Source: a virus
Virus record (IMG/VR): IMGVR_UViG_3300037882_004947
Span: 1-46,353 of that record
DNA length: 46,353 bases
Reading direction: 5' to 3' (one strand)
The notes under the pieces are model-generated. The model had not been told where the DNA came from, ran no database searches, and worked only from the letters and a program-made list of their open reading frames with translations. Of this stretch, positions 1-46,353 are shown piece after piece. The first letter of the stretch is position 1; every line of letters begins with the position of its first letter. The position numbers and the translations under genes are program-made.

Positions 1-1
1 C

Positions 2-103
2 AACATCATGCAGGGTTGGAACTCGATGGGTACGCCTATCGTTGCTGATTGCAAGGTTGGTCGTTCTTGGGGCGATCTCAAAGAGTATCACGCCGCTGCG
101 TGA
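2..103 (+). CDS. C-terminal end of a probable family A DNA polymerase (5' partial)
   Basis: Only the last 33 codons are present, open at the left edge and ending in TGA at 101-103. The tail reads PIVADCKVGRSWGDLKEY. This resembles the extreme C terminus of family A (Pol I-like) DNA polymerases, where a 'P-(L/I)-V-x-(D/E)-x-K-x-G-x-(S/N)-W' stretch closes the palm. The recombination and replication genes that follow fit a replicative polymerase here. The match covers one short motif, so it is suggestive only. Confidence 0.45.
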   Translation, partial: NIMQGWNSMGTPIVADCKVGRSWGDLKEYHAAA

Positions 104-136
104 GGAAAGGGCGGCACCTGCCGCTAGGGTGTGCGG

Positions 137-628
137 ATGGAACTAGACAAGTATTTGGCTGAGTGTGTTTCGATCGATAGCATGGCGCTGCAGACGGAGT
201 TCGAGCGAACTCCGAACGATTTCGCGTACTGGTCGAACCGTTACGCGGAGGTTTACAGGCACCATGCGCTTTGCAAGCAGAAGCGCGAGCTTGTTGAAGC
301 AACGCTTCAGATTGAAGTTCGAGACCAGAACGAGATTGGGCGCGGCGCCAAGATGACCGTGGGCGAGGTTGAAGCGCGGATCGCGAAGAGCACGCTGTAC
401 ATCGACGCCAAGTTGGCTGAGGCGGAAGCGGATGCGGAGCGCGTGCGTTTGGCTGGTGTCGTGGAGGCCATGCGCACCAAGCGAGAAATGCTGATTTCTC
501 TCGGCGCGCACATCCGAGCCGAGATGGCCGGGCTGAACCTTTCCATCAATCAGACGCCAGGTCTGGGCGGACTCAGCCCGAGCGCACGGCTCGAAGCGCA
601 GGTGTCGGCGGCGCAGCGGGAAGGTTGA
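137..628 (+). CDS. UvsY-like recombination mediator (putative)
   Basis: 163 residues, almost entirely helical and charged. The N-terminal part (IDSMALQTEFERTPNDFAYW, then NRYAEVYRHHALCKQKRELVE) has the layout I recall for T4 UvsY: an acidic start, an 'IDS..LQ.E' segment, an aromatic 'Y..W' helix, then a long basic helix. UvsY loads the RecA-type recombinase onto ssDNA coated with gp32-type protein. The next two genes encode a gp32-like SSB and RecA, so context supports the call. ATG 137 was chosen; GTG 131 would add two residues. No strong Shine-Dalgarno is seen. The similarity is by eye and should be confirmed by profile search. Confidence 0.5.
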   Translation: MELDKYLAECVSIDSMALQTEFERTPNDFAYWSNRYAEVYRHHALCKQKRELVEATLQIEVRDQNEIGRGAKMTVGEVEARIAKSTLYIDAKLAEAEADAERVRLAGVVEAMRTKREMLISLGAHIRAEMAGLNLSINQTPGLGGLSPSARLEAQVSAAQREG

Positions 629-724
629 CGCGGGGCGTGCAGCCTGGCACGACATGACTAAGCCGCGGGGGTGACTCCGCGGTGGACCCAACAAGAGAAC
701 CCAAGAAAAGAGACCAAACCCAAG

Positions 725-1585
725 ATGTCAAATTCACTAGTTCAGTTCGGTGCGTGGGGGGACGATTCGTTCAAGGAGGACAACAACGCGGTAGATGCGT
801 TGTCGAGTGGCCTTATCGACAAGATCGAAGTGGGGGAGAACGTTTATCGTATCCTTCCGCCCTCGCTCGAGAGCGGGCGTAACTCGCCGTTCAAGATCAC
901 GGCGATGCACTTCATCGACGGTGTTCCCGGCGCGGATAAGAAGATCGTTTTCACCTGCCCAAAGATCGAGTTGAGGGAGCCTTGCCCTGCTTGCCAGGAG
1001 GCGGACCGCTTGGCGCGTTCGCAGTCCAAGGCAGATCGAGATCGCGCATACAGCATCTCAGCTGGTTTGCGGGTTTACTGCTGCGCTATCAATCGTGCGA
1101 AGCCCGAGGCCGGGGTGCGTGTGTTGTCGTTTGGAAAGCAGATCTACGATCAGCTCAAGGCGATTCGCAAGAGTCCGCGTTTGGGCGGCGACTTCACCAA
1201 CCCGTTTGCCAACGGGTTCGATATCATCATCCTGCGCGAGGGAACGGCGCAGAACGATACCAAGTACGATGTGAAGGCGGACCGCAACCCGAGCGCACTC
1301 GCCGCAACGGATGCGGAGATGCAGGCGATCATCGATTCGCAACCGTCGCTGGAGCAGTTTATCGACTGCGTGGTTCCCGATTCCTTGTACGTCTTGTTCC
1401 GCGAACCTCCGACGCGCGCTCAAGCTGCGCAGGTGCGTCCGCCCGCCGCTCGAGCGGGAGCCGCTTTGATGTCGCCGAAAACAGGGGCTACGTCCGCTAC
1501 GAGTCAAGTAGCGCACGCAGCGGCAGCCCCCGTTGCGGGCGGGGTTATCGCGGACGCTGAGTTCGACGATGACTTCAATACGTAA
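725..1585 (+). CDS. gp32-like single-stranded DNA-binding protein
   Basis: 286 residues. The N-terminal core has a 'VYRILPP' strand, a segment with H-x2-DG, then CP-x-IE and PCPAC, a Cys pattern typical of the zinc-containing OB fold of T4 gp32-type SSBs. The C terminus is a low-complexity Ala/Pro linker (about residues 230-275) ending in the acidic tail DAEFDDDF, the usual partner-binding tail of phage SSBs. It should coat ssDNA and work with the UvsY-like and RecA proteins on either side. ATG 725 begins MSNSLVQFGAWG; GTG 671 upstream in frame would add 18 unlikely residues. A short GC hairpin (663-668 with 677-682) precedes the gene. Confidence 0.7.
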   Translation: MSNSLVQFGAWGDDSFKEDNNAVDALSSGLIDKIEVGENVYRILPPSLESGRNSPFKITAMHFIDGVPGADKKIVFTCPKIELREPCPACQEADRLARSQSKADRDRAYSISAGLRVYCCAINRAKPEAGVRVLSFGKQIYDQLKAIRKSPRLGGDFTNPFANGFDIIILREGTAQNDTKYDVKADRNPSALAATDAEMQAIIDSQPSLEQFIDCVVPDSLYVLFREPPTRAQAAQVRPPAARAGAALMSPKTGATSATSQVAHAAAAPVAGGVIADAEFDDDFNT

Positions 1586-1628
1586 GTTGCCACGCGCGGA
1601 GGTGTGAAGCTCCAACGTGCGTTCGGGA

Positions 1629-1663
1629 GGCCGGTGTTCGAAAGACACCGGCCTTTCGTCTTT
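1629..1663 (+). terminator. Rho-independent terminator between ssb and recA
   Basis: A perfect 9-bp stem (1629-1637 with 1645-1653, GGCCGGTGT/ACACCGGCC) with a 7-base loop is followed directly by TTTCGTCTTT. It lies 44 bases after the SSB stop and about 20 bases before the recA start. It should end or attenuate transcription coming from the SSB gene, so recA probably also has its own promoter, which I could not identify. Confidence 0.8.
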
Positions 1664-1682
1664 CCAATTTGAAAAGGTGAGT

Positions 1683-3569
1683 ATGTCGAAAACGAATGAT
1701 AAAAAAGCTGTAGTGACTGCGGCGGGAGCGGCGGCGATTGCTGACATGGTGCGTAAGGAGCACGGGCAGAATTCCGTGATCATGGCGAATTCGGGAGTTG
1801 TCGACCGTGTGGCGACCATCCCTTCCGGCGCGTTGTCGCTGGATGCCGCCATGGGTTTGGGCGGGTACCCGCGGGGGCGCATCGTTGAAATCTACGGGCC
1901 GGAGTCGTGCGTGGTTGGTTCCACGTTCATTCAGTACGAGGTTCGTCTACCGGATGGGCGTCGCGCCAACCATAAGGGAGGTTCGATTGAGAGACTCTGG
2001 GAGAGGTTCAACGGAGCGAAACCCACCGGCGATGCTCGCGGCAAGTACTTGCGCGTTTCGACATTGGGCGCGGAGTTTTTCTGCGCTTCGATTAATGAAG
2101 AAGATCGAGTGTTTCAGAACCGCATCATCGACGTTGTGAAGCTGCCTGCCCGCCCGGTGTATGAGTTGCGCACGTTGGGCGGGCTGAGCATTACGACTAC
2201 AGCCGAACACCGGTTTTTCAACGGTACGCGGTACGTGCGTTTGGGCGACCTGGAGCCGGGGGACCGCGTACTGGTTCACAATAACACTCCCTATCGCGTT
2301 GAAAACGATCTCCCGCCCAAACAAGCTTCGCGCGCCTACGTGTACGTTAAACATCATCCGGTGGCGGGCACCAAGGTGGTCAACGCGCGCATCTCCCGCA
2401 CTTCAGACGAGCGCCGCCTGTACGCCTACAAGCGTTTGTTGCTCGCGCGCGCGACTATTGAGGCGCAGATGAACGGATTGGCTCTTTCGGAGTACGAAGA
2501 GCGTTTGAACGCGGGCAACTTGGAGGGTTTGCTCTTCTTGGACCGCGACGATCAAGTTCACCACATCGACGAAGACGAGGGCAACGACGCTCTCGAGAAC
2601 CTGGTGGTTCTCCCGGCGGCGGAGCATTCACGTATGCACGCGCTGGAGAGGCACAACAACCTCCGCTATGTGGCGGTGGAGGACATCGTTGAGGCCATCA
2701 TCCCGGCCGGCGAGCAGCCCGTGTTCGATCTCAAGATGCAAGCACCGTTCAACAACTACATCGCGGATGGTTTTGTCACGCACAACAGCGGCAAGACGAC
2801 ACTGACGTTGCACGCGATTGCCAACGTTCAGAAGGCGGGAGGCGTGGCGGCGTTCATTGACGCGGAGCACGCGCTGGACCCTCAGTACGCGACCAACGTG
2901 GGGGTGAACATGAATGAGCTACTGCTGACCCAGCCCGACAACGGGGAGCAGGCGTTGGATGTTACAGAGACGTTGGTGCGTAGCGGGGGCGTCTCGCTTA
3001 TCGTTATCGATTCGGTGGCGGCGCTTGTTCCGAAGTCTGAGCTGGAGGGGGACATGGGCGACCCGCAGATGGGTGTGCACGCTCGTTTGATGAGCCAAGC
3101 CCTACGCAAGCTCACTGCGTTGGCCGGAAAAACTCAGACGTGTATCATCTTCATTAACCAGCTGCGTTCCAAGATTGGCGTGATTTTCGGGAGCCCCGAA
3201 GTCACAACGGGCGGCAACGCGCTCAAGTTCTATTCGTCGATCCGTATCGATGTGCGGCGGCGCGAGCAGTTGAAAGACGGAACCGAGCCGATCGGAAACA
3301 GTACCCATATCAAAGTGATCAAAAACAAGCACGCTCCGCCGTTCAAGGAGGCGGATCTGGAGATCGTTTGGGGAAAGGGCATCGACCGATATGCCGACCT
3401 CCTGCAAGCCGCGGTCAACACCGGGGTTATTACCAAGTCGAGCTCTTGGTACCACTACGGTGAGACCCGCATCGGGCAGGGCGCCAACACGGCGGCGCGC
3501 AATTTGGAGGCGAACTCGAAACTAGCTGAAGAAATTGAGGCGCTGGTTCGAAAGGACCTCGGTCTGTGA
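1683..3569 (+). CDS. recA: RecA recombinase interrupted by an intein
   Basis: 628 codons encoding two exteins (75 + 260 = 335 residues after splicing, close to usual RecA length) and a 293-residue intein. The N-extein ends IVEIYGPES and the C-extein resumes [15 protein letters not shown], so the intein sits inside the Walker A loop (GPES/SGKTT). The C-extein shows Walker B ([11 protein letters not shown]), the L1/L2 region and the RecA signature [20 protein letters not shown] followed by [15 protein letters not shown]. Without splicing the ATP site cannot form. The start ATG at 1683 has AAAAGGTG 4-11 bases upstream and follows the terminator. The product drives strand exchange and recombination-dependent replication with the UvsY-like and gp32-like neighbours. 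The next gene overlaps its stop by GTGA. Confidence 0.95.
1908..2786 (+). other. Intein with HNH homing endonuclease, inserted in RecA P-loop
   Basis: The 293-residue in-frame insertion begins with Cys ([12 protein letters not shown], splicing block A). It has a block B TxxH motif (ITTTAEH) and ends with block F/G '[10 protein letters not shown]', with the +1 residue Ser. All catalytic splicing residues (Cys1, block B His, penultimate His, terminal Asn, Ser+1) are present, so self-splicing is expected. Between the splicing halves, about RecA residues 291-322, lies [19 protein letters not shown] followed by EHSRMH, an HNH nuclease signature. It is therefore a full intein with an HNH rather than a LAGLIDADG endonuclease, and looks active by residue content. 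Confidence 0.9.
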
Positions 3570-3808
3570 ACTTGGAGTTGAAGGAGCGCATCAATCGAGC
3601 GCGCCGTGCCCACATGCCAGATGTGTTGCGTCTGGTAAACACAGCCGTGCGGGCTATGGACACCGAGTCTTCCCGGCTTGAGTTGACCGTGCTGGGCGCC
3701 GCTTGGTTACTCGGGCGGCTTTGCCACAAGTTCGAGCTTGGGATTGAGGTTTGCCGGACTCTCGCGGAGGACGGCTATCGTTACAGTGAGGAGCACCCAG
3801 ATGGATGA
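3566..3808 (+). CDS. Small protein of unknown function
   Basis: 80 residues starting at GTG, overlapping the recA stop as GTGA, so translation is probably coupled. It is helical, with a basic N terminus ([20 protein letters not shown]) and a segment '[25 protein letters not shown]' that looks amphipathic. I recognise no family. Its place between recA and the nuclease genes suggests a replication or recombination accessory role, by context only. Confidence 0.6.
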
Positions 3809-4121
3809 GTTGAATCAACAGCTTTTGGAGCGGGCCAAACAGGCTTCGCTCGAGGTAGTTACTGAGGCGACGCCCGAGCCCCGAGCGCACACTTTGGCTC
3901 GAATGTGCCAGCAGATGGTGGATAGTTACCCCGACCTGGTGAAGCAGACGGGGAAGCCCAGCGTCGTCGTGTTCCAGCTTGGCGGGGCAGACACGATGGC
4001 TGCAGTTGTTATTCACGCGTGCGTGGGTGCTACGGCTGAGGCGGCGCTGGAGTTGCTTAGCCTAAGTTTGCACAAGCGGTTGAGCGACGCTGCTGAGGCT
4101 GCGAGTAAAGGGGGCGCGTGA
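3801..4121 (+). CDS. Small protein of unknown function
   Basis: 106 residues. ATG 3801 has AGGAG eight bases upstream, inside the end of the preceding gene, and the two genes overlap by 8 bases. The protein has an N-terminal charged helix and a hydrophobic centre (SVVVFQLGGADTMAAVVIHA), with no transmembrane-length run I would trust. No family recognised. It is translationally linked to the nuclease gene that follows by a GTGA overlap. Confidence 0.6.
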   Translation: MDELNQQLLERAKQASLEVVTEATPEPRAHTLARMCQQMVDSYPDLVKQTGKPSVVVFQLGGADTMAAVVIHACVGATAEAALELLSLSLHKRLSDAAEAASKGGA

Positions 4122-5260
4122 TTCTCTGTGCCGACCTACACCTCGGCAACCACCGATTGCATGGGGGGCCGTTCGAACGTTCGCTGAACGAGCGGCACCA
4201 CATGACGCTGAAGGTGTTGGAAGACGCTCTCGAGCACTCAAGTCAGTTTACGCAAGTTGGTGCTGACTTCGTGATTCTCGGGGACCTGTACGATGACGTT
4301 CGTCCGTTGCCGCAATCGATCGCGGCAGTCGTAGACCTGTTTGAGAAGTACCGCGGGACGGGCACGATTCTGAAGGGTAACCACGATAACGTGTCGGAGA
4401 CGGCGGGAGATCATGCTCTCGGACCGCTGAAGCACACTTGCAATGTGGAGGACGTGCCGCGCTGTGTCTTTGGTTTCTCAGTGCTGCCCATCTATCTGCC
4501 CTTCATCGCGGAGCCGGCGGAGGATTGGGTACCTGAGACGGTTGCGACATTGCTGGCGGAAACCGTGGACCCGCACCAAGAGCGGGTTCTCATGTTGCAC
4601 TGTGGCATCCACGACGCGGCGATGCGCAAAGCGTCGAGCTGGGACATGGCGGCGGCACGAGACGCCATCAGCGTTGAAACGCTGGTCGAGGTCTGCCGAA
4701 AGCACCGCATCTCCAAGGTGTTTGCGGGGAACTGGCACACCTACCGAAGTTGGCAATTCGACGATGGCCGGATTCAGATTTACCAGGTTGGCGCGCTGGT
4801 CCCGACGGGTTGGGATAACCCCGGCTTGTTTGGTTACGGCGGTTTGCTTTTCTTGGATGGGGACGGTGTGGTGACTCGGCACGAGATAGCTGGGCCACGG
4901 TTTCTGAACGTGACCGAGGCGGGCGAGCTGCTCGATGCCATCCACACCGTTCGCGCGTATCCCGCACAAGCCGGCACTTACTCCCTTTTCGTGCGGTGGC
5001 GGTGCGGGCGCTCTGACCGTACTGCCGCGTTGGCGAAGTTGGCAGAGCTGAAGGAGTTAGGTCAGATCCACGCTTTCGAAGTCCCCCCAAACACGGAGGC
5101 GGCCGGGGAATTAGTGGTTCAAGTGGCTAAGACTCTGAGACACGACGTTACTCTAGCGACGGCAGTAGACACGGCGGTGGGCGCTGTGTCGTTGCCCGAG
5201 GGAGTGCAGCGGCACCGAGTTGCCGAGCTAACGCGTCGGTTTCTCCGAGTGGGCGCATGA
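4118..5260 (+). CDS. SbcD/Mre11-type (gp47-like) DNA exonuclease subunit
   Basis: 380 residues with calcineurin-type metallophosphoesterase motifs in order: D6-x-H8 (ADLHLGN), G55-D56-x2-D59 (GDLYDD), G87-N88-H89-D90, then LHCGIHD (about 160-166) and GNWH near 206. These residues bind the two Mn ions of Mre11/SbcD/T4 gp47 nucleases. The last ~100 residues are a small capping and ATPase-binding region. It should form a complex with the SbcC/gp46-like ATPase encoded at 5895-7643 and resect DNA ends to give ssDNA for RecA. The start GTG 4118 overlaps the upstream stop as GTGA. The final metal motif reads GNWH rather than the more usual GHxH. Confidence 0.85.
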   Translation: MILCADLHLGNHRLHGGPFERSLNERHHMTLKVLEDALEHSSQFTQVGADFVILGDLYDDVRPLPQSIAAVVDLFEKYRGTGTILKGNHDNVSETAGDHALGPLKHTCNVEDVPRCVFGFSVLPIYLPFIAEPAEDWVPETVATLLAETVDPHQERVLMLHCGIHDAAMRKASSWDMAAARDAISVETLVEVCRKHRISKVFAGNWHTYRSWQFDDGRIQIYQVGALVPTGWDNPGLFGYGGLLFLDGDGVVTRHEIAGPRFLNVTEAGELLDAIHTVRAYPAQAGTYSLFVRWRCGRSDRTAALAKLAELKELGQIHAFEVPPNTEAAGELVVQVAKTLRHDVTLATAVDTAVGAVSLPEGVQRHRVAELTRRFLRVGA

Positions 5261-5460
5261 CGTTGGACGACGACTTCAATCGAGTTGACGAGTTTGGTAT
5301 TCCGCTGTGCTGTGCCCGTCGCGGCGACGGGCACGACTGCGCAAACATAGGTACGCACAGCCACGCTGGGCAAGTGTACTGCGTTGTGCACGGTTGGCCT
5401 TTCTACAGGAGTTTGAATGTACCAGCTGATATTCAGCGACAGCCTGATCGTTCTTGCTGA
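5257..5460 (+). CDS. Small Cys/His-containing protein
   Basis: 67 residues starting at ATG, overlapping the nuclease stop as ATGA. It has an acidic N terminus (TLDDDFNRVDEFG) followed by LCCARRGDGHDCANIGTHSH and YCVVHGW, four Cys and several His that could bind one metal ion. No known family recognised. The next gene begins 44 bases before its stop, so the two reading frames overlap. It lies between the two halves of the SbcCD-like nuclease. Confidence 0.55.
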   Translation: MTLDDDFNRVDEFGIPLCCARRGDGHDCANIGTHSHAGQVYCVVHGWPFYRSLNVPADIQRQPDRSC

Positions 5461-5914
5461 CGAGATTGTCTCACAAAACGCCACTCCGCGGGGGACTGAG
5501 TACACGTTCAAGATCACGGATGCTTACTCGCTGAAGACGCTGCAAGACGTAGCGCGTGGACATCCTTCGCTTCGCCTGATGATGAATAGGTCTGCTTTCG
5601 CGGGTGACTCCCGCGATGATACCGCTGTCGCAGACAGATCTCAGATCTCAGTTGGCATGTTGTTCGTGAGTGAGGAAGCGCGTATGCAGGTGCGTAACTC
5701 CGCGGAGCGCCCGATGTACTTTTTCGATCCCGTGCGTGCGAAGTGGGCCGCCGCTAACAAGATCTCGGACTTCCAGGCTGCCGAAATGGTGGACATGGGC
5801 TTGCTGGTCTTGGATGAGAAGGGGTGCAAACCGGCGCCCGGAACCGAAGAGTATGCGTTGAAAGCGGTGCGCGCCTACGCTGGGTTGATGAACCATGAAA
5901 ATAAGAAGCGTTAG
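5417..5914 (+). CDS. Hypothetical protein between sbcD-like and sbcC-like genes
   Basis: 165 residues. ATG 5417 is preceded by AGGAG at a good distance (CAGGAGTTTGA), which fixes the start despite a 44-base overlap with the upstream gene. It is mixed alpha/beta, with strands near the start (YQLIFSDSLIVLADEIV) and a C-terminal helix. No motif or family recognised. It overlaps the sbcC-like gene by 20 bases and is therefore part of the same transcription unit. Confidence 0.6.
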   Translation: MYQLIFSDSLIVLADEIVSQNATPRGTEYTFKITDAYSLKTLQDVARGHPSLRLMMNRSAFAGDSRDDTAVADRSQISVGMLFVSEEARMQVRNSAERPMYFFDPVRAKWAAANKISDFQAAEMVDMGLLVLDEKGCKPAPGTEEYALKAVRAYAGLMNHENKKR

Positions 5915-7643
5915 TTTGCAAAATGTAATGTCTCACGATTCGTCGGCGCTGGAACTTCCAGCGCGCGGTATCGTGACTCTCTCCGGGTTGAACGGCGCGG
6001 GGAAGAGTTCGCTCATCGAGGCGGTTGCCTCAGTGTGGGGGCGTACCCTGCGCGGCACTCCGATTTGGCGCGCGGGGGACGCGGGGACGTGTGAGGTGCG
6101 TACCTCAGAGTTGGAGGTGCAGCGGCGCGCGACTGCCAAAGGCGGCGGGGGCCTGAGGTGGAAGGCCGTTGGGGAAGCGGATTGGCGGAAGTTCGATACG
6201 AGTGCCAAGGCAAACGCAGAACTTCTACGCACCTTGCCTCTGTCGTTCGATCAGTGGCGGCGTTCGCACGTTTTCAGCGGCGCCGACCTCGCTGGCTTCT
6301 CCCGTCTAGGGGACGTCGAGCGCAAGAAACTGCTTGATAGCTTTCTGGGGCTTGACGCTGTTGAGGGTGGCATCAAGGCTTGCCGAGAGCAGCAGGCGAC
6401 GGCGCGTAGAGCTTTAGATGCGGCGCAGACTGCGGTGCAGTTGGCGCGGCAAGCGGTAGACCAGTGGGCTCAAGCTCCTATCGAGCCCCAGCCGGCCCCG
6501 CTCGAGCCTCAGCCGCGACCTGTTTCCCCGTTTGAAAAGGGGGTTTCTCCTCCAACGTTGGAGGACGTGCAGGCTGCCGAGCGTGCGTACGACACTGCTA
6601 CCCACGAATCGATCAAGCTTTTGCAGGTTTGGCCGGATGATACCTTGGCAGAAGCTCGGATCGCGGCTGCACAGGCGGCGGCTGGGGAGGAAGTTGCCGC
6701 GCAACGTTTGGCTGCGGTGGAGTACGGGCTTTGTGGCGAGTGTGGGCGCACTTACGACAGCGCGGACGTGCAGGCAGCCCGCGATGGTTGTGTGGCGGCA
6801 TCGACCCGATTCCGAGAGGCCAAGCAGGCGTTAGACGACGCACTTGCGGCCGCACAGCAGTTTGCTACGCAGCATCGGGCGAACATAGACGCTGCCAGGG
6901 CTAAAGCTGCGGAGGCTTTGGCCGTTAGTCGAAAGATGTCGGCAGATTTGAGCGGGCATGCCGCGTACCAGGAGCGCGTGGCGCAGTGGGAGGAAGCGGA
7001 GACGCGCGCGGAAGCGGCTCACTCGGAGCGCGTGGCGCAGTGGGCAGAGCGGCAGGCAGCCCGAGGTCGTGCTGTGTCGGAGGCTGAAGACCGGTTGTTG
7101 GACACAGAAGGTGCTGCGATGCAGGCCAAAGTCGGGCTTGCTGAGCTCGTGGTTTCGGACGCTGTTATGGGCGCTGTTCGAACAGCCATGGTCGGCGGAG
7201 CTCTTTCCGGCTTGGAGGAAGTGGCGAACGCTTGGCTGGAGTTCTTCCAGTCACCGATTCGAGTCAAGTTGCACGCCGGAATTGCTTCAGATCGGATTGG
7301 TTTCGAGCTGACCGGCGCAGGCGGCGGTCACGGTTACGAGGCGTCGAGCAGTGGGGAGCGACGGCGGGTGGACGCGGCTCTGCTGCTGGCTATGGTAGAG
7401 ATCGTGAGTGCTTCAACCGGTGTCATCGGCGGGACGTTGTGGTTTGACGAGCTGTTCGACACGTTGGACTCGGAGGTAGTTCCGTACGTTTGTCAGGCTC
7501 TCGAGCACTTGGCGCAGGCGCGATGCGTTGTCGTGGTGACACACCGCACAGATCTTCTGAGGAATCTTTCAGCCGCGGCGCGTTTTGTCGTGCAGGGCGG
7601 CAGTCTTCACCCGGCAGATGCAGACGGGTTGGCGCTATGTTGA
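5895..7643 (+). CDS. SbcC/Rad50-type (gp46-like) ATPase
   Basis: 582 residues. Walker A is GLNGAGKSS at 31-39. A central coiled coil with an Ala/Glu/Arg-rich composition flanks a zinc-hook-like C280-x2-C283 (LCGECGRTY). The ABC signature is SSGERRR near 484-490, Walker B is LWFDE with D518, and a D-loop/H-loop follows (VVVVTHRTDLL). At under 600 residues it matches T4 gp46 rather than bacterial SbcC (about 1000), which means a short coiled coil. It should dimerise through the hook and drive the gp47-like nuclease encoded just upstream, supplying 3' ssDNA for the RecA/UvsY/gp32 set. The ATG overlaps the preceding gene by 20 bases and shows no strong Shine-Dalgarno. Confidence 0.85.
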   Translation: MKIRSVSLQNVMSHDSSALELPARGIVTLSGLNGAGKSSLIEAVASVWGRTLRGTPIWRAGDAGTCEVRTSELEVQRRATAKGGGGLRWKAVGEADWRKFDTSAKANAELLRTLPLSFDQWRRSHVFSGADLAGFSRLGDVERKKLLDSFLGLDAVEGGIKACREQQATARRALDAAQTAVQLARQAVDQWAQAPIEPQPAPLEPQPRPVSPFEKGVSPPTLEDVQAAERAYDTATHESIKLLQVWPDDTLAEARIAAAQAAAGEEVAAQRLAAVEYGLCGECGRTYDSADVQAARDGCVAASTRFREAKQALDDALAAAQQFATQHRANIDAARAKAAEALAVSRKMSADLSGHAAYQERVAQWEEAETRAEAAHSERVAQWAERQAARGRAVSEAEDRLLDTEGAAMQAKVGLAELVVSDAVMGAVRTAMVGGALSGLEEVANAWLEFFQSPIRVKLHAGIASDRIGFELTGAGGGHGYEASSSGERRRVDAALLLAMVEIVSASTGVIGGTLWFDELFDTLDSEVVPYVCQALEHLAQARCVVVVTHRTDLLRNLSAAARFVVQGGSLHPADADGLALC

Positions 7644-7840
7644 CCGAGATTCACCTTGCTTACATGTGGGTGCTGGCGGGAGTCGGCTTGACGCTGCTCG
7701 ATATTTACGAGAGCCTTGCTGCGTGTGCGCCCGAGGTAGAACTGCGGAGGGCGTACACGGCGGCGGCGCTGACCCTTTTGATTTGCGTCGCCTTTGCTCC
7801 AGTGGTGGCGTTTTACAGAGTTTGGAAGATCGTTAAATGA
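7637..7840 (+). CDS. Small two-helix membrane protein
   Basis: 67 residues with two hydrophobic segments: about 5-25 (LAYMWVLAGVGLTLLDIY) and about 43-60 (TLLICVAFAPVVAFY), joined by a charged loop and ending WKIVK. It overlaps the sbcC-like stop by 7 bases and the following gene as ATGA. A small inner-membrane protein of unknown role. A holin is possible from topology, but the location among replication genes gives no support. Confidence 0.6.
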   Translation: MLTEIHLAYMWVLAGVGLTLLDIYESLAACAPEVELRRAYTAAALTLLICVAFAPVVAFYRVWKIVK

Positions 7841-8190
7841 TCATGGATATTCAGGCTGCGTCGTTGGAGGCAGCTCAAGTTGAAGTTCGAAAGAAGTTCC
7901 CGCGGCGCGCCAAGGCCTTTCTCGTAGTGGACACGCCCAACATGGTGCGCTCAGCGATTGCTCAGAAGCTCGAGAGGGCGAAGCAGAGCAAGCAGTACCG
8001 AGATCAAGCAATCGCGCTGCAAGGTGTCTTAGACGCTCTGGACAAGGGAGTGCGCAGCGGAACGCACTCGGCGCGCGTGGTTGCGGAGGCCATGCTGGCG
8101 CACGGCGATACGCGAACGGAGATGCACGACGGTTTTGCCTACATCCAGGTCGGGCAAGCTCCCCGCTGGTTGGTGTTTTCCAAGGGGTGA
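7837..8190 (+). CDS. Hypothetical protein
   Basis: 117 residues; ATG 7837 overlaps the preceding stop as ATGA (ATG 7843 is an alternative). A helical N-terminal two-thirds is rich in Ala, Arg and Lys (EVRKKFPRRAKAF, EKLERA-type segments), followed by a short beta-like end (FAYIQVGQAPRWLVFSKG). No family recognised. It is the last gene before a new promoter at 8170-8205, whose -35 lies inside this gene. Confidence 0.6.
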   Translation: MIMDIQAASLEAAQVEVRKKFPRRAKAFLVVDTPNMVRSAIAQKLERAKQSKQYRDQAIALQGVLDALDKGVRSGTHSARVVAEAMLAHGDTRTEMHDGFAYIQVGQAPRWLVFSKG

Positions 8191-8205
8191 GGGTATAGTT
8201 GGCCC
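8170..8205 (+). promoter_or_regulatory. Putative leaderless promoter for the 8206 gene
   Basis: TTGGTG at 8170-8175, an 18-bp spacer and TATAGT at 8194-8199, followed by six bases and the ATG at 8206. A start of transcription 6-7 bases after the -10 falls on the ATG itself, so the mRNA would have no leader. It has the same geometry as the repeat promoters further right. No Shine-Dalgarno serves this gene unless transcription starts upstream. Confidence 0.5.
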
Positions 8206-8673
8206 ATGCCGGCCGCCAACCTCACCCCTTTTACTGGGTTCAACAGCGGGTTCAACACGTCTCCAAAGGGCGCTTCGATTCCCTTGGAGGCGGGTTTGAG
8301 TTTCTCGAACAACGTGCTCTTGTGGTTGCGCGTGCGCTTCACTGTTCAGCGAGTGTCCGGCAACGGGCGCATGATCGCTAGATTCGCGCAGGGTGTTTCT
8401 CAGGTCAACCCGGAGTGGAGTTTGGGCAGCGTCGTTGCGACAGGGGTGACTATTCAGGCGACGCGTCACTACCTGTGGCGCGTCAACCAGTTTCAGGCTA
8501 TCGCGGCGCCGCAAACCATTACGGACCCGTCAATTACGCACATGGCTCCGATCGACGTGCGCCTTCTGGGGTATCGGCGCGACGTGGACGCGACCTCGAT
8601 ACAGTTTCTGGGCAAGCTAGCTCCCCAGGCGGCCGACTTGGTTTCCACTTCGCGCGACTTTTTCCGGGTGTGA
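8206..8673 (+). CDS. Beta-rich hypothetical protein A
   Basis: 155 residues, rich in Val, Phe, Thr and Gly with regular alternating strands (LLWLRVRFTVQRVSG, VVATGVTIQATRHYLWRV) and few charged residues. It has no signal peptide, Cys or catalytic motif. The composition resembles a virion surface or decoration protein, but that is inference. It has its own leaderless-type promoter and is followed one base later by another beta-rich gene, so the two probably act together. Confidence 0.6.
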   Translation: MPAANLTPFTGFNSGFNTSPKGASIPLEAGLSFSNNVLLWLRVRFTVQRVSGNGRMIARFAQGVSQVNPEWSLGSVVATGVTIQATRHYLWRVNQFQAIAAPQTITDPSITHMAPIDVRLLGYRRDVDATSIQFLGKLAPQAADLVSTSRDFFRV

Positions 8674-8674
8674 T

Positions 8675-9163
8675 ATGCCAAATCTAGACTTCAGCGGTGT
8701 GTTGACCCTAGGTCGTGCGGGGTGGTGGGTGTCTCCTGACGGCGCCGGTATCTCGAGTTTCGTGGGGCAGACGGTTCCGCTCGACAGCTACATCTGGATA
8801 CGGACCCGCGTGTTTTCAACGCGGGCGAACGCGTACTCTACGCTGCAGCTGTTGTATCAGATCAACTTCAACGGAGTTCCGGGGGTGTGGTTGACCACGG
8901 ATGTGGGGGCGACGCCCGCGGCGCAGTCCGTTATGTTTACCCGGCATGTCCAGGTTTGGTGCAAGAAGGCCGATGTCATAACGGGTGCGGGGTTTCTGTC
9001 TAACGTGACGGGGGCTGTGAATTCGCAGTCGGCGGAGATTGTTGGTTGGCGGCCCCGTCCCTTCTCGAATGCAATGTTGGCGGAGGCCGGCTTACACTTT
9101 CCTACGCGTGCCGATTATGAGCGGGTGGCGCTTCAAGGGGCGCCGGTGTTCATGCGCATTTGA
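8675..9163 (+). CDS. Beta-rich hypothetical protein B
   Basis: 162 residues, beginning one base after the stop of the 8206 gene. It is Gly/Val/Thr-rich with aromatic strands (GRAGWWVSPDG, YIWIRTRVFSTRANAYSTL, AQSVMFTRHVQVW), a composition like its neighbour. No family recognised; a jelly-roll-like surface or tail accessory protein is possible. The short spacer between its stop and the next gene holds the palindromic promoter of the modification-like operon. Confidence 0.6.
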   Translation: MPNLDFSGVLTLGRAGWWVSPDGAGISSFVGQTVPLDSYIWIRTRVFSTRANAYSTLQLLYQINFNGVPGVWLTTDVGATPAAQSVMFTRHVQVWCKKADVITGAGFLSNVTGAVNSQSAEIVGWRPRPFSNAMLAEAGLHFPTRADYERVALQGAPVFMRI

Positions 9164-9165
9164 GC

Positions 9166-9201
9166 TTGCGCAGACTTACCCAAGTTGGGTAAGTTGGGTG
9201 C
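9166..9201 (+). promoter_or_regulatory. Palindrome-covered leaderless promoter of the 9202-15258 operon
   Basis: TTGCGC at 9166-9171, a 17-bp spacer and GTAAGT at 9189-9194, then seven bases to the ATG at 9202. The spacer and -10 are covered by a perfect inverted repeat, ACTTACCCAA (9174-9183), G, TTGGGTAAGT (9185-9194), 21 bp in all. It has no T run, so it is more likely an operator than a terminator. A bound regulator would block RNA polymerase, and one of the operon's own ParB-like proteins is a possible ligand (inference). Confidence 0.55.
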
Positions 9202-9921
9202 ATGAACGACGTGGCGCAGGCATACGACAAACTGGCTGAGGGTTGGGACAAGGCCTACACGGACAATCGGGCGCGGGCGGAGAACGCGCTTGTTTTCGAC
9301 TTGGTGGCTCGCCGGCTGTGGTTTATCGATCGTCTCTTCAAGAACCCCGCGTTTCCTCGCGTTTTGGACTTGGCGTGTGGGACCGGTTTGCTCCTGGATT
9401 GTTGCTCTTACCCGATCGATCCACACTTGTACGTCGGGTTGGATATCAGCTCAGGCATGATAGATCAGGCCCGGTTGAAGCACCCATTCTTCCGGTTTGA
9501 AGTGGCGGATATCGAGGCGGAGTTTCCACACGGTGCCGACCTGGCCGTGTGTGCGTTTGCCGGTGTGAGCTATCTGCGAGAGCCCTGCAAGTGGCTACGC
9601 TCTCTGTTCAAAGACTTGCCTCCGACCGGGCGCGTTTTTCTGATGCCGCTGGCCCCGCGCGCGGAGAAGGCGGAGGCCTACCACTACACGAACGAGGCAG
9701 GGGAACGCCTGCCACGACGCGTTTGGTCTGAGCAGGAGGCGCGGGCGTGGATGGCAGCGGCTGGGTTTGTTGACGTGACGGTGCGCGGTTTGACGGGTTG
9801 GAGCGAGAAGCTTACCGAGCGCGTGCCGCTGTGGCTGGGCAAGATTCTGCAGAAGGTGGACTACTGGACTTCGAAGCCAGACGATTGCCTGTTTTTGATC
9901 GTGGAAGGACGGAAACCCTAA
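9202..9921 (+). CDS. Class I SAM-dependent methyltransferase
   Basis: 239 residues. It has a short N-terminal cap (AQAYDKLAEGWDKAY), motif I FPRVLDLACGTGLLLD at about 50-65, an acidic strand VGLDISSGMIDQA at about 77-90, and VADIEAEFPHGADLAV. This is the layout of UbiE/Methyltransf_11-type enzymes that methylate small molecules rather than of DNA methyltransferases, which carry a (D/N/S)PP(Y/W) motif not seen here. It is the first gene behind the palindromic promoter, and its TAA overlaps the next ATG (TAATG), so it is tied to the PP-loop protein. The substrate is unknown. Confidence 0.8.
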   Translation: MNDVAQAYDKLAEGWDKAYTDNRARAENALVFDLVARRLWFIDRLFKNPAFPRVLDLACGTGLLLDCCSYPIDPHLYVGLDISSGMIDQARLKHPFFRFEVADIEAEFPHGADLAVCAFAGVSYLREPCKWLRSLFKDLPPTGRVFLMPLAPRAEKAEAYHYTNEAGERLPRRVWSEQEARAWMAAAGFVDVTVRGLTGWSEKLTERVPLWLGKILQKVDYWTSKPDDCLFLIVEGRKP

Positions 9922-11126
9922 TGCCTCGTTTACGTTTGGGTAAGAGCGTTTTCAGCGCTGCCAAGGAGCGCATCGCCACACTGATGCGGAGCGGGCACAA
10001 GGTCGTTGTGACGTTTTCGGGCGGCAAAGACTCAACGGTGTGTCTGGAGCTCGCGCTCATGGCGGCGCGTGAGACGGGCTACGGTGACGTGGACGTGGCC
10101 GTGCAGGACGAAGAGATAGCTTACCCCGGCACGTATGAGTTCATCGAGCGCACGGCGCAGCGCAAGGGGGTGAAGCTGCACTGGTACGTAATGCAGCAAC
10201 CCATGTTGAACGTGTTCAACAGGTTTGACCCGTACTGGTGGGTGTGCGACCCCCTGTTGAATCCAGGCGACTGGGTGCGCGAGCCGCCCAAGTGGGCGAA
10301 GTTCGTTGCGGACAAGAACCTCTACTTCATGGTGAATCCGGTACGTTTTCCCGTTTCGAGGGATACCGCGCCGGGCGAAGTGTGGGACCCAACGGACACA
10401 GCGCAGCGCCTGTGTGCGGTCATCGGGCTTCGCGCTTCGGAGAGCGCCAAGCGCTTGTTGGGTCTGTTCTCGTCGGGCGGTTACATCTCGGGGGCGAATG
10501 AGGCCGGGGTTCACCTGGTCCGCCCGATCTATGACTGGGGTGACGGGGATGTGTGGAAGTTCATTAGCGATCTGAAGATCGATTATAACAAGGCGTACGA
10601 CGTTCTGTACAAGATGGGCGCGCCCAAGTACCAGCTCCGCGTGGGTCCGCCGACGATGACGCGCGGTGGGATCAAGGGATTGGACATCGCTTCGCGCGCG
10701 TGGCCCAACTGGTTTGACCGCGTGGCGACCCGGGTTCCCGGTATTCGCACGGCAGTCCAATTTGGTGAGCGGGCAGTGATGCCCTACCGCCGCTATGGGG
10801 AGACGTGGGAAGCTTGCTTTCGTCGCGAGTGCTTGGGCCCGGATGTGCCGGAGTGGTTGAAGCAGCGCGCGGCAATTGTTGCGGACCACGCGGTTGCTGG
10901 ACATGCGCGGCACTCGACGCAGGCGTTTCCGGAGATTGACGGGTGCCGCCTGTGCGGCGTGCTCGGTAGTTGGAAGCAGGTAGCGCGCGTCATGTGGGGC
11001 GGCGACCCATACGGGCAAGGCGCTCCCAGCGTGCTCAAGTGCGTCGAGCCCGAGTTCTTCCGGCCAGGAGCGGGGACTTGGGGCGGTGAGTGGGCTAAAG
11101 GCAAGAACGTTAAGATCAACTTTTGA
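9921..11126 (+). CDS. PP-loop ATPase, PAPS-reductase family (IbrA-like)
   Basis: 401 residues. The PP-loop FSGGKDST lies at about 32-39, after a basic N-terminal helix. Downstream are 'AVQDEEIAYPGTYEF', 'GLRASES' and 'VRPIYDWGDGDVWKFI', all standard in PAPS-reductase-like N-type ATP pyrophosphatases such as the IbrA/DndC-type proteins of phages and bacteria. A C-terminal C-x2-C (GCRLCG near 340) may bind metal. These proteins adenylate a substrate; whether this one reduces sulfate, inserts sulfur or does something else cannot be told. Its adjacency to a ParB-like gene is the known ibrA/ibrB arrangement. Start ATG 9921 was chosen by the TAATG overlap. Confidence 0.85.
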   Translation: MPRLRLGKSVFSAAKERIATLMRSGHKVVVTFSGGKDSTVCLELALMAARETGYGDVDVAVQDEEIAYPGTYEFIERTAQRKGVKLHWYVMQQPMLNVFNRFDPYWWVCDPLLNPGDWVREPPKWAKFVADKNLYFMVNPVRFPVSRDTAPGEVWDPTDTAQRLCAVIGLRASESAKRLLGLFSSGGYISGANEAGVHLVRPIYDWGDGDVWKFISDLKIDYNKAYDVLYKMGAPKYQLRVGPPTMTRGGIKGLDIASRAWPNWFDRVATRVPGIRTAVQFGERAVMPYRRYGETWEACFRRECLGPDVPEWLKQRAAIVADHAVAGHARHSTQAFPEIDGCRLCGVLGSWKQVARVMWGGDPYGQGAPSVLKCVEPEFFRPGAGTWGGEWAKGKNVKINF

Positions 11127-11136
11127 GGTAGATTCT

Positions 11137-11970
11137 ATGAGTGAAATAACCGGACCGTTGTTGAACCAGGAAACCCGCAAGAAGGGCGAGAAGGCAGTTC
11201 GCTCAATCGCTCTCGAGCGTTTGCGTGTCGAGTATGCGGACATCGACTCGATCAAACCCAATAGCTACAACCCGAATCGCCAAGATGAGCGCGACTTCGA
11301 ATTGTTGCAGCGGAGCATTCGCGAGGACGGGTTTACGCAGCCTGTGGTTGTCCAAGCGGCGACGCGGGAGATTGTTGACGGGGAGCATCGTTGGCGCGCG
11401 GCGCGAGCGCTGGGTATGCGCCAGGTTCCCATCGTGCTGGTGGACATGACGCCCGAGCAGATGAAGGTGGCGACGTTGCGCCACAACCGGGCGCGCGGTA
11501 GCGAGGATGTGGAGTTAGGTGCAGCTCTACTCCGCGACTTGCGCCAATTGGGCGCGCTCGACTGGGCGAAGGATTCGCTCATGTTGTCGGATTCCGAGAT
11601 AGATCGCTTGATGTCGGATGTGCCGGTTGCCGAGCAGTTGGCAGGCGATAACTACGGCGAGGCGTGGGCACCGACCAAGGCTACGGTCAACGACATCAAA
11701 AAGCCCGGGGTCACGGAGTCTATGAGTGACGACGCGCGGGCGCAGGCGGCGGAGTTTCGCGAGAAGATGGCGGCGGCACCGAGTGACCAAGCGCGCCAGG
11801 CGCTCGAGTCGACCTACCGCGACAAGAGCCTGAAGATGCAGTTCAACTTCGTGGCGGAAGATGCCGACTTGGTGCGGCGCGTTCTCGAGCCCTCTCCCGC
11901 AAAGAAGATCTACGAGTTGTGTTTGGCCGAGCAGGCTCGCCGCGAACTGGACGCAGAGCTCGATGCCTAA
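11137..11970 (+). CDS. ParB-like nuclease-domain protein 1 (IbrB-like)
   Basis: 277 residues. The ParB/Srx-fold domain spans about 30-150: DIDSIKPNSYNPNRQ, then IREDGFTQPVVV, then the nucleotide-binding box G82-E83-H84-R85 (VDGEHRWRAARAL), then VPIVLVDMTPEQMKVATLRH. A linker and a C-terminal domain (MQFNFVAEDADLVRRVL) follow. It lacks the HTH and dimer domains of chromosome-partition ParB. ATG 11137 has GAGG ten bases upstream. It sits directly after the IbrA-like gene and overlaps the DNA methyltransferase gene by 8 bases. A second protein at 13312 is closely similar across the whole length. Confidence 0.85.
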   Translation: MSEITGPLLNQETRKKGEKAVRSIALERLRVEYADIDSIKPNSYNPNRQDERDFELLQRSIREDGFTQPVVVQAATREIVDGEHRWRAARALGMRQVPIVLVDMTPEQMKVATLRHNRARGSEDVELGAALLRDLRQLGALDWAKDSLMLSDSEIDRLMSDVPVAEQLAGDNYGEAWAPTKATVNDIKKPGVTESMSDDARAQAAEFREKMAAAPSDQARQALESTYRDKSLKMQFNFVAEDADLVRRVLEPSPAKKIYELCLAEQARRELDAELDA

Positions 11971-12658
11971 GTGGACCCACGGCGCGGGCGGGCTTGCCTT
12001 TGACGTGCGACCCGGAGACGTGTGGCGCGTAGGGGACGAGCCCCACTGGATTGCCTGCGGAGACGTGCAGGCCGGGCAGCTGCACGCGTTTGCGGAGAGG
12101 TTCTGCCCTCCCGGCCTGGTGGTTGTGACCGACCCTCCCTGGAATCAAACGATGGCTAAGGCTTTTCGTACGCGAGCCGGGGAGGCTGGGCACATGGCGG
12201 ACTTCGACGCTCTGATTGGGCAGTTCTTCGACGCCATTCGCGTGTTGGCTCCCCGGGTGTGCGTCGTGGAGATGGGGGAGCAGCACGCTGCCAAGATCGA
12301 TCAGCAGCTGCGTGAGCGAGGGTACCCTTTCGTGGAGGGCACGCGGGTGCCCTACGGGCGGTCGACCTCGGTGTTGATTGCGGGTGTGCGCGAGGCCGAG
12401 CAGATGGGTGCGTGGAAGGAGCAGCCAAAGGAGAAGACGAGTTACCGAGAGGTGATGCGCCGTTGGCTGGGGCGCTCGACCAAGGCACCCAACGTCGTGC
12501 TTGACCCCTTCTGCGGGCTTGGGCTCATTCCCAAAGCAATCGTGCAGGCAGGCGGTGAGGTGCGCGGCTTCGAGCTGCACCCGAACCGCGTAAGCCGTAC
12601 CCTCGTTGAGCTGGCGAAGCTCACAGGCAAGGCCCCTCAACGCGTGGGGTATCTGTGA
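11963..12658 (+). CDS. Beta-class DNA methyltransferase (N6-adenine or N4-cytosine)
   Basis: 231 residues. The catalytic motif IV, TDPPWN, is near residue 57, and the SAM-binding motif, LDPFCGLGL, is near 181, followed by GFELHPNRV. Motif IV before motif I is the beta-class order seen in amino-methyltransferases such as phage N6A/N4C enzymes. The sequence specificity region is short, so the target is probably a short site. No matching restriction gene is seen, so it may protect phage DNA from host enzymes or take part in the modification set around it. Start ATG 11963 overlaps the ParB-like stop. Confidence 0.85.
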   Translation: MPKWTHGAGGLAFDVRPGDVWRVGDEPHWIACGDVQAGQLHAFAERFCPPGLVVVTDPPWNQTMAKAFRTRAGEAGHMADFDALIGQFFDAIRVLAPRVCVVEMGEQHAAKIDQQLRERGYPFVEGTRVPYGRSTSVLIAGVREAEQMGAWKEQPKEKTSYREVMRRWLGRSTKAPNVVLDPFCGLGLIPKAIVQAGGEVRGFELHPNRVSRTLVELAKLTGKAPQRVGYL

Positions 12659-13305
12659 GAATCGGGATTGCTATCATGGCGGTGCCATCTCGGGAGCGAG
12701 CCGCGACGGCGTTGCACGAAGCCATTCCCGGCTCGTTGGTTTCGTACGACTGCGACCAGCAAGGGCCGTGGGTGGGCTTCAAACAGGCTTACGCGTTGCT
12801 CAGTGCCTGGCGGCCCGACACGACACACCGCTTGGTCATCCAGGATGACGTGATTCTGTGTCCCAACTTCGTCGAGGTACTCGAGCGAGTGGTGCGCGTG
12901 CGGCCGACATCGCCGCTGTGCTTGTTCACCGCACGGCAATCCGATTACGACGCCGCAGATGCCAAGGGCGTGCACTTGCTGGCGTCCAAGCACTGCGATG
13001 GGCAGGCTGTACTTTTCCCCGCCTACCTCGCGCAGCAGGCGTTTGACTGGATTGCTCATCGCGAGGGCACAGCTATCGCGGAGCGCCAGACCTGGCGTAA
13101 TTCGAGCGACCAGCGCTTGGATACGTGGAGCCGCATGACGTACACACCGTTTCTCTACACGGTGCCTACGCTTGTCGATCACGACCTTACGCTCAAGTCC
13201 ACGTTGCGACACCCGTCGCGTACGCGTTTCGGTTTGCGAAACTCCAAGCGCTTCGCTGGGGAAGACGCGCTCACAATAGATTGGGGCCGTTTGCCCCAGA
13301 AGTAG
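12655..13305 (+). CDS. Glycosyltransferase-like protein (GT-A type, putative)
   Basis: 216 residues; GTG start overlapping the methyltransferase stop (GTGA). The N terminus RIGIAIMAVPSRERAATAL and the central HRLVIQDDVILCPNFVEVL resemble the nucleotide-sugar strand and acidic metal motif (Q-D-D, in place of DxD) of GT-A glycosyltransferases. Further on, GQAVLFPAYLAQQAFDW and TPFLYTVPTLVDHD fit the acceptor half. Phages use such enzymes to glycosylate modified bases or virion proteins. Its place inside the ParB/PP-loop/DNA-methyltransferase cluster makes a DNA-linked role attractive, but this is inference. A small hairpin (13282-13298) lies at its 3' end. Confidence 0.6.
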   Translation: MRIGIAIMAVPSRERAATALHEAIPGSLVSYDCDQQGPWVGFKQAYALLSAWRPDTTHRLVIQDDVILCPNFVEVLERVVRVRPTSPLCLFTARQSDYDAADAKGVHLLASKHCDGQAVLFPAYLAQQAFDWIAHREGTAIAERQTWRNSSDQRLDTWSRMTYTPFLYTVPTLVDHDLTLKSTLRHPSRTRFGLRNSKRFAGEDALTIDWGRLPQK

Positions 13306-13311
13306 GAAGCT

Positions 13312-14082
13312 ATGTCAGTGGAAAAGAATAACAACGTGTTGGAAAACCTGGAGATCGATTACCTGCCGGTGGATTCGATCAAGCCGAACTCGTACAACCC
13401 GAACCGTCAGAGCGAGCATGACTTCGAGCTGCTATGCAAGTCGATTCAGGCGGATGGGTTTACCCAGCCCATCGTTGTGCTGAAGGAGAGCAAGACGATT
13501 GTTGACGGGGAGCACCGTTGGCGGGCGTGCAAGGCGCTGGGACACAAGGAGGTTCCCTGTGTGTTGGTCGACATGACCGAGGAGCAGATGCGGATTGCGA
13601 CGCTGCGTCACAATCGAGCGCGCGGTAAAGAGGTGCAGTCGCTCGCCGCGGACGTGCTTCGCAGTTTGGCAGCCGAGGGCGCCCTCGACTTCGCGAAGGA
13701 TGAGCTTGGGCTCGATAACACCGAAGTCTCGCGCTTGCTTGCCGACTCCCAGGCTATCGAGCTGGAGTCGTTGAATGCGGACGTAGGGGAAGACCTGCTC
13801 GGTCCGGACGGCAAGGGGTTGACCGATGGGGACCGAGAGACGGGCGTCGACACCGAGGCGGACCAGACCCGAGCCAAGGAGCGCTTGCTTGCCGCAGCCA
13901 AGTCGGCTGAGGAAAAGGCGATGTCCGACACGGATAGAAGTTACAGACTTACGCTGATGTACACCGAGACGGAGGCGAAAGTTGTGAAAGGTATTCTCGG
14001 TAGCCACAAGGCCGAGATTAGTGAGCGCTTGCTTCACCTTTGCAGGGATGAAGAGGCGCGGTTGAAAGGAGCAAGCGCATGA
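13312..14082 (+). CDS. ParB-like nuclease-domain protein 2
   Basis: 256 residues, an evident paralogue of the 11137 protein: both have 'DSIKPNSYNPNRQ', 'DGFTQP(V/I)VV', 'VDGEHRWRA' (here G66-E67-H68-R69), 'VLVDMT' and 'ATLRHNRARG'. The C-terminal domain (YRLTLMYTETEAKVVKGIL) also matches that of protein 1 in layout. The linker between the domains differs and is acidic (about 140-190). ATG 13312 has only a weak, very close purine stretch upstream. It overlaps the next gene as ATGA. Two intact copies in one operon may form a hetero-oligomer or bind different nucleotides. Confidence 0.85.
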   Translation: MSVEKNNNVLENLEIDYLPVDSIKPNSYNPNRQSEHDFELLCKSIQADGFTQPIVVLKESKTIVDGEHRWRACKALGHKEVPCVLVDMTEEQMRIATLRHNRARGKEVQSLAADVLRSLAAEGALDFAKDELGLDNTEVSRLLADSQAIELESLNADVGEDLLGPDGKGLTDGDRETGVDTEADQTRAKERLLAAAKSAEEKAMSDTDRSYRLTLMYTETEAKVVKGILGSHKAEISERLLHLCRDEEARLKGASA

Positions 14083-14669
14083 ATGTCACAGAATTGTTAT
14101 CCACGTTCCCGGGCTGCACGATGCTGCCTACCCTCAGTCTGTGGGACCAGCTCCCCGAAGCGCAACGCCAGCTCAGCCCAGAGCAGGCGATGTGGCTGGG
14201 CAACGTCAAAACCCAGCTCATGACGCGCGGGTTCACTTCACCTATCCTTCTCCGGCAAGTGTCGGTCGCGTTTGACAAGTTGGAGAATTCTGTAGTTTCT
14301 GGACTGGAGTTTCTCCACGCGGCGAGGGAACTGCGGATGCACGAGGTGCCGGTTGTCTACCTGACGCAGCACGACTTGGGCGACCTGGACAACCGGTTTG
14401 CCTACCATGCGCCACACGGCACGCAGGCGGCTCGGTACGGAGCGGTGCGCGACCTCTGCAAGAACCTGGCTTACCAACTGTCGATGCTCGCTCCCGCATC
14501 GCCCGAGTTGCAGCAGGCGCTGAACGCGCTCGACCTCGCTATGTTCCAGGCAAACGCGGCGATTGCTCGGCGCGAAGCCAAGCCAGCACCGAAGGCCGCT
14601 CCGGAGCAGCTGGCGTTGCGCACGGTAGCTGAGGTCGCCGCGCCGTTGTTCAAAGAGCCCAAGGCGTGA
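14079..14669 (+). CDS. Degenerate ParB-like protein 3
   Basis: 196 residues. The order of elements copies the two ParB-like proteins, but key residues are gone. 'VKTQLMTRGFTSPILLRQV' stands for '.I..DGFTQP.VV', 'VSGLEFLHAARELRMHEVPVVYL' stands for 'VDGEHRWRA..ALG..(V)PIVLV'. The GEHR nucleotide box is replaced by G-L-E-F. The C-terminal ~80 residues are helical and unlike the others. The reading frame is intact and coupled on both sides (ATGA before, GTGA after), so it is probably a real protein, perhaps a non-catalytic partner, rather than a pseudogene. The relationship is inferred by eye. Confidence 0.6.
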   Translation: MNVTELLSTFPGCTMLPTLSLWDQLPEAQRQLSPEQAMWLGNVKTQLMTRGFTSPILLRQVSVAFDKLENSVVSGLEFLHAARELRMHEVPVVYLTQHDLGDLDNRFAYHAPHGTQAARYGAVRDLCKNLAYQLSMLAPASPELQQALNALDLAMFQANAAIARREAKPAPKAAPEQLALRTVAEVAAPLFKEPKA

Positions 14670-14869
14670 CCGAGCGTCCCCGGCGTGAATGCCCTGTGTG
14701 CGGGGCGCCTGTTTTGCTGTCGTGCTTGGTAAGCCACGTCGGCTCGAGCAGGTGCGTGAACCGCTTGCACGTCGTTCACGCCGGGAAGCCAGTCCAACCC
14801 CACGGAGCCGAAGCACTAGCGGCGGCGGCAGCGCTGCACCGCATTCTCCGGCAAGGGAAACCCTCATGA
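14666..14869 (+). CDS. Small zinc-ribbon protein
   Basis: 67 residues; GTG start overlapping the preceding stop (GTGA). ECPVCGAPVLLSCLVSHVGSSRC gives a C-x2-C plus a later Cys/His/Cys set able to bind one zinc. The remainder is a short Ala/His-rich helix. No family recognised. It overlaps the following gene as ATGA. Confidence 0.55.
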   Translation: MTERPRRECPVCGAPVLLSCLVSHVGSSRCVNRLHVVHAGKPVQPHGAEALAAAAALHRILRQGKPS

Positions 14870-15258
14870 GCGACAACCCAGCGCAGCGCCCGACACTGAA
14901 AGAGGCGCAGGCAGACATCCGCAGGCGGGCCAACGAGCACCGCAGGAAAACGAAACTTGCAGTTTCGGAAGCAATAAGAAACCTAGAACTTGCGAGCCTA
15001 ATCGAAAAGCTCGCGGCGGTGCAGGAACTAACGCTAAACCCGCCGGGGGAACTGAGACCCATACAAGGGGACAAGGGGTATCAGTGCTTCCGCCTAGCGG
15101 TGCAACTGCAGCTGCTGCTAGGCCAGCTTTACCAGGAGCTCACTCCCGGCCAAGCCGAACTGACCTCCCTGCAGCAGCCAACGAGCGCCCCGTGTGCCGT
15201 GCAGGGTTGGGGCGAGAGGTGTCAGGGTGTCGGGATCGCATCAGCGCGTTGTAAGTAG
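14866..15258 (+). CDS. Helical hypothetical protein with unusual codon use
   Basis: 130 residues; ATG overlaps the preceding stop, with AAGGGAAA upstream. The N-terminal 80 residues are strongly helical and charged (LKEAQADIRRRANEHRRKTK, SLIEKLAAVQEL). The end is irregular with several Cys. Codons such as ATA, CTA and AGA are used here and are scarce in the flanking genes, and the DNA is richer in A and C than its surroundings. It is the last gene of the modification-like unit. Function unknown. Confidence 0.55.
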   Translation: MSDNPAQRPTLKEAQADIRRRANEHRRKTKLAVSEAIRNLELASLIEKLAAVQELTLNPPGELRPIQGDKGYQCFRLAVQLQLLLGQLYQELTPGQAELTSLQQPTSAPCAVQGWGERCQGVGIASARCK

Positions 15259-15266
15259 TTAAAACC

Positions 15267-16067
15267 ATGAGTAGAAGACGCATAGATGTCGAAACGTACA
15301 AAAGGCTCGTTCACGCGTTCCGTAGGGAAGGGTACGAGACGAATGTAAAGTCTGCGGCGGCGGAAGCCGGGTGCAGCTGGGAAATGGCCAAGAAGATGCT
15401 CACGGAGGGGTGGATGGATAAAGGCCTCCCGAGCATGGCGGCTATCCGGGAGCAGGAGCAGATACAGGCGCGGGCGCAGCTGCAGGCGGAGATGGCTGCG
15501 AAGAATGCGCTCAAGGAGAAGGAGCAGGAGGAGGCGTACAAGCAAGCCGTCGAGGCGCGGAAGCAGGAGGGTACGATGGTTGGGCTGGCCCGTTCCGCTA
15601 CCCTGCAGAACCTAGCCGCTGTCACCGGGTTGGCGCAGTCAGCTCGAGTGTTGGCTCCTGTGGTGAAGGGGTTCATCGAGCTGCAGGCGAAGAAGTTGGA
15701 GGAGTGGACGCGCTACGAGGTGGCGTTCATGAATGGTAATCCTGCGATTGCCGCACCAAGCTTTGCCCGGCCTGCGCTAACCGCGCACCAGGCATTGGAC
15801 CTGTTGCAGCGAGTGGCCACACTGACCTCGCAGATTACGGGTACCGCGCAGCAGGCGATGGAGATGGAGCGGCTGCACTTGGGTAAGCCTACGGAGATTA
15901 TTGGCGTGGTGTCCGCTCACGTAGATATGACGTACGCGGAAGCGGTGGCTCGAGCCGAGGCGGCGCAGAATGCCGTCAAGCACTTCCAGGAAAGCGGCGA
16001 GGTTCAGCTAGTACTTACCCGAGGCCAAGACGAGCCGGAGTTGGGTGAACTAGTTGAGGACGTATGA
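15267..16067 (+). CDS. HTH and coiled-coil protein, possible small terminase subunit
   Basis: 266 residues. At the N terminus, VKSAAAEAGCSWEMAKKML forms a helix-turn-helix (about 30-50). A long charged coiled coil rich in Gln/Glu/Ala/Lys follows (about 60-105), then a helical middle and an acidic end. HTH plus coiled coil is the layout of phage small terminase subunits and some regulators. It lies 19 kb from the large terminase, which argues against a simple terS/terL pair. No Shine-Dalgarno is visible before ATG 15267. Confidence 0.5.
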   Translation: MSRRRIDVETYKRLVHAFRREGYETNVKSAAAEAGCSWEMAKKMLTEGWMDKGLPSMAAIREQEQIQARAQLQAEMAAKNALKEKEQEEAYKQAVEARKQEGTMVGLARSATLQNLAAVTGLAQSARVLAPVVKGFIELQAKKLEEWTRYEVAFMNGNPAIAAPSFARPALTAHQALDLLQRVATLTSQITGTAQQAMEMERLHLGKPTEIIGVVSAHVDMTYAEAVARAEAAQNAVKHFQESGEVQLVLTRGQDEPELGELVEDV

Positions 16068-16240
16068 GCTACAAGCGCTTATTCCCAGTTTGGTGCGTTT
16101 TTGTGTGGTTTTGCCTGTTGTTTTACCTGCGTTACGCCGAGCAGAAGTGTGTGCGGTCGAGCTGCCCCAAAGGGTATCTAGCGACGCATGAGCTCGATCG
16201 CGAGCCGAGCTGTATGTGTGAGCCCGGAGCGCTGCCATGA
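16064..16240 (+). CDS. Small membrane-anchored Cys-rich protein, copy 1
   Basis: 58 residues, joined by ATGA overlaps on both sides. A membrane segment (VWCVFVWFCLLFYL, about 9-22) is followed by a short outer domain with C-x4-CPKG and a terminal C-x-C-x-PG (SCMCEPG). The same plan and spacing recur in the 30566 protein (CPPG then CFCAFPG), so the two form a small family. Spanin or signalling roles are possible; nothing decides between them. Confidence 0.6.
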   Translation: MSYKRLFPVWCVFVWFCLLFYLRYAEQKCVRSSCPKGYLATHELDREPSCMCEPGALP

Positions 16241-16620
16241 ATAAAGACTACGTGGAAGTTATTGCGCGGGTGTGTCACGAGGTGAACCGTGCCTACTGCG
16301 CGTCCTATGGCGACCACACGCAACCAACGTGGGAGGACGCACCCGAGAGCAGTCGCAGAGCGACCCGCGAGGGAGTAGAGGCGTGCCTTTCCGGCGAGTG
16401 CACCGGGCCGGGGAAAACACACGACAACTGGGCGGCTGCTCTGTTTCGCGATGGGTGGGTGCATGGCTTCGAGAAAGACCCTGTGGCCAAGACGCACCCT
16501 GGTTTGGTGCCGTTTGAGCACTTGCCGCACCGCGAGCAGGTGAAGGACCACTTGTTCATCGCGGTTGTGCGTTCGCTCGCGAGCTATGGGTTTTTCACCT
16601 CGCGATTGGATGGGATCTGA
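16237..16620 (+). CDS. RyR-domain protein
   Basis: 127 residues, essentially one RyR (ryanodine receptor) repeat domain. 'IARVCHEVNRAYCASYGD' is the first helix, 'TWEDAPESSRRATREGVEACL' follows, then 'THDNWAAALFRDGWVHG', 'KTHPGLVPFEHLP' and 'KDHLFIAVVRSL'. These are the conserved HE.NR.YC, W..AP, H..W....DGW..G, HP.LVP(Y/F)..L and KD.LF.. positions. Bacterial and phage RyR domains are of unsettled function and have been linked to nucleotide-centred conflict systems. It is in an ATGA-coupled string with the small membrane protein. Confidence 0.8.
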   Translation: MNKDYVEVIARVCHEVNRAYCASYGDHTQPTWEDAPESSRRATREGVEACLSGECTGPGKTHDNWAAALFRDGWVHGFEKDPVAKTHPGLVPFEHLPHREQVKDHLFIAVVRSLASYGFFTSRLDGI

Positions 16621-16642
16621 TGAGTGAAAGGAAGGATCGATC

Positions 16643-16897
16643 ATGGGTTCTAGACGATACACGCTAACCGATCTGCAGGTTCTGGTTGCGGTTGCCAAGG
16701 CGAACGAGAATGGTCAGACGGAGTGGGAGCCTGCGCGAGGGCAGCAGGCAGCGGCGACGCGCCTTTGCAAGGCTGGCTTTCTGCTGGAGCGCCCAAACGG
16801 TAACACGGTGCCGTCGACGTACATCCCGAGCCTGCGGGGCGATGAGCTAGCGGTTATCATGCTCGACCTCCTGCGCGGAATGGCAATGCGACCATGA
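16643..16897 (+). CDS. Small winged-helix-like protein
   Basis: 84 residues with AAGGAAGG upstream of ATG 16643. 'LTDLQVLVAVAKANENGQ', 'ATRLCKAGFLLERPNGN' and a basic hairpin ending in STYIPS look like a short winged helix (helices, recognition helix, wing). A phage regulator is the likely role; the target is unknown. It ends in an ATGA overlap with the next gene. Confidence 0.55.
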   Translation: MGSRRYTLTDLQVLVAVAKANENGQTEWEPARGQQAAATRLCKAGFLLERPNGNTVPSTYIPSLRGDELAVIMLDLLRGMAMRP

Positions 16898-17124
16898 GCC
16901 GGATGGTTGAGGTGCATCCGCAGGTTCTCGCACAGTTGCAGGAGCGGGCGGCGCGATGCTCGGAACTGGAGAGCAAGGTGGTCGAGGTAGTGGCAGAGTT
17001 GCTGCGTTGGAGTGGCGAGGAGTTGCGGCCCGTCATACCACGAACAGCATGGAATAGCGGTCGCTCGAACGGGTTGCTCAAGGCTGCCGAAATGGTCGCG
17101 GAGAAGCTGGGGGCGAAGTCGTGA
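16894..17124 (+). CDS. Small helical hypothetical protein
   Basis: 76 residues, ATGA overlap at the start and GTGA at the end. Nearly all helical (VHPQVLAQLQERAARCSELE, then VVEVVAELLRW) with an 'NSGRSNGLLKAAEMVAEKLG' tail. A coiled-coil or oligomerising protein of unknown role. Confidence 0.55.
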   Translation: MSRMVEVHPQVLAQLQERAARCSELESKVVEVVAELLRWSGEELRPVIPRTAWNSGRSNGLLKAAEMVAEKLGAKS

Positions 17125-17348
17125 CAACCGAAACAATCGATAAGCTGTTCTTAGAGCTGTCACAGGTTACCAGTGCAACTACTGCCAAGGAGTGCCGGCT
17201 TCTTGACTTAGCCGAGGCGACCAAGCCATTTGTGGAATTGGTTAAGGGTTCGAACGGGCGCATACCTGTGGAGAAGCTTTCGCTCGCCGACTGGCACCGC
17301 TTGGTGAAGGCTTGGGACAAGTGCGTCAAACAGGGCTTGTTGACGTGA
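17121..17348 (+). CDS. Small hypothetical protein
   Basis: 75 residues, GTG start coupled to the previous stop and GTGA overlap at its end. Helical (IDKLFLELSQVTSATTAKEC, LSLADWHRLVKAWDKCVKQG). The last part could be a short helix-turn-helix, but no clear motif is present. Confidence 0.5.
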   Translation: MTTETIDKLFLELSQVTSATTAKECRLLDLAEATKPFVELVKGSNGRIPVEKLSLADWHRLVKAWDKCVKQGLLT

Positions 17349-17617
17349 CTGACGACAAGAACATGTTGGTAGTCCTGGGGCGATGTTTCACGTGGAACGC
17401 ACGGTACCAGCGGTGGGAGTGTCGTCTCAAAGGGCTTCGAAGACAGGGCGGGCCCTTGCTGATTCTGATGCAACGGGTGACACTGGGGCCTCACCCCGAG
17501 ACGTTTTGGGTGGCGACGGCGTACGACAAGAGCAAGGACGGGGTGACGGCGGAGGAGGCGGTTACAAAACTGCAGAACTACTGGCTGCAGATTGCCGCGC
17601 TCGAGCCCTTGGGTTGA
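17345..17617 (+). CDS. Small hypothetical protein
   Basis: 90 residues from GTG 17345, GTGA-coupled to the preceding gene. A beta-rich first half (LVVLGRCFTWNARYQRWECRL, LLILMQRVTLG, ETFWVATAYD) is followed by a helix. Last gene before the first repeat promoter. No family recognised. Confidence 0.55.
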   Translation: MTDDKNMLVVLGRCFTWNARYQRWECRLKGLRRQGGPLLILMQRVTLGPHPETFWVATAYDKSKDGVTAEEAVTKLQNYWLQIAALEPLG

Positions 17618-17679
17618 ATTCGACACCGACGACACTTTTAACACTTGCAACTGTCGCGAACCCATGCGATAGTTAGTTC
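17618..17679 (+). promoter_or_regulatory. Repeat promoter, copy 1 (leaderless)
   Basis: Conserved upstream ATTCGACAC and ACTTTTAACAC boxes, TTGCAA at 17645-17650, 17-bp spacer, GATAGT at 17668-17673, six bases, then ATG 17680. Upstream box, -35, -10 and distance to ATG match the other copies. CTGTCG...CGATAG is an imperfect inverted repeat over the spacer and -10. Confidence 0.7.
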
Positions 17680-17919
17680 ATGAGCGCGACACGCACCGCA
17701 GCCGAACTTGAAGTGAACGTTTTGATTCGCGAGATGGCCGGCTTCAAGAGCTTCATTGACGGGTACCGCTGCAAGGTGGACGTCGCCATTCTGCTGATCA
17801 TCGCGGAGGCGCGCGGGTGGGACGTTGAGGCTACGGCTGAGTATGTCGGGCGGCTTGTGAGCGAGCGCACGCTGGTTGAGGTAGAGCCCAACCTGCTGTT
17901 CGTTCCGGCGCCTTTCTGA
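17680..17919 (+). CDS. Small hypothetical protein behind repeat promoter 1
   Basis: 79 residues, starting at the predicted transcription start. Helical N-terminal part (AAELEVNVLIREMAGFKSF), then VAILLIIAEARGWDVEATAEYVGRL, which could hold a helix-turn-helix ('GWDVEATAEYVGRLV'). No Shine-Dalgarno. A regulator is possible but unproven. Confidence 0.6.
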   Translation: MSATRTAAELEVNVLIREMAGFKSFIDGYRCKVDVAILLIIAEARGWDVEATAEYVGRLVSERTLVEVEPNLLFVPAPF

Positions 17920-17951
17920 GATTCCACAGACAAGTTGAAAGGGTTGAGTTT

Positions 17952-18494
17952 ATGAGTTGGGTTACCGAGGTACGGGCAGCAGTTGAAGGGTTGAGCTTGG
18001 ACGTTGTCGAGATGTCCGAGGCGGCGGTGGTCAAGTTCGAGGAGGTCTGGGTGTACTTCCGAAGCGACCGGTCCGTTGATACGCGGACGATGCATCTTCC
18101 CGGCGTGTTGAGGGAGGGCGAGCGTGCAGCTTTGGATGCGGTTGTGAGTCAGCTGGACAGGCGTGTGTGGCGTTTCGCCTTGAGCGGAGATTCCTCGAAA
18201 CCTTGGCACGATCAGTTGAGCGAAAAGCATCATTTGCACAATGACCTGGCGGTGGAGGCTTTGTTGGACCTGCATAGCCGCTTGGTGCAGTTGGAGGCGC
18301 ACGCGCCGACCTCCGCAGAGCCAACGGCCAGGCCAGAGGCAACCAAGCTGCAAGAGCTGAGGGCTTTGCGGATTACGCACTCGGTCATCCGCGACAATGG
18401 GCGGCGGGCAGAGGTGGAGCTCAGCGTGAGTGGCGATGTCACGGCAATCGATACTGTGCGTATTGGGAAGCACCGGTACACACGCGTCGAGTAA
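17952..18494 (+). CDS. Hypothetical protein
   Basis: 180 residues, with GAAAGGG upstream of ATG 17952. N-terminal mixed domain (VRAAVEGLSLDVVEMSEAAV), middle helix, then an Ala/Pro/Thr linker (SAEPTARPEATKLQEL) and a C-terminal beta region (AEVELSVSGDVTAIDTVRIG). No family recognised. Its GAG-TAA end runs directly into repeat promoter 2. Confidence 0.6.
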   Translation: MSWVTEVRAAVEGLSLDVVEMSEAAVVKFEEVWVYFRSDRSVDTRTMHLPGVLREGERAALDAVVSQLDRRVWRFALSGDSSKPWHDQLSEKHHLHNDLAVEALLDLHSRLVQLEAHAPTSAEPTARPEATKLQELRALRITHSVIRDNGRRAEVELSVSGDVTAIDTVRIGKHRYTRVE

Positions 18495-18555
18495 TTCGAC
18501 ACCGACGACGCTTTTTACACTTGCGAAGTCTATCGATCAATGCGATAGTTTGATC
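18495..18555 (+). promoter_or_regulatory. Repeat promoter, copy 2 (leaderless)
   Basis: Upstream TTCGACAC and CTTTTTACAC boxes, TTGCGA at 18521-18526, 17-bp spacer, GATAGT at 18544-18549, six bases, ATG 18556. CTATCG and CGATAG, separated by seven bases, form an inverted repeat across spacer and -10. Confidence 0.75.
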
Positions 18556-18774
18556 ATGAACAAGCAAGACCTCGTAACGATGACCCTCAACCAAACCCGG
18601 CAAAACGCTTTGGTTGAGGCCGCAGGATTGGATAACGCTCAGCAGCTTCGCACGTTGAGTTCTTTCGACCTGCGTAAGGCAGCTTCCAAGGCTGCCTCGA
18701 TCTTGAACAAGCTTGGGGTTGTACATCCCAAGGGCGTGCGATGGTCTGCGGACAAGGTTCTCACCACGTTTTGA
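18556..18774 (+). CDS. Small helical protein behind repeat promoter 2
   Basis: 72 residues beginning MNKQDLVTMTLNQTRQNALV. Helical throughout with a basic C terminus (FDLRKAASKAASILNKLGVV). It begins at the predicted transcription start. Function unknown; a DNA-binding role is possible from charge. Confidence 0.6.
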   Translation: MNKQDLVTMTLNQTRQNALVEAAGLDNAQQLRTLSSFDLRKAASKAASILNKLGVVHPKGVRWSADKVLTTF

Positions 18775-18790
18775 TTCGGAGGTTTCGCTA

Positions 18791-19147
18791 ATGGGAACGC
18801 ACGCTACAATTGGGTACTGGGACCCCGAGAAGGGTCACATCGTGGAGGCTTACTTGCACTACGATGGGGCCAGCGCGGCGACGCTGCGCGAGCACTACAA
18901 TTCGTTGGAGTTGGCGAAGTATCTGGTGAGCGGCGGCGACATGTCGACGTTGGGCGCGAGTTGTTCGGCGCCCGAGGGGCACAGCTTTTCTACGCCGGTG
19001 GATGGGTACACGGTGTACTATCGGCGAGATCGAGGTGAGTCCGGTTGCGGGCCTCGGTCGACGCACATGCTGGCGTTTCGTTTGCGGACGGAGATTAGCT
19101 ACCTGTTCAAAGATGGCGAATGGCAGGTTTTCTACGAGAGGCGCTGA
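18791..19147 (+). CDS. Conserved phage protein of unknown function
   Basis: 118 residues; GGAGG lies ten bases before ATG 18791. 'MGTHATIGYWDPEKGHIVEAYLHYDG', 'LREHYNSLELAKYLVSGGDMSTLG' and 'TVYYRRDRGE' match a phage family I know in the form 'MGTRATIAV....V..IYCHWDG....G..L..HY.....V..L...GD.S.LG'. Its function is not established. A short TGATG-linked reading frame follows. Confidence 0.7.
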   Translation: MGTHATIGYWDPEKGHIVEAYLHYDGASAATLREHYNSLELAKYLVSGGDMSTLGASCSAPEGHSFSTPVDGYTVYYRRDRGESGCGPRSTHMLAFRLRTEISYLFKDGEWQVFYERR

Positions 19148-19200
19148 TGAAAAACATTCTTGTGGATTGCGATTACTCTCAGCTTGAGGAGTTGCGATGA
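19147..19200 (+). CDS. 17-residue mini-gene with polymerase-like motif (doubtful)
   Basis: ATG 19147 overlaps the upstream stop (TGATG), and its own stop overlaps the next start (ATGA), so it fits neatly into the gene chain. The product contains DYSQLEELR, close to the family A DNA polymerase motif A 'DYSQIELR'. It may be a relic of a polymerase gene, a leader peptide or chance. Confidence 0.3.
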   Translation: MKNILVDCDYSQLEELR

Positions 19201-19397
19201 ATGTGGATGACTGCCGCTACTGTGGGCACAAGGCTAAGGTGCACGCGTTGCGCCGAGGCAACTATCAGCGTACGGGCGACAATTACCAGGTGACGTGCAA
19301 CGGTTGCAGATGCCGCGGGCCACTGGTGAAGGATTCTGAGGCGAAGGCCGTGGAGGCGTGGAACGCGATGCAGCGGGGCGAGACCTGCTTTGGATGA
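19197..19397 (+). CDS. Lar-like zinc-ribbon protein
   Basis: 66 residues, ATGA start. CRYCGHKA...VTCNGCRCRGP then AVEAWN is the standard Lar/restriction-alleviation-like pattern: C-x2-C, about 25 residues, C-x2-C, G, then '..A...WN'. Members are common in phages; Rac-prophage Lar modulates type I restriction-modification, but most homologues are untested. Placing it in an anti-restriction role is inference. Confidence 0.65.
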   Translation: MNVDDCRYCGHKAKVHALRRGNYQRTGDNYQVTCNGCRCRGPLVKDSEAKAVEAWNAMQRGETCFG

Positions 19398-19632
19398 GCT
19401 CATCGTTCGCGAGCGGCGCAGCCGGCTTCACCATATGTCTGAAAAGAAATGGACGGCGGCGTACTGCGCCCCCTTCCAGCAGGCGATGCGGGCGTTGTTG
19501 CCTGTATGCACCGATGGGGACTGTTTTCTTTCCGGGAGCGCGTTGCACGTGGGGCCCTGCGTGCCGTGTGAATGCGGGTTGGAGCACGCTATAGACGAGT
19601 GCCCGGAAAACTATCTAGGGAGCGACGAGTGA
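19390..19632 (+). CDS. DECP-family Cys/His protein, copy 1
   Basis: 80 residues from TTG 19390 (ATG 19435 would give 65). It has CAPFQQAMRAL, then C-x4-C-F-LSGS-x2-H-V-G-x-C-x2-C-x-CG-x2-HAIDECP-x2-Y. Six Cys and two His fit one or two zinc ions. The same module occurs in genes at 23669, 23931 and 25040, so this is a four-member family within 6 kb. No outside family recognised. Linked to the next gene by TGATG. Confidence 0.6.
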   Translation: MDELIVRERRSRLHHMSEKKWTAAYCAPFQQAMRALLPVCTDGDCFLSGSALHVGPCVPCECGLEHAIDECPENYLGSDE

Positions 19633-19928
19633 TGAGCGACGAGGTTACCTACGAAGGGTGCGAGCAGTTTGTTGGTTGGACCGTTACCCTCATTCCGATG
19701 ACCGCAGGCGAGTTTGGGGAGCCGGGTTACAGTCTCGACTGCCCCGGGTACAAGCGGGTGCACCTAACCCCGTCCAAGCATGACGTGTACATGCTGCAGC
19801 AAGAGGAGCGTGACGGGAGTGTGACCGAGGGGCGGCGTGCTTGGGTGCACAATCGCTCGCCGGATTGGGTCGAGGATGGCTGGCTTGTCGAGTGGCTGAA
19901 GCACGGTTTGTTGAAGCGCGTGAAGTGA
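19632..19928 (+). CDS. Hypothetical protein
   Basis: 98 residues from ATG 19632 (TGATG overlap). A beta-rich start (EQFVGWTVTLIPMTAG), a central 'HDVYMLQQEERDG' and a C-terminal Trp-rich helix (DWVEDGWLVEWLKHGLLKR). No family recognised. It is followed by the 273-base non-coding region. Confidence 0.55.
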   Translation: MSDEVTYEGCEQFVGWTVTLIPMTAGEFGEPGYSLDCPGYKRVHLTPSKHDVYMLQQEERDGSVTEGRRAWVHNRSPDWVEDGWLVEWLKHGLLKRVK

Positions 19929-20139
19929 GCGAAGGGGTTTCGAACCCTCCAGTCTGTTGAGCTATCTCAGGTAATGCTGTTGCGCGGGACGATGCAGGGT
20001 CCCGTTAAACGCAGGGGATTGACCCTGAGTCGAGCGAGTATGGGCGGCCGTGCTCGAGCCGTACCGCAATGACCTCGGCAACTTGTGCGCACGCCGGTGA
20101 GAAGCCGGTCGGTAGCTCAACAGACTGGAGGGTTTGAAC
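19929..20139. repeat. Non-coding region framed by a 26-bp inverted repeat
   Basis: No gene is seen between 19929 and 20201. Bases 19939-19964 and 20113-20138 are inverted copies with one mismatch in 26 (22 contiguous matches), flanking 148 bp. The arm, read 5' to 3' on either strand, contains TAGCTCAACAGACTGGAG, which resembles a tRNA D-arm (TA-GCTC...GAG), but no full cloverleaf follows. Smaller hairpins can form inside (for example GGGAC/GTCCC near 19987-20003). Possible readings are a panhandle RNA, remnants of two tRNA-like halves, or a small non-autonomous element. Confidence 0.6.
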
Positions 20140-20201
20140 TTTCGACACTCGCGACGCTTTTTATACTTGCGAAGTCTATCGATCAATGCGATAGTTAGGT
20201 C
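20140..20201 (+). promoter_or_regulatory. Repeat promoter, copy 3 (leaderless)
   Basis: TTTCGACAC and CTTTTTATAC boxes, TTGCGA at 20167-20172, 17-bp spacer, GATAGT at 20190-20195, TAGGTC, then ATG 20202. CTATCG-N7-CGATAG inverted repeat present. It begins just after the 26-bp inverted repeat. Confidence 0.75.
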
Positions 20202-20360
20202 ATGAACAGCAAGCTGAGCAAGACCGCGATCAAGAACCCGAAGTTCAGGATTTCCGTTTACTGGGCCGCGCTCGAGACGTGCACCACGGACGCTCAAGAA
20301 AAGTGCGTTCTCGAGCAGATTGAAGCTACGGCTCGGGTCTTGGCGCGAGGGCGCTGGTGA
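20202..20360 (+). CDS. Small protein behind repeat promoter 3
   Basis: 52 residues beginning MNSKLSKTAIKNPKFRISVYW, then helical (EKCVLEQIEATARVLARGRW). It begins at the predicted transcription start and ends in a GTGA overlap with the following gene, so it may serve as the leader frame for it. No family recognised. Confidence 0.55.
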   Translation: MNSKLSKTAIKNPKFRISVYWAALETCTTDAQEKCVLEQIEATARVLARGRW

Positions 20361-20863
20361 GCTCGCTTAAGGAGTCGATCGTGCAAGTTCAAATCTCGAA
20401 AGAAGGGCGCCGCTACTACCTGCTGGGTAACACCTACGCTATCAAGGATGCGCTTCGTGCAGCCGGTGCGAAGTGGGACCGGGAGCGCGGCGCTTGGTGG
20501 ACGAGCAAGCCTGACGTGGCGGCTCGTTTTGAAGAGCAGGTGCGAGAGAAGTCTGCGGCGCTTGAAGCGGTGCAGGCAGCAACGGCAAACGAGCCGCGAA
20601 GCGCGGTGCGCGGGAACACTTACCCTGTGCGCGAGGCGTTGAGGGCGCTTGGTGGAACGTGGGATGCCGCAGGCAAGGTGTGGGTTGTCCCTGCGTCCAA
20701 AGAGGCGGAGGCCAACGCGCTGGTTGCCGCTGCACCGAAGTCGACCTTTAAGCGACCTTCGCCCGATGGTTACTATCGCAGAGGCGGGCAGACCTTGGCG
20801 CGAGGGTGTGCGGACTGTTCCCGGCTAGGGCGGATGTGCGCGCAGTGCGAGTTCGATTCCTGA
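20357..20863 (+). CDS. Protein with two GNTYPV/WD-type repeats and a Cys cluster
   Basis: 168 residues from GTG (GTGA overlap). Two copies of one motif: LLGNTYAIKDALRAAGAKWD...GAWWTSK (about 22-52) and VRGNTYPVREALRALGGTWD...KVWVVPA (about 84-115). I recognise this 'G-T-Y-x-V-K-x2-L-x2-L-G-(G/A)-x-W-D-x5-W' unit from other phage and plasmid proteins, where it is a small alpha/beta module of uncertain role. The C terminus has GCADCSRLGRMCAQC, a C-x2-C...C-x2-C zinc site. Confidence 0.6.
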   Translation: MSSLKESIVQVQISKEGRRYYLLGNTYAIKDALRAAGAKWDRERGAWWTSKPDVAARFEEQVREKSAALEAVQAATANEPRSAVRGNTYPVREALRALGGTWDAAGKVWVVPASKEAEANALVAAAPKSTFKRPSPDGYYRRGGQTLARGCADCSRLGRMCAQCEFDS

Positions 20864-20865
20864 AC

Positions 20866-20927
20866 TTTCGACACTGGCGACGCTTTTTATACTTGCGAAC
20901 CCTCTAGGGCCGTGCGATAGTTAGGTC
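20866..20927 (+). promoter_or_regulatory. Repeat promoter, copy 4 (leaderless)
   Basis: TTTCGACAC and CTTTTTATAC boxes, TTGCGA at 20893-20898, 17-bp spacer, GATAGT at 20916-20921, TAGGTC, ATG 20928. The spacer differs from copies 2, 3, 5 and 6 and carries CCCTCTAGGG instead of CTATCG, suggesting a different operator. Confidence 0.75.
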
Positions 20928-21212
20928 ATGAACAGCAACCAACCCGAAACGACCGCAACCATCCTCCCTTCGAAGAACGCACGTTTGGTGTCGCTTCGCC
21001 GTCGGTTTCGCCTCGCGGCGGAGCAGGTTCAGCCTGCTGTTCGCGCCAACTACGCGAGCGCGCAGGAGTACATTGCGGCGACGCAGGAACAAGCGCAGGT
21101 GCGCAAGGGAGTGCAGGCTCTCGCGATGCAGCTCATGAAGCTCGACCGCTCGAATCGCCTGTACTGGGAGCGCCAGTACGATCGCTACGACTCTTGTTAC
21201 TCGACGTTTTGA
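20928..21212 (+). CDS. Small basic helical protein behind repeat promoter 4
   Basis: 94 residues beginning MNSNQPETTATILPSKNARL, then a basic helix (VSLRRRFRLAAEQVQPAV) and a long Gln/Ala helix, ending with Tyr/Arg-rich residues (WERQYDRYDS). No family recognised. Confidence 0.6.
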   Translation: MNSNQPETTATILPSKNARLVSLRRRFRLAAEQVQPAVRANYASAQEYIAATQEQAQVRKGVQALAMQLMKLDRSNRLYWERQYDRYDSCYSTF

Positions 21213-21225
21213 AAGGACCCGCCCG

Positions 21226-21579
21226 ATGAAAGATTACGCATTGATCGAAGAGTTGAGTAAGCGGGCTTCCGCTAACCTAGGGCCCGCTTACTACGATGCT
21301 TTGCTTCTCGTGATTGCCGGCCTGCTGGGCGAGCCGGCGCGCGCTTGTCTCGTTGAGGCTTTTGTGCGGGGACCGCAGGACATGGCGAAGGTGCCCGGGT
21401 CGTCGACGCTGGTGAGGGCCTTGGTGCAGGCGGGGTTGCTTACGCGCTCTGCGTCGATGGCTTCCGACTTCATCGTCGGGGCGAGTGTGATGGGGAGGCG
21501 CCTGGTAGAGCGCGCGGGCTGGGTAACCCTGCAATCCGAAGCGCAGCAAGCACTCACGGAAGGGAAGTTCGATGAATAA
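21226..21579 (+). CDS. Helical hypothetical protein, winged-helix-like
   Basis: 117 residues; GAAAGGA precedes ATG 21226. Alternating helices, with 'AFVRGPQDMAKVPGSSTLVRALVQAGLLTRS' resembling a helix-turn-helix with a recognition helix, and a C-terminal helix. Overlaps the next gene by 8 bases. A transcription regulator is possible. Confidence 0.5.
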   Translation: MKDYALIEELSKRASANLGPAYYDALLLVIAGLLGEPARACLVEAFVRGPQDMAKVPGSSTLVRALVQAGLLTRSASMASDFIVGASVMGRRLVERAGWVTLQSEAQQALTEGKFDE

Positions 21580-22918
21580 TCAACCTGCAACTGTGGTTCT
21601 AACCCGGGCTCGAGCCCAAGCTATCTTGGAGGAGGCGCAGAAGCCAGTGGCTTTCCCGGCCTGCTGCGCTCCTTGGGTGGACCGAATCAAGTTCACGCCG
21701 GAGGAGAAGGTGGAGCTGAACCGGGCGTGGGACCTGTTGCCCGGGTGGACGACGCAGCTGATGGCGCTTCGGCGCATCGCGGAAGGCACGCTGGAGGTGC
21801 CTTCCGCGATTATCCAAGAAGAGTTCTGGTCCTGCAGGTTTTGCAAACACCGCAATGGCGGGTTGCAAGGCGAGGACGAAGGTTTGCGCTGTCGTGGTTG
21901 TGGTGCGCAGAAGGCTGACGAGCCGTGGGAGGCGCCTGCCGACGACTATGCGGCGCCGACTGTCACGGACCCGGAGCTGATAGATCGCGCCCTGGCGGGC
22001 GAGGTGTGGACGTGCGGGTACTGTTTCAACGTCGAGCGCAACGAGCACGACGCTTGCTCTGCTTGCGGCGCCGAACGGGCTCGAGCGATGCAGATACAGG
22101 CGGAGCGGGAGCACTGGCGGGAGCTGATGGGTTCTCGTGAAGAGCCGCCCGCATCGAGCGAAGCGCCAAGCCTTCCCGGCCTGCAAAAGTCACTGAACGA
22201 GGCGACGTGGTGGATTCTGGCCGGAGGTATTGGGCTCCTCTTGCTCATCGCGGGTTGCGTGTACTTCTTCGGAACGCATACGAGCACGGGCGTCGTGGCG
22301 CAGGTGCGCTGGGAGAGAACCGCTATCGTAGAAGAGCGGCACATCAAACACGGCGAGGATTGGGACGGGGCGATGCACGTCGGCGCGTTTGATACCGAGT
22401 GCGAGACGCGGCTGAAGCGGTATCAGAACTGCAACCCGCACAGCTGTCGCCCGCATCGTGTTGGCTACTCTTGCAATTGCTCAGGCGGCGACAGTTACGC
22501 TTGCGGCTCGAGTCGGAGTTGCCGCTCGAACGGGAATGGCTCTCGCACGTGTACGGACCGCACCAAGTACTGCACACATCCACGGCGCTGCGATACCTGC
22601 TACCGAACCGAGTATGATACGTGTTGGGATAGCTGCCCTGTTTACGATCGCTGGTGCCGCTACAGCTATCCGCAGTGGGAAGAGATTGCTCGAAAGCGTA
22701 CCGCGGGTAGCGATCTGCACCCGAAGTGGCCCGACCTTGCAGCGCATGGCGCGGACCAGCGGCTGCGGCAGTTGGAAGGGTACGAGGTGCACATCCGCGA
22801 CGCTGAGCACGATTGGAAGTTGGAGCCGGCGGGAGAAGTCGAGTTCCAGTGCTATGATGTCGGTACGACTCATCGCGTCGAGTACACTCGCGCAGGTAGC
22901 TTCAAGGTGAAGGATTGA
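21572..22918 (+). CDS. RanBP2-type zinc-finger membrane protein with Cys-rich outer domain
   Basis: 448 residues, the largest accessory protein. Two RanBP2-like fingers: FWSCRFCKHRN...LRCRGCGAQK (about 85-114) and VWTCGYCFNVERNEHDACSACGAER (about 145-169), each W-x-C-x2-C ... C-x2-C. A single transmembrane segment (WWILAGGIGLLLLIAGCVYFF, about 211-231) leads to a C-terminal domain with more than 15 Cys between about 265 and 365 (for example CSGGDSYACGSSRSCRS, CDTCYRTEYDTCWDSC). The fingers should be cytoplasmic and the Cys-rich part outside, if the usual orientation holds. Function unknown. It may be a sensor or surface protein made late in infection. Confidence 0.65.
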   Translation: MNNQPATVVLTRARAQAILEEAQKPVAFPACCAPWVDRIKFTPEEKVELNRAWDLLPGWTTQLMALRRIAEGTLEVPSAIIQEEFWSCRFCKHRNGGLQGEDEGLRCRGCGAQKADEPWEAPADDYAAPTVTDPELIDRALAGEVWTCGYCFNVERNEHDACSACGAERARAMQIQAEREHWRELMGSREEPPASSEAPSLPGLQKSLNEATWWILAGGIGLLLLIAGCVYFFGTHTSTGVVAQVRWERTAIVEERHIKHGEDWDGAMHVGAFDTECETRLKRYQNCNPHSCRPHRVGYSCNCSGGDSYACGSSRSCRSNGNGSRTCTDRTKYCTHPRRCDTCYRTEYDTCWDSCPVYDRWCRYSYPQWEEIARKRTAGSDLHPKWPDLAAHGADQRLRQLEGYEVHIRDAEHDWKLEPAGEVEFQCYDVGTTHRVEYTRAGSFKVKD

Positions 22919-22926
22919 TCTTGGCG

Positions 22927-23121
22927 ATGGCTGACCTCAGTAAGCTTGTTCGTTTTATTGCCGATCGCGAGGCGCCGATTCTCATGCACAGGATGGCGCA
23001 TGGGCGCACGCCCGAGGAGGAGGAAGTTCGACGCGTTTCAAAGTGCGGTTTGGCCGCGTGGCGCCTCGCTGTGAAAGAACGTGTGCGAGCTGAACGCATC
23101 GCGGAGGCGCTCATCGCATGA
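22927..23121 (+). CDS. Small basic hypothetical protein
   Basis: 64 residues from ATG 22927. TTG 22915, overlapping the previous stop as TTGA, is an alternative adding four residues and fits the local overlap style. Helical (LSKLVRFIADREAPILMHRM, AAWRLAVKERVRAERIAEAL). No family recognised. Confidence 0.5.
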   Translation: MADLSKLVRFIADREAPILMHRMAHGRTPEEEEVRRVSKCGLAAWRLAVKERVRAERIAEALIA

Positions 23122-23180
23122 GGAGCGCACACAGTGACGTGCAGTGTGCGGGATTTGAGTTGGCGAAAGGTGAACACTGA
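23118..23180 (+). CDS. 20-residue mini-gene (doubtful)
   Basis: ATG overlaps the stop of the previous gene (ATGA), and its TGA overlaps the next ATG (TGATG). The peptide starts MRSAHSDVQCAGFE. It fits the coupling pattern, but its length makes it impossible to tell from chance. It may simply carry ribosomes to the 23180 start. Confidence 0.25.
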   Translation: MRSAHSDVQCAGFELAKGEH

Positions 23181-23620
23181 TGAATCGAGAGTTCAAAGAA
23201 CGTGTGGAAATTGTTCTCAAGCGGCTGGACAACCAGCCGCAGATGGAGCTGTGCCGGGCATCGGCGGACTTGCTCCGCCAGGCGATGGCGGAGTTGACGA
23301 CGCGCGTCGAGCCAAGCAAGTCGCCTGCGGAGTTTGCGCTAGTTGTTCGGCGTGCGGGCGATGCTTGTCACGCTGCATTCTTGAAGTTTGGTACAGATTG
23401 GCGGCAGCTGGGGCAGGCCATTGAGCGGTTAGATCGCCGCTATCACGGTTCAAAAGAGCGAGTTTTGACGCCGGAGACCGTAGCAGATATCAAACAGGCG
23501 TTGGACCTGGAGTATCGGCTCACCGGGGACACGAAGATTGTTGCGCCTTTGGCGCGCTTTCTCGGAGTCGACCTCGACGATCCGGACGTGTTTGAACGCA
23601 CGGGTTCAAAGGTTGGCTGA
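23180..23620 (+). CDS. Helical hypothetical protein
   Basis: 146 residues; AAAGGTG precedes ATG 23180. Long helices (FKERVEIVLKRLDNQPQMEL, LLRQAMAELTTRVE), then a second half with LTPETVADIKQALDLEYRL and a short helical end. The second half could be a small HTH-like unit. No family recognised. Confidence 0.55.
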   Translation: MNREFKERVEIVLKRLDNQPQMELCRASADLLRQAMAELTTRVEPSKSPAEFALVVRRAGDACHAAFLKFGTDWRQLGQAIERLDRRYHGSKERVLTPETVADIKQALDLEYRLTGDTKIVAPLARFLGVDLDDPDVFERTGSKVG

Positions 23621-23668
23621 GCCTAATGTCTGCCCGGCGCTATCCCTCGATTCAAGGTAAGCCGCAGC

Positions 23669-23953
23669 GTGTCACTTCTATGGGTGTCTTGCGATGTTAA
23701 CGGGTTCAACGTTCGATCGTTCGTGATTGATGGCGAGGTGCATCGGCACGAGCAGATTCAGTTCGATCACGAGAACTACTGTGCGCCTTGGCAAGTTGCG
23801 TTGCGTAAGTTGGCCAATAACTGGTGCAACAACCCGGAGTGCACTCTTTCCGGCGGGTACGCTCATGTCGGGGAATGCGAACCCTGCGATTGCGGGTACC
23901 TGCACGCAGTAGATGAGTGCCCGAAGAACTATGAGCAACCGAGCGGACCGTAA
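23669..23953 (+). CDS. DECP-family Cys/His protein, copy 2
   Basis: 94 residues from GTG 23669. An N-terminal beta stretch (LLWVSCDVNGFNVRSFVIDG) not found in the other copies, then CAPWQVALRKL and the family module C-x4-C-T-LSGG-x2-H-V-G-x-C-x2-C-x-CG-x2-HAVDECP-x2-Y at the C terminus. The start is uncertain because no clear Shine-Dalgarno is present. It overlaps copy 3 by 23 bases, so copies 2 and 3 are a tandem pair. Confidence 0.6.
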   Translation: MSLLWVSCDVNGFNVRSFVIDGEVHRHEQIQFDHENYCAPWQVALRKLANNWCNNPECTLSGGYAHVGECEPCDCGYLHAVDECPKNYEQPSGP

Positions 23954-24230
23954 GAAGCGCCATTTGGCTCGCCTCAACGCGCAGGAGCACAATCAGCCCT
24001 GGCAGCGTTTGTTACGTTCCCTTTCAGGATTCGAGAATTTGTGCTGCAGCGCGAACTGTACACTTTCCGGGGGCTACGCTCACGTCGGTCCTTGCGTGGA
24101 CTGTGGGTGCGGTGTGCGCCACGCGGTAGACGAGTGCCCAAAGCGCTACGAGGAGAGACATGGCAAGCAAACAGAAGTTGAAGTTGGTGGAGGCGATGAA
24201 CAGCCACATCGGTGTGACGCTGACGTGTGA
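23931..24230 (+). CDS. DECP-family Cys/His protein, copy 3
   Basis: 99 residues from ATG 23931 (ATG 23913 in frame is an alternative). Basic N terminus (NRADRKKRHLARL), QPWQRLLRSL, then the family module with CTLSGGYAHVG and HAVDECPKRY, almost identical to copy 2 in DNA as well as protein across LSGGYAHVG. Unlike the others it runs on about 27 residues past the module, overlapping the next gene by 71 bases; the extension may be a chance read-through after duplication. Confidence 0.55.
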   Translation: MSNRADRKKRHLARLNAQEHNQPWQRLLRSLSGFENLCCSANCTLSGGYAHVGPCVDCGCGVRHAVDECPKRYEERHGKQTEVEVGGGDEQPHRCDADV

Positions 24231-24426
24231 CGAGGAGGGGCCGGGCGAGTTCCTAGCGAGCGTTTCGGGCGACCACTTAGTCACGGACGCCTGGGCGACG
24301 ACGCGAGGCACGGCAGTGCGTCGTGCGCTCGAGAAGTGGGCAAATGCCTACGAGACGAAGCACGGGCACGGCGCTGAACTGGATGACGATGGCGACCTGC
24401 CCGAAAACGACCCAAGCGCCGGCTAG
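24160..24426 (+). CDS. Small acidic hypothetical protein
   Basis: 88 residues. GAGGAGA lies just upstream of ATG 24160, a strong site that supports the start despite the 71-base overlap. 'GVTLTCDEEGPGEFLASVSGD' and 'TAVRRALEKWANAYETKHGH' are followed by an acidic tail (ELDDDGDLPENDPS). No family recognised; acidic tails are common in phage DNA-mimic or SSB-like proteins, but nothing more supports that. Confidence 0.55.
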   Translation: MASKQKLKLVEAMNSHIGVTLTCDEEGPGEFLASVSGDHLVTDAWATTRGTAVRRALEKWANAYETKHGHGAELDDDGDLPENDPSAG

Positions 24427-24435
24427 TGAGAGATC

Positions 24436-24783
24436 ATGAAGATTTACCGAATGATGGCGGAGTCGACGGACGCCGCGAAGGTAGTTGAGATGTCGCTTGC
24501 CTTGGTAGACGCGGGATTCAAGGTGAGCGTTGACTCGGTTGCGGAGCCCCTGGAGGTGACGGAACCCACGATGATGTTGCCCCAGCCAGACCTGTACAAG
24601 GTGGCGCGGGGGTTGGGGCAGTTCACCATTTCGCGCTTGGCCGACGTTAGTGGCCAGACGGTGATACAGGTACGCAACGTTTTGTCTGTATGGCGGCGCC
24701 TCAACAAGGTCGAGGAAGTGCGCTCGATTCGAGTTTCGGGACAGGTGGGTCGCGCCGTGAAGGTGTGGAGGTGCACGGCGTGA
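24436..24783 (+). CDS. Winged-helix regulator-like protein
   Basis: 115 residues. The C-terminal half, 'LGQFTISRLADVSGQTVIQVRNVLSVWRRLNKVEEV' followed by a basic wing (RSIRVSGQVGRAVKVWRC), is a typical winged helix with HTH 'ISRLADVSGQTVIQVRNVL'. The N-terminal half is a small alpha/beta region. GTGA overlap with the next, also winged-helix-like gene. Confidence 0.6.
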   Translation: MKIYRMMAESTDAAKVVEMSLALVDAGFKVSVDSVAEPLEVTEPTMMLPQPDLYKVARGLGQFTISRLADVSGQTVIQVRNVLSVWRRLNKVEEVRSIRVSGQVGRAVKVWRCTA

Positions 24784-25043
24784 GCAAGCGACGCGAACCG
24801 CGCCTATCTTCCCGGCACGAGCAGGCTTTGTTCCGGTTTCGCGTGGTGGACCTCCGCACCGCTTCCGTGCAGGACAAGGCTGCGCTGCGGCTCCTCAAGA
24901 TTGGCTATGTCGAGCACACAGGCAAGCGCGGCACCAGTTGGGTTGAGCTGCGCTTGACGGAAGCCGGGCGGGCGCGGATGAGGGCAGTGTTCACCGAGGA
25001 GGAGCTGCGCAGCGGGCGGATACAGGGAGTCGCGCAGTGGTGA
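24780..25043 (+). CDS. Winged-helix-like small protein
   Basis: 87 residues from GTG (GTGA overlap). 'SSRHEQALFRFRVVDL', 'QDKAALRLLKIGYVEHTGKRG' and 'WVELRLTEAGRARM' resemble the H-T-H and wing of MarR/PadR-type small regulators ('...L...G.(I/V)E......W..LT..G...'). The target is unknown. Confidence 0.6.
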   Translation: MSKRREPRLSSRHEQALFRFRVVDLRTASVQDKAALRLLKIGYVEHTGKRGTSWVELRLTEAGRARMRAVFTEEELRSGRIQGVAQW

Positions 25044-25450
25044 AGTTCTTTCCTTTGTCAGTCTCTCGCGTTGAGGCGCGACGCGTGCAGGAGAGAAACT
25101 TGCGCCGTTTGCTATTCCCATTTCCACGCGAGCCCTACAGCGGTGAACCGTACGGTTCACCGCACGCAAAGCCCCAAACGACAGCAGGGCACGATGTGCC
25201 GGAGGACTTCGTTGCCAGGTACGATCAACCGTTTCAGCGCATGCTGCGCTACGTCACCGGACAAAGCTGTCCAGACGGGCTCTGTACCCTTTCCGGCGGG
25301 ATGGGACACGCGGGGCCTTGCCAGTCGTGCGAGTGCGGGGACAAGCACGCTATCGACGAGTGTCCGCTAACTTACAGGGCGCGGGAGCGCGAAGCTGCGC
25401 GGTTTGTTGAGACGGCGCGGCGGAACTTCAAGTTGGGCGAGAGCGAGTAA
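25040..25450 (+). CDS. DECP-family Cys/His protein, copy 4
   Basis: 136 residues from GTG 25040 (GTGA overlap; GTG 25037 also possible). A basic, Pro-rich N terminus with a 24-bp DNA palindrome in the coding sequence, then DQPFQRMLRYV and C-x4-C-T-LSGG-x2-H-A-G-x-C-x2-C-x-CG-x2-HAIDECP-x2-Y, then a charged helix of about 30 residues. The longest family member. Its GAG-TAA end leads straight into repeat promoter 5. Confidence 0.65.
   Translation: MKFFPLSVSRVEARRVQERNLRRLLFPFPREPYSGEPYGSPHAKPQTTAGHDVPEDFVARYDQPFQRMLRYVTGQSCPDGLCTLSGGMGHAGPCQSCECGDKHAIDECPLTYRAREREAARFVETARRNFKLGESE
25140..25163. repeat. 24-bp perfect palindrome inside a gene
   Basis: GCGGTGAACCGT (25140-25151) and its exact reverse complement ACGGTTCACCGC (25152-25163) abut without a spacer. 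It lies in the N-terminal coding part of DECP copy 4. It could be a binding site for a dimeric protein or an RNA hairpin in the mRNA. Confidence 0.7.
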
Positions 25451-25511
25451 TTCGACACTCGCGACGCTTTTTATACTTGCGAAGTCTATCGATCGATGCG
25501 ATAGTTAGGTC
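25451..25511 (+). promoter_or_regulatory. Repeat promoter, copy 5 (leaderless)
   Basis: TTCGACAC and CTTTTTATAC boxes, TTGCGA at 25477-25482, 17-bp spacer, GATAGT at 25500-25505, TAGGTC, ATG 25512. CTATCG (25486-25491) and CGATAG (25499-25504) form an inverted repeat with a seven-base gap. Confidence 0.75.
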
Positions 25512-25799
25512 ATGAACGCAACGACCATCGTGGACCTGAAAACGGTAACTCTCGATCGCACAGGTACGCAGGTTCTTCGTACGCGTAAGGGTGAGCGACG
25601 TTACGGTGTCGCTTGGGTTCTGGCGGACGGTTCATTGTTGATATCTCGCATCAGCGTTGTGTCGGTGACGCAGGTAACCCCCTTGTTGCTCGCGAAGCGA
25701 CGCGGCCTGCGCGAGGGTTGGATTAACGCAGATACCGCCAAGTGGGATGAGCACGAGCAGGCTATGTACTTCAAGACGCGAAGGACTGGTTTGGTATGA
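25512..25799 (+). CDS. Small beta-rich protein behind repeat promoter 5
   Basis: 95 residues, MNATTIVDLKTVTLDRTGTQ at the start, then alternating strands (RYGVAWVLADGSLLISRISVV) and a charged end. No family recognised. Translation should begin at the 5' end of the mRNA. Confidence 0.6.
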   Translation: MNATTIVDLKTVTLDRTGTQVLRTRKGERRYGVAWVLADGSLLISRISVVSVTQVTPLLLAKRRGLREGWINADTAKWDEHEQAMYFKTRRTGLV

Positions 25800-25813
25800 G
25801 AGGCCTGGGGTGA

Positions 25814-26056
25814 ATGATGGCGCTGACACCCGCGGAGCGTGACGAGGTGGACGAGATTGCTGCAAAAGATGTCGCTAACACACGCGTGCTCATTCTCCAC
25901 TTTGGACATCGCGACGGAGGCCTGACCGCGCACTTGCGGTACCCGCAGGACACAGACAGACGGTATTGTTACGTGGCCTGCTACGATCGCCACGTAGCAA
26001 CGCTGCGGGCGGCGCAGAAGACAGTCGAAATGTTGACTGGAGACGAGCGTTTATGA
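25814..26056 (+). CDS. Small hypothetical protein
   Basis: 80 residues; ATG 25814 (or 25817) after GGGGTGA. 'ANTRVLILHFGHRDGGLTAHLRY' and 'YCYVACYDRHVATLRAAQKTV' suggest a small alpha/beta fold. ATGA overlap with the next gene. Confidence 0.55.
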   Translation: MMALTPAERDEVDEIAAKDVANTRVLILHFGHRDGGLTAHLRYPQDTDRRYCYVACYDRHVATLRAAQKTVEMLTGDERL

Positions 26057-26487
26057 CTTACCAAGAGTTCGTTGTGCGAGTGCGCGCCATCCTTTACCCG
26101 GCCGGGGATGAGGAGGCGCCGTTCACCGAAGAGATGGCTTCGGATATTGCAGACTTGCTATCGGAGGTGCCGTTTACTGATTGCTGGCAGGAGTTCAACG
26201 AAAGCGAGTGGCGCGTGTTTGTTGGAAAGCGCCCGACTGCGATTCATCACGGCTTTGCCGACTGCCCCGGTGCCAGTGTGTTTCTGTGCCGCACCAAGTA
26301 CGGCTGCGGGCGGTATGTGTGCGCGTGCGACGGAGGGGGCGGCGACGCAGTGGAGGAGCAACTGTGCTCCGCATGCTGGGTCAAGTACCAGGATGTGAAG
26401 TTCGAGCGGGAGGCGCTGAAGCGCGCGGTGCGTCTCCTGGAGGGGCGACGCCGAGCACTCTTTCCCGGCCGGAGAGTGTTGCCATGA
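26053..26487 (+). CDS. Cys-rich hypothetical protein
   Basis: 144 residues from ATG 26053 (ATGA overlap). Helical, acidic N terminus, then a Cys cluster: FADCPGASVFLCRTKYGCGR, VCACDGGGG, then CSACW (about 75-115), then a basic C-terminal helix. Probably zinc-binding. It precedes an XRE regulator gene joined by ATGA. Confidence 0.6.
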   Translation: MTYQEFVVRVRAILYPAGDEEAPFTEEMASDIADLLSEVPFTDCWQEFNESEWRVFVGKRPTAIHHGFADCPGASVFLCRTKYGCGRYVCACDGGGGDAVEEQLCSACWVKYQDVKFEREALKRAVRLLEGRRRALFPGRRVLP

Positions 26488-26690
26488 AGATGGATGACAT
26501 CGTTCCCGCGCTTCGGCGACGGCGGCGCGAGTTGGGTTTGTCCACGCGTGTTCTCGCGGAGCGGGCAGGCGTGAGCGCGGACAACCTGCGCAGGATTGAG
26601 ACGCGGTACCAGATGCCTACGCTGCCAATTCTGCTGGCCCTGTGCGACGCCCTGGGGCTGGAGCTTGCGTTGACGTTGAAGTCCGAGTAA
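26484..26690 (+). CDS. XRE-family (Cro/CI-type) regulator
   Basis: 68 residues, a single HTH_3 domain: 'IVPALRRRRRELGLSTRVLAERAGVSADNLRRIE...PTLPILLALCDALGLEL'. The pattern L...R...GLS...LA..AGVS...(L/I)..IE.....P....L..L...LG is the classic one. A phage repressor or Cro-like switch that could bind the inverted repeats at the nearby promoters (inference). ATG 26484 overlaps the preceding stop. Its GAG-TAA end adjoins repeat promoter 6. Confidence 0.85.
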   Translation: MKMDDIVPALRRRRRELGLSTRVLAERAGVSADNLRRIETRYQMPTLPILLALCDALGLELALTLKSE

Positions 26691-26751
26691 TTCGACACTC
26701 GTGACACTTTTTACACTTGCGAAGTCTATCGATCAATGCGATAGTTAGGTC
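26691..26751 (+). promoter_or_regulatory. Repeat promoter, copy 6 (leaderless)
   Basis: TTCGACAC and CTTTTTACAC boxes, TTGCGA at 26717-26722, 17-bp spacer, GATAGT at 26740-26745, TAGGTC, ATG 26752. CTATCG-N7-CGATAG present. It lies directly after the XRE gene. Confidence 0.75.
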
Positions 26752-27012
26752 ATGAACACGACGCAAACCGCCTACAGCAAAGCAGCAACCCTTAGCGACA
26801 GGATCAACGATACGACCGATGTGCACGGTGTCTGCGCTCGCACCATCGAGCTCAAGACCGGCGCTGTGATGGTCAAGCTGACCTCGGCCAAGCCCGGTGC
26901 GTTTGGCGCTTTCGAGTACCACGGTCGCGTGGAATACTCGGACTCGATGGCTACCGTGATTGAGTTGCTGACCGAGCGCGCTCACGAGGCGCTCAGCGTG
27001 TTGGGGGCATGA
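26752..27012 (+). CDS. Small hypothetical protein behind repeat promoter 6
   Basis: 86 residues beginning MNTTQTAYSKAATLSDRIND; a beta hairpin region (ELKTGAVMVKLTSAKPGAFG) and a C-terminal helix. No family recognised. ATGA overlap with the next gene. Confidence 0.6.
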   Translation: MNTTQTAYSKAATLSDRINDTTDVHGVCARTIELKTGAVMVKLTSAKPGAFGAFEYHGRVEYSDSMATVIELLTERAHEALSVLGA

Positions 27013-27215
27013 TGCACCAGACAAAACCCGAAATAGCTGAGCGTGATACGCAGGCTTTAGAGCTGGCGGAGCAGATTCGAGCAACGCCGCGCGTCAAGTG
27101 GACGAACGCGGCGCAGGAACGCCTCGTGTTAAAGGCGGCGGCGGAGGTTCGTCGCTTAGTCCAGGAAAACGCAGAATTGCGATTCCGCATTCATCAGTTG
27201 GAGGCTCGCTTTTGA
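27009..27215 (+). CDS. Small coiled-coil protein
   Basis: 68 residues. All helical and charged, ending in a heptad-like 'EVRRLVQENAELRFRIHQLEARF'. ATG 27009 overlaps the upstream stop; its own stop overlaps a TTG start (TTGA). Probably dimerises; role unknown. Confidence 0.55.
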   Translation: MMHQTKPEIAERDTQALELAEQIRATPRVKWTNAAQERLVLKAAAEVRRLVQENAELRFRIHQLEARF

Positions 27216-27535
27216 AAAACCTTGCGGATTCTATTCCTACCTACTTTATCATCGAGATGCGCGAGCACGTTGCGATTGCTCTCTGCGCTACGGAGTGGCA
27301 GGACCGTCAAGCGCCTAGCGAGTTTATCGATCGAATGTACGCTGCGACGCGCGTCCAGGAGTTGGAAGGTTTTGACTTGACGCCGGCGGTGCACGTTGAG
27401 ATGGAGGGGCGGATAAACGCGTTTCTTCGCGAGGCTTCCACTTCCGGGCTTACCTGGCGCAGCGGATTCCTTGGGAGGGACGCGGGGCAGCTGCCTCGAC
27501 CGAGCGTCGAGGTGTTTAAGTCGAGTTTCAATTGA
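27212..27535 (+). CDS. Hypothetical protein with TTG start
   Basis: 107 residues from TTG 27212, the only start in frame near the upstream stop (TTGA overlap). 'IPTYFIIEMREHVAIALCATEW', a helical middle, and an irregular C terminus. No family recognised. Confidence 0.5.
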   Translation: MKNLADSIPTYFIIEMREHVAIALCATEWQDRQAPSEFIDRMYAATRVQELEGFDLTPAVHVEMEGRINAFLREASTSGLTWRSGFLGRDAGQLPRPSVEVFKSSFN

Positions 27536-27849
27536 AGATTCTAGATCTTGGCGGTGGATGCGCGTTCTTCGTCACCGGCGACCCTTCTCCCGGCGTGTAT
27601 GATGCGGAGGCGGCGAGGAGCAATCGCCCGGCGGTGCCGTGCAGCGGTTGCGGGGCTATCGCTCTCGTGGGTTTGCTGAGTGACGCCGGGGAAGAGCAGG
27701 ATTGTAAGTTTTGCCGCGCAGGGAAGCTCACTCCAGGGAACACGCACCTCCTGCTTGTTCAGGAGGCTCAGCGCGCGTTTGACGCGTCGGTGGAGGCCTT
27801 GCGGGCCGCGCGCCGTCGAGTGCCTGGAAACGCACCGCAGGTCAGCTAG
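27532..27849 (+). CDS. Small zinc-ribbon protein with TTG start
   Basis: 105 residues from TTG 27532 (TTGA overlap). 'PCSGCGAIALVGLLSD' and 'DCKFCRAG' give a C-x2-C...C-x2-C ribbon (about 38-62), followed by a helix 'EAQRAFDASVEALRAARRR'. No closer family recognised. Confidence 0.55.
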   Translation: MKILDLGGGCAFFVTGDPSPGVYDAEAARSNRPAVPCSGCGAIALVGLLSDAGEEQDCKFCRAGKLTPGNTHLLLVQEAQRAFDASVEALRAARRRVPGNAPQVS

Positions 27850-27885
27850 AGTCCCTTTCGCGCGTGGCGCAGAAAGGTAGATTCG

Positions 27886-28305
27886 ATGACTGTTACTTTG
27901 AAGATTGAGCATGTTGCGGGCTCGCAACCCGTGGTGTTTCAGCGTTGGGCAGGCGGCGCAGTGGAGACGCAAGGGCCGCTGAAGCCTGGGGAAACCACGC
28001 AGGTGACTGTGTGGGCGGGGGATACGGGGAAGCTCGAGATTGTGGAGCCGGGAAGAGCGAGCGTGGTCGACATCGCGCAAAGTATGCCGATCGACGACCC
28101 TAAACGGCTTTACCTCACGTCGTATCCAGACCCGACGGCGGAAGATTTGGGCGATCCAGAGTTTCAGTGTATCTGGGAAGCGATCAAGAAGTGGGATATT
28201 GCGCGCGATCCGAGTCGCGAGGCAATGGCACTTCGGGCTGGCGCCACGGGGAACGATGTGATGCACATCCTGCGCGAGCTGCGCGCCATTCGACAGATCG
28301 GATAA
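27886..28305 (+). CDS. Hypothetical protein
   Basis: 139 residues; AGAAAGGTAG precedes ATG 27886. The first ~65 residues form a beta domain (TVTLKIEHVAG, VVFQRWAGG, TTQVTVWAGDTGKLEIV). The rest is helical and acidic (DPTAEDLGDPEFQCIWEAIK). No family recognised. Confidence 0.6.
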   Translation: MTVTLKIEHVAGSQPVVFQRWAGGAVETQGPLKPGETTQVTVWAGDTGKLEIVEPGRASVVDIAQSMPIDDPKRLYLTSYPDPTAEDLGDPEFQCIWEAIKKWDIARDPSREAMALRAGATGNDVMHILRELRAIRQIG

Positions 28306-28307
28306 CG

Positions 28308-28358
28308 TCGACACTTTTTCCACTTGCAAACCTTGCGACCCTGAGGGATAGTTTAGAA
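28308..28358 (+). promoter_or_regulatory. Repeat promoter, copy 7 (leaderless, shortened)
   Basis: TCGACAC joined directly to TTTTTCCAC, TTGCAA at 28324-28329, 17-bp spacer, GATAGT at 28347-28352, TTAGAA, ATG 28359. The upstream part is shorter by about 10 bp than in copies 1-6. The spacer has CCCTGAGGG, recalling copy 4 rather than CTATCG. Confidence 0.7.
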
Positions 28359-29081
28359 ATGCCCCGAGTTCCGCAGGTGACCGAAGTCGATAACCGCCCA
28401 GCGTGCCCCGAGTGTGGGGAGAAACCGCCAGGGCGGTTTCTGTGCGCGCCGAACAAGTTCAGCTTGTCGTACTACCGGTGTTACGCTTGCCGGTACTGGT
28501 GGCCTTGCTGGGACACGAAGATCGCGCCCACTTGGGTAATGCATGAGGCGGACTTTGCTCCGCAGCGCCTGAGGCCGCGCGTTGTGGGGAACGGGCAGCA
28601 TTGGATAAGGGCGGCGAGCCCCAAGCAGCCTGTGTTTATCGAGGTGCCGGCGGCGCACGCGGCGGAGTACGCGGACGTTAAGATCAAAAACTACTCGCAC
28701 ACCAAGATCAAGGTGCCGCGGGGGTTTGGGGTTACGTACCGCGCGATTCTTCGCGAGCGCGGAACGCCTACTGTTGCGGAAGTTGTCGATGCGCTGGGCT
28801 TGATTTGTTACCAGGTCCTGCCGTGCGTCGTTCAGAACGAGTGGAGCTCGTTCAAGAGGCTCGAGGCGTTTGTTTGGGCCGTGACTGAGCATCTACGGGC
28901 GAGCGACAACGCGGTGCAGCGGCATCCTCTCCCGGCCTGGGCGAAGTCGTTGCGGGAGTATCGAGCGGCGGTGACGAACGGCGGAGAGATTTTTGACGTG
29001 CACACCATTCACGTGCCGAGCGCATTCCTGCCTCGACCCGATCAAATTCGGTGTCATCTCTGTCAAGGCGTACACTGTTGA
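28359..29081 (+). CDS. Zinc-ribbon protein with WWPCW motif, copy A
   Basis: 240 residues. An N-terminal ribbon CPECG...YYRCYACRYWWPCW (about 16-50), a middle alpha/beta region with a basic patch (DVKIKNYSHTKIKVPRGFG), and a C-terminal CHLCQGVHC. The WWPCW sequence after a Cys ribbon recurs in the 36639 protein. Starts at the predicted transcription start. Its stop overlaps a TTG. Function unknown. Confidence 0.6.
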   Translation: MPRVPQVTEVDNRPACPECGEKPPGRFLCAPNKFSLSYYRCYACRYWWPCWDTKIAPTWVMHEADFAPQRLRPRVVGNGQHWIRAASPKQPVFIEVPAAHAAEYADVKIKNYSHTKIKVPRGFGVTYRAILRERGTPTVAEVVDALGLICYQVLPCVVQNEWSSFKRLEAFVWAVTEHLRASDNAVQRHPLPAWAKSLREYRAAVTNGGEIFDVHTIHVPSAFLPRPDQIRCHLCQGVHC

Positions 29082-29398
29082 GCCGGGAAAGGTTGGTTGA
29101 CGCAGCTATGAAGAACGTCATGATCGAACTCAAAAGGCAGATTCACTTTTCGTGGCGCAATGGTAAGCCTGGAACGGTGGTTGAGATCAAGCAGGCGTAT
29201 CGGCTCGGTACGCAAGACCGTCACCAGCTGTTTGGTATTGGCGATTGGACGCTGGTGGAGGGATTGCGCCTCGTTGCGGGCCACGCGGAGACGTTTACCG
29301 CGCCGGAGCGCCTAGCTATTGCTCAAGGCGCTCTCGCGTTTTCGGGCACCCGCGTAGCGTCTTTTGCGCCTGAGTCCGATGCGCCTCCGGAAGAGTGA
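29078..29398 (+). CDS. Hypothetical protein
   Basis: 106 residues from TTG 29078 (TTGA overlap, with AAGG nine bases upstream). ATG 29108 would give 96. 'NVMIELKRQIHFSWRNGKPG', 'DRHQLFGIGDWTLVEGLRLV', then a helix and an acidic tail. No family recognised. Confidence 0.5.
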   Translation: MSRERLVDAAMKNVMIELKRQIHFSWRNGKPGTVVEIKQAYRLGTQDRHQLFGIGDWTLVEGLRLVAGHAETFTAPERLAIAQGALAFSGTRVASFAPESDAPPEE

Positions 29399-29789
29399 GC
29401 GGCGGCGCAAACTGCGAGCGCGCCGGAGGCGCCGGGCGCGTCGGCGGAGGTATCGGCGCGCCTTGCGATGCCTTGGCGTAGCAGAGGATAAGCCGGATTT
29501 CCCGGAGTTTTACCGACGTATGAAGTGGGTGCGTTTGCGGCGCGCGTTGTCGAAGTTACTAGATCTAGCCGAGCAGAGCGTGTGGTGGCGGCGTGTACAA
29601 GGCTCGCCACGTGAGATTGAGGTCATGTACTCGCGGTTTCCGCTGTCACCGCTATACCTAACGCGCGGGCGTTCGTTTCGAGAGATCTATTGGTTGGTGA
29701 GCGCTTGGCAAACTTCCACGCCACAACACCTCGCACGCAATCGCGTTTTAAGCCGAACGTTTCGGAAGATGTATCGACAGAAAGGGTGA
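29379..29789 (+). CDS. Arginine-rich basic protein
   Basis: 136 residues from ATG 29379, overlapping the previous gene by 20 bases. Residues 3-32 are mostly Arg/Lys (KSERRRKLRARRRRRARRRR within it). The remainder stays basic with Trp/Tyr (FYRRMKWVRLRRALSKLL). It should bind nucleic acid without specificity, or condense it. No Shine-Dalgarno is obvious, but the long intact frame and consistent composition support a real gene. Confidence 0.55.
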   Translation: MRLRKSERRRKLRARRRRRARRRRYRRALRCLGVAEDKPDFPEFYRRMKWVRLRRALSKLLDLAEQSVWWRRVQGSPREIEVMYSRFPLSPLYLTRGRSFREIYWLVSAWQTSTPQHLARNRVLSRTFRKMYRQKG

Positions 29790-29793
29790 GTTT

Positions 29794-30339
29794 GTGGAGT
29801 TCATGTTTGTTTTTCTAGGCGTTGTTCTTGCGGTGATCTTCTTCGTCTGCACAGTTGCAGCCGTCTTGGCGCGGATGCTGAAAACGGAGTCGCAGCGCTA
29901 CCCGGAGGCCAAGCCGTTACCACGCGTGTCGAATAGAGACTCTGTGTTTGCGGTACCTAGCATTCCGGTCAGTGTCTCGGCGCAAAGGTACGCTGCCGCA
30001 GGGGTAGGATTCCGCGAAACGTACAGCCCACCTCCGCAATTGACCGAGCTCGAGCTGCAGGAGCTAGTTGCACGTTTCGAAGCTCGGGCTAAGCGCGCGC
30101 TTCACGACAACACGTCCTCCGCACCTATCTTTCAGCGCCGCGGTGTATTGCCTCCGATTGTCGACACTGTGGGCGAGGCCGTCGAGGACAACGGGCCCGA
30201 GTCCCTTCCCGGCTTGTTCATGGCGCCTAGCTTCAGCGAGGGAGCGACGGCAGACAGCCAGCGGGACACGACGCCGAACGCAGAGTTCGAGGGCGGGGGC
30301 GGTAGCTTTGGCGGGGCGGGTTCTTCGGACGAGTGGTAA
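29794..30339 (+). CDS. Membrane-anchored protein with YgcG-like Gly-rich C terminus
   Basis: 181 residues from GTG with AAAGGGTGAG upstream. Transmembrane segment at about 3-27 (FVFLGVVLAVIFFVCTVAAV), a Pro/Ser-rich linker, a helix (TELELQELVARFEARAKRAL), and a low-complexity tail ending in FEGGGGSFGGAGSSDEW. That ending is like the 'GGG.FGGGG.SG.W' tail of bacterial YgcG/TPM and DUF2207 membrane proteins. The catalytic TPM domain itself is absent. Role unknown. Confidence 0.6.
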   Translation: MEFMFVFLGVVLAVIFFVCTVAAVLARMLKTESQRYPEAKPLPRVSNRDSVFAVPSIPVSVSAQRYAAAGVGFRETYSPPPQLTELELQELVARFEARAKRALHDNTSSAPIFQRRGVLPPIVDTVGEAVEDNGPESLPGLFMAPSFSEGATADSQRDTTPNAEFEGGGGSFGGAGSSDEW

Positions 30340-30347
30340 GGTCAATC

Positions 30348-30569
30348 ATGAAAACGTTTACTCTGGAAGTTTCAATCGAGTCGAAAGCAGATGGCGGGGA
30401 TACCGTTGTGTCGGGCAAAGCGTGCGCTGTCTACGAAAGCGAGCAGCGCAACTTCACCTCAGGTAAGAGGCTGACGGCGGCGCAGAAACGCGGTGGGGTT
30501 ACGCTCTCTTCTGTTGAGCAGGAAGTCGCGGCGAACCTCGCGAAGATGGCTTGCGGGCGCGCGCCGTGA
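30348..30569 (+). CDS. Small hypothetical protein
   Basis: 73 residues; AAGG lies about 9 bases before ATG 30348. 'KTFTLEVSIESKADGGDTVV' is a beta start, then a helical end (SVEQEVAANLAKMACG). GTGA overlap with the small membrane protein that follows. Confidence 0.55.
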   Translation: MKTFTLEVSIESKADGGDTVVSGKACAVYESEQRNFTSGKRLTAAQKRGGVTLSSVEQEVAANLAKMACGRAP

Positions 30570-30745
30570 AGCGATACGCTTTTGAAGTGATCGCAGTTGC
30601 GGCGACCATCATCTTTTGCGCCTGCGTTGCCCGCCACGTTTGGGCGGAGCGAGCGCTGTGCGAACGGCAGGCGTGTCCTCCCGGCTTGGTGAAGGAGTTT
30701 CAGTGGCGGCCAGCTCGTTGCTTTTGCGCGTTTCCTGGGGATTGA
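30566..30745 (+). CDS. Small membrane-anchored Cys-rich protein, copy 2
   Basis: 59 residues from GTG (GTGA overlap). Membrane segment (FEVIAVAATIIFCACVA), then WAERALCERQACPPG and CFCAFPGD. The plan matches the 16064 protein: TM, '(Y/W)AE', two Cys separated by four residues, 'CP-x-G', about 14 residues, C-x-C, 'PG'. Joined to the GIY-YIG gene by TGATG. Confidence 0.6.
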   Translation: MKRYAFEVIAVAATIIFCACVARHVWAERALCERQACPPGLVKEFQWRPARCFCAFPGD

Positions 30746-31020
30746 TGGCCTCGTTGACTCGTGAGTGGTTCGTTTACATGGTGCAGTGTAGTGACGGCAC
30801 GATTTACACGGGGATGACCACGGACGTCGCAAGGCGCGTGGGGCAGCACAATGCGGGGCGGAGCGCAGGTGGGGCGAGGTACACGAGCGGGCGGCGACCC
30901 GTCCGCTTGATTTACTTGGAGAAGGTCGTCGGCACGAAGGCAGCTGCGGCGCGGGAGCGCGAGCTGAAGCGGATGGCGCGCGAAACCAAGCTCGCCCTCG
31001 CGGAGCGTTTTTGTGAGTGA
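30745..31020 (+). CDS. GIY-YIG nuclease-domain protein (UPF0213/YhbQ-like)
   Basis: 91 residues. 'WFVYMVQCSDGTIYTGMTTDVARRVGQHN' (about 8-36) is the two-strand GIY-YIG core with the catalytic Arg, then 'YTSGRRPVRLIYLEKVVGTKAAAARERELKRM' and a terminal helix. This is the length and order of the single-domain UPF0213 (YhbQ) family, whose members cleave or bind DNA non-specifically. ATG 30745 overlaps the previous stop (TGATG). Confidence 0.85.
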   Translation: MASLTREWFVYMVQCSDGTIYTGMTTDVARRVGQHNAGRSAGGARYTSGRRPVRLIYLEKVVGTKAAAARERELKRMARETKLALAERFCE

Positions 31021-31654
31021 CTCGATTTGGATTGCGTTAGCACTGTGGTCTCTGTTCCCCTCGGACTGGGTGTACCAGGCGTGCGAGCGTCAAGCTGCGG
31101 CGATTGATGAGCAGTGGCAAAGGCGCCCTCGGTTGCGCGTTGTGCGTCGAGCCAAACCCAACGTGTCCCTCCCGTGTGGAGACGATCTCGATTTGCTGGA
31201 CGCGGAAGTCACGCAGCGCATTCACGAGCACAGACAGGCGTTGCAAGAGTTGAGGGTTTTGATGCACGTAGATGCAGAAGTGTTGCGTGGTCTTGAAGTG
31301 GCGTTGGCGCTCGTTCGGGATTCCAAGGGTGTGCGCCCTCCGAAAGCGACGTGCGTGTGTTGCGGGGTTGTTCCTCGCGGTTTGGACGGATGCTCGCACT
31401 GGTTGAAGATGCTGGCTTGCGGGGATGCAGATCGCTGGAATGACATGCGTGAGTGGCAAGCGCCGATGGAGTTCGATCGCAACGTCGAACTTGCTTGGCG
31501 TATTCTCGCGCGGCTTCCCTCGGATGATCTGGTCATGCTGAGCTACTCGCAGGCGGAGCAGAAGCGCCGGATGGCAAACGAGGCAATAGGCACACCGGGT
31601 TACCAGGCGCTGAAAGACGCGGTTGTGCAGCGGCTTCTGGAAGAAACGACATAA
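31013..31654 (+). CDS. Hypothetical protein with Cys pair
   Basis: 213 residues from GTG, overlapping the previous gene by 8 bases. Hydrophobic start (SIWIALALWSLFPSDWVYQA) that could be a membrane or signal segment, a helical middle (LDAEVTQRIHEHRQALQELR), CVCCG...GCSHWLKMLACGDADRW (about 112-140) and a helical end. Last gene before repeat promoter 8. No family recognised. Confidence 0.55.
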   Translation: MSDSIWIALALWSLFPSDWVYQACERQAAAIDEQWQRRPRLRVVRRAKPNVSLPCGDDLDLLDAEVTQRIHEHRQALQELRVLMHVDAEVLRGLEVALALVRDSKGVRPPKATCVCCGVVPRGLDGCSHWLKMLACGDADRWNDMREWQAPMEFDRNVELAWRILARLPSDDLVMLSYSQAEQKRRMANEAIGTPGYQALKDAVVQRLLEETT

Positions 31655-31705
31655 ACGACACTTTTTACACTTGCGAACCTGAGGCCTAGGGTGTATACCT
31701 AGGTC
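31655..31705 (+). promoter_or_regulatory. Repeat promoter, copy 8 (leaderless, different operator)
   Basis: ACGACAC and CTTTTTACAC, TTGCGA at 31671-31676, 17-bp spacer, TATACC at 31694-31699, TAGGTC, ATG 31706. The inverted repeat here is CCTAGG (31685-31690) and CCTAGG (31698-31703) with a seven-base gap, the same gap as CTATCG-N7-CGATAG but a different sequence. Confidence 0.7.
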
Positions 31706-31948
31706 ATGAAGTCTGCAAGTCTCTATGTGCCTTTCAAAAGTGACGGCGTGCTGTGCATCGAGTACCCACCGGAAACGATTGTTCTGTTCGACGCCGATGA
31801 GTGCGACGCGGTGGAAGCTTTGCTTCCCGAGCATGCCTTGACGGGGATGGACGTGATGCATTCGACTCTCGACGCCAACGGCGATGGGGAGTTGCACCTT
31901 GGGCTTGACGGCGATGTGCGCTACATCGTGGAAGTGGGGGCGCCGTGA
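31706..31948 (+). CDS. Small acidic protein behind repeat promoter 8
   Basis: 80 residues: alternating strands (ASLYVPFKSDGVLCIEY), a helix (DECDAVEALLPEHAL) and an acidic end (LDANGDGELHLGLDGDVRYIV). No family recognised. GTGA overlap with the next gene. Confidence 0.6.
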   Translation: MKSASLYVPFKSDGVLCIEYPPETIVLFDADECDAVEALLPEHALTGMDVMHSTLDANGDGELHLGLDGDVRYIVEVGAP

Positions 31949-32343
31949 ACGCGGCTCCTATCTGCACGCAGTTGCTTGCCTCCAAGCAACACGCTCTGAC
32001 GGCGGAGACAGCCTGCGGGGTTGCTGCTTGGGTGTACCGCTACTCGCGAGCATGGGACGGAAACCACGACGCGGCTTCGACCAAGTACTTGCGTGCTCTC
32101 GAGATTTTACAGCACGGCGTTTACGTTCTGGAGATTCAGACAGGGCCGCGCCGCTGGGAGCGGGATAGCAAGCTCGCGACGCGCGACCTTGCGGAGGCAC
32201 TGCGGGCGCAGGCGTTGAACTACGCGAACGGATCTCCAACGCGCGTTCGGTTTGATGCGACCGTGCGCATTCCCGGCACGCGGGGGAAGGTGGTTACAAA
32301 AACGATGGTGGCGAGCATTTCGACACTTGCGAATCTTGGATAA
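31945..32343 (+). CDS. Hypothetical protein
   Basis: 132 residues from GTG (GTGA overlap). Helical with 'CGVAAWVYRYSRAWDGNHDA' and 'VYVLEIQTGPRRWERDSKL', then beta strands. The 3' end overlaps repeat promoter 9. No family recognised. Confidence 0.6.
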   Translation: MNAAPICTQLLASKQHALTAETACGVAAWVYRYSRAWDGNHDAASTKYLRALEILQHGVYVLEIQTGPRRWERDSKLATRDLAEALRAQALNYANGSPTRVRFDATVRIPGTRGKVVTKTMVASISTLANLG

Positions 32344-32354
32344 CGTGGGATAGT
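32318..32354 (+). promoter_or_regulatory. Repeat promoter, copy 9 (with short leader)
   Basis: TTTCGACAC fused directly to TTGCGA (32327-32332), 16-bp spacer, GATAGT at 32349-32354. The gene starts at ATG 32376 after TAAAGGGGGAAACG, so this copy gives a leader of about 15 bases with a good Shine-Dalgarno. It lies within the end of the previous gene and lacks the T-rich box. Confidence 0.6.
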
Positions 32355-32375
32355 TATTGGGTAAAGGGGGAAACG

Positions 32376-32633
32376 ATGAAATCAGCAATCACAGAAAGGC
32401 CAGAGTTAACAGCAGATGAAGCGGGCGTTTCGCCAACGGAGCGCCCTACGCGCCGCATGGCGCAGGACCACAGGAGTCACTTGCGTAGTTTGGCGCGGGA
32501 CGCGCGAGGCGACTCGGTGCCGACCCCGGCGAGCGTTCCGAGAGATCAGGAATGGGCTGGGTTTAGCCCGGACATGAATGCTATCTTCGAAGAACTGCTC
32601 GCTACGGAAGAGTCCGATGACAAAGTGGCTTAG
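32376..32633 (+). CDS. Hypothetical protein
   Basis: 85 residues with AAAGGGGG upstream. Polar and disordered-looking (ITERPELTADEAGVSPTERP, TPASVPRDQEWAGFSPDMNA), with an acidic C terminus. Overlaps the lipoprotein gene by 17 bases. Confidence 0.55.
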   Translation: MKSAITERPELTADEAGVSPTERPTRRMAQDHRSHLRSLARDARGDSVPTPASVPRDQEWAGFSPDMNAIFEELLATEESDDKVA

Positions 32634-33138
32634 TCTTCTCCTTCTGACCGTTGCTTGCTCGGCGCCACGCGTTGACGAGGCCCCGTCGGATGTGATTCTG
32701 TCGGCTGTTTCGGAGCCATCGTTGGAGCTGAGAACGCACACGATCTGTGCGACGGCGGAAGCTCTCGAGATTGAGCCTCGCTTGAACGATCTTGTTCGCG
32801 AGGCTCTAGCCTACTGGGATGACGCGGGGATGGATGTCTCGGCGTGGAGCGTGCCGGAAGGCGAGGATTGCGAGATCGACGTGGCTTTTCCGGCCGTCGA
32901 CTGGGATTACTGGGTGAAGCACCCTAAGGCCGCTGCGGCGGCGCAGGTGAAGGGCAAGATGCGCCCGGGGGAATGCACTCCACAGGCGCTATTTGTCAGT
33001 CTGGCCCAATGGGGTCGGATGATCGACAATGGATGGGAGCAGACTGCGATCACGCATGAGTTTGGGCACCTGTTGTGCCTGCCTCACGTGCTCGACGATG
33101 ACGCGGACATCATGTCCCCGGCAGGAGGTGTAGAGTGA
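32617..33138 (+). CDS. Lipoprotein metzincin-type zinc metalloprotease
   Basis: 173 residues. Signal peptide MTKWLSLLLLTVAC, with lipobox (T-V-A-C) at residues 11-14 and Cys14 as the lipidated residue. The C-terminal half contains H147-E-F-G-H151-LLCLP-H157, the full HExxHxxxxxH metzincin zinc site, and a downstream 'ADIMSP' that serves as the Met-turn. The length and layout recall small matrixin-like peptidases. GGAAGAG precedes ATG 32617. A membrane-anchored protease at the cell surface is unexpected for a phage and may alter the host envelope or block other phages (inference). Confidence 0.75.
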   Translation: MTKWLSLLLLTVACSAPRVDEAPSDVILSAVSEPSLELRTHTICATAEALEIEPRLNDLVREALAYWDDAGMDVSAWSVPEGEDCEIDVAFPAVDWDYWVKHPKAAAAAQVKGKMRPGECTPQALFVSLAQWGRMIDNGWEQTAITHEFGHLLCLPHVLDDDADIMSPAGGVE

Positions 33139-33419
33139 AAGTTTCGGATTATTTTTCGGAGAAGGAAAAGACTGCGGAAGCTATGACCAAGCGCAGTCTG
33201 CAGGCTGGGTTGTCACAGGCTACGGTCGACGCTTGGCGCGCGGAGCAGCATGCCTACGTCAGAGCACGGATTGCGCAGGAACGGTTTGAGGCAAACTTGC
33301 TGCAGTTTGCGGCGAGCTTGCCAGACGCGCTTCGCGTGGGGCTCGAGGTGTTGGTGACGACGGCAGCCGATACGATTCCGCCGAGCGCGAGCCCCGTTCA
33401 GCGGGCGCAGATTTGGTGA
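33135..33419 (+). CDS. Small helical hypothetical protein
   Basis: 94 residues from GTG, with AGGAGGTG upstream and GTGA overlap. Helical and charged (VSDYFSEKEKTAEAMTKRSL, ARIAQERFEANLLQFAASLP). No family recognised. Confidence 0.55.
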   Translation: MKVSDYFSEKEKTAEAMTKRSLQAGLSQATVDAWRAEQHAYVRARIAQERFEANLLQFAASLPDALRVGLEVLVTTAADTIPPSASPVQRAQIW

Positions 33420-33423
33420 GCGG

Positions 33424-33816
33424 ATGGAGCGCCTTTTGCGAATTGAACCAATCGGCTTCGAAGTGAGGCACCCGACGACAGGCGCGCCGATGCCTCCGCC
33501 CGAGTCGGGATGGGAGAGGGCGCTGGAGCTGATGGTGCCGGAGCATCTCCGACAAGGGTTGGTGGATTACGTGTTGCGCGCACAGACGCCCGGTGGGTTT
33601 TTGCGTGCCGTCATAGATGACCAACTGTGTGAGGCCATCATGCGCGCCGATTTTGTGTCGCGGGAGCACTTGCGTGAGATTGTGCAGTGGCTTGCCGGGT
33701 ATGCTCCCGAGCCTTGTCACGGCTCAGCTGCCAAGCGACGAAGTTGGGAACTTTACGCGCAGGCGATTGCTGAAAAAGTTGCAGAAGCCCTGGTGTCGCA
33801 CAGCGTTCAGATCTGA
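33424..33816 (+). CDS. Hypothetical protein
   Basis: 130 residues from ATG 33424, four bases after the previous stop. Mostly helical: 'WERALELMVPEHLRQGLVDYV', 'LCEAIMRADFVSREHLREIV', 'AQAIAEKVAEALVSHSVQ'. No family recognised. Confidence 0.55.
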   Translation: MERLLRIEPIGFEVRHPTTGAPMPPPESGWERALELMVPEHLRQGLVDYVLRAQTPGGFLRAVIDDQLCEAIMRADFVSREHLREIVQWLAGYAPEPCHGSAAKRRSWELYAQAIAEKVAEALVSHSVQI

Positions 33817-33828
33817 TACACCTGGTGC

Positions 33829-34236
33829 ATGACACGCAGTGTGGCACCGCGGCTGAGGCTATTCCTCAACCAGATGTACCTGAAGCTTCGGGAAAACGAC
33901 CACAAGGGCGATTGGCGCCTGGAGTTGAGCATTCCTGAGTTGTGGGAACTGCTGGAAGACGAGATAGAGGAGCTGGCGCAGGCCATCAACAGCAACCTCG
34001 GCTCGCAGGAAATTGTGCGGGAGTGCGCCGACGTTGCAAACTTCGCCATGATGATTGCGGATGTCGCTGGAGGCTTGGTTGAAGACAAGAGCCCGGTGTC
34101 TTCGGAAGCTCCAACGCGTGTTGACTGGCAGGCACCATCGTATCGCGAGCCGCCGCTGTTTCCGACGCCCGAGGAAATCACGGCATCCGTGGCTACGCTC
34201 GAGCAGGATGAGCCAACCTCCAAAATATTCCGATGA
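33829..34236 (+). CDS. MazG-like NTP pyrophosphohydrolase (putative)
   Basis: 135 residues. 'MYLKLRENDHKGDW', 'LWELLEDEIEELAQAI' and 'EIVRECADVANFAMMIADVA' reproduce the all-alpha NTP-pyrophosphatase pattern: a helix with KL..N..KG.W, E-x2-E-E-L-x2-A, then E-x2-D-x2-N. These acidic residues bind Mg and cleave (d)NTPs to NMPs; phage versions adjust nucleotide pools or alarmone levels. The last 45 residues are a Pro-rich tail outside the domain. No Shine-Dalgarno is seen; a weak -10-like TGATACA precedes the gene. Confidence 0.7.
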   Translation: MTRSVAPRLRLFLNQMYLKLRENDHKGDWRLELSIPELWELLEDEIEELAQAINSNLGSQEIVRECADVANFAMMIADVAGGLVEDKSPVSSEAPTRVDWQAPSYREPPLFPTPEEITASVATLEQDEPTSKIFR

Positions 34237-34900
34237 ACCTGCTTGGGTAGGCGAGCCCATGGAAGATTGGGTTTACGACCGCGCGCCTTCATTACCACCG
34301 CGCAGCCCACTTGAGGCGACGCCCTCACTAGTTCGGCGCAGATTTCGTGGGCAGTATCTCCGCGAATATTCGGAGATCTCCCTGTTTTTCGATGCGGAGG
34401 GCAAGATTGTTGGCGACTCTGATGGCGCCGACTCGTGCGGGGGCACGGGGAACCCAGAGCCGTGCGGGGGTTGCGGATGTTGCTTGACAGCGCAGGCCCT
34501 CTACTCCGGCTTGGTGGGCGTTCTTGCTTGTCAAACTGAAGCTGCGTTTGTGCGGGAGTGGAGTCGTGCGTACAGGCACGATCTAACATTTATGGATCGA
34601 AAGTTTAGGATTTGTACGGTTTGTTCTCTGCAGAGCGCCGGAGTCAAGAAGGTGCGGGCGCACTGGATTGCCCAAAGCGGGGATCGAATGCAGTGGTTTG
34701 AGTGCGGCGAGCACGGTCCCGCAGATCACGCTCGAGCCTGCGGCGAGGAACCGGACGCGGACAACTTGCGCGTGGGGGTGGTTTCGTGGCAGTTATTCCA
34801 GGAGCGGCTCGTCGGAAGTATTGTAGCTTCCCGACTGACGGGCCTTTCTGAGGGTAATTTCCCGTTATGCCTACCGCTGTCGACCTCCTGCAAGACCTAG
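34208..34900 (+). CDS. Cys-rich hypothetical protein
   Basis: 230 residues from ATG 34208, overlapping the MazG-like gene by 29 bases, with AGCAGG close upstream. A Pro-rich N terminus, then CGGTGNPEPCGGCGCCLTAQ (about 77-96), then FRICTVCSLQS and FECGEHGPADHARACGE further on, several metal-binding possibilities. No family recognised. The last 34 bases overlap the next gene. Confidence 0.5.
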   Translation: MSQPPKYSDEPAWVGEPMEDWVYDRAPSLPPRSPLEATPSLVRRRFRGQYLREYSEISLFFDAEGKIVGDSDGADSCGGTGNPEPCGGCGCCLTAQALYSGLVGVLACQTEAAFVREWSRAYRHDLTFMDRKFRICTVCSLQSAGVKKVRAHWIAQSGDRMQWFECGEHGPADHARACGEEPDADNLRVGVVSWQLFQERLVGSIVASRLTGLSEGNFPLCLPLSTSCKT

Positions 34901-35094
34901 GTGTCCCCGCCGACAAGGTCACCCATTACGTCGCAGATCTTGTTTCCGCCCAAAAAGCCCTAGCCGAATGCAAACGGCACGATTTCCAGCCCTTCCCCTA
35001 CGGGCTGAAGGTGTGTGCGCATTGCAAGGTGACCGTCGCCAATCGCGAAGCGACCCTTTACGAGCAAGGGCTGCGCCACGGCGCCGAAGGCTAA
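34867..35094 (+). CDS. Small zinc-finger-like protein before the terminase
   Basis: 75 residues. 'VDLLQDLGVPADKVTHYVAD', then CKRHDFQPFPYGLKVCAHC, a C-x-x-H...C-x2-C set, then EATLYEQGLRHGAEG. A TAATTT box lies six bases before the ATG (34855-34860), which recalls the leaderless layout, but no good -35 is found. Six bases separate it from terL, so a packaging-linked role is possible. Confidence 0.55.
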   Translation: MPTAVDLLQDLGVPADKVTHYVADLVSAQKALAECKRHDFQPFPYGLKVCAHCKVTVANREATLYEQGLRHGAEG

Positions 35095-35100
35095 CCCGGC

Positions 35101-36609
35101 ATGCAGGCGTTTGTTATGCCTCCGGGAACGGCGGCCAAAGATCTTGTTCCCGACGCTCTGAAAAAAGACATCCTCAACGCGGAGCCGTTGATTCAGCAGG
35201 CGGCGCGCGTCGATCCCATCACGTTCAACAGCTACGTGCTGAAGGATGAGGAGACCGGCAGCCCCATTTCGATGCAGCCGTTGCACAAGGAGTGGCATCG
35301 GCTAATCACGGCGCACAAGCGCACGTTGATTTGGTCGCACGTCGAGGCCGGGAAGACTCAGCAGATCTCGATTGGGCGCGTGCTCTTCGAGTTGGGGCGC
35401 AATCCGAACTTGCGTGTTGTGATCGTTAGCAATACGGACGGCCAGGCTCAAAAGATCTGCCGCACGATCGGCAAATACATCGAATCCAGCACGGAGCTGC
35501 ACGCGGTGTTTCCGAATTTGCGTCCGGACAAGTCCGCGAAGTGGACGCAACATCAGCTGAACATCGCGGGGCGCGCAGGCGCTCCGAAGGACGCGTCGGT
35601 GACGACGTGCGGTATCCACGGCAACATTCTCGGCGCTCGTATCGATCTCTTGATCGTAGACGATATCCTGGATTACGAAAACTCGCTGAGCCCGGCGCAG
35701 CGCGAGGAGTTGTGGAGGTGGTTTCACGCGACGCTCGAAGGTCGTCTGACGCGAAACGCCAAGATTGTCTGTGTGGGGACGGCGTGGCACCGCGACGACA
35801 TCATGCACCGGTGGGCGAAGCAGAGGCCAACGTGGATGGCCGTCCGGTATCCCATCATCAATCGAAGGGGCGCGTTGACGTGGCCGGAGAGATGGCCGCG
35901 AGAGCGCATCGAAGAGAAGAAGGGGATTCTCGGGCCCGTTGAATACGCTCGTCAGCTGATGTGTTCGGCGCGCAACGATGAGGATGCGCACTTCCAGATC
36001 GAGTGGATTGAGGCGTGTCGGGAGCGCGGCGCGGGCAAGCGGTTGAAGGCGATGCTCGAGTACGTGCCTGCAGGCTACCGTGTGTTTACAGGGGTCGACT
36101 TGGCGACGGGTAAGAACAAGTCGCGAGGCGACTTGACGTGTTTGTTCACGATTGCCGTGCACCCTGATGAGAGCCGCGAAGTGTTGAACGTGCAGTCGGG
36201 GAGATGGGCGGGCCCGGAGATTGTGGAGCGCATCTACCGCTGCCACCAGGCTTACCAGGGCATCATGATCGTTGAGAATAATGCGGCGCAGGAGTTCATC
36301 CTGCAGTTCTCGCGCAAGCGGTCGGCGACGCCCGTCGTCCCTTTCACGACGGGTAAGAACAAGCTCAACCCAGAGCACGGTATCACCTCGATTGCCGTCG
36401 AGTTGAGCAACCACAAGTGGATTATTCCCTACGATCCGCGCACTCGGAAGAGCGCTGCGGAGATTGAGGCGTGGATTCAGGAAATGCTGAGCTACGACCC
36501 CAACGCGCACACCGGCGACCGACTGATGGCTTCCTGGTTTGCTCGCGAGGGCGCGCGGGCGAAGCGAACCAAGGGCGGCGTGTATACGTTTGACACTGTG
36601 ACCCGGTAA
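35101..36609 (+). CDS. terL: Large terminase subunit (DNA packaging ATPase/nuclease)
   Basis: 502 residues. An N-terminal ATPase with a deviant Walker A SHVEAGKT (79-86), Walker B LLIVDDIL with D187 and D188, 'CVGTAWHRDDIMHRW' as the coupling region, then a C-terminal RNase H-like nuclease with TGVDLATG (D333), IMIVENN, and near the end HTGDRLMASWFA. The length and the order are those of phage TerL. It pumps DNA into the prohead through the portal (encoded at 41840). It lies 5.2 kb upstream of the portal gene with fibre-like genes between, which is unusual. Confidence 0.9.
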   Translation: MQAFVMPPGTAAKDLVPDALKKDILNAEPLIQQAARVDPITFNSYVLKDEETGSPISMQPLHKEWHRLITAHKRTLIWSHVEAGKTQQISIGRVLFELGRNPNLRVVIVSNTDGQAQKICRTIGKYIESSTELHAVFPNLRPDKSAKWTQHQLNIAGRAGAPKDASVTTCGIHGNILGARIDLLIVDDILDYENSLSPAQREELWRWFHATLEGRLTRNAKIVCVGTAWHRDDIMHRWAKQRPTWMAVRYPIINRRGALTWPERWPRERIEEKKGILGPVEYARQLMCSARNDEDAHFQIEWIEACRERGAGKRLKAMLEYVPAGYRVFTGVDLATGKNKSRGDLTCLFTIAVHPDESREVLNVQSGRWAGPEIVERIYRCHQAYQGIMIVENNAAQEFILQFSRKRSATPVVPFTTGKNKLNPEHGITSIAVELSNHKWIIPYDPRTRKSAAEIEAWIQEMLSYDPNAHTGDRLMASWFAREGARAKRTKGGVYTFDTVTR

Positions 36610-36638
36610 GTGGCGCCCTTCCCGGCTAGGATAGGAGT

Positions 36639-37118
36639 ATGGTTACCTTCCGGGAGAAGAAGTTTCTCGAGCCCTCGCTCGAGCATTGCATGCATTGCGG
36701 CGCACACGTGCCTCAGGCGAATTACACCGCGCACCGGTGGGCTATCAATGCCGGGCCTGAGTTGCCGTTGTGTGATGCGTGCGGTGAGGAGTCGACCCCG
36801 ACGCTGGACGAGATCAATCTAAAGCAGTGGAAGCTCATTCCTGATTGGTGGCCCTGCTGGGTAGCCGAGCGTGGAGAGCTTCGCGTTGCTCGATACGGAG
36901 AGGTCAAGCACCTCGGCTTTGTGATGGGGTTTGGTGTGTTGGCGCTTTCCGAAGATACAGACCTGCAAGTCGAGCCCTGCGATGTGAGTTTGGACGTGGC
37001 TTTGCGCTGGGACGCCCCAAAACGACAAGCTGAAGCAAGGCGGATTCTGAATGCCCCAAAGATCGTATTCACTGGACTTCGGTTCTCTGTTGTTTCCGAG
37101 CAACCCAAACCTAATTGA
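36639..37118 (+). CDS. Zinc-ribbon protein with WWPCW motif, copy B
   Basis: 159 residues. HCMHCGAHV...LCDACGEE (about 17-50) is a C-x2-C/C-x2-C ribbon; DWWPCWVAERGELRVARYGE follows. The WWPCW sequence also follows the ribbon of the 28359 protein. The start ATG has AGGAG only two bases upstream, closer than normal, and a TAGGAT box six bases before it, so it might be leaderless. No family recognised. Confidence 0.6.
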   Translation: MVTFREKKFLEPSLEHCMHCGAHVPQANYTAHRWAINAGPELPLCDACGEESTPTLDEINLKQWKLIPDWWPCWVAERGELRVARYGEVKHLGFVMGFGVLALSEDTDLQVEPCDVSLDVALRWDAPKRQAEARRILNAPKIVFTGLRFSVVSEQPKPN

Positions 37119-37620
37119 TGGGCTTGGGCTGCCTGCAGCCACGCGATTTGCCTTTGTAGACAGGGCTTTTCTGGCGCGGGAGCGAAAGCGGGCGGGCCGG
37201 GAGGTTGCAGAGGTGCGCACGGCGATCATTAGCTTGGCGCGTTTGTGTTTCGGTTACGCTCTGCAGGCGCAGAGCCTCGGACAGATGACTTTGGCTGTCT
37301 GCGCCGAACGCTGTGGTCAGCGTTGTCACGTTTACGAGCAAATGACGTTCGCTATCGCGGCACCGTGCGTTGTATGCACCGGTTGCGGGACGTACGTGCA
37401 GGTGTACGGAGATCGCGTACTTTGGAATGTGAGCCACCAACAGTGGATGGCGGACTCGAACAAGGGGTACTGGCGTTCGAAGTGTACTCACTGCCGTAAG
37501 CGATTGTTCAAGTCGGCAGATATTGCTGGTCTCAAGGCGTTGCGATTGCTGCTCGCGGAGTGTTCTCCCGGCGAGCAGGCGGAGTTTTGGATTCAGCTGG
37601 GTCTGAAGCAAAGACCATGA
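37051..37620 (+). CDS. Zinc-ribbon protein, tandem copy 1
   Basis: 189 residues from ATG 37051, with AAGGCGG eight bases upstream. It overlaps the preceding gene by 68 bases. After a helical N terminus come CVVCTGCGTYVQVYGDRV and KCTHCRKRLFKSADIAGLKAL (about 108-165). The latter repeats in the next protein (CPHCRKRLFNRADLQALRAL). A duplicated ribbon protein of unknown role. Confidence 0.6.
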   Translation: MPQRSYSLDFGSLLFPSNPNLIDGLGLPAATRFAFVDRAFLARERKRAGREVAEVRTAIISLARLCFGYALQAQSLGQMTLAVCAERCGQRCHVYEQMTFAIAAPCVVCTGCGTYVQVYGDRVLWNVSHQQWMADSNKGYWRSKCTHCRKRLFKSADIAGLKALRLLLAECSPGEQAEFWIQLGLKQRP

Positions 37621-38066
37621 CCGACTCTTTCACGGTTGATTGGCTTGCAGCCGGGCGCGCGCTCCTCGAGTTGGGGCGTGCGTTTGGCGTAGCGGCCGCC
37701 GGAGTTCTCAATAAAATGCACGGTTTCACTTCACTACTTGATAAATGCGTGATCACTTGCACTAGATGTCGACGAAAGGTGCGCTTTATGCGCGGCGCAG
37801 GCAAGACAAGGTGCCCGCACTGTCGCAAGCGGCTGTTCAATCGTGCGGATTTGCAGGCTTTGCGAGCCCTACACGCTATCGACGACGCGAGTTTCAAGCT
37901 TTCTGCGGTCGATCTGTGCCGACGAGGCAGGTTTGTACCCACAGTTTTGGGACTATGGTTTACTTGGACGGGCGATACCCTGCCGAGCTACTGGGAGCCC
38001 GACGAGCCAACACCAGGGATAGATTGGACAACAGATTGGGACTTGGGAGGGGTTATTAAATCCTAG
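37617..38066 (+). CDS. Zinc-ribbon protein, tandem copy 2
   Basis: 149 residues from ATG 37617 (ATGA overlap). 'CVITCTRCRRKVRFMRGAGK' and 'CPHCRKRLFNRADLQALRAL' form the ribbon shared with copy 1, after a helical N terminus with a hydrophobic stretch (LLELGRAFGVAAAGVL). The C terminus is Trp/Pro/Asp-rich (DWTTDWDLGGVIKS). Role unknown. Confidence 0.6.
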   Translation: MTDSFTVDWLAAGRALLELGRAFGVAAAGVLNKMHGFTSLLDKCVITCTRCRRKVRFMRGAGKTRCPHCRKRLFNRADLQALRALHAIDDASFKLSAVDLCRRGRFVPTVLGLWFTWTGDTLPSYWEPDEPTPGIDWTTDWDLGGVIKS

Positions 38067-38133
38067 CTTCCCTGTGCGGTTGGCTTGCGCTACGATAACG
38101 CGGAATTCCCGAACCGCGACGGAGCCAAGACCA

Positions 38134-38994
38134 ATGCTAGGATTTTTTGACAAGGGCGCGCAACGCTTGATGGGCGCAGGTACCTGGTCGTCAATGACGG
38201 CTAAGGCCGTTCTGTTGAACTTCGGTACGACCGATACCTACATCGCGACCATCACGGCGGCCAGCAACGCTTCGCCAATCGTGCTCACGATGGCTTCGAC
38301 TGCCAGCTTCACGACCGGCGACATCGTTTCGGTTGGGCAAGTGGGCGGCAACCTGGCAGCCAACGGCACGTGGCGGGCAACCGTGATCAACGGAACCACG
38401 TTGAGTCTGCAAACCCTGAAAGACGGGTTGGCTTCGCAGGGTTCTGCCGCCTACACCTCCGGCGGGTACATCGTCAACATGACGGCGGCGACGACGCTGG
38501 ACCAGTTGAGCGCGGCTCGAGCCGGGACCAGCGCTGACGCGACGTTGAGCGGCAAGGCCGAGACCAACGGCGACCTAATCGCGTCGCCAATTTCGTGGGC
38601 AGCTTGGACAGGCACTGCTCATGCTTCCGTGATTTACGAGGACTCGGGCTCGGAGGCGACGAGCAACGTTCTCATGTTGAATGACGGCCGCGTTCAAGTG
38701 GTTATGGCGGGGGCCGCAAGCACCTCAGCGACGACGCTGATTATCGAGAAGCTGGCTGCGCCGCTTGCCAACGGTACCGTGCTGGTTTTCTCCAACGGTG
38801 TGACGGCAACGTTGACGGCAGCCGCGGCGGTTGGCGCAAGGACGTTGACTGTGAGCGCGATTGCCGCGGGCATTGCAGTGGGTCATCAGGCGGAGCCGTT
38901 CAAAGAGAACCCGGGGTATCCCGTGGTTTCTTCTGGCTCGACGCTCACGGACACGTACTCGAACAACACGATCTTGAAGCGACGCCCGTTCTAA
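38134..38994 (+). CDS. Phage surface protein (decoration/tail type, E1-FCCH-like)
   Basis: 286 residues, rich in Ala, Thr, Ser, Gly. 'SPIVLTMASTASFTTGDIVS' plus 'NGTWRATVINGTTLSL' is the 'F..GD.V.V......ANGTW.VTV....F.L' module that databases often label ubiquitin-activating E1 FCCH in phage virion proteins. The C-terminal 'PLANGTVLVFSNGVTATLTA' is another virion motif ('(I/L)..GT.L.F..G..ATLT..A..GA..L.V'). GGAG lies nine bases before ATG 38134. It is probably an exposed head or tail protein; which of the two is not clear. Confidence 0.7.
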   Translation: MLGFFDKGAQRLMGAGTWSSMTAKAVLLNFGTTDTYIATITAASNASPIVLTMASTASFTTGDIVSVGQVGGNLAANGTWRATVINGTTLSLQTLKDGLASQGSAAYTSGGYIVNMTAATTLDQLSAARAGTSADATLSGKAETNGDLIASPISWAAWTGTAHASVIYEDSGSEATSNVLMLNDGRVQVVMAGAASTSATTLIIEKLAAPLANGTVLVFSNGVTATLTAAAAVGARTLTVSAIAAGIAVGHQAEPFKENPGYPVVSSGSTLTDTYSNNTILKRRPF

Positions 38995-39000
38995 TAATGG

Positions 39001-41400
39001 ATGTCCACAGCCGACAACGATTCCACGGCTTTCGCGTACCTCGCGTCGGGCCTTCCGTCAGGCGATTTCAGGCTGCTCTTTTGGCACAACGCCTCGACGG
39101 GCGTTGTGAGCTCGGCAGACTTCAGCCAGGTTTTTGAAGTCGAGTACGGTAGTGGGAACTACGTTCAGCTGTACAGCAACAGCGGCGACGCCACACCGGA
39201 GCTAAGGAGCTGGCGAAACGAGGCCGGAGCGGACGCTCAGGTGTTCGTTTCAACTACATACGTCAGTAACTGGATTCGCTACATGCTTGCGCGGACCGGC
39301 ACCTCCTGGACGCTCTATTACGCGTTGGTCGGGGATACGAGCTGGACGCAGATCTTGACGTGGACCAACGCCAACGCGTGGTCTGGTCTGGCCATTGTTG
39401 GCAGCGTTACGGCGCTCGGTTCTTACACGATGCCGGGCGCTTCGATTCGATCGGTGAGGCTCTACACGGCGGCGCACAGCAACGCGAACCTCATTACCGA
39501 CTCGCTGTCCGCCACTCCAACACTCGGGAGCCTTTGGGCCGCTTGGTTTGACGGTTCTACCGCATCGCTAGACGGGTCGGACTCTAGTGGCAATAGTCGC
39601 CCCATAACCGTGTCGGGAACGTTCCTGACGGATGCCTCGGACCCCATTGCGGGCGGGGCGTCTATTTCTTCCTACTCCGCTTTCATAGATCTTCAGCAAT
39701 CGCACTCCGCGGCGGCCTGGGGCGCTACGTCAGCAACGGGGCGCAGCGAGCCGGTGGGGGCGTCGAGCCTGAATTCTGGTGCGACCAGCGCGCCAGGCTC
39801 CATTTCCTGGGAAGCTGCTAGCTTTGCGCAGACCATCGGCGGGGTGCAGCAAGGTGCGTTCGCATTCGAGCCGGGGGCGCACACTCCCAGCGCGACGTTT
39901 GATTCAGGAACGGGAGTCTTGGGCGAACAAGCGTTGGAGCAATTGACGCTGGGCACTGACCTGTTCCCGCATGCGGAGGCGTACGCTTCTTTTGCCATTT
40001 CTGGGCTGGGAGCGAGCAGTTTGGGTTCGGGGTTGGAGGTTGGCGGAGTCTCCTCTGCTGCCGCGGGCGCGACGTTCTCTCCCGGCTGGGTTGATGAACG
40101 CTCGGAAGGTTCGACTGTTGGTTCCGTTATTCAGAGTTTGTCGCACTCGGCGCCTGAGGAGTGGGCGGGCTCGAGCTACGTGAGTGCGCTCGGCACATCC
40201 GGAATCGCAAGCCTGGAATTTCTATCTGGAGGCTCAGTTGGCGCAGCTGGTAGCGCGCAGGAGTCGGCGCAAAGTGCGGAGTTTCCAAGTTGGAGCTTGC
40301 TTTCATTTGCGTCGGAGTTTGTCGCCTCCGAGAGCGGCGTTGTTGACTGGGTGGGCGACGGCTCGAGCGCCGCTTTCGGCGCGACTTCGGGAACTGCTGT
40401 CTTTGAGGGCGCCGGGTATTCGACGGGCGACGCTCAGTTTTCATCTGCAACGGGCGTTGTGTCCGAGCGGTCGGAGGGTTCACTTGCGGGTTCTGTGAAC
40501 CTGAGCGCGTCGCACACGATGGTGGAGGAGTGGACGGGCGCGGGCACCACATCCGCTTTCGCAGTTGTGAGCGGTGTAGGCACCTTGTTCGAACAGAGCT
40601 ATTCGAGCGCGGCGCAGGTCTCGTTTTTCGCGCCGGGAGTGCTGAGCGAGGTTTCCGAGGGTTCGACGGTTGGTTCCGTGATCTTCAGCCTGTCGCATTC
40701 CGCGCTGGAGGAGTGGCGCGGGGCGGGGAGCCTGCAGGCGTTTGCGAGCACGCACGACGCGCCGAGCGTGGTTTTCGAGGGGCACTCCCTTTCAGCTTTG
40801 GTGAGCGCAGGTGTGAGCGGGATCGCGCTAGAATACCCAAATCCGCACACCTACGTGCAGGACCTGCCGATGTTTGCTCCCGGCTGGGTGGAGTGGACAG
40901 GAGCCGGGTCAACGACGTCGCTGGGGACATCTCAGGTTGCATTTGTCGCTGAGTGGATCGGTGTAGTCACGGCGCCCAGCTTCTCCAACGTTCGCGGTCC
41001 CGTTCAAAAAGTTCGAATTTTCAGCTACAATGCAACTGTCAAGATCAGGTCTTACTCTACGGTGGTCAAGATGAGCGATTGTGAACCGATCTGGTTGCAG
41101 CGTGTCTACGCAGACACCTTCCCCTCCACGCTGGCTTTCACCGATGGGTGCAAACCGATCAATCTGACCGGCTACACGCAGTTTATCTTGCGGCTTGTGT
41201 CGCCCAATTACCCACCCGTTAGCCTGACCGGTTCAATCGTGGACGCACGCTTGGGCAAAGTCGCGTTCGGGCCAACACTTCAGCAAGCGACGGATTTGGC
41301 GGCGGGAGTGTACGGATTCGAGGTGACAGCGCTGTCCCCTGAAGGTCTCGGGCGCACCCTTTTGCTTGGCGACCTCGAAATTCTGAATCGACCGCGCTAG
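39001..41400 (+). CDS. Repetitive fibre protein with LamG-like and BppU-like domains
   Basis: 799 residues. N-terminal ~190 residues form a LamG/concanavalin-like beta sandwich (FRLLFWHNASTG, NWIRYMLARTGTSWTLYY, SIRSVRLYTA). Residues about 220-660 are Ser/Ala/Gly-rich repeats ('EGSTVGSVI.SLSHSA.EEW'). The last ~110 residues ('LAFTDGCKPINLTGYTQFIL', 'GSIVDARLGKVAF', 'AAGVYGFEVTALSPEGLG') match the small beta domain found in BppU-type baseplate proteins (DUF2479). This suggests an adhesin or fibre with a carbohydrate-binding end. It lies between terminase and portal. The start ATG has no clear Shine-Dalgarno. Confidence 0.65.
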   Translation: MSTADNDSTAFAYLASGLPSGDFRLLFWHNASTGVVSSADFSQVFEVEYGSGNYVQLYSNSGDATPELRSWRNEAGADAQVFVSTTYVSNWIRYMLARTGTSWTLYYALVGDTSWTQILTWTNANAWSGLAIVGSVTALGSYTMPGASIRSVRLYTAAHSNANLITDSLSATPTLGSLWAAWFDGSTASLDGSDSSGNSRPITVSGTFLTDASDPIAGGASISSYSAFIDLQQSHSAAAWGATSATGRSEPVGASSLNSGATSAPGSISWEAASFAQTIGGVQQGAFAFEPGAHTPSATFDSGTGVLGEQALEQLTLGTDLFPHAEAYASFAISGLGASSLGSGLEVGGVSSAAAGATFSPGWVDERSEGSTVGSVIQSLSHSAPEEWAGSSYVSALGTSGIASLEFLSGGSVGAAGSAQESAQSAEFPSWSLLSFASEFVASESGVVDWVGDGSSAAFGATSGTAVFEGAGYSTGDAQFSSATGVVSERSEGSLAGSVNLSASHTMVEEWTGAGTTSAFAVVSGVGTLFEQSYSSAAQVSFFAPGVLSEVSEGSTVGSVIFSLSHSALEEWRGAGSLQAFASTHDAPSVVFEGHSLSALVSAGVSGIALEYPNPHTYVQDLPMFAPGWVEWTGAGSTTSLGTSQVAFVAEWIGVVTAPSFSNVRGPVQKVRIFSYNATVKIRSYSTVVKMSDCEPIWLQRVYADTFPSTLAFTDGCKPINLTGYTQFILRLVSPNYPPVSLTGSIVDARLGKVAFGPTLQQATDLAAGVYGFEVTALSPEGLGRTLLLGDLEILNRPR
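40075..40940 (+). repeat. Coding repeats of about 61-62 residues in the fibre gene
   Basis: Related units begin near 40075, 40438 and 40624, each reading '(P/T)G(W/V)(V/L)(D/S)E(R/V)SEGS(T/L)(V/A)GSV', then '(S/A)SH(S/T)..EEW.G(A/S)'. The distances are 363 and 186 bases, close to 2 and 1 units of about 61-62 residues. A weak unit lies around 40345-40400 (SGVVDWVGDGSSAAFGA) and another near 40877 (GWVEWTGAGSTTSLG). The DNA is similar as well as the protein. Confidence 0.65.
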
Positions 41401-41409
41401 GCCTGGGTT

Positions 41410-41760
41410 GTGAAAAGCGAGTCACATTGCCGCGGCCACATCACGCGGCGCGGCGGCCGTCCGTATCCAGAGAAGTGTTGCGGGCCGGGCAAGCACCAGC
41501 ACGTGCGAGGGTGTCGAATCTCCCGCCCGTTTTGTTGCTGGCGGCGGAAAGAGGCTCAGGAAACCTGCAACTGCGGTTTGATCCCGTGGCCCCACCGAAC
41601 TGGAACCGTCGTTTGGTCACATCGACTCGTGTGTGCACGGCACACGCAGTTTCCGAGGGTCAGTCACGAGTTGCTGACTCTGACGGATTGGGAGACGGGC
41701 GCGCCGCTTGAGATCGAGCACCTCAACCGAGCCCGGTACCTGCCACGAGTGTCGTTCTGA
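41410..41760 (+). CDS. Cys-rich small protein
   Basis: 116 residues from GTG 41410. 'HCRGHITRRGGRPYPEKCCG', 'GCRISRPFCCWRRK' and 'ETCNCG' give eight Cys and several His (about 6-58), then a normal-looking end with 'LLTLTDWETGAPLEIEHLNR'. Probably zinc-binding. The start is weakly supported, and another frame over the same DNA also lacks stops, so confidence is moderate. Confidence 0.45.
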   Translation: MKSESHCRGHITRRGGRPYPEKCCGPGKHQHVRGCRISRPFCCWRRKEAQETCNCGLIPWPHRTGTVVWSHRLVCARHTQFPRVSHELLTLTDWETGAPLEIEHLNRARYLPRVSF

Positions 41761-41768
41761 GCTAGATT

Positions 41769-41838
41769 AGACGCCTGCGGCGGACGCCAACCCGGCAAGT
41801 GCTTGGATTTGGACGGAAGCCGCGTTAATCAGGCGTCT
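41769..41838 (+). promoter_or_regulatory. Inverted repeat in the portal leader
   Basis: AGACGCCTG (41769-41777) and CAGGCGTCT (41830-41838) are exact reverse complements 52 bases apart, just before the portal ATG at 41840. The right arm contains the only Shine-Dalgarno-like bases (AGGCG), so RNA pairing would hide the ribosome site. A weak promoter-like pair, TTGGAT (41803-41808) and TTAATC (41825-41830), lies in the loop; transcription from it would exclude the left arm. Confidence 0.5.
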
Positions 41839-41839
41839 T

Positions 41840-43537
41840 ATGAGTTCAGCAACTCCTGTGGATGTGGGCAGCGTCGCTGCCGAGATTATGCGCGGTCCCC
41901 AAGATCGCGAGACACGACAGACGCCGGGGCAGTCAGCGCGACAACTGAGGCTGCATCGGTATTGGCAGTACTTTCGCTGTCGAAATTACGATGAGTTGCG
42001 CCACGATTGGGACGGGCGCGAGTGCGGAAGTGCGGAGGAGAGCGCCGCAATCTCTCGCGGCGGTGTTATTCCCGCGGGGTTCTATGAGGCTGTTGCGCAC
42101 GATTTGCCGTTGAAGCTTCGACGGCCCGACGTGCCTTACTACTTGGCGAAAGTTGTGGTGAAACGGTTCAACTCGCTACTGTTCAGCGCAAAGCGCCACC
42201 CGCAGATTGCCTGCGAAGACGCGCTGACAACCGATTGGCTTTCGGGTTTTGCGCAGGCTTCGAGGCTGTGGTCCCGCATGTTGTTGGCGCGCACTTACGG
42301 CGGCTCGATGGGCTCTACCGCCGTGGGTTTCAAGTTCACCAACGGCAGGCCCGATATCGAGGTGATTGACCCTCGATTCGCAACGCCCGAATTTGTGGAC
42401 AGGTCGAGCCAAGAGTTGAAGAGACTTGAGATTCGCTACACCTACGCTGACGAAATTCGGGACGCAGAGGGCAACTGGGAAGAGCAGCAGTTCTGGTATC
42501 GGCGCATCATCGACACCCAATACGATCGCGTTTGGCCGAAAGTGCCTGTCACCGATGAGGAGCCCGATTGGAACCGCGCGCGCTTCGTCGAGAAGGAGCA
42601 CGGCCTGGGGGAGCATCCGTTCATTTGGATCCAGAATCAGCCGGCAGAAGACGATGTCGACGGCGACCCCGATTGCATCGGCGCTTTTGCGCACATGGAA
42701 GCTATCGATCATCTGCAGTCGCAGGCTTTTCGCGGTACGAAGAGCAACTGCGACCCCACTGTTGTCGTTTCCTCGGATAACGAGTTTGACGAGATCAACA
42801 AAGGTTCGAACACCGCTATTCACGTCGAAAGGGGCGGCACGGCGCAGTACATGGAGATGACCGGGGCGGGGGCGCAGCGCGCAATCGAGATGGCCGAGCG
42901 GTTTGAGGAGCAAGCCTTGACGGTTGCAGCGTGCTCGCTTGACCGCAATGAGGGTGGACCCTCGCGCACGGAAGCCGAAGTGCAGCACAATTACAGCGCC
43001 ATGATCGATCAAGCTGACATTCTGCGCGAGCAGTACGGCGAAGGTGGGGTGAAGAAGCTGCTGGAGAAAGTGTTACGGGCGGCGAGACGTCTGGAAGCGG
43101 TTAAGATCGATAAGAGCAATCCGAACCTGCCTCGACTGGTGAATTCCAAAGTTCACCTCCCGAAAGGCAAGATCAAAAACCACTCCAACGGTCAAGTGCT
43201 GTACTACACCCGCGAGCTAGGCAAAGGTGAGGAGGTCGAGTTGACGTGGCCCGACTACTTCACGCCCGGTTTGGATGAGATCAATAGCGCTGTCGACGCG
43301 GCTGGAAAAGCCAAGACTGCCGGTATCATGGATGACTTCCACTGCGTTGGCTTCATCAGCAACTACTTCAACGTGGAGTCGGTGCAGGATGTTGTTTCGC
43401 AGATCAAGGCCGAGGCGCCCAAAGTTCCAGGGGGCGCTAACTTCGCGCCCCCTGGCGGTTCGATTACTTCGCCGCACGTTGGCGCAACCGAAGTGAATGG
43501 TGACGAAGACGACGAGGAGCAGGCCGATGCCATCTAG
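41840..43537 (+). CDS. Portal protein
   Basis: 565 residues. N-terminal 'RQLRLHRYWQYFRCRNYDELRHDWDG' and 'LPLKLRRPDVPYYLAKVVVKRFNSLLF', central wing region with 'IEVIDPRFATPEF' and 'GEHPFIWIQNQP', 'IGAFAHMEAIDHLQ', then 'GGPSRTEAEVQHNYSAMIDQ' and a helical stem with 'VKKLLEKVLRAARRLE'. This is the layout of the phage portal family, including the D-P-R 'position' motif and the 'E..D.L...' segment. It forms the ring at the head vertex through which TerL packages DNA. Confidence 0.8.
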   Translation: MSSATPVDVGSVAAEIMRGPQDRETRQTPGQSARQLRLHRYWQYFRCRNYDELRHDWDGRECGSAEESAAISRGGVIPAGFYEAVAHDLPLKLRRPDVPYYLAKVVVKRFNSLLFSAKRHPQIACEDALTTDWLSGFAQASRLWSRMLLARTYGGSMGSTAVGFKFTNGRPDIEVIDPRFATPEFVDRSSQELKRLEIRYTYADEIRDAEGNWEEQQFWYRRIIDTQYDRVWPKVPVTDEEPDWNRARFVEKEHGLGEHPFIWIQNQPAEDDVDGDPDCIGAFAHMEAIDHLQSQAFRGTKSNCDPTVVVSSDNEFDEINKGSNTAIHVERGGTAQYMEMTGAGAQRAIEMAERFEEQALTVAACSLDRNEGGPSRTEAEVQHNYSAMIDQADILREQYGEGGVKKLLEKVLRAARRLEAVKIDKSNPNLPRLVNSKVHLPKGKIKNHSNGQVLYYTRELGKGEEVELTWPDYFTPGLDEINSAVDAAGKAKTAGIMDDFHCVGFISNYFNVESVQDVVSQIKAEAPKVPGGANFAPPGGSITSPHVGATEVNGDEDDEEQADAI

Positions 43538-44027
43538 AATCATTGTGGGCGGGCGCACGGCTGTGGTCTCGCGCAACACGCCCAAACGCGTGCATCGCGC
43601 GAGCGAGGCGTTGAACCTGGATTCGCACGGCGACCCCGTGGATGTGGCATCGGCGATTCCGCCGACCTATCCGCCCTCGGCGTATCAGCTGGGCGTTACG
43701 TTTCGAGATCGCGATGAGAACGTAGATTACCGCGTCCTGAAGAGGCTTACCCCGGCCGATGGTTGGGCGAGCGCGCAGTTTTGGCACCGGCGGTGGCAGT
43801 GCAATGCGTCAGACTTTCTGGAGATTCTGCGGGCCGGGTACATGCTTGCGGCAATTGAGGAAGGTTCGACGGTGCGGCGCTACCTGTGTTTGAACGAGCG
43901 CGAGCTGAAGGATTCGCCTCTGTGGCTGAGACTGCGCAAAAAACAAAAGGCGCGCGAGGCGCGCGAGATCGAGAAGCAGCGGAACCTGGGCAAGTTCTTC
44001 GGATTTGCCGCGCCGCGCGCTAAGTAG
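43527..44027 (+). CDS. Hypothetical protein after portal
   Basis: 166 residues from ATG 43527, with GAGGAG nine bases upstream, overlapping the portal gene by 11 bases. 'SRIIVGGRTAVVSRNTPKRVH', 'GWASAQFWHRRWQCNASDFLEILRAGYMLAAIEEGS', 'RYLCLNERELKDSPLWLRLR', then a highly basic helix (KKQKAREAREIEKQRNLGKF). The middle may be a small helix-turn-helix-like domain. No family recognised. Confidence 0.6.
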   Translation: MPSRIIVGGRTAVVSRNTPKRVHRASEALNLDSHGDPVDVASAIPPTYPPSAYQLGVTFRDRDENVDYRVLKRLTPADGWASAQFWHRRWQCNASDFLEILRAGYMLAAIEEGSTVRRYLCLNERELKDSPLWLRLRKKQKAREAREIEKQRNLGKFFGFAAPRAK

Positions 44028-44031
44028 TGGA

Positions 44032-44742
44032 ATGGCGCAAGAGTACAGGGTTGACGTCGGGGCACGTTCTTTCAAGGGTTACCCTGTGGGCACCCAAGCC
44101 TCAGAGTTCTTTTCTTCGCAGGTCCTTCCGAGTTTGCCCGCAGACCAACTGATTGTTGTCGTGAAGGACAGGATGAGTGTGGAGAACGTACACCATTGGG
44201 AAATTGCGGCGCGCGCGGCAACAATCCAGCGGTTTTTCTACGTCGTTGCGTATCAGTCGGACAGGATAGGCCTGGTGCTGACTTCCCCCTTCAGGATGTC
44301 GCCGCTGTGGAATGTTGACTTTGCCTTCAAGCAGGTCGAAGGCGCCTCGCTTCCTCGGTTGGCTTCAGAGATTTTGCACTACGACGTGCTTCGCCATGAG
44401 TTTTCGATCCTTCACGGAATCGCGGAGGTTGACGTCATGCGCATGGTTGAAATGGGACTCGTTTTGGAGTGCCACACGGTTGGCGGCGCGCTGTACGATT
44501 TCTCAGAAGGAGTGGATGCGCGGTTGGCTGTGCAGGCCCTGGCAGCAGCGCGACGGGTAGCCGGCAGCGCGCTCGATCCAGGCAATGAGCGCCTGGACGT
44601 ACAGTACATGGAGATGACTGGAGAGATGCCGCAACCTACAATCGAGATGGCCGCGCCGACCGCAATCGATCATTCTCGCGTACCTGATTACGTGCATGCC
44701 GTGCACAACATTCGATCTAAGGTTCTGGGCAAGCACAAGTGA
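44032..44742 (+). CDS. Hypothetical protein with a portal-like peptide
   Basis: 236 residues from ATG 44032. Alpha/beta N-terminal half (YRVDVGARSFKGYPVG, QLIVVVKDRMSVENVHHW), then helices. Near the C terminus it has QYMEMTGEMPQPTIEMA, matching the portal's QYMEMTGAGAQRAIEMA in protein and DNA (42845-42893 with 44603-44651). No known family recognised. Confidence 0.6.
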   Translation: MAQEYRVDVGARSFKGYPVGTQASEFFSSQVLPSLPADQLIVVVKDRMSVENVHHWEIAARAATIQRFFYVVAYQSDRIGLVLTSPFRMSPLWNVDFAFKQVEGASLPRLASEILHYDVLRHEFSILHGIAEVDVMRMVEMGLVLECHTVGGALYDFSEGVDARLAVQALAAARRVAGSALDPGNERLDVQYMEMTGEMPQPTIEMAAPTAIDHSRVPDYVHAVHNIRSKVLGKHK

Positions 44743-44746
44743 GAGG

Positions 44747-44781
44747 TTGCAAAGTGTCGAAACGTTCGTTACGTTTCGAGA
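44747..44781 (+). promoter_or_regulatory. Leaderless promoter with palindrome before 44782
   Basis: TTGCAA at 44747-44752, 17-bp spacer, TACGTT at 44770-44775, six bases, ATG 44782. TCGAAACG (44757-44764) and CGTTTCGA (44772-44779) form a perfect 8-bp inverted repeat with a seven-base gap over the -10. The geometry is that of the repeat promoters although the sequence differs. Confidence 0.55.
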
Positions 44782-45192
44782 ATGCCACCTCTGCCAGAGC
44801 GCAATAGAGCCCGGACGATTCACCGAAAGAAGACGTTTGGAGGCCGTTCGTGCGTGGAGGTGCACCGCGAGTACGCTTTTTCCCCACACTCTAAGTGCGT
44901 AGGTTGCGGCGGGCGTCCGCACATGCGGGCCATTGTGATGGCGCCGTTCGACGAGGTGCAGAAGCGCGGAATGCTCCCGGCAGGGGCGATTGCCAGTCCG
45001 GGGCTCATGCAGAGCATCGTTCCGATTAAGAATTCGGAGGGCAACCCAGATCCGTACGTACGGATTAGCGTGACGCACTCGTGCACAATGTGCAGCCGCG
45101 CGTTTCAGACAGCCCTCGCGAAGTTGCCCAGCTGGTGCATCGTTGAAATCAACGAGGGTCCAAAAGCTGAGGCGATTATCACGTCAAACTGA
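44782..45192 (+). CDS. Zinc-binding hypothetical protein
   Basis: 136 residues. 'KCVGCGGRPHMRAIVMAP' and 'SCTMCSRAFQTALAK' provide C-x2-C pairs at about 38-41 and 97-100, likely one ribbon. The rest is mixed (IVPIKNSEGNPDPYVRISVT). It starts at the predicted transcription start. No family recognised. Confidence 0.6.
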   Translation: MPPLPERNRARTIHRKKTFGGRSCVEVHREYAFSPHSKCVGCGGRPHMRAIVMAPFDEVQKRGMLPAGAIASPGLMQSIVPIKNSEGNPDPYVRISVTHSCTMCSRAFQTALAKLPSWCIVEINEGPKAEAIITSN

Positions 45193-45205
45193 TACGCTTG
45201 GGCGC

Positions 45206-45361
45206 ATGCCTCTTTTGCAGGGATCTACGTCCGGTGTCGTACGCAGCAATATCAAGCTGCTTTTGACGCAGGGGTATTCCCAGCGCCAGGCGGTCGCCAT
45301 CGCGATGCGCCACGCTGGGAAGCGACGACGCAAGCGGGCACCGAAGCCGGAGGCTGTATGA
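45206..45361 (+). CDS. Conserved small phage protein (MPL..GSS..NI)
   Basis: 51 residues: MPLLQGSTSGVVRSNIKLLL then GYSQRQAVAIAMRHAGKRRR. This is the widespread short phage protein of the form 'MPL..G.S...(I/V)..NI.......G..Q.QAVAIA...A.(K/R)' seen near structural genes. Its function is unproven. ATG 45206 was chosen because it makes the protein start at MPL. A weak -10-like GATACG precedes it. It ends in an ATGA overlap. Confidence 0.7.
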   Translation: MPLLQGSTSGVVRSNIKLLLTQGYSQRQAVAIAMRHAGKRRRKRAPKPEAV

Positions 45362-45681
45362 GTTTTGCGTCGAGGGTAAACGAGTTGACTCTGGAGAAAA
45401 CTCCGCGGGGGCCCGAGATGCCGGGTGGCGGGTACGCGGCGCGGTGGCGCGAGCAGGACGGGAACGAGATGGCCGTCATTTCGCGCGGGGATTACGTGGA
45501 TCTCTACGTGACGACCTCAGCGCGTGAAGTATTGCAGGCGCACATCCCGACGGAAACCGCGGTGAAGCTGGCTCGATGGCTTTTGCGTCTTTGGGCGCGT
45601 CGACTGTGGTGGGGCTTGAAGTTGAAGCTTTGGCGGTGGAGCCTGAATCGCATGCTGACGGAGCGGGAGCGGCGCCAATGA
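45358..45681 (+). CDS. Hypothetical protein with basic amphipathic C terminus
   Basis: 107 residues from ATG (ATGA overlap). 'AARWREQDGNEMAVISRGDYVDLYVTTSA' is beta-like; the last third is Trp/Arg/Leu-rich (LARWLLRLWARRLWWGLKLK), strongly amphipathic and possibly membrane-binding. No family recognised. Confidence 0.6.
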   Translation: MSFASRVNELTLEKTPRGPEMPGGGYAARWREQDGNEMAVISRGDYVDLYVTTSAREVLQAHIPTETAVKLARWLLRLWARRLWWGLKLKLWRWSLNRMLTERERRQ

Positions 45682-46127
45682 CGCGGCACCTGGATGTGTT
45701 CATGGGTTATGGGGCAAGTGCTGTGAATCGGCGCCCTGTGCCGCACGAGGTGCTTTACACCCGCCCGAACCGCGATGGTTCGCGTAAGAAGTGCGGGAAT
45801 TGCGTGCTTTACGACTCGCCGAACCGGCTGTGTCACGTGCACGACACCGACTTGTCTATCCAGGCTGACGCTGTATGCGGGTACCATGTTTACGGGCGCC
45901 CCACGGACGGAGGGCAGGACGTGCACCGCGAGTACATGGATCCAGTGGACCCTGCGTTTTCGGGTCTCGAGCGTGTCGTGGGCGCGAGTTGCAACCTGTG
46001 TGCGTACTTCTCGCCAACGAGTAGCAGCGCTGGGCTCTGCACGCTGGTTTCCGACCCCAACGAACCGGAAGCGAACTTCAGCGTCGAAGCTTTGGGTTGC
46101 TGCGCTGCCTGGGCGCGCAAGGGGTGA
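45678..46127 (+). CDS. Cys-rich phage protein near portal
   Basis: 149 residues from ATG (ATGA overlap). 'KKCGNCVLYDSPNRLCHVHD' then 'ADAVCGYHVYG' (about 36-72), and a second set 'SCNLCAYFSPTSSSAGLC' with 'CCAAW' at the end: two related C-x2-C...C...C modules in tandem. The first resembles small phage proteins with 'C.NC..(Y/F)......C.........VC..(F/Y)(V)' found next to portal genes. Metal or Fe-S binding is possible. Confidence 0.6.
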   Translation: MTRHLDVFMGYGASAVNRRPVPHEVLYTRPNRDGSRKKCGNCVLYDSPNRLCHVHDTDLSIQADAVCGYHVYGRPTDGGQDVHREYMDPVDPAFSGLERVVGASCNLCAYFSPTSSSAGLCTLVSDPNEPEANFSVEALGCCAAWARKG

Positions 46128-46130
46128 GCT

Positions 46131-46353
46131 GTGGACGTCACAAAACGCAGGCGTGCGCTAGCCGCGGTGCGGGAAGCACGCGGCAAGGCCGATGAGCTTC
46201 TGGACAAGACTGCTGTAGAGCCTGTGCAACGGGTGTGGGAGCACGAGTCTGGCGGTTTCATGTTGCGGATGCAGCGCCTGTTTCGCGGGAAGTATCGCGA
46301 GCAGGCAACACCGGCGACGAGTGCGTTGGTGAGCAGCTTTATTCAAAACGAAG
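46131..46353 (+). CDS. Start of a helical protein (3' partial)
   Basis: 74 codons to the window edge from GTG 46131, with AAGGGG 11 bases upstream. 'DVTKRRRALAAVREARGKAD', 'VEPVQRVWEHESGGFMLRMQ', then 'LFRGKYREQATPATSALVSS'. Its place after portal and small genes suggests a head morphogenesis or minor head protein, but the visible part does not show it. Confidence 0.5.
   Translation, partial: MDVTKRRRALAAVREARGKADELLDKTAVEPVQRVWEHESGGFMLRMQRLFRGKYREQATPATSALVSSFIQNE

What the first reader, a model, noticed from the sequence alone, without database searches (positions are those of the whole stretch)
9166..15258. A palindrome-controlled operon pairing PP-loop/ParB with methyltransferases, a glycosyltransferase and two more ParB-like proteins
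Seen: nine coupled genes behind one promoter encode a SAM methyltransferase, a PAPS-reductase-like PP-loop ATPase, ParB-like 1, a beta-class DNA methyltransferase, a GT-A-like protein, ParB-like 2, a degenerate ParB-like 3 and two small proteins. Known: PAPS-reductase-like and ParB-like genes occur as pairs (IbrA/IbrB), with unclear biochemistry, and phages use methyl- and glycosyltransferases on DNA. Inferred: the set makes or places a modified base or sulfur/adenyl group on phage DNA, with the ParB-fold proteins acting as nucleotide-dependent adaptors.
Basis: partly seen in the sequence, partly recalled or inferred. Interest (0 to 1): 0.78.

Follow-up and report, generated by a model that had tools for sequence, protein, structure and literature searches.

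The report
Phage operon for modifying its DNA
A phage carries a nine-gene operon whose core (an ATP-using PP-loop enzyme, a methyltransferase and ParB-like proteins) recurs beside the DNA-packaging genes of dozens of unrelated phages with a swappable finishing enzyme, so it is probably a toolkit for chemically disguising phage DNA; here it also carries a protein with an immune-signal-sponge domain.

Summary
The operon is real: nine overlapping or near-adjacent ORFs at 9202-15258, behind a perfect palindrome (9174-9194). Homologue searches show a conserved viral module. In 43 PP-loop lineages (<80% identical), a SAM methyltransferase lies beside the gene in 32/37, a ParB in 40/41, and a GT-A glycosyltransferase (18) or beta-class amino-methyltransferase (10) in 23/41. 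Ordinary phage PP-loop/ParB pairs show 2/78, 77/78, 4/78 and 2/78. Other lineages hold a 2OG-Fe(II) oxygenase, a GNAT or a C5-methyltransferase near the same place. Terminase follows in 37/41. I read it as a DNA-modification (anti-restriction) cassette with exchangeable decorating enzymes. No product is shown, and the chemistry is inferred.

No similar fusion was found among 80 inspected hairpin loci. The sister phage has an unrelated 77-aa ORF in that slot. The palindrome is conserved in the sister phage, but no promoter was found.

Best filed as a new variant of a known kind (phage PP-loop/ParB pairs). Not Dnd, CysH or CmoX/CmoY by sequence tests.

The parts
9174..9194 (.). Perfect inverted repeat (10-bp arms, 1-nt spacer; core ACTTACCC-N5-GGGTAAGT) just upstream of the first ATG; candidate operator or mRNA hairpin at the start of the operon
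   Evidence: core conserved at L177:2318-2338 upstream of the sister PP-loop gene; RNA fold z -3.5 and -5.1
9202..9921 (+). Class I SAM-dependent methyltransferase (239 aa), conserved module member
   Evidence: Methyltransf_23 6.3e-15; homologue beside the PP-loop gene in 32/37 evaluable lineages
9921..11126 (+). PP-loop (PAPS-reductase-like) ATP pyrophosphatase, 401 aa, SGGKDS; Cys304, Cys342 and Cys345 conserved in most lineages
   Evidence: PF01507 2.8e-14, phrog_2302 4.7e-57; conservation over 38 sequences
11137..11970 (+). ParB-like 1 (277 aa), intact GEHRWRA and RHNRARG boxes, conserved C-terminal domain
   Evidence: PF02195 1.5e-15; 57% identical to the ParB1 of sister L177
11963..12658 (+). 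Beta-class amino-methyltransferase (231 aa), DPPWN then DPFCGLGL motifs; exchangeable accessory
   Evidence: PF01555 5e-5, PADLOC MTase_II 3.3e-6; present in 10/41 lineages
12655..13305 (+). GT-A glycosyltransferase (216 aa), QDD motif; exchangeable accessory
   Evidence: phrog_854 7.7e-16; AlphaFold pLDDT 89, PDB best E 1.9e-6; present in 18/41 lineages
13312..14082 (+). ParB-like 2 (256 aa), paralogue of ParB1 (44% identity)
   Evidence: PF02195 5.4e-15; 57% identical to the ParB2 of L177; paralogy
14079..14669 (+). ParB-like segment (residues 44-96, GEHRWRA replaced by GLEFLHA) joined to an Acb2/Tad1 hairpin (residues 108-164); window-specific insertion
   Evidence: PF24729 46.3 bits vs cut-off 27; ParB profile 19.9 bits, max of 2000 shuffles 7.1; hairpin pLDDT 90-95, N-terminal part low; no homologue in 81 module loci
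14666..14869 (+). Small CxxC...C protein, possibly zinc-binding
   Evidence: Only sub-threshold zinc-ribbon hits; homologue in sister L177, 42%
14866..15258 (+). Small protein of unknown function
   Evidence: No family hit, no homologue in 81 module loci

Best explanation
The operon is a phage DNA-modification cassette. The core is a PP-loop enzyme plus ParB/Srx-fold partners. The PP-loop enzyme uses ATP to adenylate a group on the substrate (inferred from the superfamily) so that a nucleophile can be attached. The ParB proteins bind nucleotide and/or DNA and present the substrate (inferred). The SAM methyltransferase and the exchangeable enzymes (here a DPPW amino-methyltransferase and a GT-A glycosyltransferase; a 2OG-Fe(II) oxygenase, GNAT or C5-methyltransferase in other lineages) add or finish the group. 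The likely result is a decorated genome that escapes restriction, made around the time of packaging. In this phage the operon also carries an Acb2/Tad1-hairpin protein, which may sequester cyclic-nucleotide immune signals. Shown: gene content, conserved linkage, terminase adjacency, exchangeable slot, hairpin homology. Inferred: substrate (DNA), chemistry, counter-defence role, sponge activity.
For: 43 PP-loop lineages: MT 32/37, ParB 40/41, GT or beta-MTase 23/41, against 2/78, 77/78, 4/78 (GT) and 2/78 (beta-MTase) near ordinary phage PP-loop genes with the same profiles. GT and beta-MTase are scattered over the PP-loop tree no more clustered than shuffled labels, as for swappable parts. Other group-transfer enzymes sit near the PP-loop gene: 2OG-Fe(II) oxygenase L237, GNAT L224, C5-MTase L220. 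TerL on the same strand within 7 kb downstream in 37/41, against 16/56 around unrelated Acb2 genes. ParB of this type is fused to DNA methyltransferases in phages: ParB1, ParB2 and the beta-MTase all hit the same fused protein of phage AcaML1 and PADLOC MTase_II. Published precedent links ParBc genes with AMP-forming ligases in phage cytosine hypermodification (PMC12783734), and Dnd pairs a PP-loop enzyme with a ParB-superfamily protein (PMC10853773). Acb2/Tad1 hairpin.
Against: No modified nucleoside is shown, and nothing proves DNA rather than RNA or a small molecule. Terminase linkage is also common for ordinary PP-loop/ParB pairs (42/57), so it is not specific to this module. Sister phage L177 carries only PP-loop + ParB1 + ParB2, with no MT, beta-MTase or GT at this locus, so the decorators are dispensable. 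Residues nearly invariant in Acb2 relatives are changed in the window hairpin (W157 to Q, E152 to D), so it may not bind signals.
Confidence: 0.55

Rival explanations
1. The module modifies RNA (for example tRNA, to replace or protect tRNAs cleaved by defence nucleases) or makes a small modified nucleotide; the methyltransferase and glycosyltransferase act on that product.
For: PP-loop enzymes such as TilS, TtcA and QueC act in RNA modification (established knowledge); QueC and ATP_bind_3 give weak hits to P0002; the SAM-MT's best phage family is a weak 'tRNA methyltransferase' hit, 9.9e-5.
Against: No tRNA gene in the window; the beta-class MTase carries DPPW/DNA-MTase motifs and hits ParB-DNA MTase fusions; strong linkage to terminase.
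Confidence: 0.18
2. The PP-loop/ParB pair is a regulatory (IbrA/IbrB-like) device controlling phage or prophage gene expression; the methyltransferases and GT are independent passengers in a recombination hot spot.
For: Phage PP-loop/ParB pairs are annotated IbrA/IbrB in several records; a conserved palindrome sits at the operon start; the site lies upstream of terminase, at the entry to the late region.
Against: The MT is fixed beside one PP-loop subfamily (32/37) but near-absent from other PP-loop genes (2/78), which a random hot spot would not give; the PP-loop keeps an intact SGGKDS-type motif in every lineage.
Confidence: 0.12
3. The module puts sulfur into DNA, as a Dnd-like phosphorothioate or a thiolated base: the PP-loop enzyme with its conserved cysteines is a DndC/TtcA-like sulfur transferase and host IscS supplies sulfur.
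For: Cys304, Cys342 and Cys345 conserved in 31 of 38 sequences; DndC is described as a PP-loop protein with a three-cysteine 4Fe-4S centre, and host IscS can replace DndA (PMC10853773).
Against: P0002 scores 21 bits against DndC TIGR03183 (cut-off 290); no DndD/DndE among the family hits of the nine proteins; seven of 38 sequences lack at least one of the three cysteines, five of them lacking Cys342 and Cys345.
Confidence: 0.1
4. The glycosyl- and methyltransferases modify virion proteins or host cell-surface molecules and are only co-located with PP-loop/ParB.
For: The closest solved GTs act on proteins or glycans (Mimivirus R655, POMGnT1, GnT I).
Against: In 18 of 41 lineages the GT is near the PP-loop gene, often directly between it and ParB; fold similarity does not define the acceptor.
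Confidence: 0.05

Closest known systems
Phage PP-loop (PAPS-reductase-like) / ParB pairs, annotated IbrA/IbrB
   Same: Adjacent PP-loop and ParB genes, usually upstream of terminase; same Pfam domains.
   Different: This subfamily adds a fixed SAM-MT and exchangeable GT, MTase, GNAT or 2OG enzymes, two paralogous GEHRW-type ParBs and, here, an Acb2/Tad1-hairpin protein.
Dnd / Type 4 BREX phosphorothioation (DndC or BrxP with DndB)
   Same: PP-loop ATP pyrophosphatase plus a ParB-superfamily protein; conserved cysteines in most sequences.
   Different: No close DndC match (21 vs 290 bits); no DndA, DndD, DndE or restriction genes among the family hits; methyl- and glycosyltransferases instead.
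CmoX/CmoY cytosine hypermodification of Synechococcus phage S-B43 (PMC12783734)
   Same: Same logic: a transferase makes a handle, an AMP-forming enzyme activates it, and ParBc genes are linked.
   Different: No CmoA model hit for the SAM-MT; PP-loop ATPase instead of the AMP-forming ligase; different methyltransferases.
Phage ParB-DNA methyltransferase fusions (phrog_498, PADLOC MTase_II PDLC03229)
   Same: ParB1, ParB2 and the beta-MTase match the ParB and MTase parts of these fusions.
   Different: Here the parts are separate genes linked to a PP-loop enzyme.
Acb2 / Tad1 sponge proteins
   Same: Residues 108-164 of P0007 match the Acb2/Tad1 hairpin above the Pfam cut-off, with F107, H110, R124, E143, A147, N159, A160, I162, A163 retained.
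   Different: Joined to a ParB-like N-terminal segment instead of a short helix (Acb2) or beta-sheet (Tad1); W157 and E152 substituted; oligomer and ligand untested.

Membership tests
PP-loop/ParB (IbrA/IbrB-like) phage pair | PAPS_reduct-type PP-loop gene adjacent to a ParB_N gene | tested here: met
PP-loop/ParB (IbrA/IbrB-like) phage pair | Role as co-activator of gene expression | not testable with these tools
   Needs a transcription assay
CysH PAPS reductase | Score above the NCBIfam CysH/PAPS-reductase cut-offs | tested here: not met
   Best 24 bits against cut-offs of 154-254
Dnd phosphorothioation | DndC equivalog plus DndD/DndE (DndA may be replaced by host IscS) | tested here: not met
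   DndC 21.2 vs 290.4 bits; no other Dnd protein among the family hits of the nine operon proteins
CmoX/CmoY pathway | CmoA-type Cx-SAM synthase, C5-MTase CmoX and AMP-forming ligase CmoY | tested here: not met
   No CmoA, C5-MTase or AMP-ligase family hit in the operon; CmoX and CmoY profiles themselves were not available
Partition ParB | ParB_N domain with a helix-turn-helix DNA-binding domain and a ParA partner | tested here: not met
   ParB_N met in P0003 and P0006; no HTH domain hit and no ParA among the operon proteins; P0007 below the ParB_N threshold
Acb2/Tad1 hairpin domain | PF24729 above the curated cut-off | tested here: met
   46.3 vs 27 bits
Acb2/Tad1 sponge protein | Stand-alone Acb2 or Tad1 architecture, hexamer, binding of cyclic nucleotides or gcADPR | not testable with these tools
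   Architecture differs (N-terminal ParB-like segment); no ligand or oligomer assay possible
GT-A glycosyltransferase | GT-A fold with a metal-binding DxD-like motif | tested here: met
   Fold match E 1.9e-6 to Mimivirus R655, prob 1.0; D64, D65, D152, H176 invariant
Beta-class amino-MTase | DPPW motif before a D-x3-G-x-G SAM motif | tested here: met
   D57, P59, D181, G185, G187 invariant in 12 sequences, P58 in 11; Pfam score 23.8 vs cut-off 26.7

The most novel reading that the evidence does not exclude
A widespread, previously undescribed viral system in which one PP-loop/ParB/SAM-MT core installs an activated handle on phage DNA and interchangeable enzymes (GT-A, amino-MTase, 2OG oxygenase, GNAT) turn it into different hypermodified bases; in this phage the same operon also joins a ParB-like segment to an Acb2/Tad1 hairpin, combining anti-restriction and anti-CBASS/Thoeris functions in one transcript.
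Probability: 0.35. Interest if true: 0.82.

Novelty: new variant of a known kind. Interest (0 to 1): 0.62.

Why it matters
PAPS-reductase-like/ParB pairs are common in phages but their biochemistry is unclear and they are often annotated as sulfur metabolism or plasmid partition. A conserved partner set with a swappable finishing step turns them into a concrete, testable hypothesis (DNA hypermodification) and names the enzymes to test. If correct, it adds a large reservoir of unknown phage DNA modifications, and this operon would join anti-restriction and anti-signalling functions.

Tried and rejected
Single-sequence searches of IMG/VR with P0007 and with P0002 found no relatives; alignments were needed. 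The GTDB scan found only two MAG contigs carrying the PP-loop subfamily. Apparent long N-terminal extensions of Acb2 homologues did not match a ParB segment; most looked like alternative-frame sequence in GC-rich DNA. AlphaFold did not confirm a ParB fold for the P0007 N-terminus (low pLDDT, helical; Foldseek uninformative), so that assignment rests on sequence only. The weak L112 hit to P0007 was inspected and rejected because no ParB-hairpin protein was seen there. Dnd, CysH and CmoX/CmoY membership were tested by profile and rejected. The palindrome as a shared operator of the module was rejected: only the window and sister L177 have it among 253 loci, and tblastn found no module genes near the other IMG/VR sites. 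Papers: no description of this module or of a ParB-Acb2 joining was found in the open-access library; Iyer et al. 2013 (NAR gkt573, recalled from memory as the most likely earlier description) is not held.
Full report
What is there. The window is a 46,353-base IMG/VR virus record, GC 60%, with single-strand-binding protein, RecA, SbcC-like, terminase large subunit and portal genes. Nine + strand ORFs run from 9202 to 15258 with overlaps of 1-8 nt or gaps of 6-10 nt. By Pfam, PHROGs, NCBIfam and PADLOC they are: a class I SAM methyltransferase; a PP-loop (PAPS-reductase-like) enzyme; ParB-like 1; a small DPPW beta-class amino-methyltransferase; a glycosyltransferase; ParB-like 2; a ParB-like/Acb2 protein; and two small proteins. 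ParB1 and ParB2 are paralogues, 44% identical, with intact GEHRWRA and RHNRARG boxes.

The amended gene. A profile of P0007 with its relatives finds a solved 'Acb2 homolog 43' (9ptq) at 2.4e-5; one of those relatives also gives weak hits to Tad1 structures, about 0.03. Residues 44-96 resemble the middle of ParB (19.9 bits; the best of 2000 shuffles scored 7.1), but the GEHRWRA box is GLEFLHA. AlphaFold gives a confident hairpin and an unconfident N-terminal part, so the ParB fold there is not confirmed. Of 367 hairpin relatives in IMG/VR, the 80 best were kept and none showed a ParB-like N-terminus. Acb2 and Tad1 are phage sponges that sequester CBASS or Thoeris signals (PMC12043709; PMC11722364). 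Some near-invariant hairpin residues are changed in P0007 (W157 to Q, E152 to D), so activity is uncertain.

The module elsewhere. Scans with the PP-loop subfamily found 79 viral loci and two MAG contigs. Iterated profiles in their flanks were reduced to 43 lineages under 80% identity. Near the PP-loop gene, the SAM-MT occurs in 32 of 37 loci with enough sequence, ParB in 40 of 41, GT in 18, beta-MTase in 10, and either of these two in 23. The same profiles around 78 ordinary phage PP-loop genes gave MT 2, ParB 77, beta-MTase 2, GT 4. Some control loci are short, so the control may be somewhat undercounted, but the contrast is large. On a tree of the PP-loop proteins the GT label needs 12 changes against 12.6 in shuffles, so these enzymes come and go. 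Other lineages carry a 2OG-Fe(II) oxygenase (L237, between PP-loop and ParB; sub-threshold, 25.2 vs 27 bits), a GNAT acetyltransferase (L224, same place) or a C5-cytosine methyltransferase (L220, just after the PP-loop gene).

Position. TerL lies on the same strand within 7 kb downstream in 37 of 41 module lineages, 42 of 57 ordinary PP-loop/ParB pairs and 16 of 56 Acb2 control loci (the TerL profiles were seeded partly from module phages, a bias towards them). In the window TerL is 20 kb away, an exception.

The sister phage. L177 (IMGVR 3300036761_003349) is the closest relative (57% in PP-loop, ParB1 and ParB2; 64% in TerL). It has SbcC, PP-loop, ParB1, ParB2, a 77-aa ORF, a P0008 homologue, an HTH-like gene and TerL. 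Relative to it, the window phage has four extra genes in three places: the MT before the PP-loop, the beta-MTase plus GT between ParB1 and ParB2, and P0007 where L177 has the 77-aa ORF. The palindrome core ACTTACCC-N5-GGGTAAGT is kept upstream of both operons although what follows it differs (MT here, PP-loop there). Both sites also fold as strong RNA hairpins (z -3.5 and -5.1), so DNA operator and RNA hairpin remain open. No sigma-70 promoter was found.

Chemistry. The PP-loop signature SGGKDS is conserved in all 38 aligned sequences except its first G; Cys304, Cys342 and Cys345 are all present in 31. P0002 is not a close CysH or DndC (24 and 21 bits against cut-offs of 154 and 290). The GT has a GT-A fold with an invariant D64-D65. 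The beta-MTase and the ParBs match the two halves of phage ParB-DNA methyltransferase fusions, which argues for DNA as the substrate. Published parallels are CmoX/CmoY, where an AMP-forming ligase and ParBc genes accompany cytosine hypermodification (PMC12783734), and Dnd, with a PP-loop enzyme plus a ParB-superfamily protein (PMC10853773).

Conclusion. The best-supported reading is a phage DNA-modification cassette with a conserved core and exchangeable finishing enzymes, carrying in this phage an additional Acb2/Tad1-hairpin protein. Substrate and product are inferred. Rivals are RNA or nucleotide modification, an IbrA/IbrB-type regulatory device, sulfur transfer, and modification of proteins or surface glycans. 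It is filed as a new variant of the known phage PP-loop/ParB kind; no family whose defining feature failed (Dnd, CysH, CmoX/CmoY, partition ParB) is claimed. Whether the wider neighbourhood was described before could not be fully checked, because Iyer et al. 2013 is not held.

Noticed in passing
window 1617-3569: RecA gene with an in-frame insertion carrying an intein splicing domain (PF14890) and an HNH motif, probably a RecA intein with a homing endonuclease.
   Followed up: partly
window 16068-35100: About 19 kb of mostly small ORFs separate the HTH-like gene (15267) from TerL (35101), whereas in sister L177 about 1.3 kb separates the orthologues; looks like a large insertion or rearrangement.
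   Followed up: no
window 8206-9163: Two tandem proteins of about 160 aa with similar sequence patterns just upstream of the operon, function unknown; they lie between the SbcC-like gene and the operon, a position where L177 has a different 181-aa ORF.
   Followed up: no
L096 11385-11957: A 190-aa ORF between PP-loop and ParB with a FYCLDTHSPHQ motif reminiscent of cupin/2OG folds but no Pfam or PHROG hit.
   Followed up: partly
L003 8308-9207 (Mycobacterium phage Gaia) and L010 7305-8235: Phage ParB partners of PP-loop enzymes annotated as ectoine-synthase/ParB multidomain proteins, fused in Gaia and split in XCL1123, suggesting a further enzyme type linked to this pair.
   Followed up: no
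P0003 residues about 226-277, P0006 about 201-256: Conserved C-terminal domain of module ParBs; a similar-looking pattern ends the other ParB of Compostia (L011 1-693) and Shrooms (L012 3310-3960). No family name found; comparison by eye only.
   Followed up: no

Follow-up and report, generated by a model that had tools for sequence, protein, structure and literature searches.

Four related genes in two runs of small genes

The window analysed here is a whole IMG/VR virus record, a phage contig of 46,353 bases whose replication and packaging genes encode RecA with an intein, SbcC-like, ParB-like and PAPS-reductase-like proteins, a terminase and a portal protein. Four plus-strand genes of the window encode small proteins with a common core and are listed with the features next to them.

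18521 to 18558, plus strand: promoter-like element (TTGCGA-17 nt-GATAGT-6 nt-ATG) that heads the gene run containing copy 1
19197 to 19397, plus strand: Lar-like (restriction alleviation) small protein; Pfam PF14354, E 9.7e-7, above the curated cut-off; PHROG 599, E 6.2e-7
19390 to 19632, plus strand: copy 1, 80 aa; TTG start, alternative ATG at 19435; core PFQQAMRALLPVCTDGDCFLSGSALHVGPCVPCECGLEHAIDECPENY
20893 to 20930, plus strand: the same promoter-like element, heading the run 20928-25450 that contains copies 2, 3 and 4
23669 to 23953, plus strand: copy 2, 94 aa; GTG start; core PWQVALRKLANNWCNNPECTLSGGYAHVGECEPCDCGYLHAVDECPKNY
23931 to 24230, plus strand: copy 3, 99 aa; ATG start; core PWQRLLRSLSGFENLCCSANCTLSGGYAHVGPCVDCGCGVRHAVDECPKRY
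25037 to 25450, plus strand: copy 4, 137 aa; GTG start, longer N-terminal extension; core PFQRMLRYVTGQSCPDGLCTLSGGMGHAGPCQSCECGDKHAIDECPLTY

The TTG start of copy 1 sits inside the 3' end of the Lar-like gene, the first 23 bp of copy 3 are also the last 23 bp of copy 2, and copy 4 begins before the preceding open frame has ended. A second, in-frame GTG of copy 4 lies at 25040, the coordinate given for this gene in an earlier sequence-only reading. Copies 2 to 4 belong to one same-strand gene run and copy 1 to a separate one. Because the starts overlap, the genes lie on the same strand and promoter-like elements stand at the heads of the runs, both runs are probably operons, as far as gene layout can tell. 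The genes around the copies are mostly small and unannotated. At third codon positions the copies have a GC content of 0.62-0.75, close to the 0.69-0.78 of the long phage genes.

Eight promoter-like elements were found on the plus strand, at 17645, 18521, 20167, 20893, 25477, 26717, 28324 and 31671, with the consensus TTG[CA][GA]A, exactly 17 nt, [GT]ATA[GC][TC], exactly 6 nt, and ATG; the boxes are constant and the spacer sequences variable. If transcription starts about 6-7 nt past the second box, these elements would give rise to leaderless mRNAs. Elements of equal spacing were also observed in two terminase-related contigs, L062 (1467, plus strand; 10061, minus strand) and L093 (130, plus strand).

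Elsewhere in the window, the RecA-like gene (1617-3569, plus strand) has an apparent HNH-containing intein insertion (Pfam Intein_splicing, E 6.7e-8, with a score under the curated cut-off), and the plus-strand genes at 11086-11970 and 13312-14082 form a paralogous pair with 44% identity over 248 aa, the first of which matches ParB-like families. An inverted repeat, read from the sequence, lies at 19936-19965 and 20113-20140 (GGGTTTCGAACCCTCCAGTCTGTTGAGCTA and TAGCTCAACAGACTGGAGGGTTTGAAC), and ARAGORN called no tRNA.

A conserved Cys/His core

The four copies have in common a core of about 49 residues, P-[FW]-Q-x3-R ... C-x4-C-x-LSG-x3-H-x-G-x-C-x2-C-x-CG-x2-HA-[IV]-DECP-x2-Y, in which six Cys, two His and the P, Q, R, LSG, G, CG, HA, DECP and Y positions are invariant. 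The genes form a real family of homologous small proteins. Their local alignment scores against one another were 146-184, compared with means of 26-29 for composition-matched shuffles (z 24.8-28.5), copy-versus-copy BLASTP gave E-values of 9.7e-14 to 8e-19, and a DNA pattern for CG-x2-HA-x-DECP occurred exactly 4 times in the window, with 0.00 occurrences expected from shuffles. The common signature from which the sequence-only reading had started is thus present in all four genes. Searched with a profile, the complete contig yielded the 4 copies and no more, and an all-against-all comparison of the window's open reading frames showed this family to be the largest by copy number.

Core identity among the copies is 40-56%, and the flanks vary between copies while the core is conserved, as had been noted for their N- and C-terminal parts. 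The invariance of the six Cys and two His extends to a homologue in another virus (described below), so that all eight residues are unchanged in five of five sequences. This conservation suggests that the copies bind zinc. Redox chemistry or disulfides could also make use of six conserved Cys, but the two His are equally conserved and the C-x2-C-x-C-G-x2-H-x4-C spacing suits metal ligands better, and we consider a non-zinc use of these residues very improbable.

Searches of family libraries and structures

The view that no known family carries this signature is borne out by the libraries searched. The four copies had no Pfam match at E <= 5, NCBIfam gave nothing above noise, the PADLOC anti-phage defence profiles gave 0 matches at E <= 5 for the five members, and a PDB sequence search gave no match to the family. 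PHROG matches at E 0.045-0.33 were rejected as being at noise level. Two AlphaFold models, both of low confidence (mean pLDDT 63.6 and 59.2), showed a helix at P-x-Q, strands around C-x2-C-x-C-G and a helix at ECP; Foldseek on the first of these low-confidence models returned nothing from the PDB and no viral match of significance. Literature searches on small zinc proteins of phages gave no usable result.

A single relative in another phage contig

The search for the motif across phage and bacterial sequences that the sequence-only reading had proposed yielded one outside relative, at 7867-8175 of IMG/VR contig 3300042691_048840 (L010). It was first found by an IMG/VR pattern search and is matched by the four-copy profile at E 1.7e-22. 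The homologue resembles the copies in its core identity (about 40-50%), its eight Cys/His, P-W-Q-x3-R and HA-x2-ECP. It differs in being single-copy, in having WECP instead of DECP and LSLG instead of LSGG, and in lacking the final Tyr. The signature first described therefore stands for the four window copies, whereas its D of DECP and its G after LS are not family-wide.

The patterns H-x-G-x-C-x2-C-x-CG-x2-H and C-x-CG-x2-H-x3-ECP returned 22 and 14 stretches from IMG/VR, respectively, and in both cases L010 alone was a relative. A later alignment-based search found no relative beyond it, and tblastn against phage and plasmid records gave no credible member; a match in Mycobacterium phage FF47 (E 10) lacked the Cys/His pattern. 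Eleven stretches with H-x-G-x-C-x2-C-x-CG-x2-H-x4-C were obtained from 84,980 species genomes, and their translations were read and judged to be chance occurrences. The Lachnospiraceae stretch among them (L052, E 0.0016), itself selected by pattern, covered part of the core only. A profile search covering two phyla (398 genomes of the first, 396 of the second) turned up just two short matches, each broken by an internal stop. Since the pattern scans require exact spacing, distant members could escape them.

Over 458 residues, the terminase of contig 3300042691_048840 is 49% identical to that of the window. A BLASTP comparison showed the two contigs to share only the terminase and the four-copy family, the remaining hits being antisense frames of these genes. 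Thirty-six contigs with related terminases were fetched, one of them being 3300042691_048840, and whole-record searches of the other 35, many of which are short fragments, gave no family member. For this reason, the family seems to be an accessory gene with a patchy occurrence in a single lineage of uncultured phages.

In its own phage, whose terminase is related to that of the window, the homologue lies some 0.9 kb upstream of the terminase gene, and this would suit zinc-stabilised accessory or assembly factors that partner phage proteins and have no host target, the several copies being dose or partner variants. Against such a phage-internal function, the family is absent from the 35 other related-terminase contigs (many of them fragments) and in the window 10-16 kb separate the copies from the terminase gene, and we judge it improbable.

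Selection on the core

Between copies, the dN of the core is 0.43-0.68 and its dS is 1.2-2.7 or saturated. Core dN is well below dS, and the domain is therefore conserved by selection: the core is under purifying selection. Diversifying roles had been proposed from the multiple divergent copies; the conserved core lends this proposal no support, and only the flanks vary. Each copy may counter a host factor of its own. The copies are about as distant from each other as from the outside homologue (39-48% core identity), which implies that the duplications are old or that the family evolves fast.

A proposed role as small zinc-stabilised adaptors

We favour, at a probability of roughly 45%, a reading in which the genes encode small structural-zinc adaptors that act on host or phage proteins, a paralogous domain of about 49 residues being combined with variable flanks that choose the partners. 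We infer a fold, a mode of expression and a protein-protein role for the copies. The domain would open with a short helix (P-[FW]-Q-x3-R) followed by the eight Cys/His; given the invariance of this set, these are most likely the ligands of two structural zinc ions, and the second half (C-x2-C-x-CG-x2-H-x4-C) may resemble a zinc-knuckle or treble-clef element. The copies are probably co-transcribed with the other small genes of their long runs, in an accessory region that has the replication genes on one side and the packaging genes on the other. The products would be compact adaptors that bind proteins of the host or the phage and serve host takeover or counter-defence, and the variable flanks would give each copy its own partner.

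The segment CxxCxCGxxHAxxECP is close to a CCHC knuckle with one residue added, and the proteins might instead bind ssRNA or ssDNA through C-x2-C-x5-H-x4-C, or regulate transcription of the phage gene runs. The basic N-terminus of copy 3 and the net positive charge of copy 4 agree with this, and the window's repeated promoter set could need a regulator. Yet four of the five members have an acidic core (net charge −2 to −6, with one to three K/R each; the core of copy 3 is +1), the lack of Pfam matches at E up to 5 includes the CCHC models, and the PDB sequence search returned no knuckle structure. The acidic cores favour protein binding over nucleic-acid binding, which we regard as unlikely.

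For the adaptor role, a location in an accessory gene run, next to a Lar-like gene, points to host interaction, and the Lar-like gene just upstream of copy 1 lends mild circumstantial support to a host-interaction cassette. Host-takeover and counter-defence factors commonly come from orphan families of small proteins that have multiplied in the accessory regions of phages. Since the neighbourhood is mostly unannotated, the host-interaction role draws on one Lar-like neighbour and on this general knowledge of accessory regions. A stronger version, in which the family is a new zinc-domain fold of one uncultured phage lineage and each of its four copies neutralises a distinct defence or regulatory protein of the host, appears quite improbable. 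With five members known, the family supplies a clean, testable motif, which will matter only if a target is found.

Comparison with known families

The Lar-like family (PF14354/PHROG 599) resembles the copies in consisting of small Cys-rich phage proteins, and its member adjoins copy 1. None of the four copies matches it; the neighbour at 19197-19397 alone does, and this match in the same search indicates that the test for Lar membership works.

CCHC zinc knuckles have the spacing C-x2-C-x4-H-x4-C. The C-terminal half of the copies has a similar layout of a Cys pair, a Gly and His-x4-Cys-Pro, but the nearest spacing is C-x2-C-x5-H-x4-C (or C-x-C-x3-H-x4-C), one residue longer, and the zf-CCHC model is among those without a match. 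The copies also differ in having four extra conserved Cys/His that precede or interrupt the knuckle-like segment. The family is itself absent from the libraries searched, and its members are of a familiar kind, that of small Cys/His phage accessory proteins.
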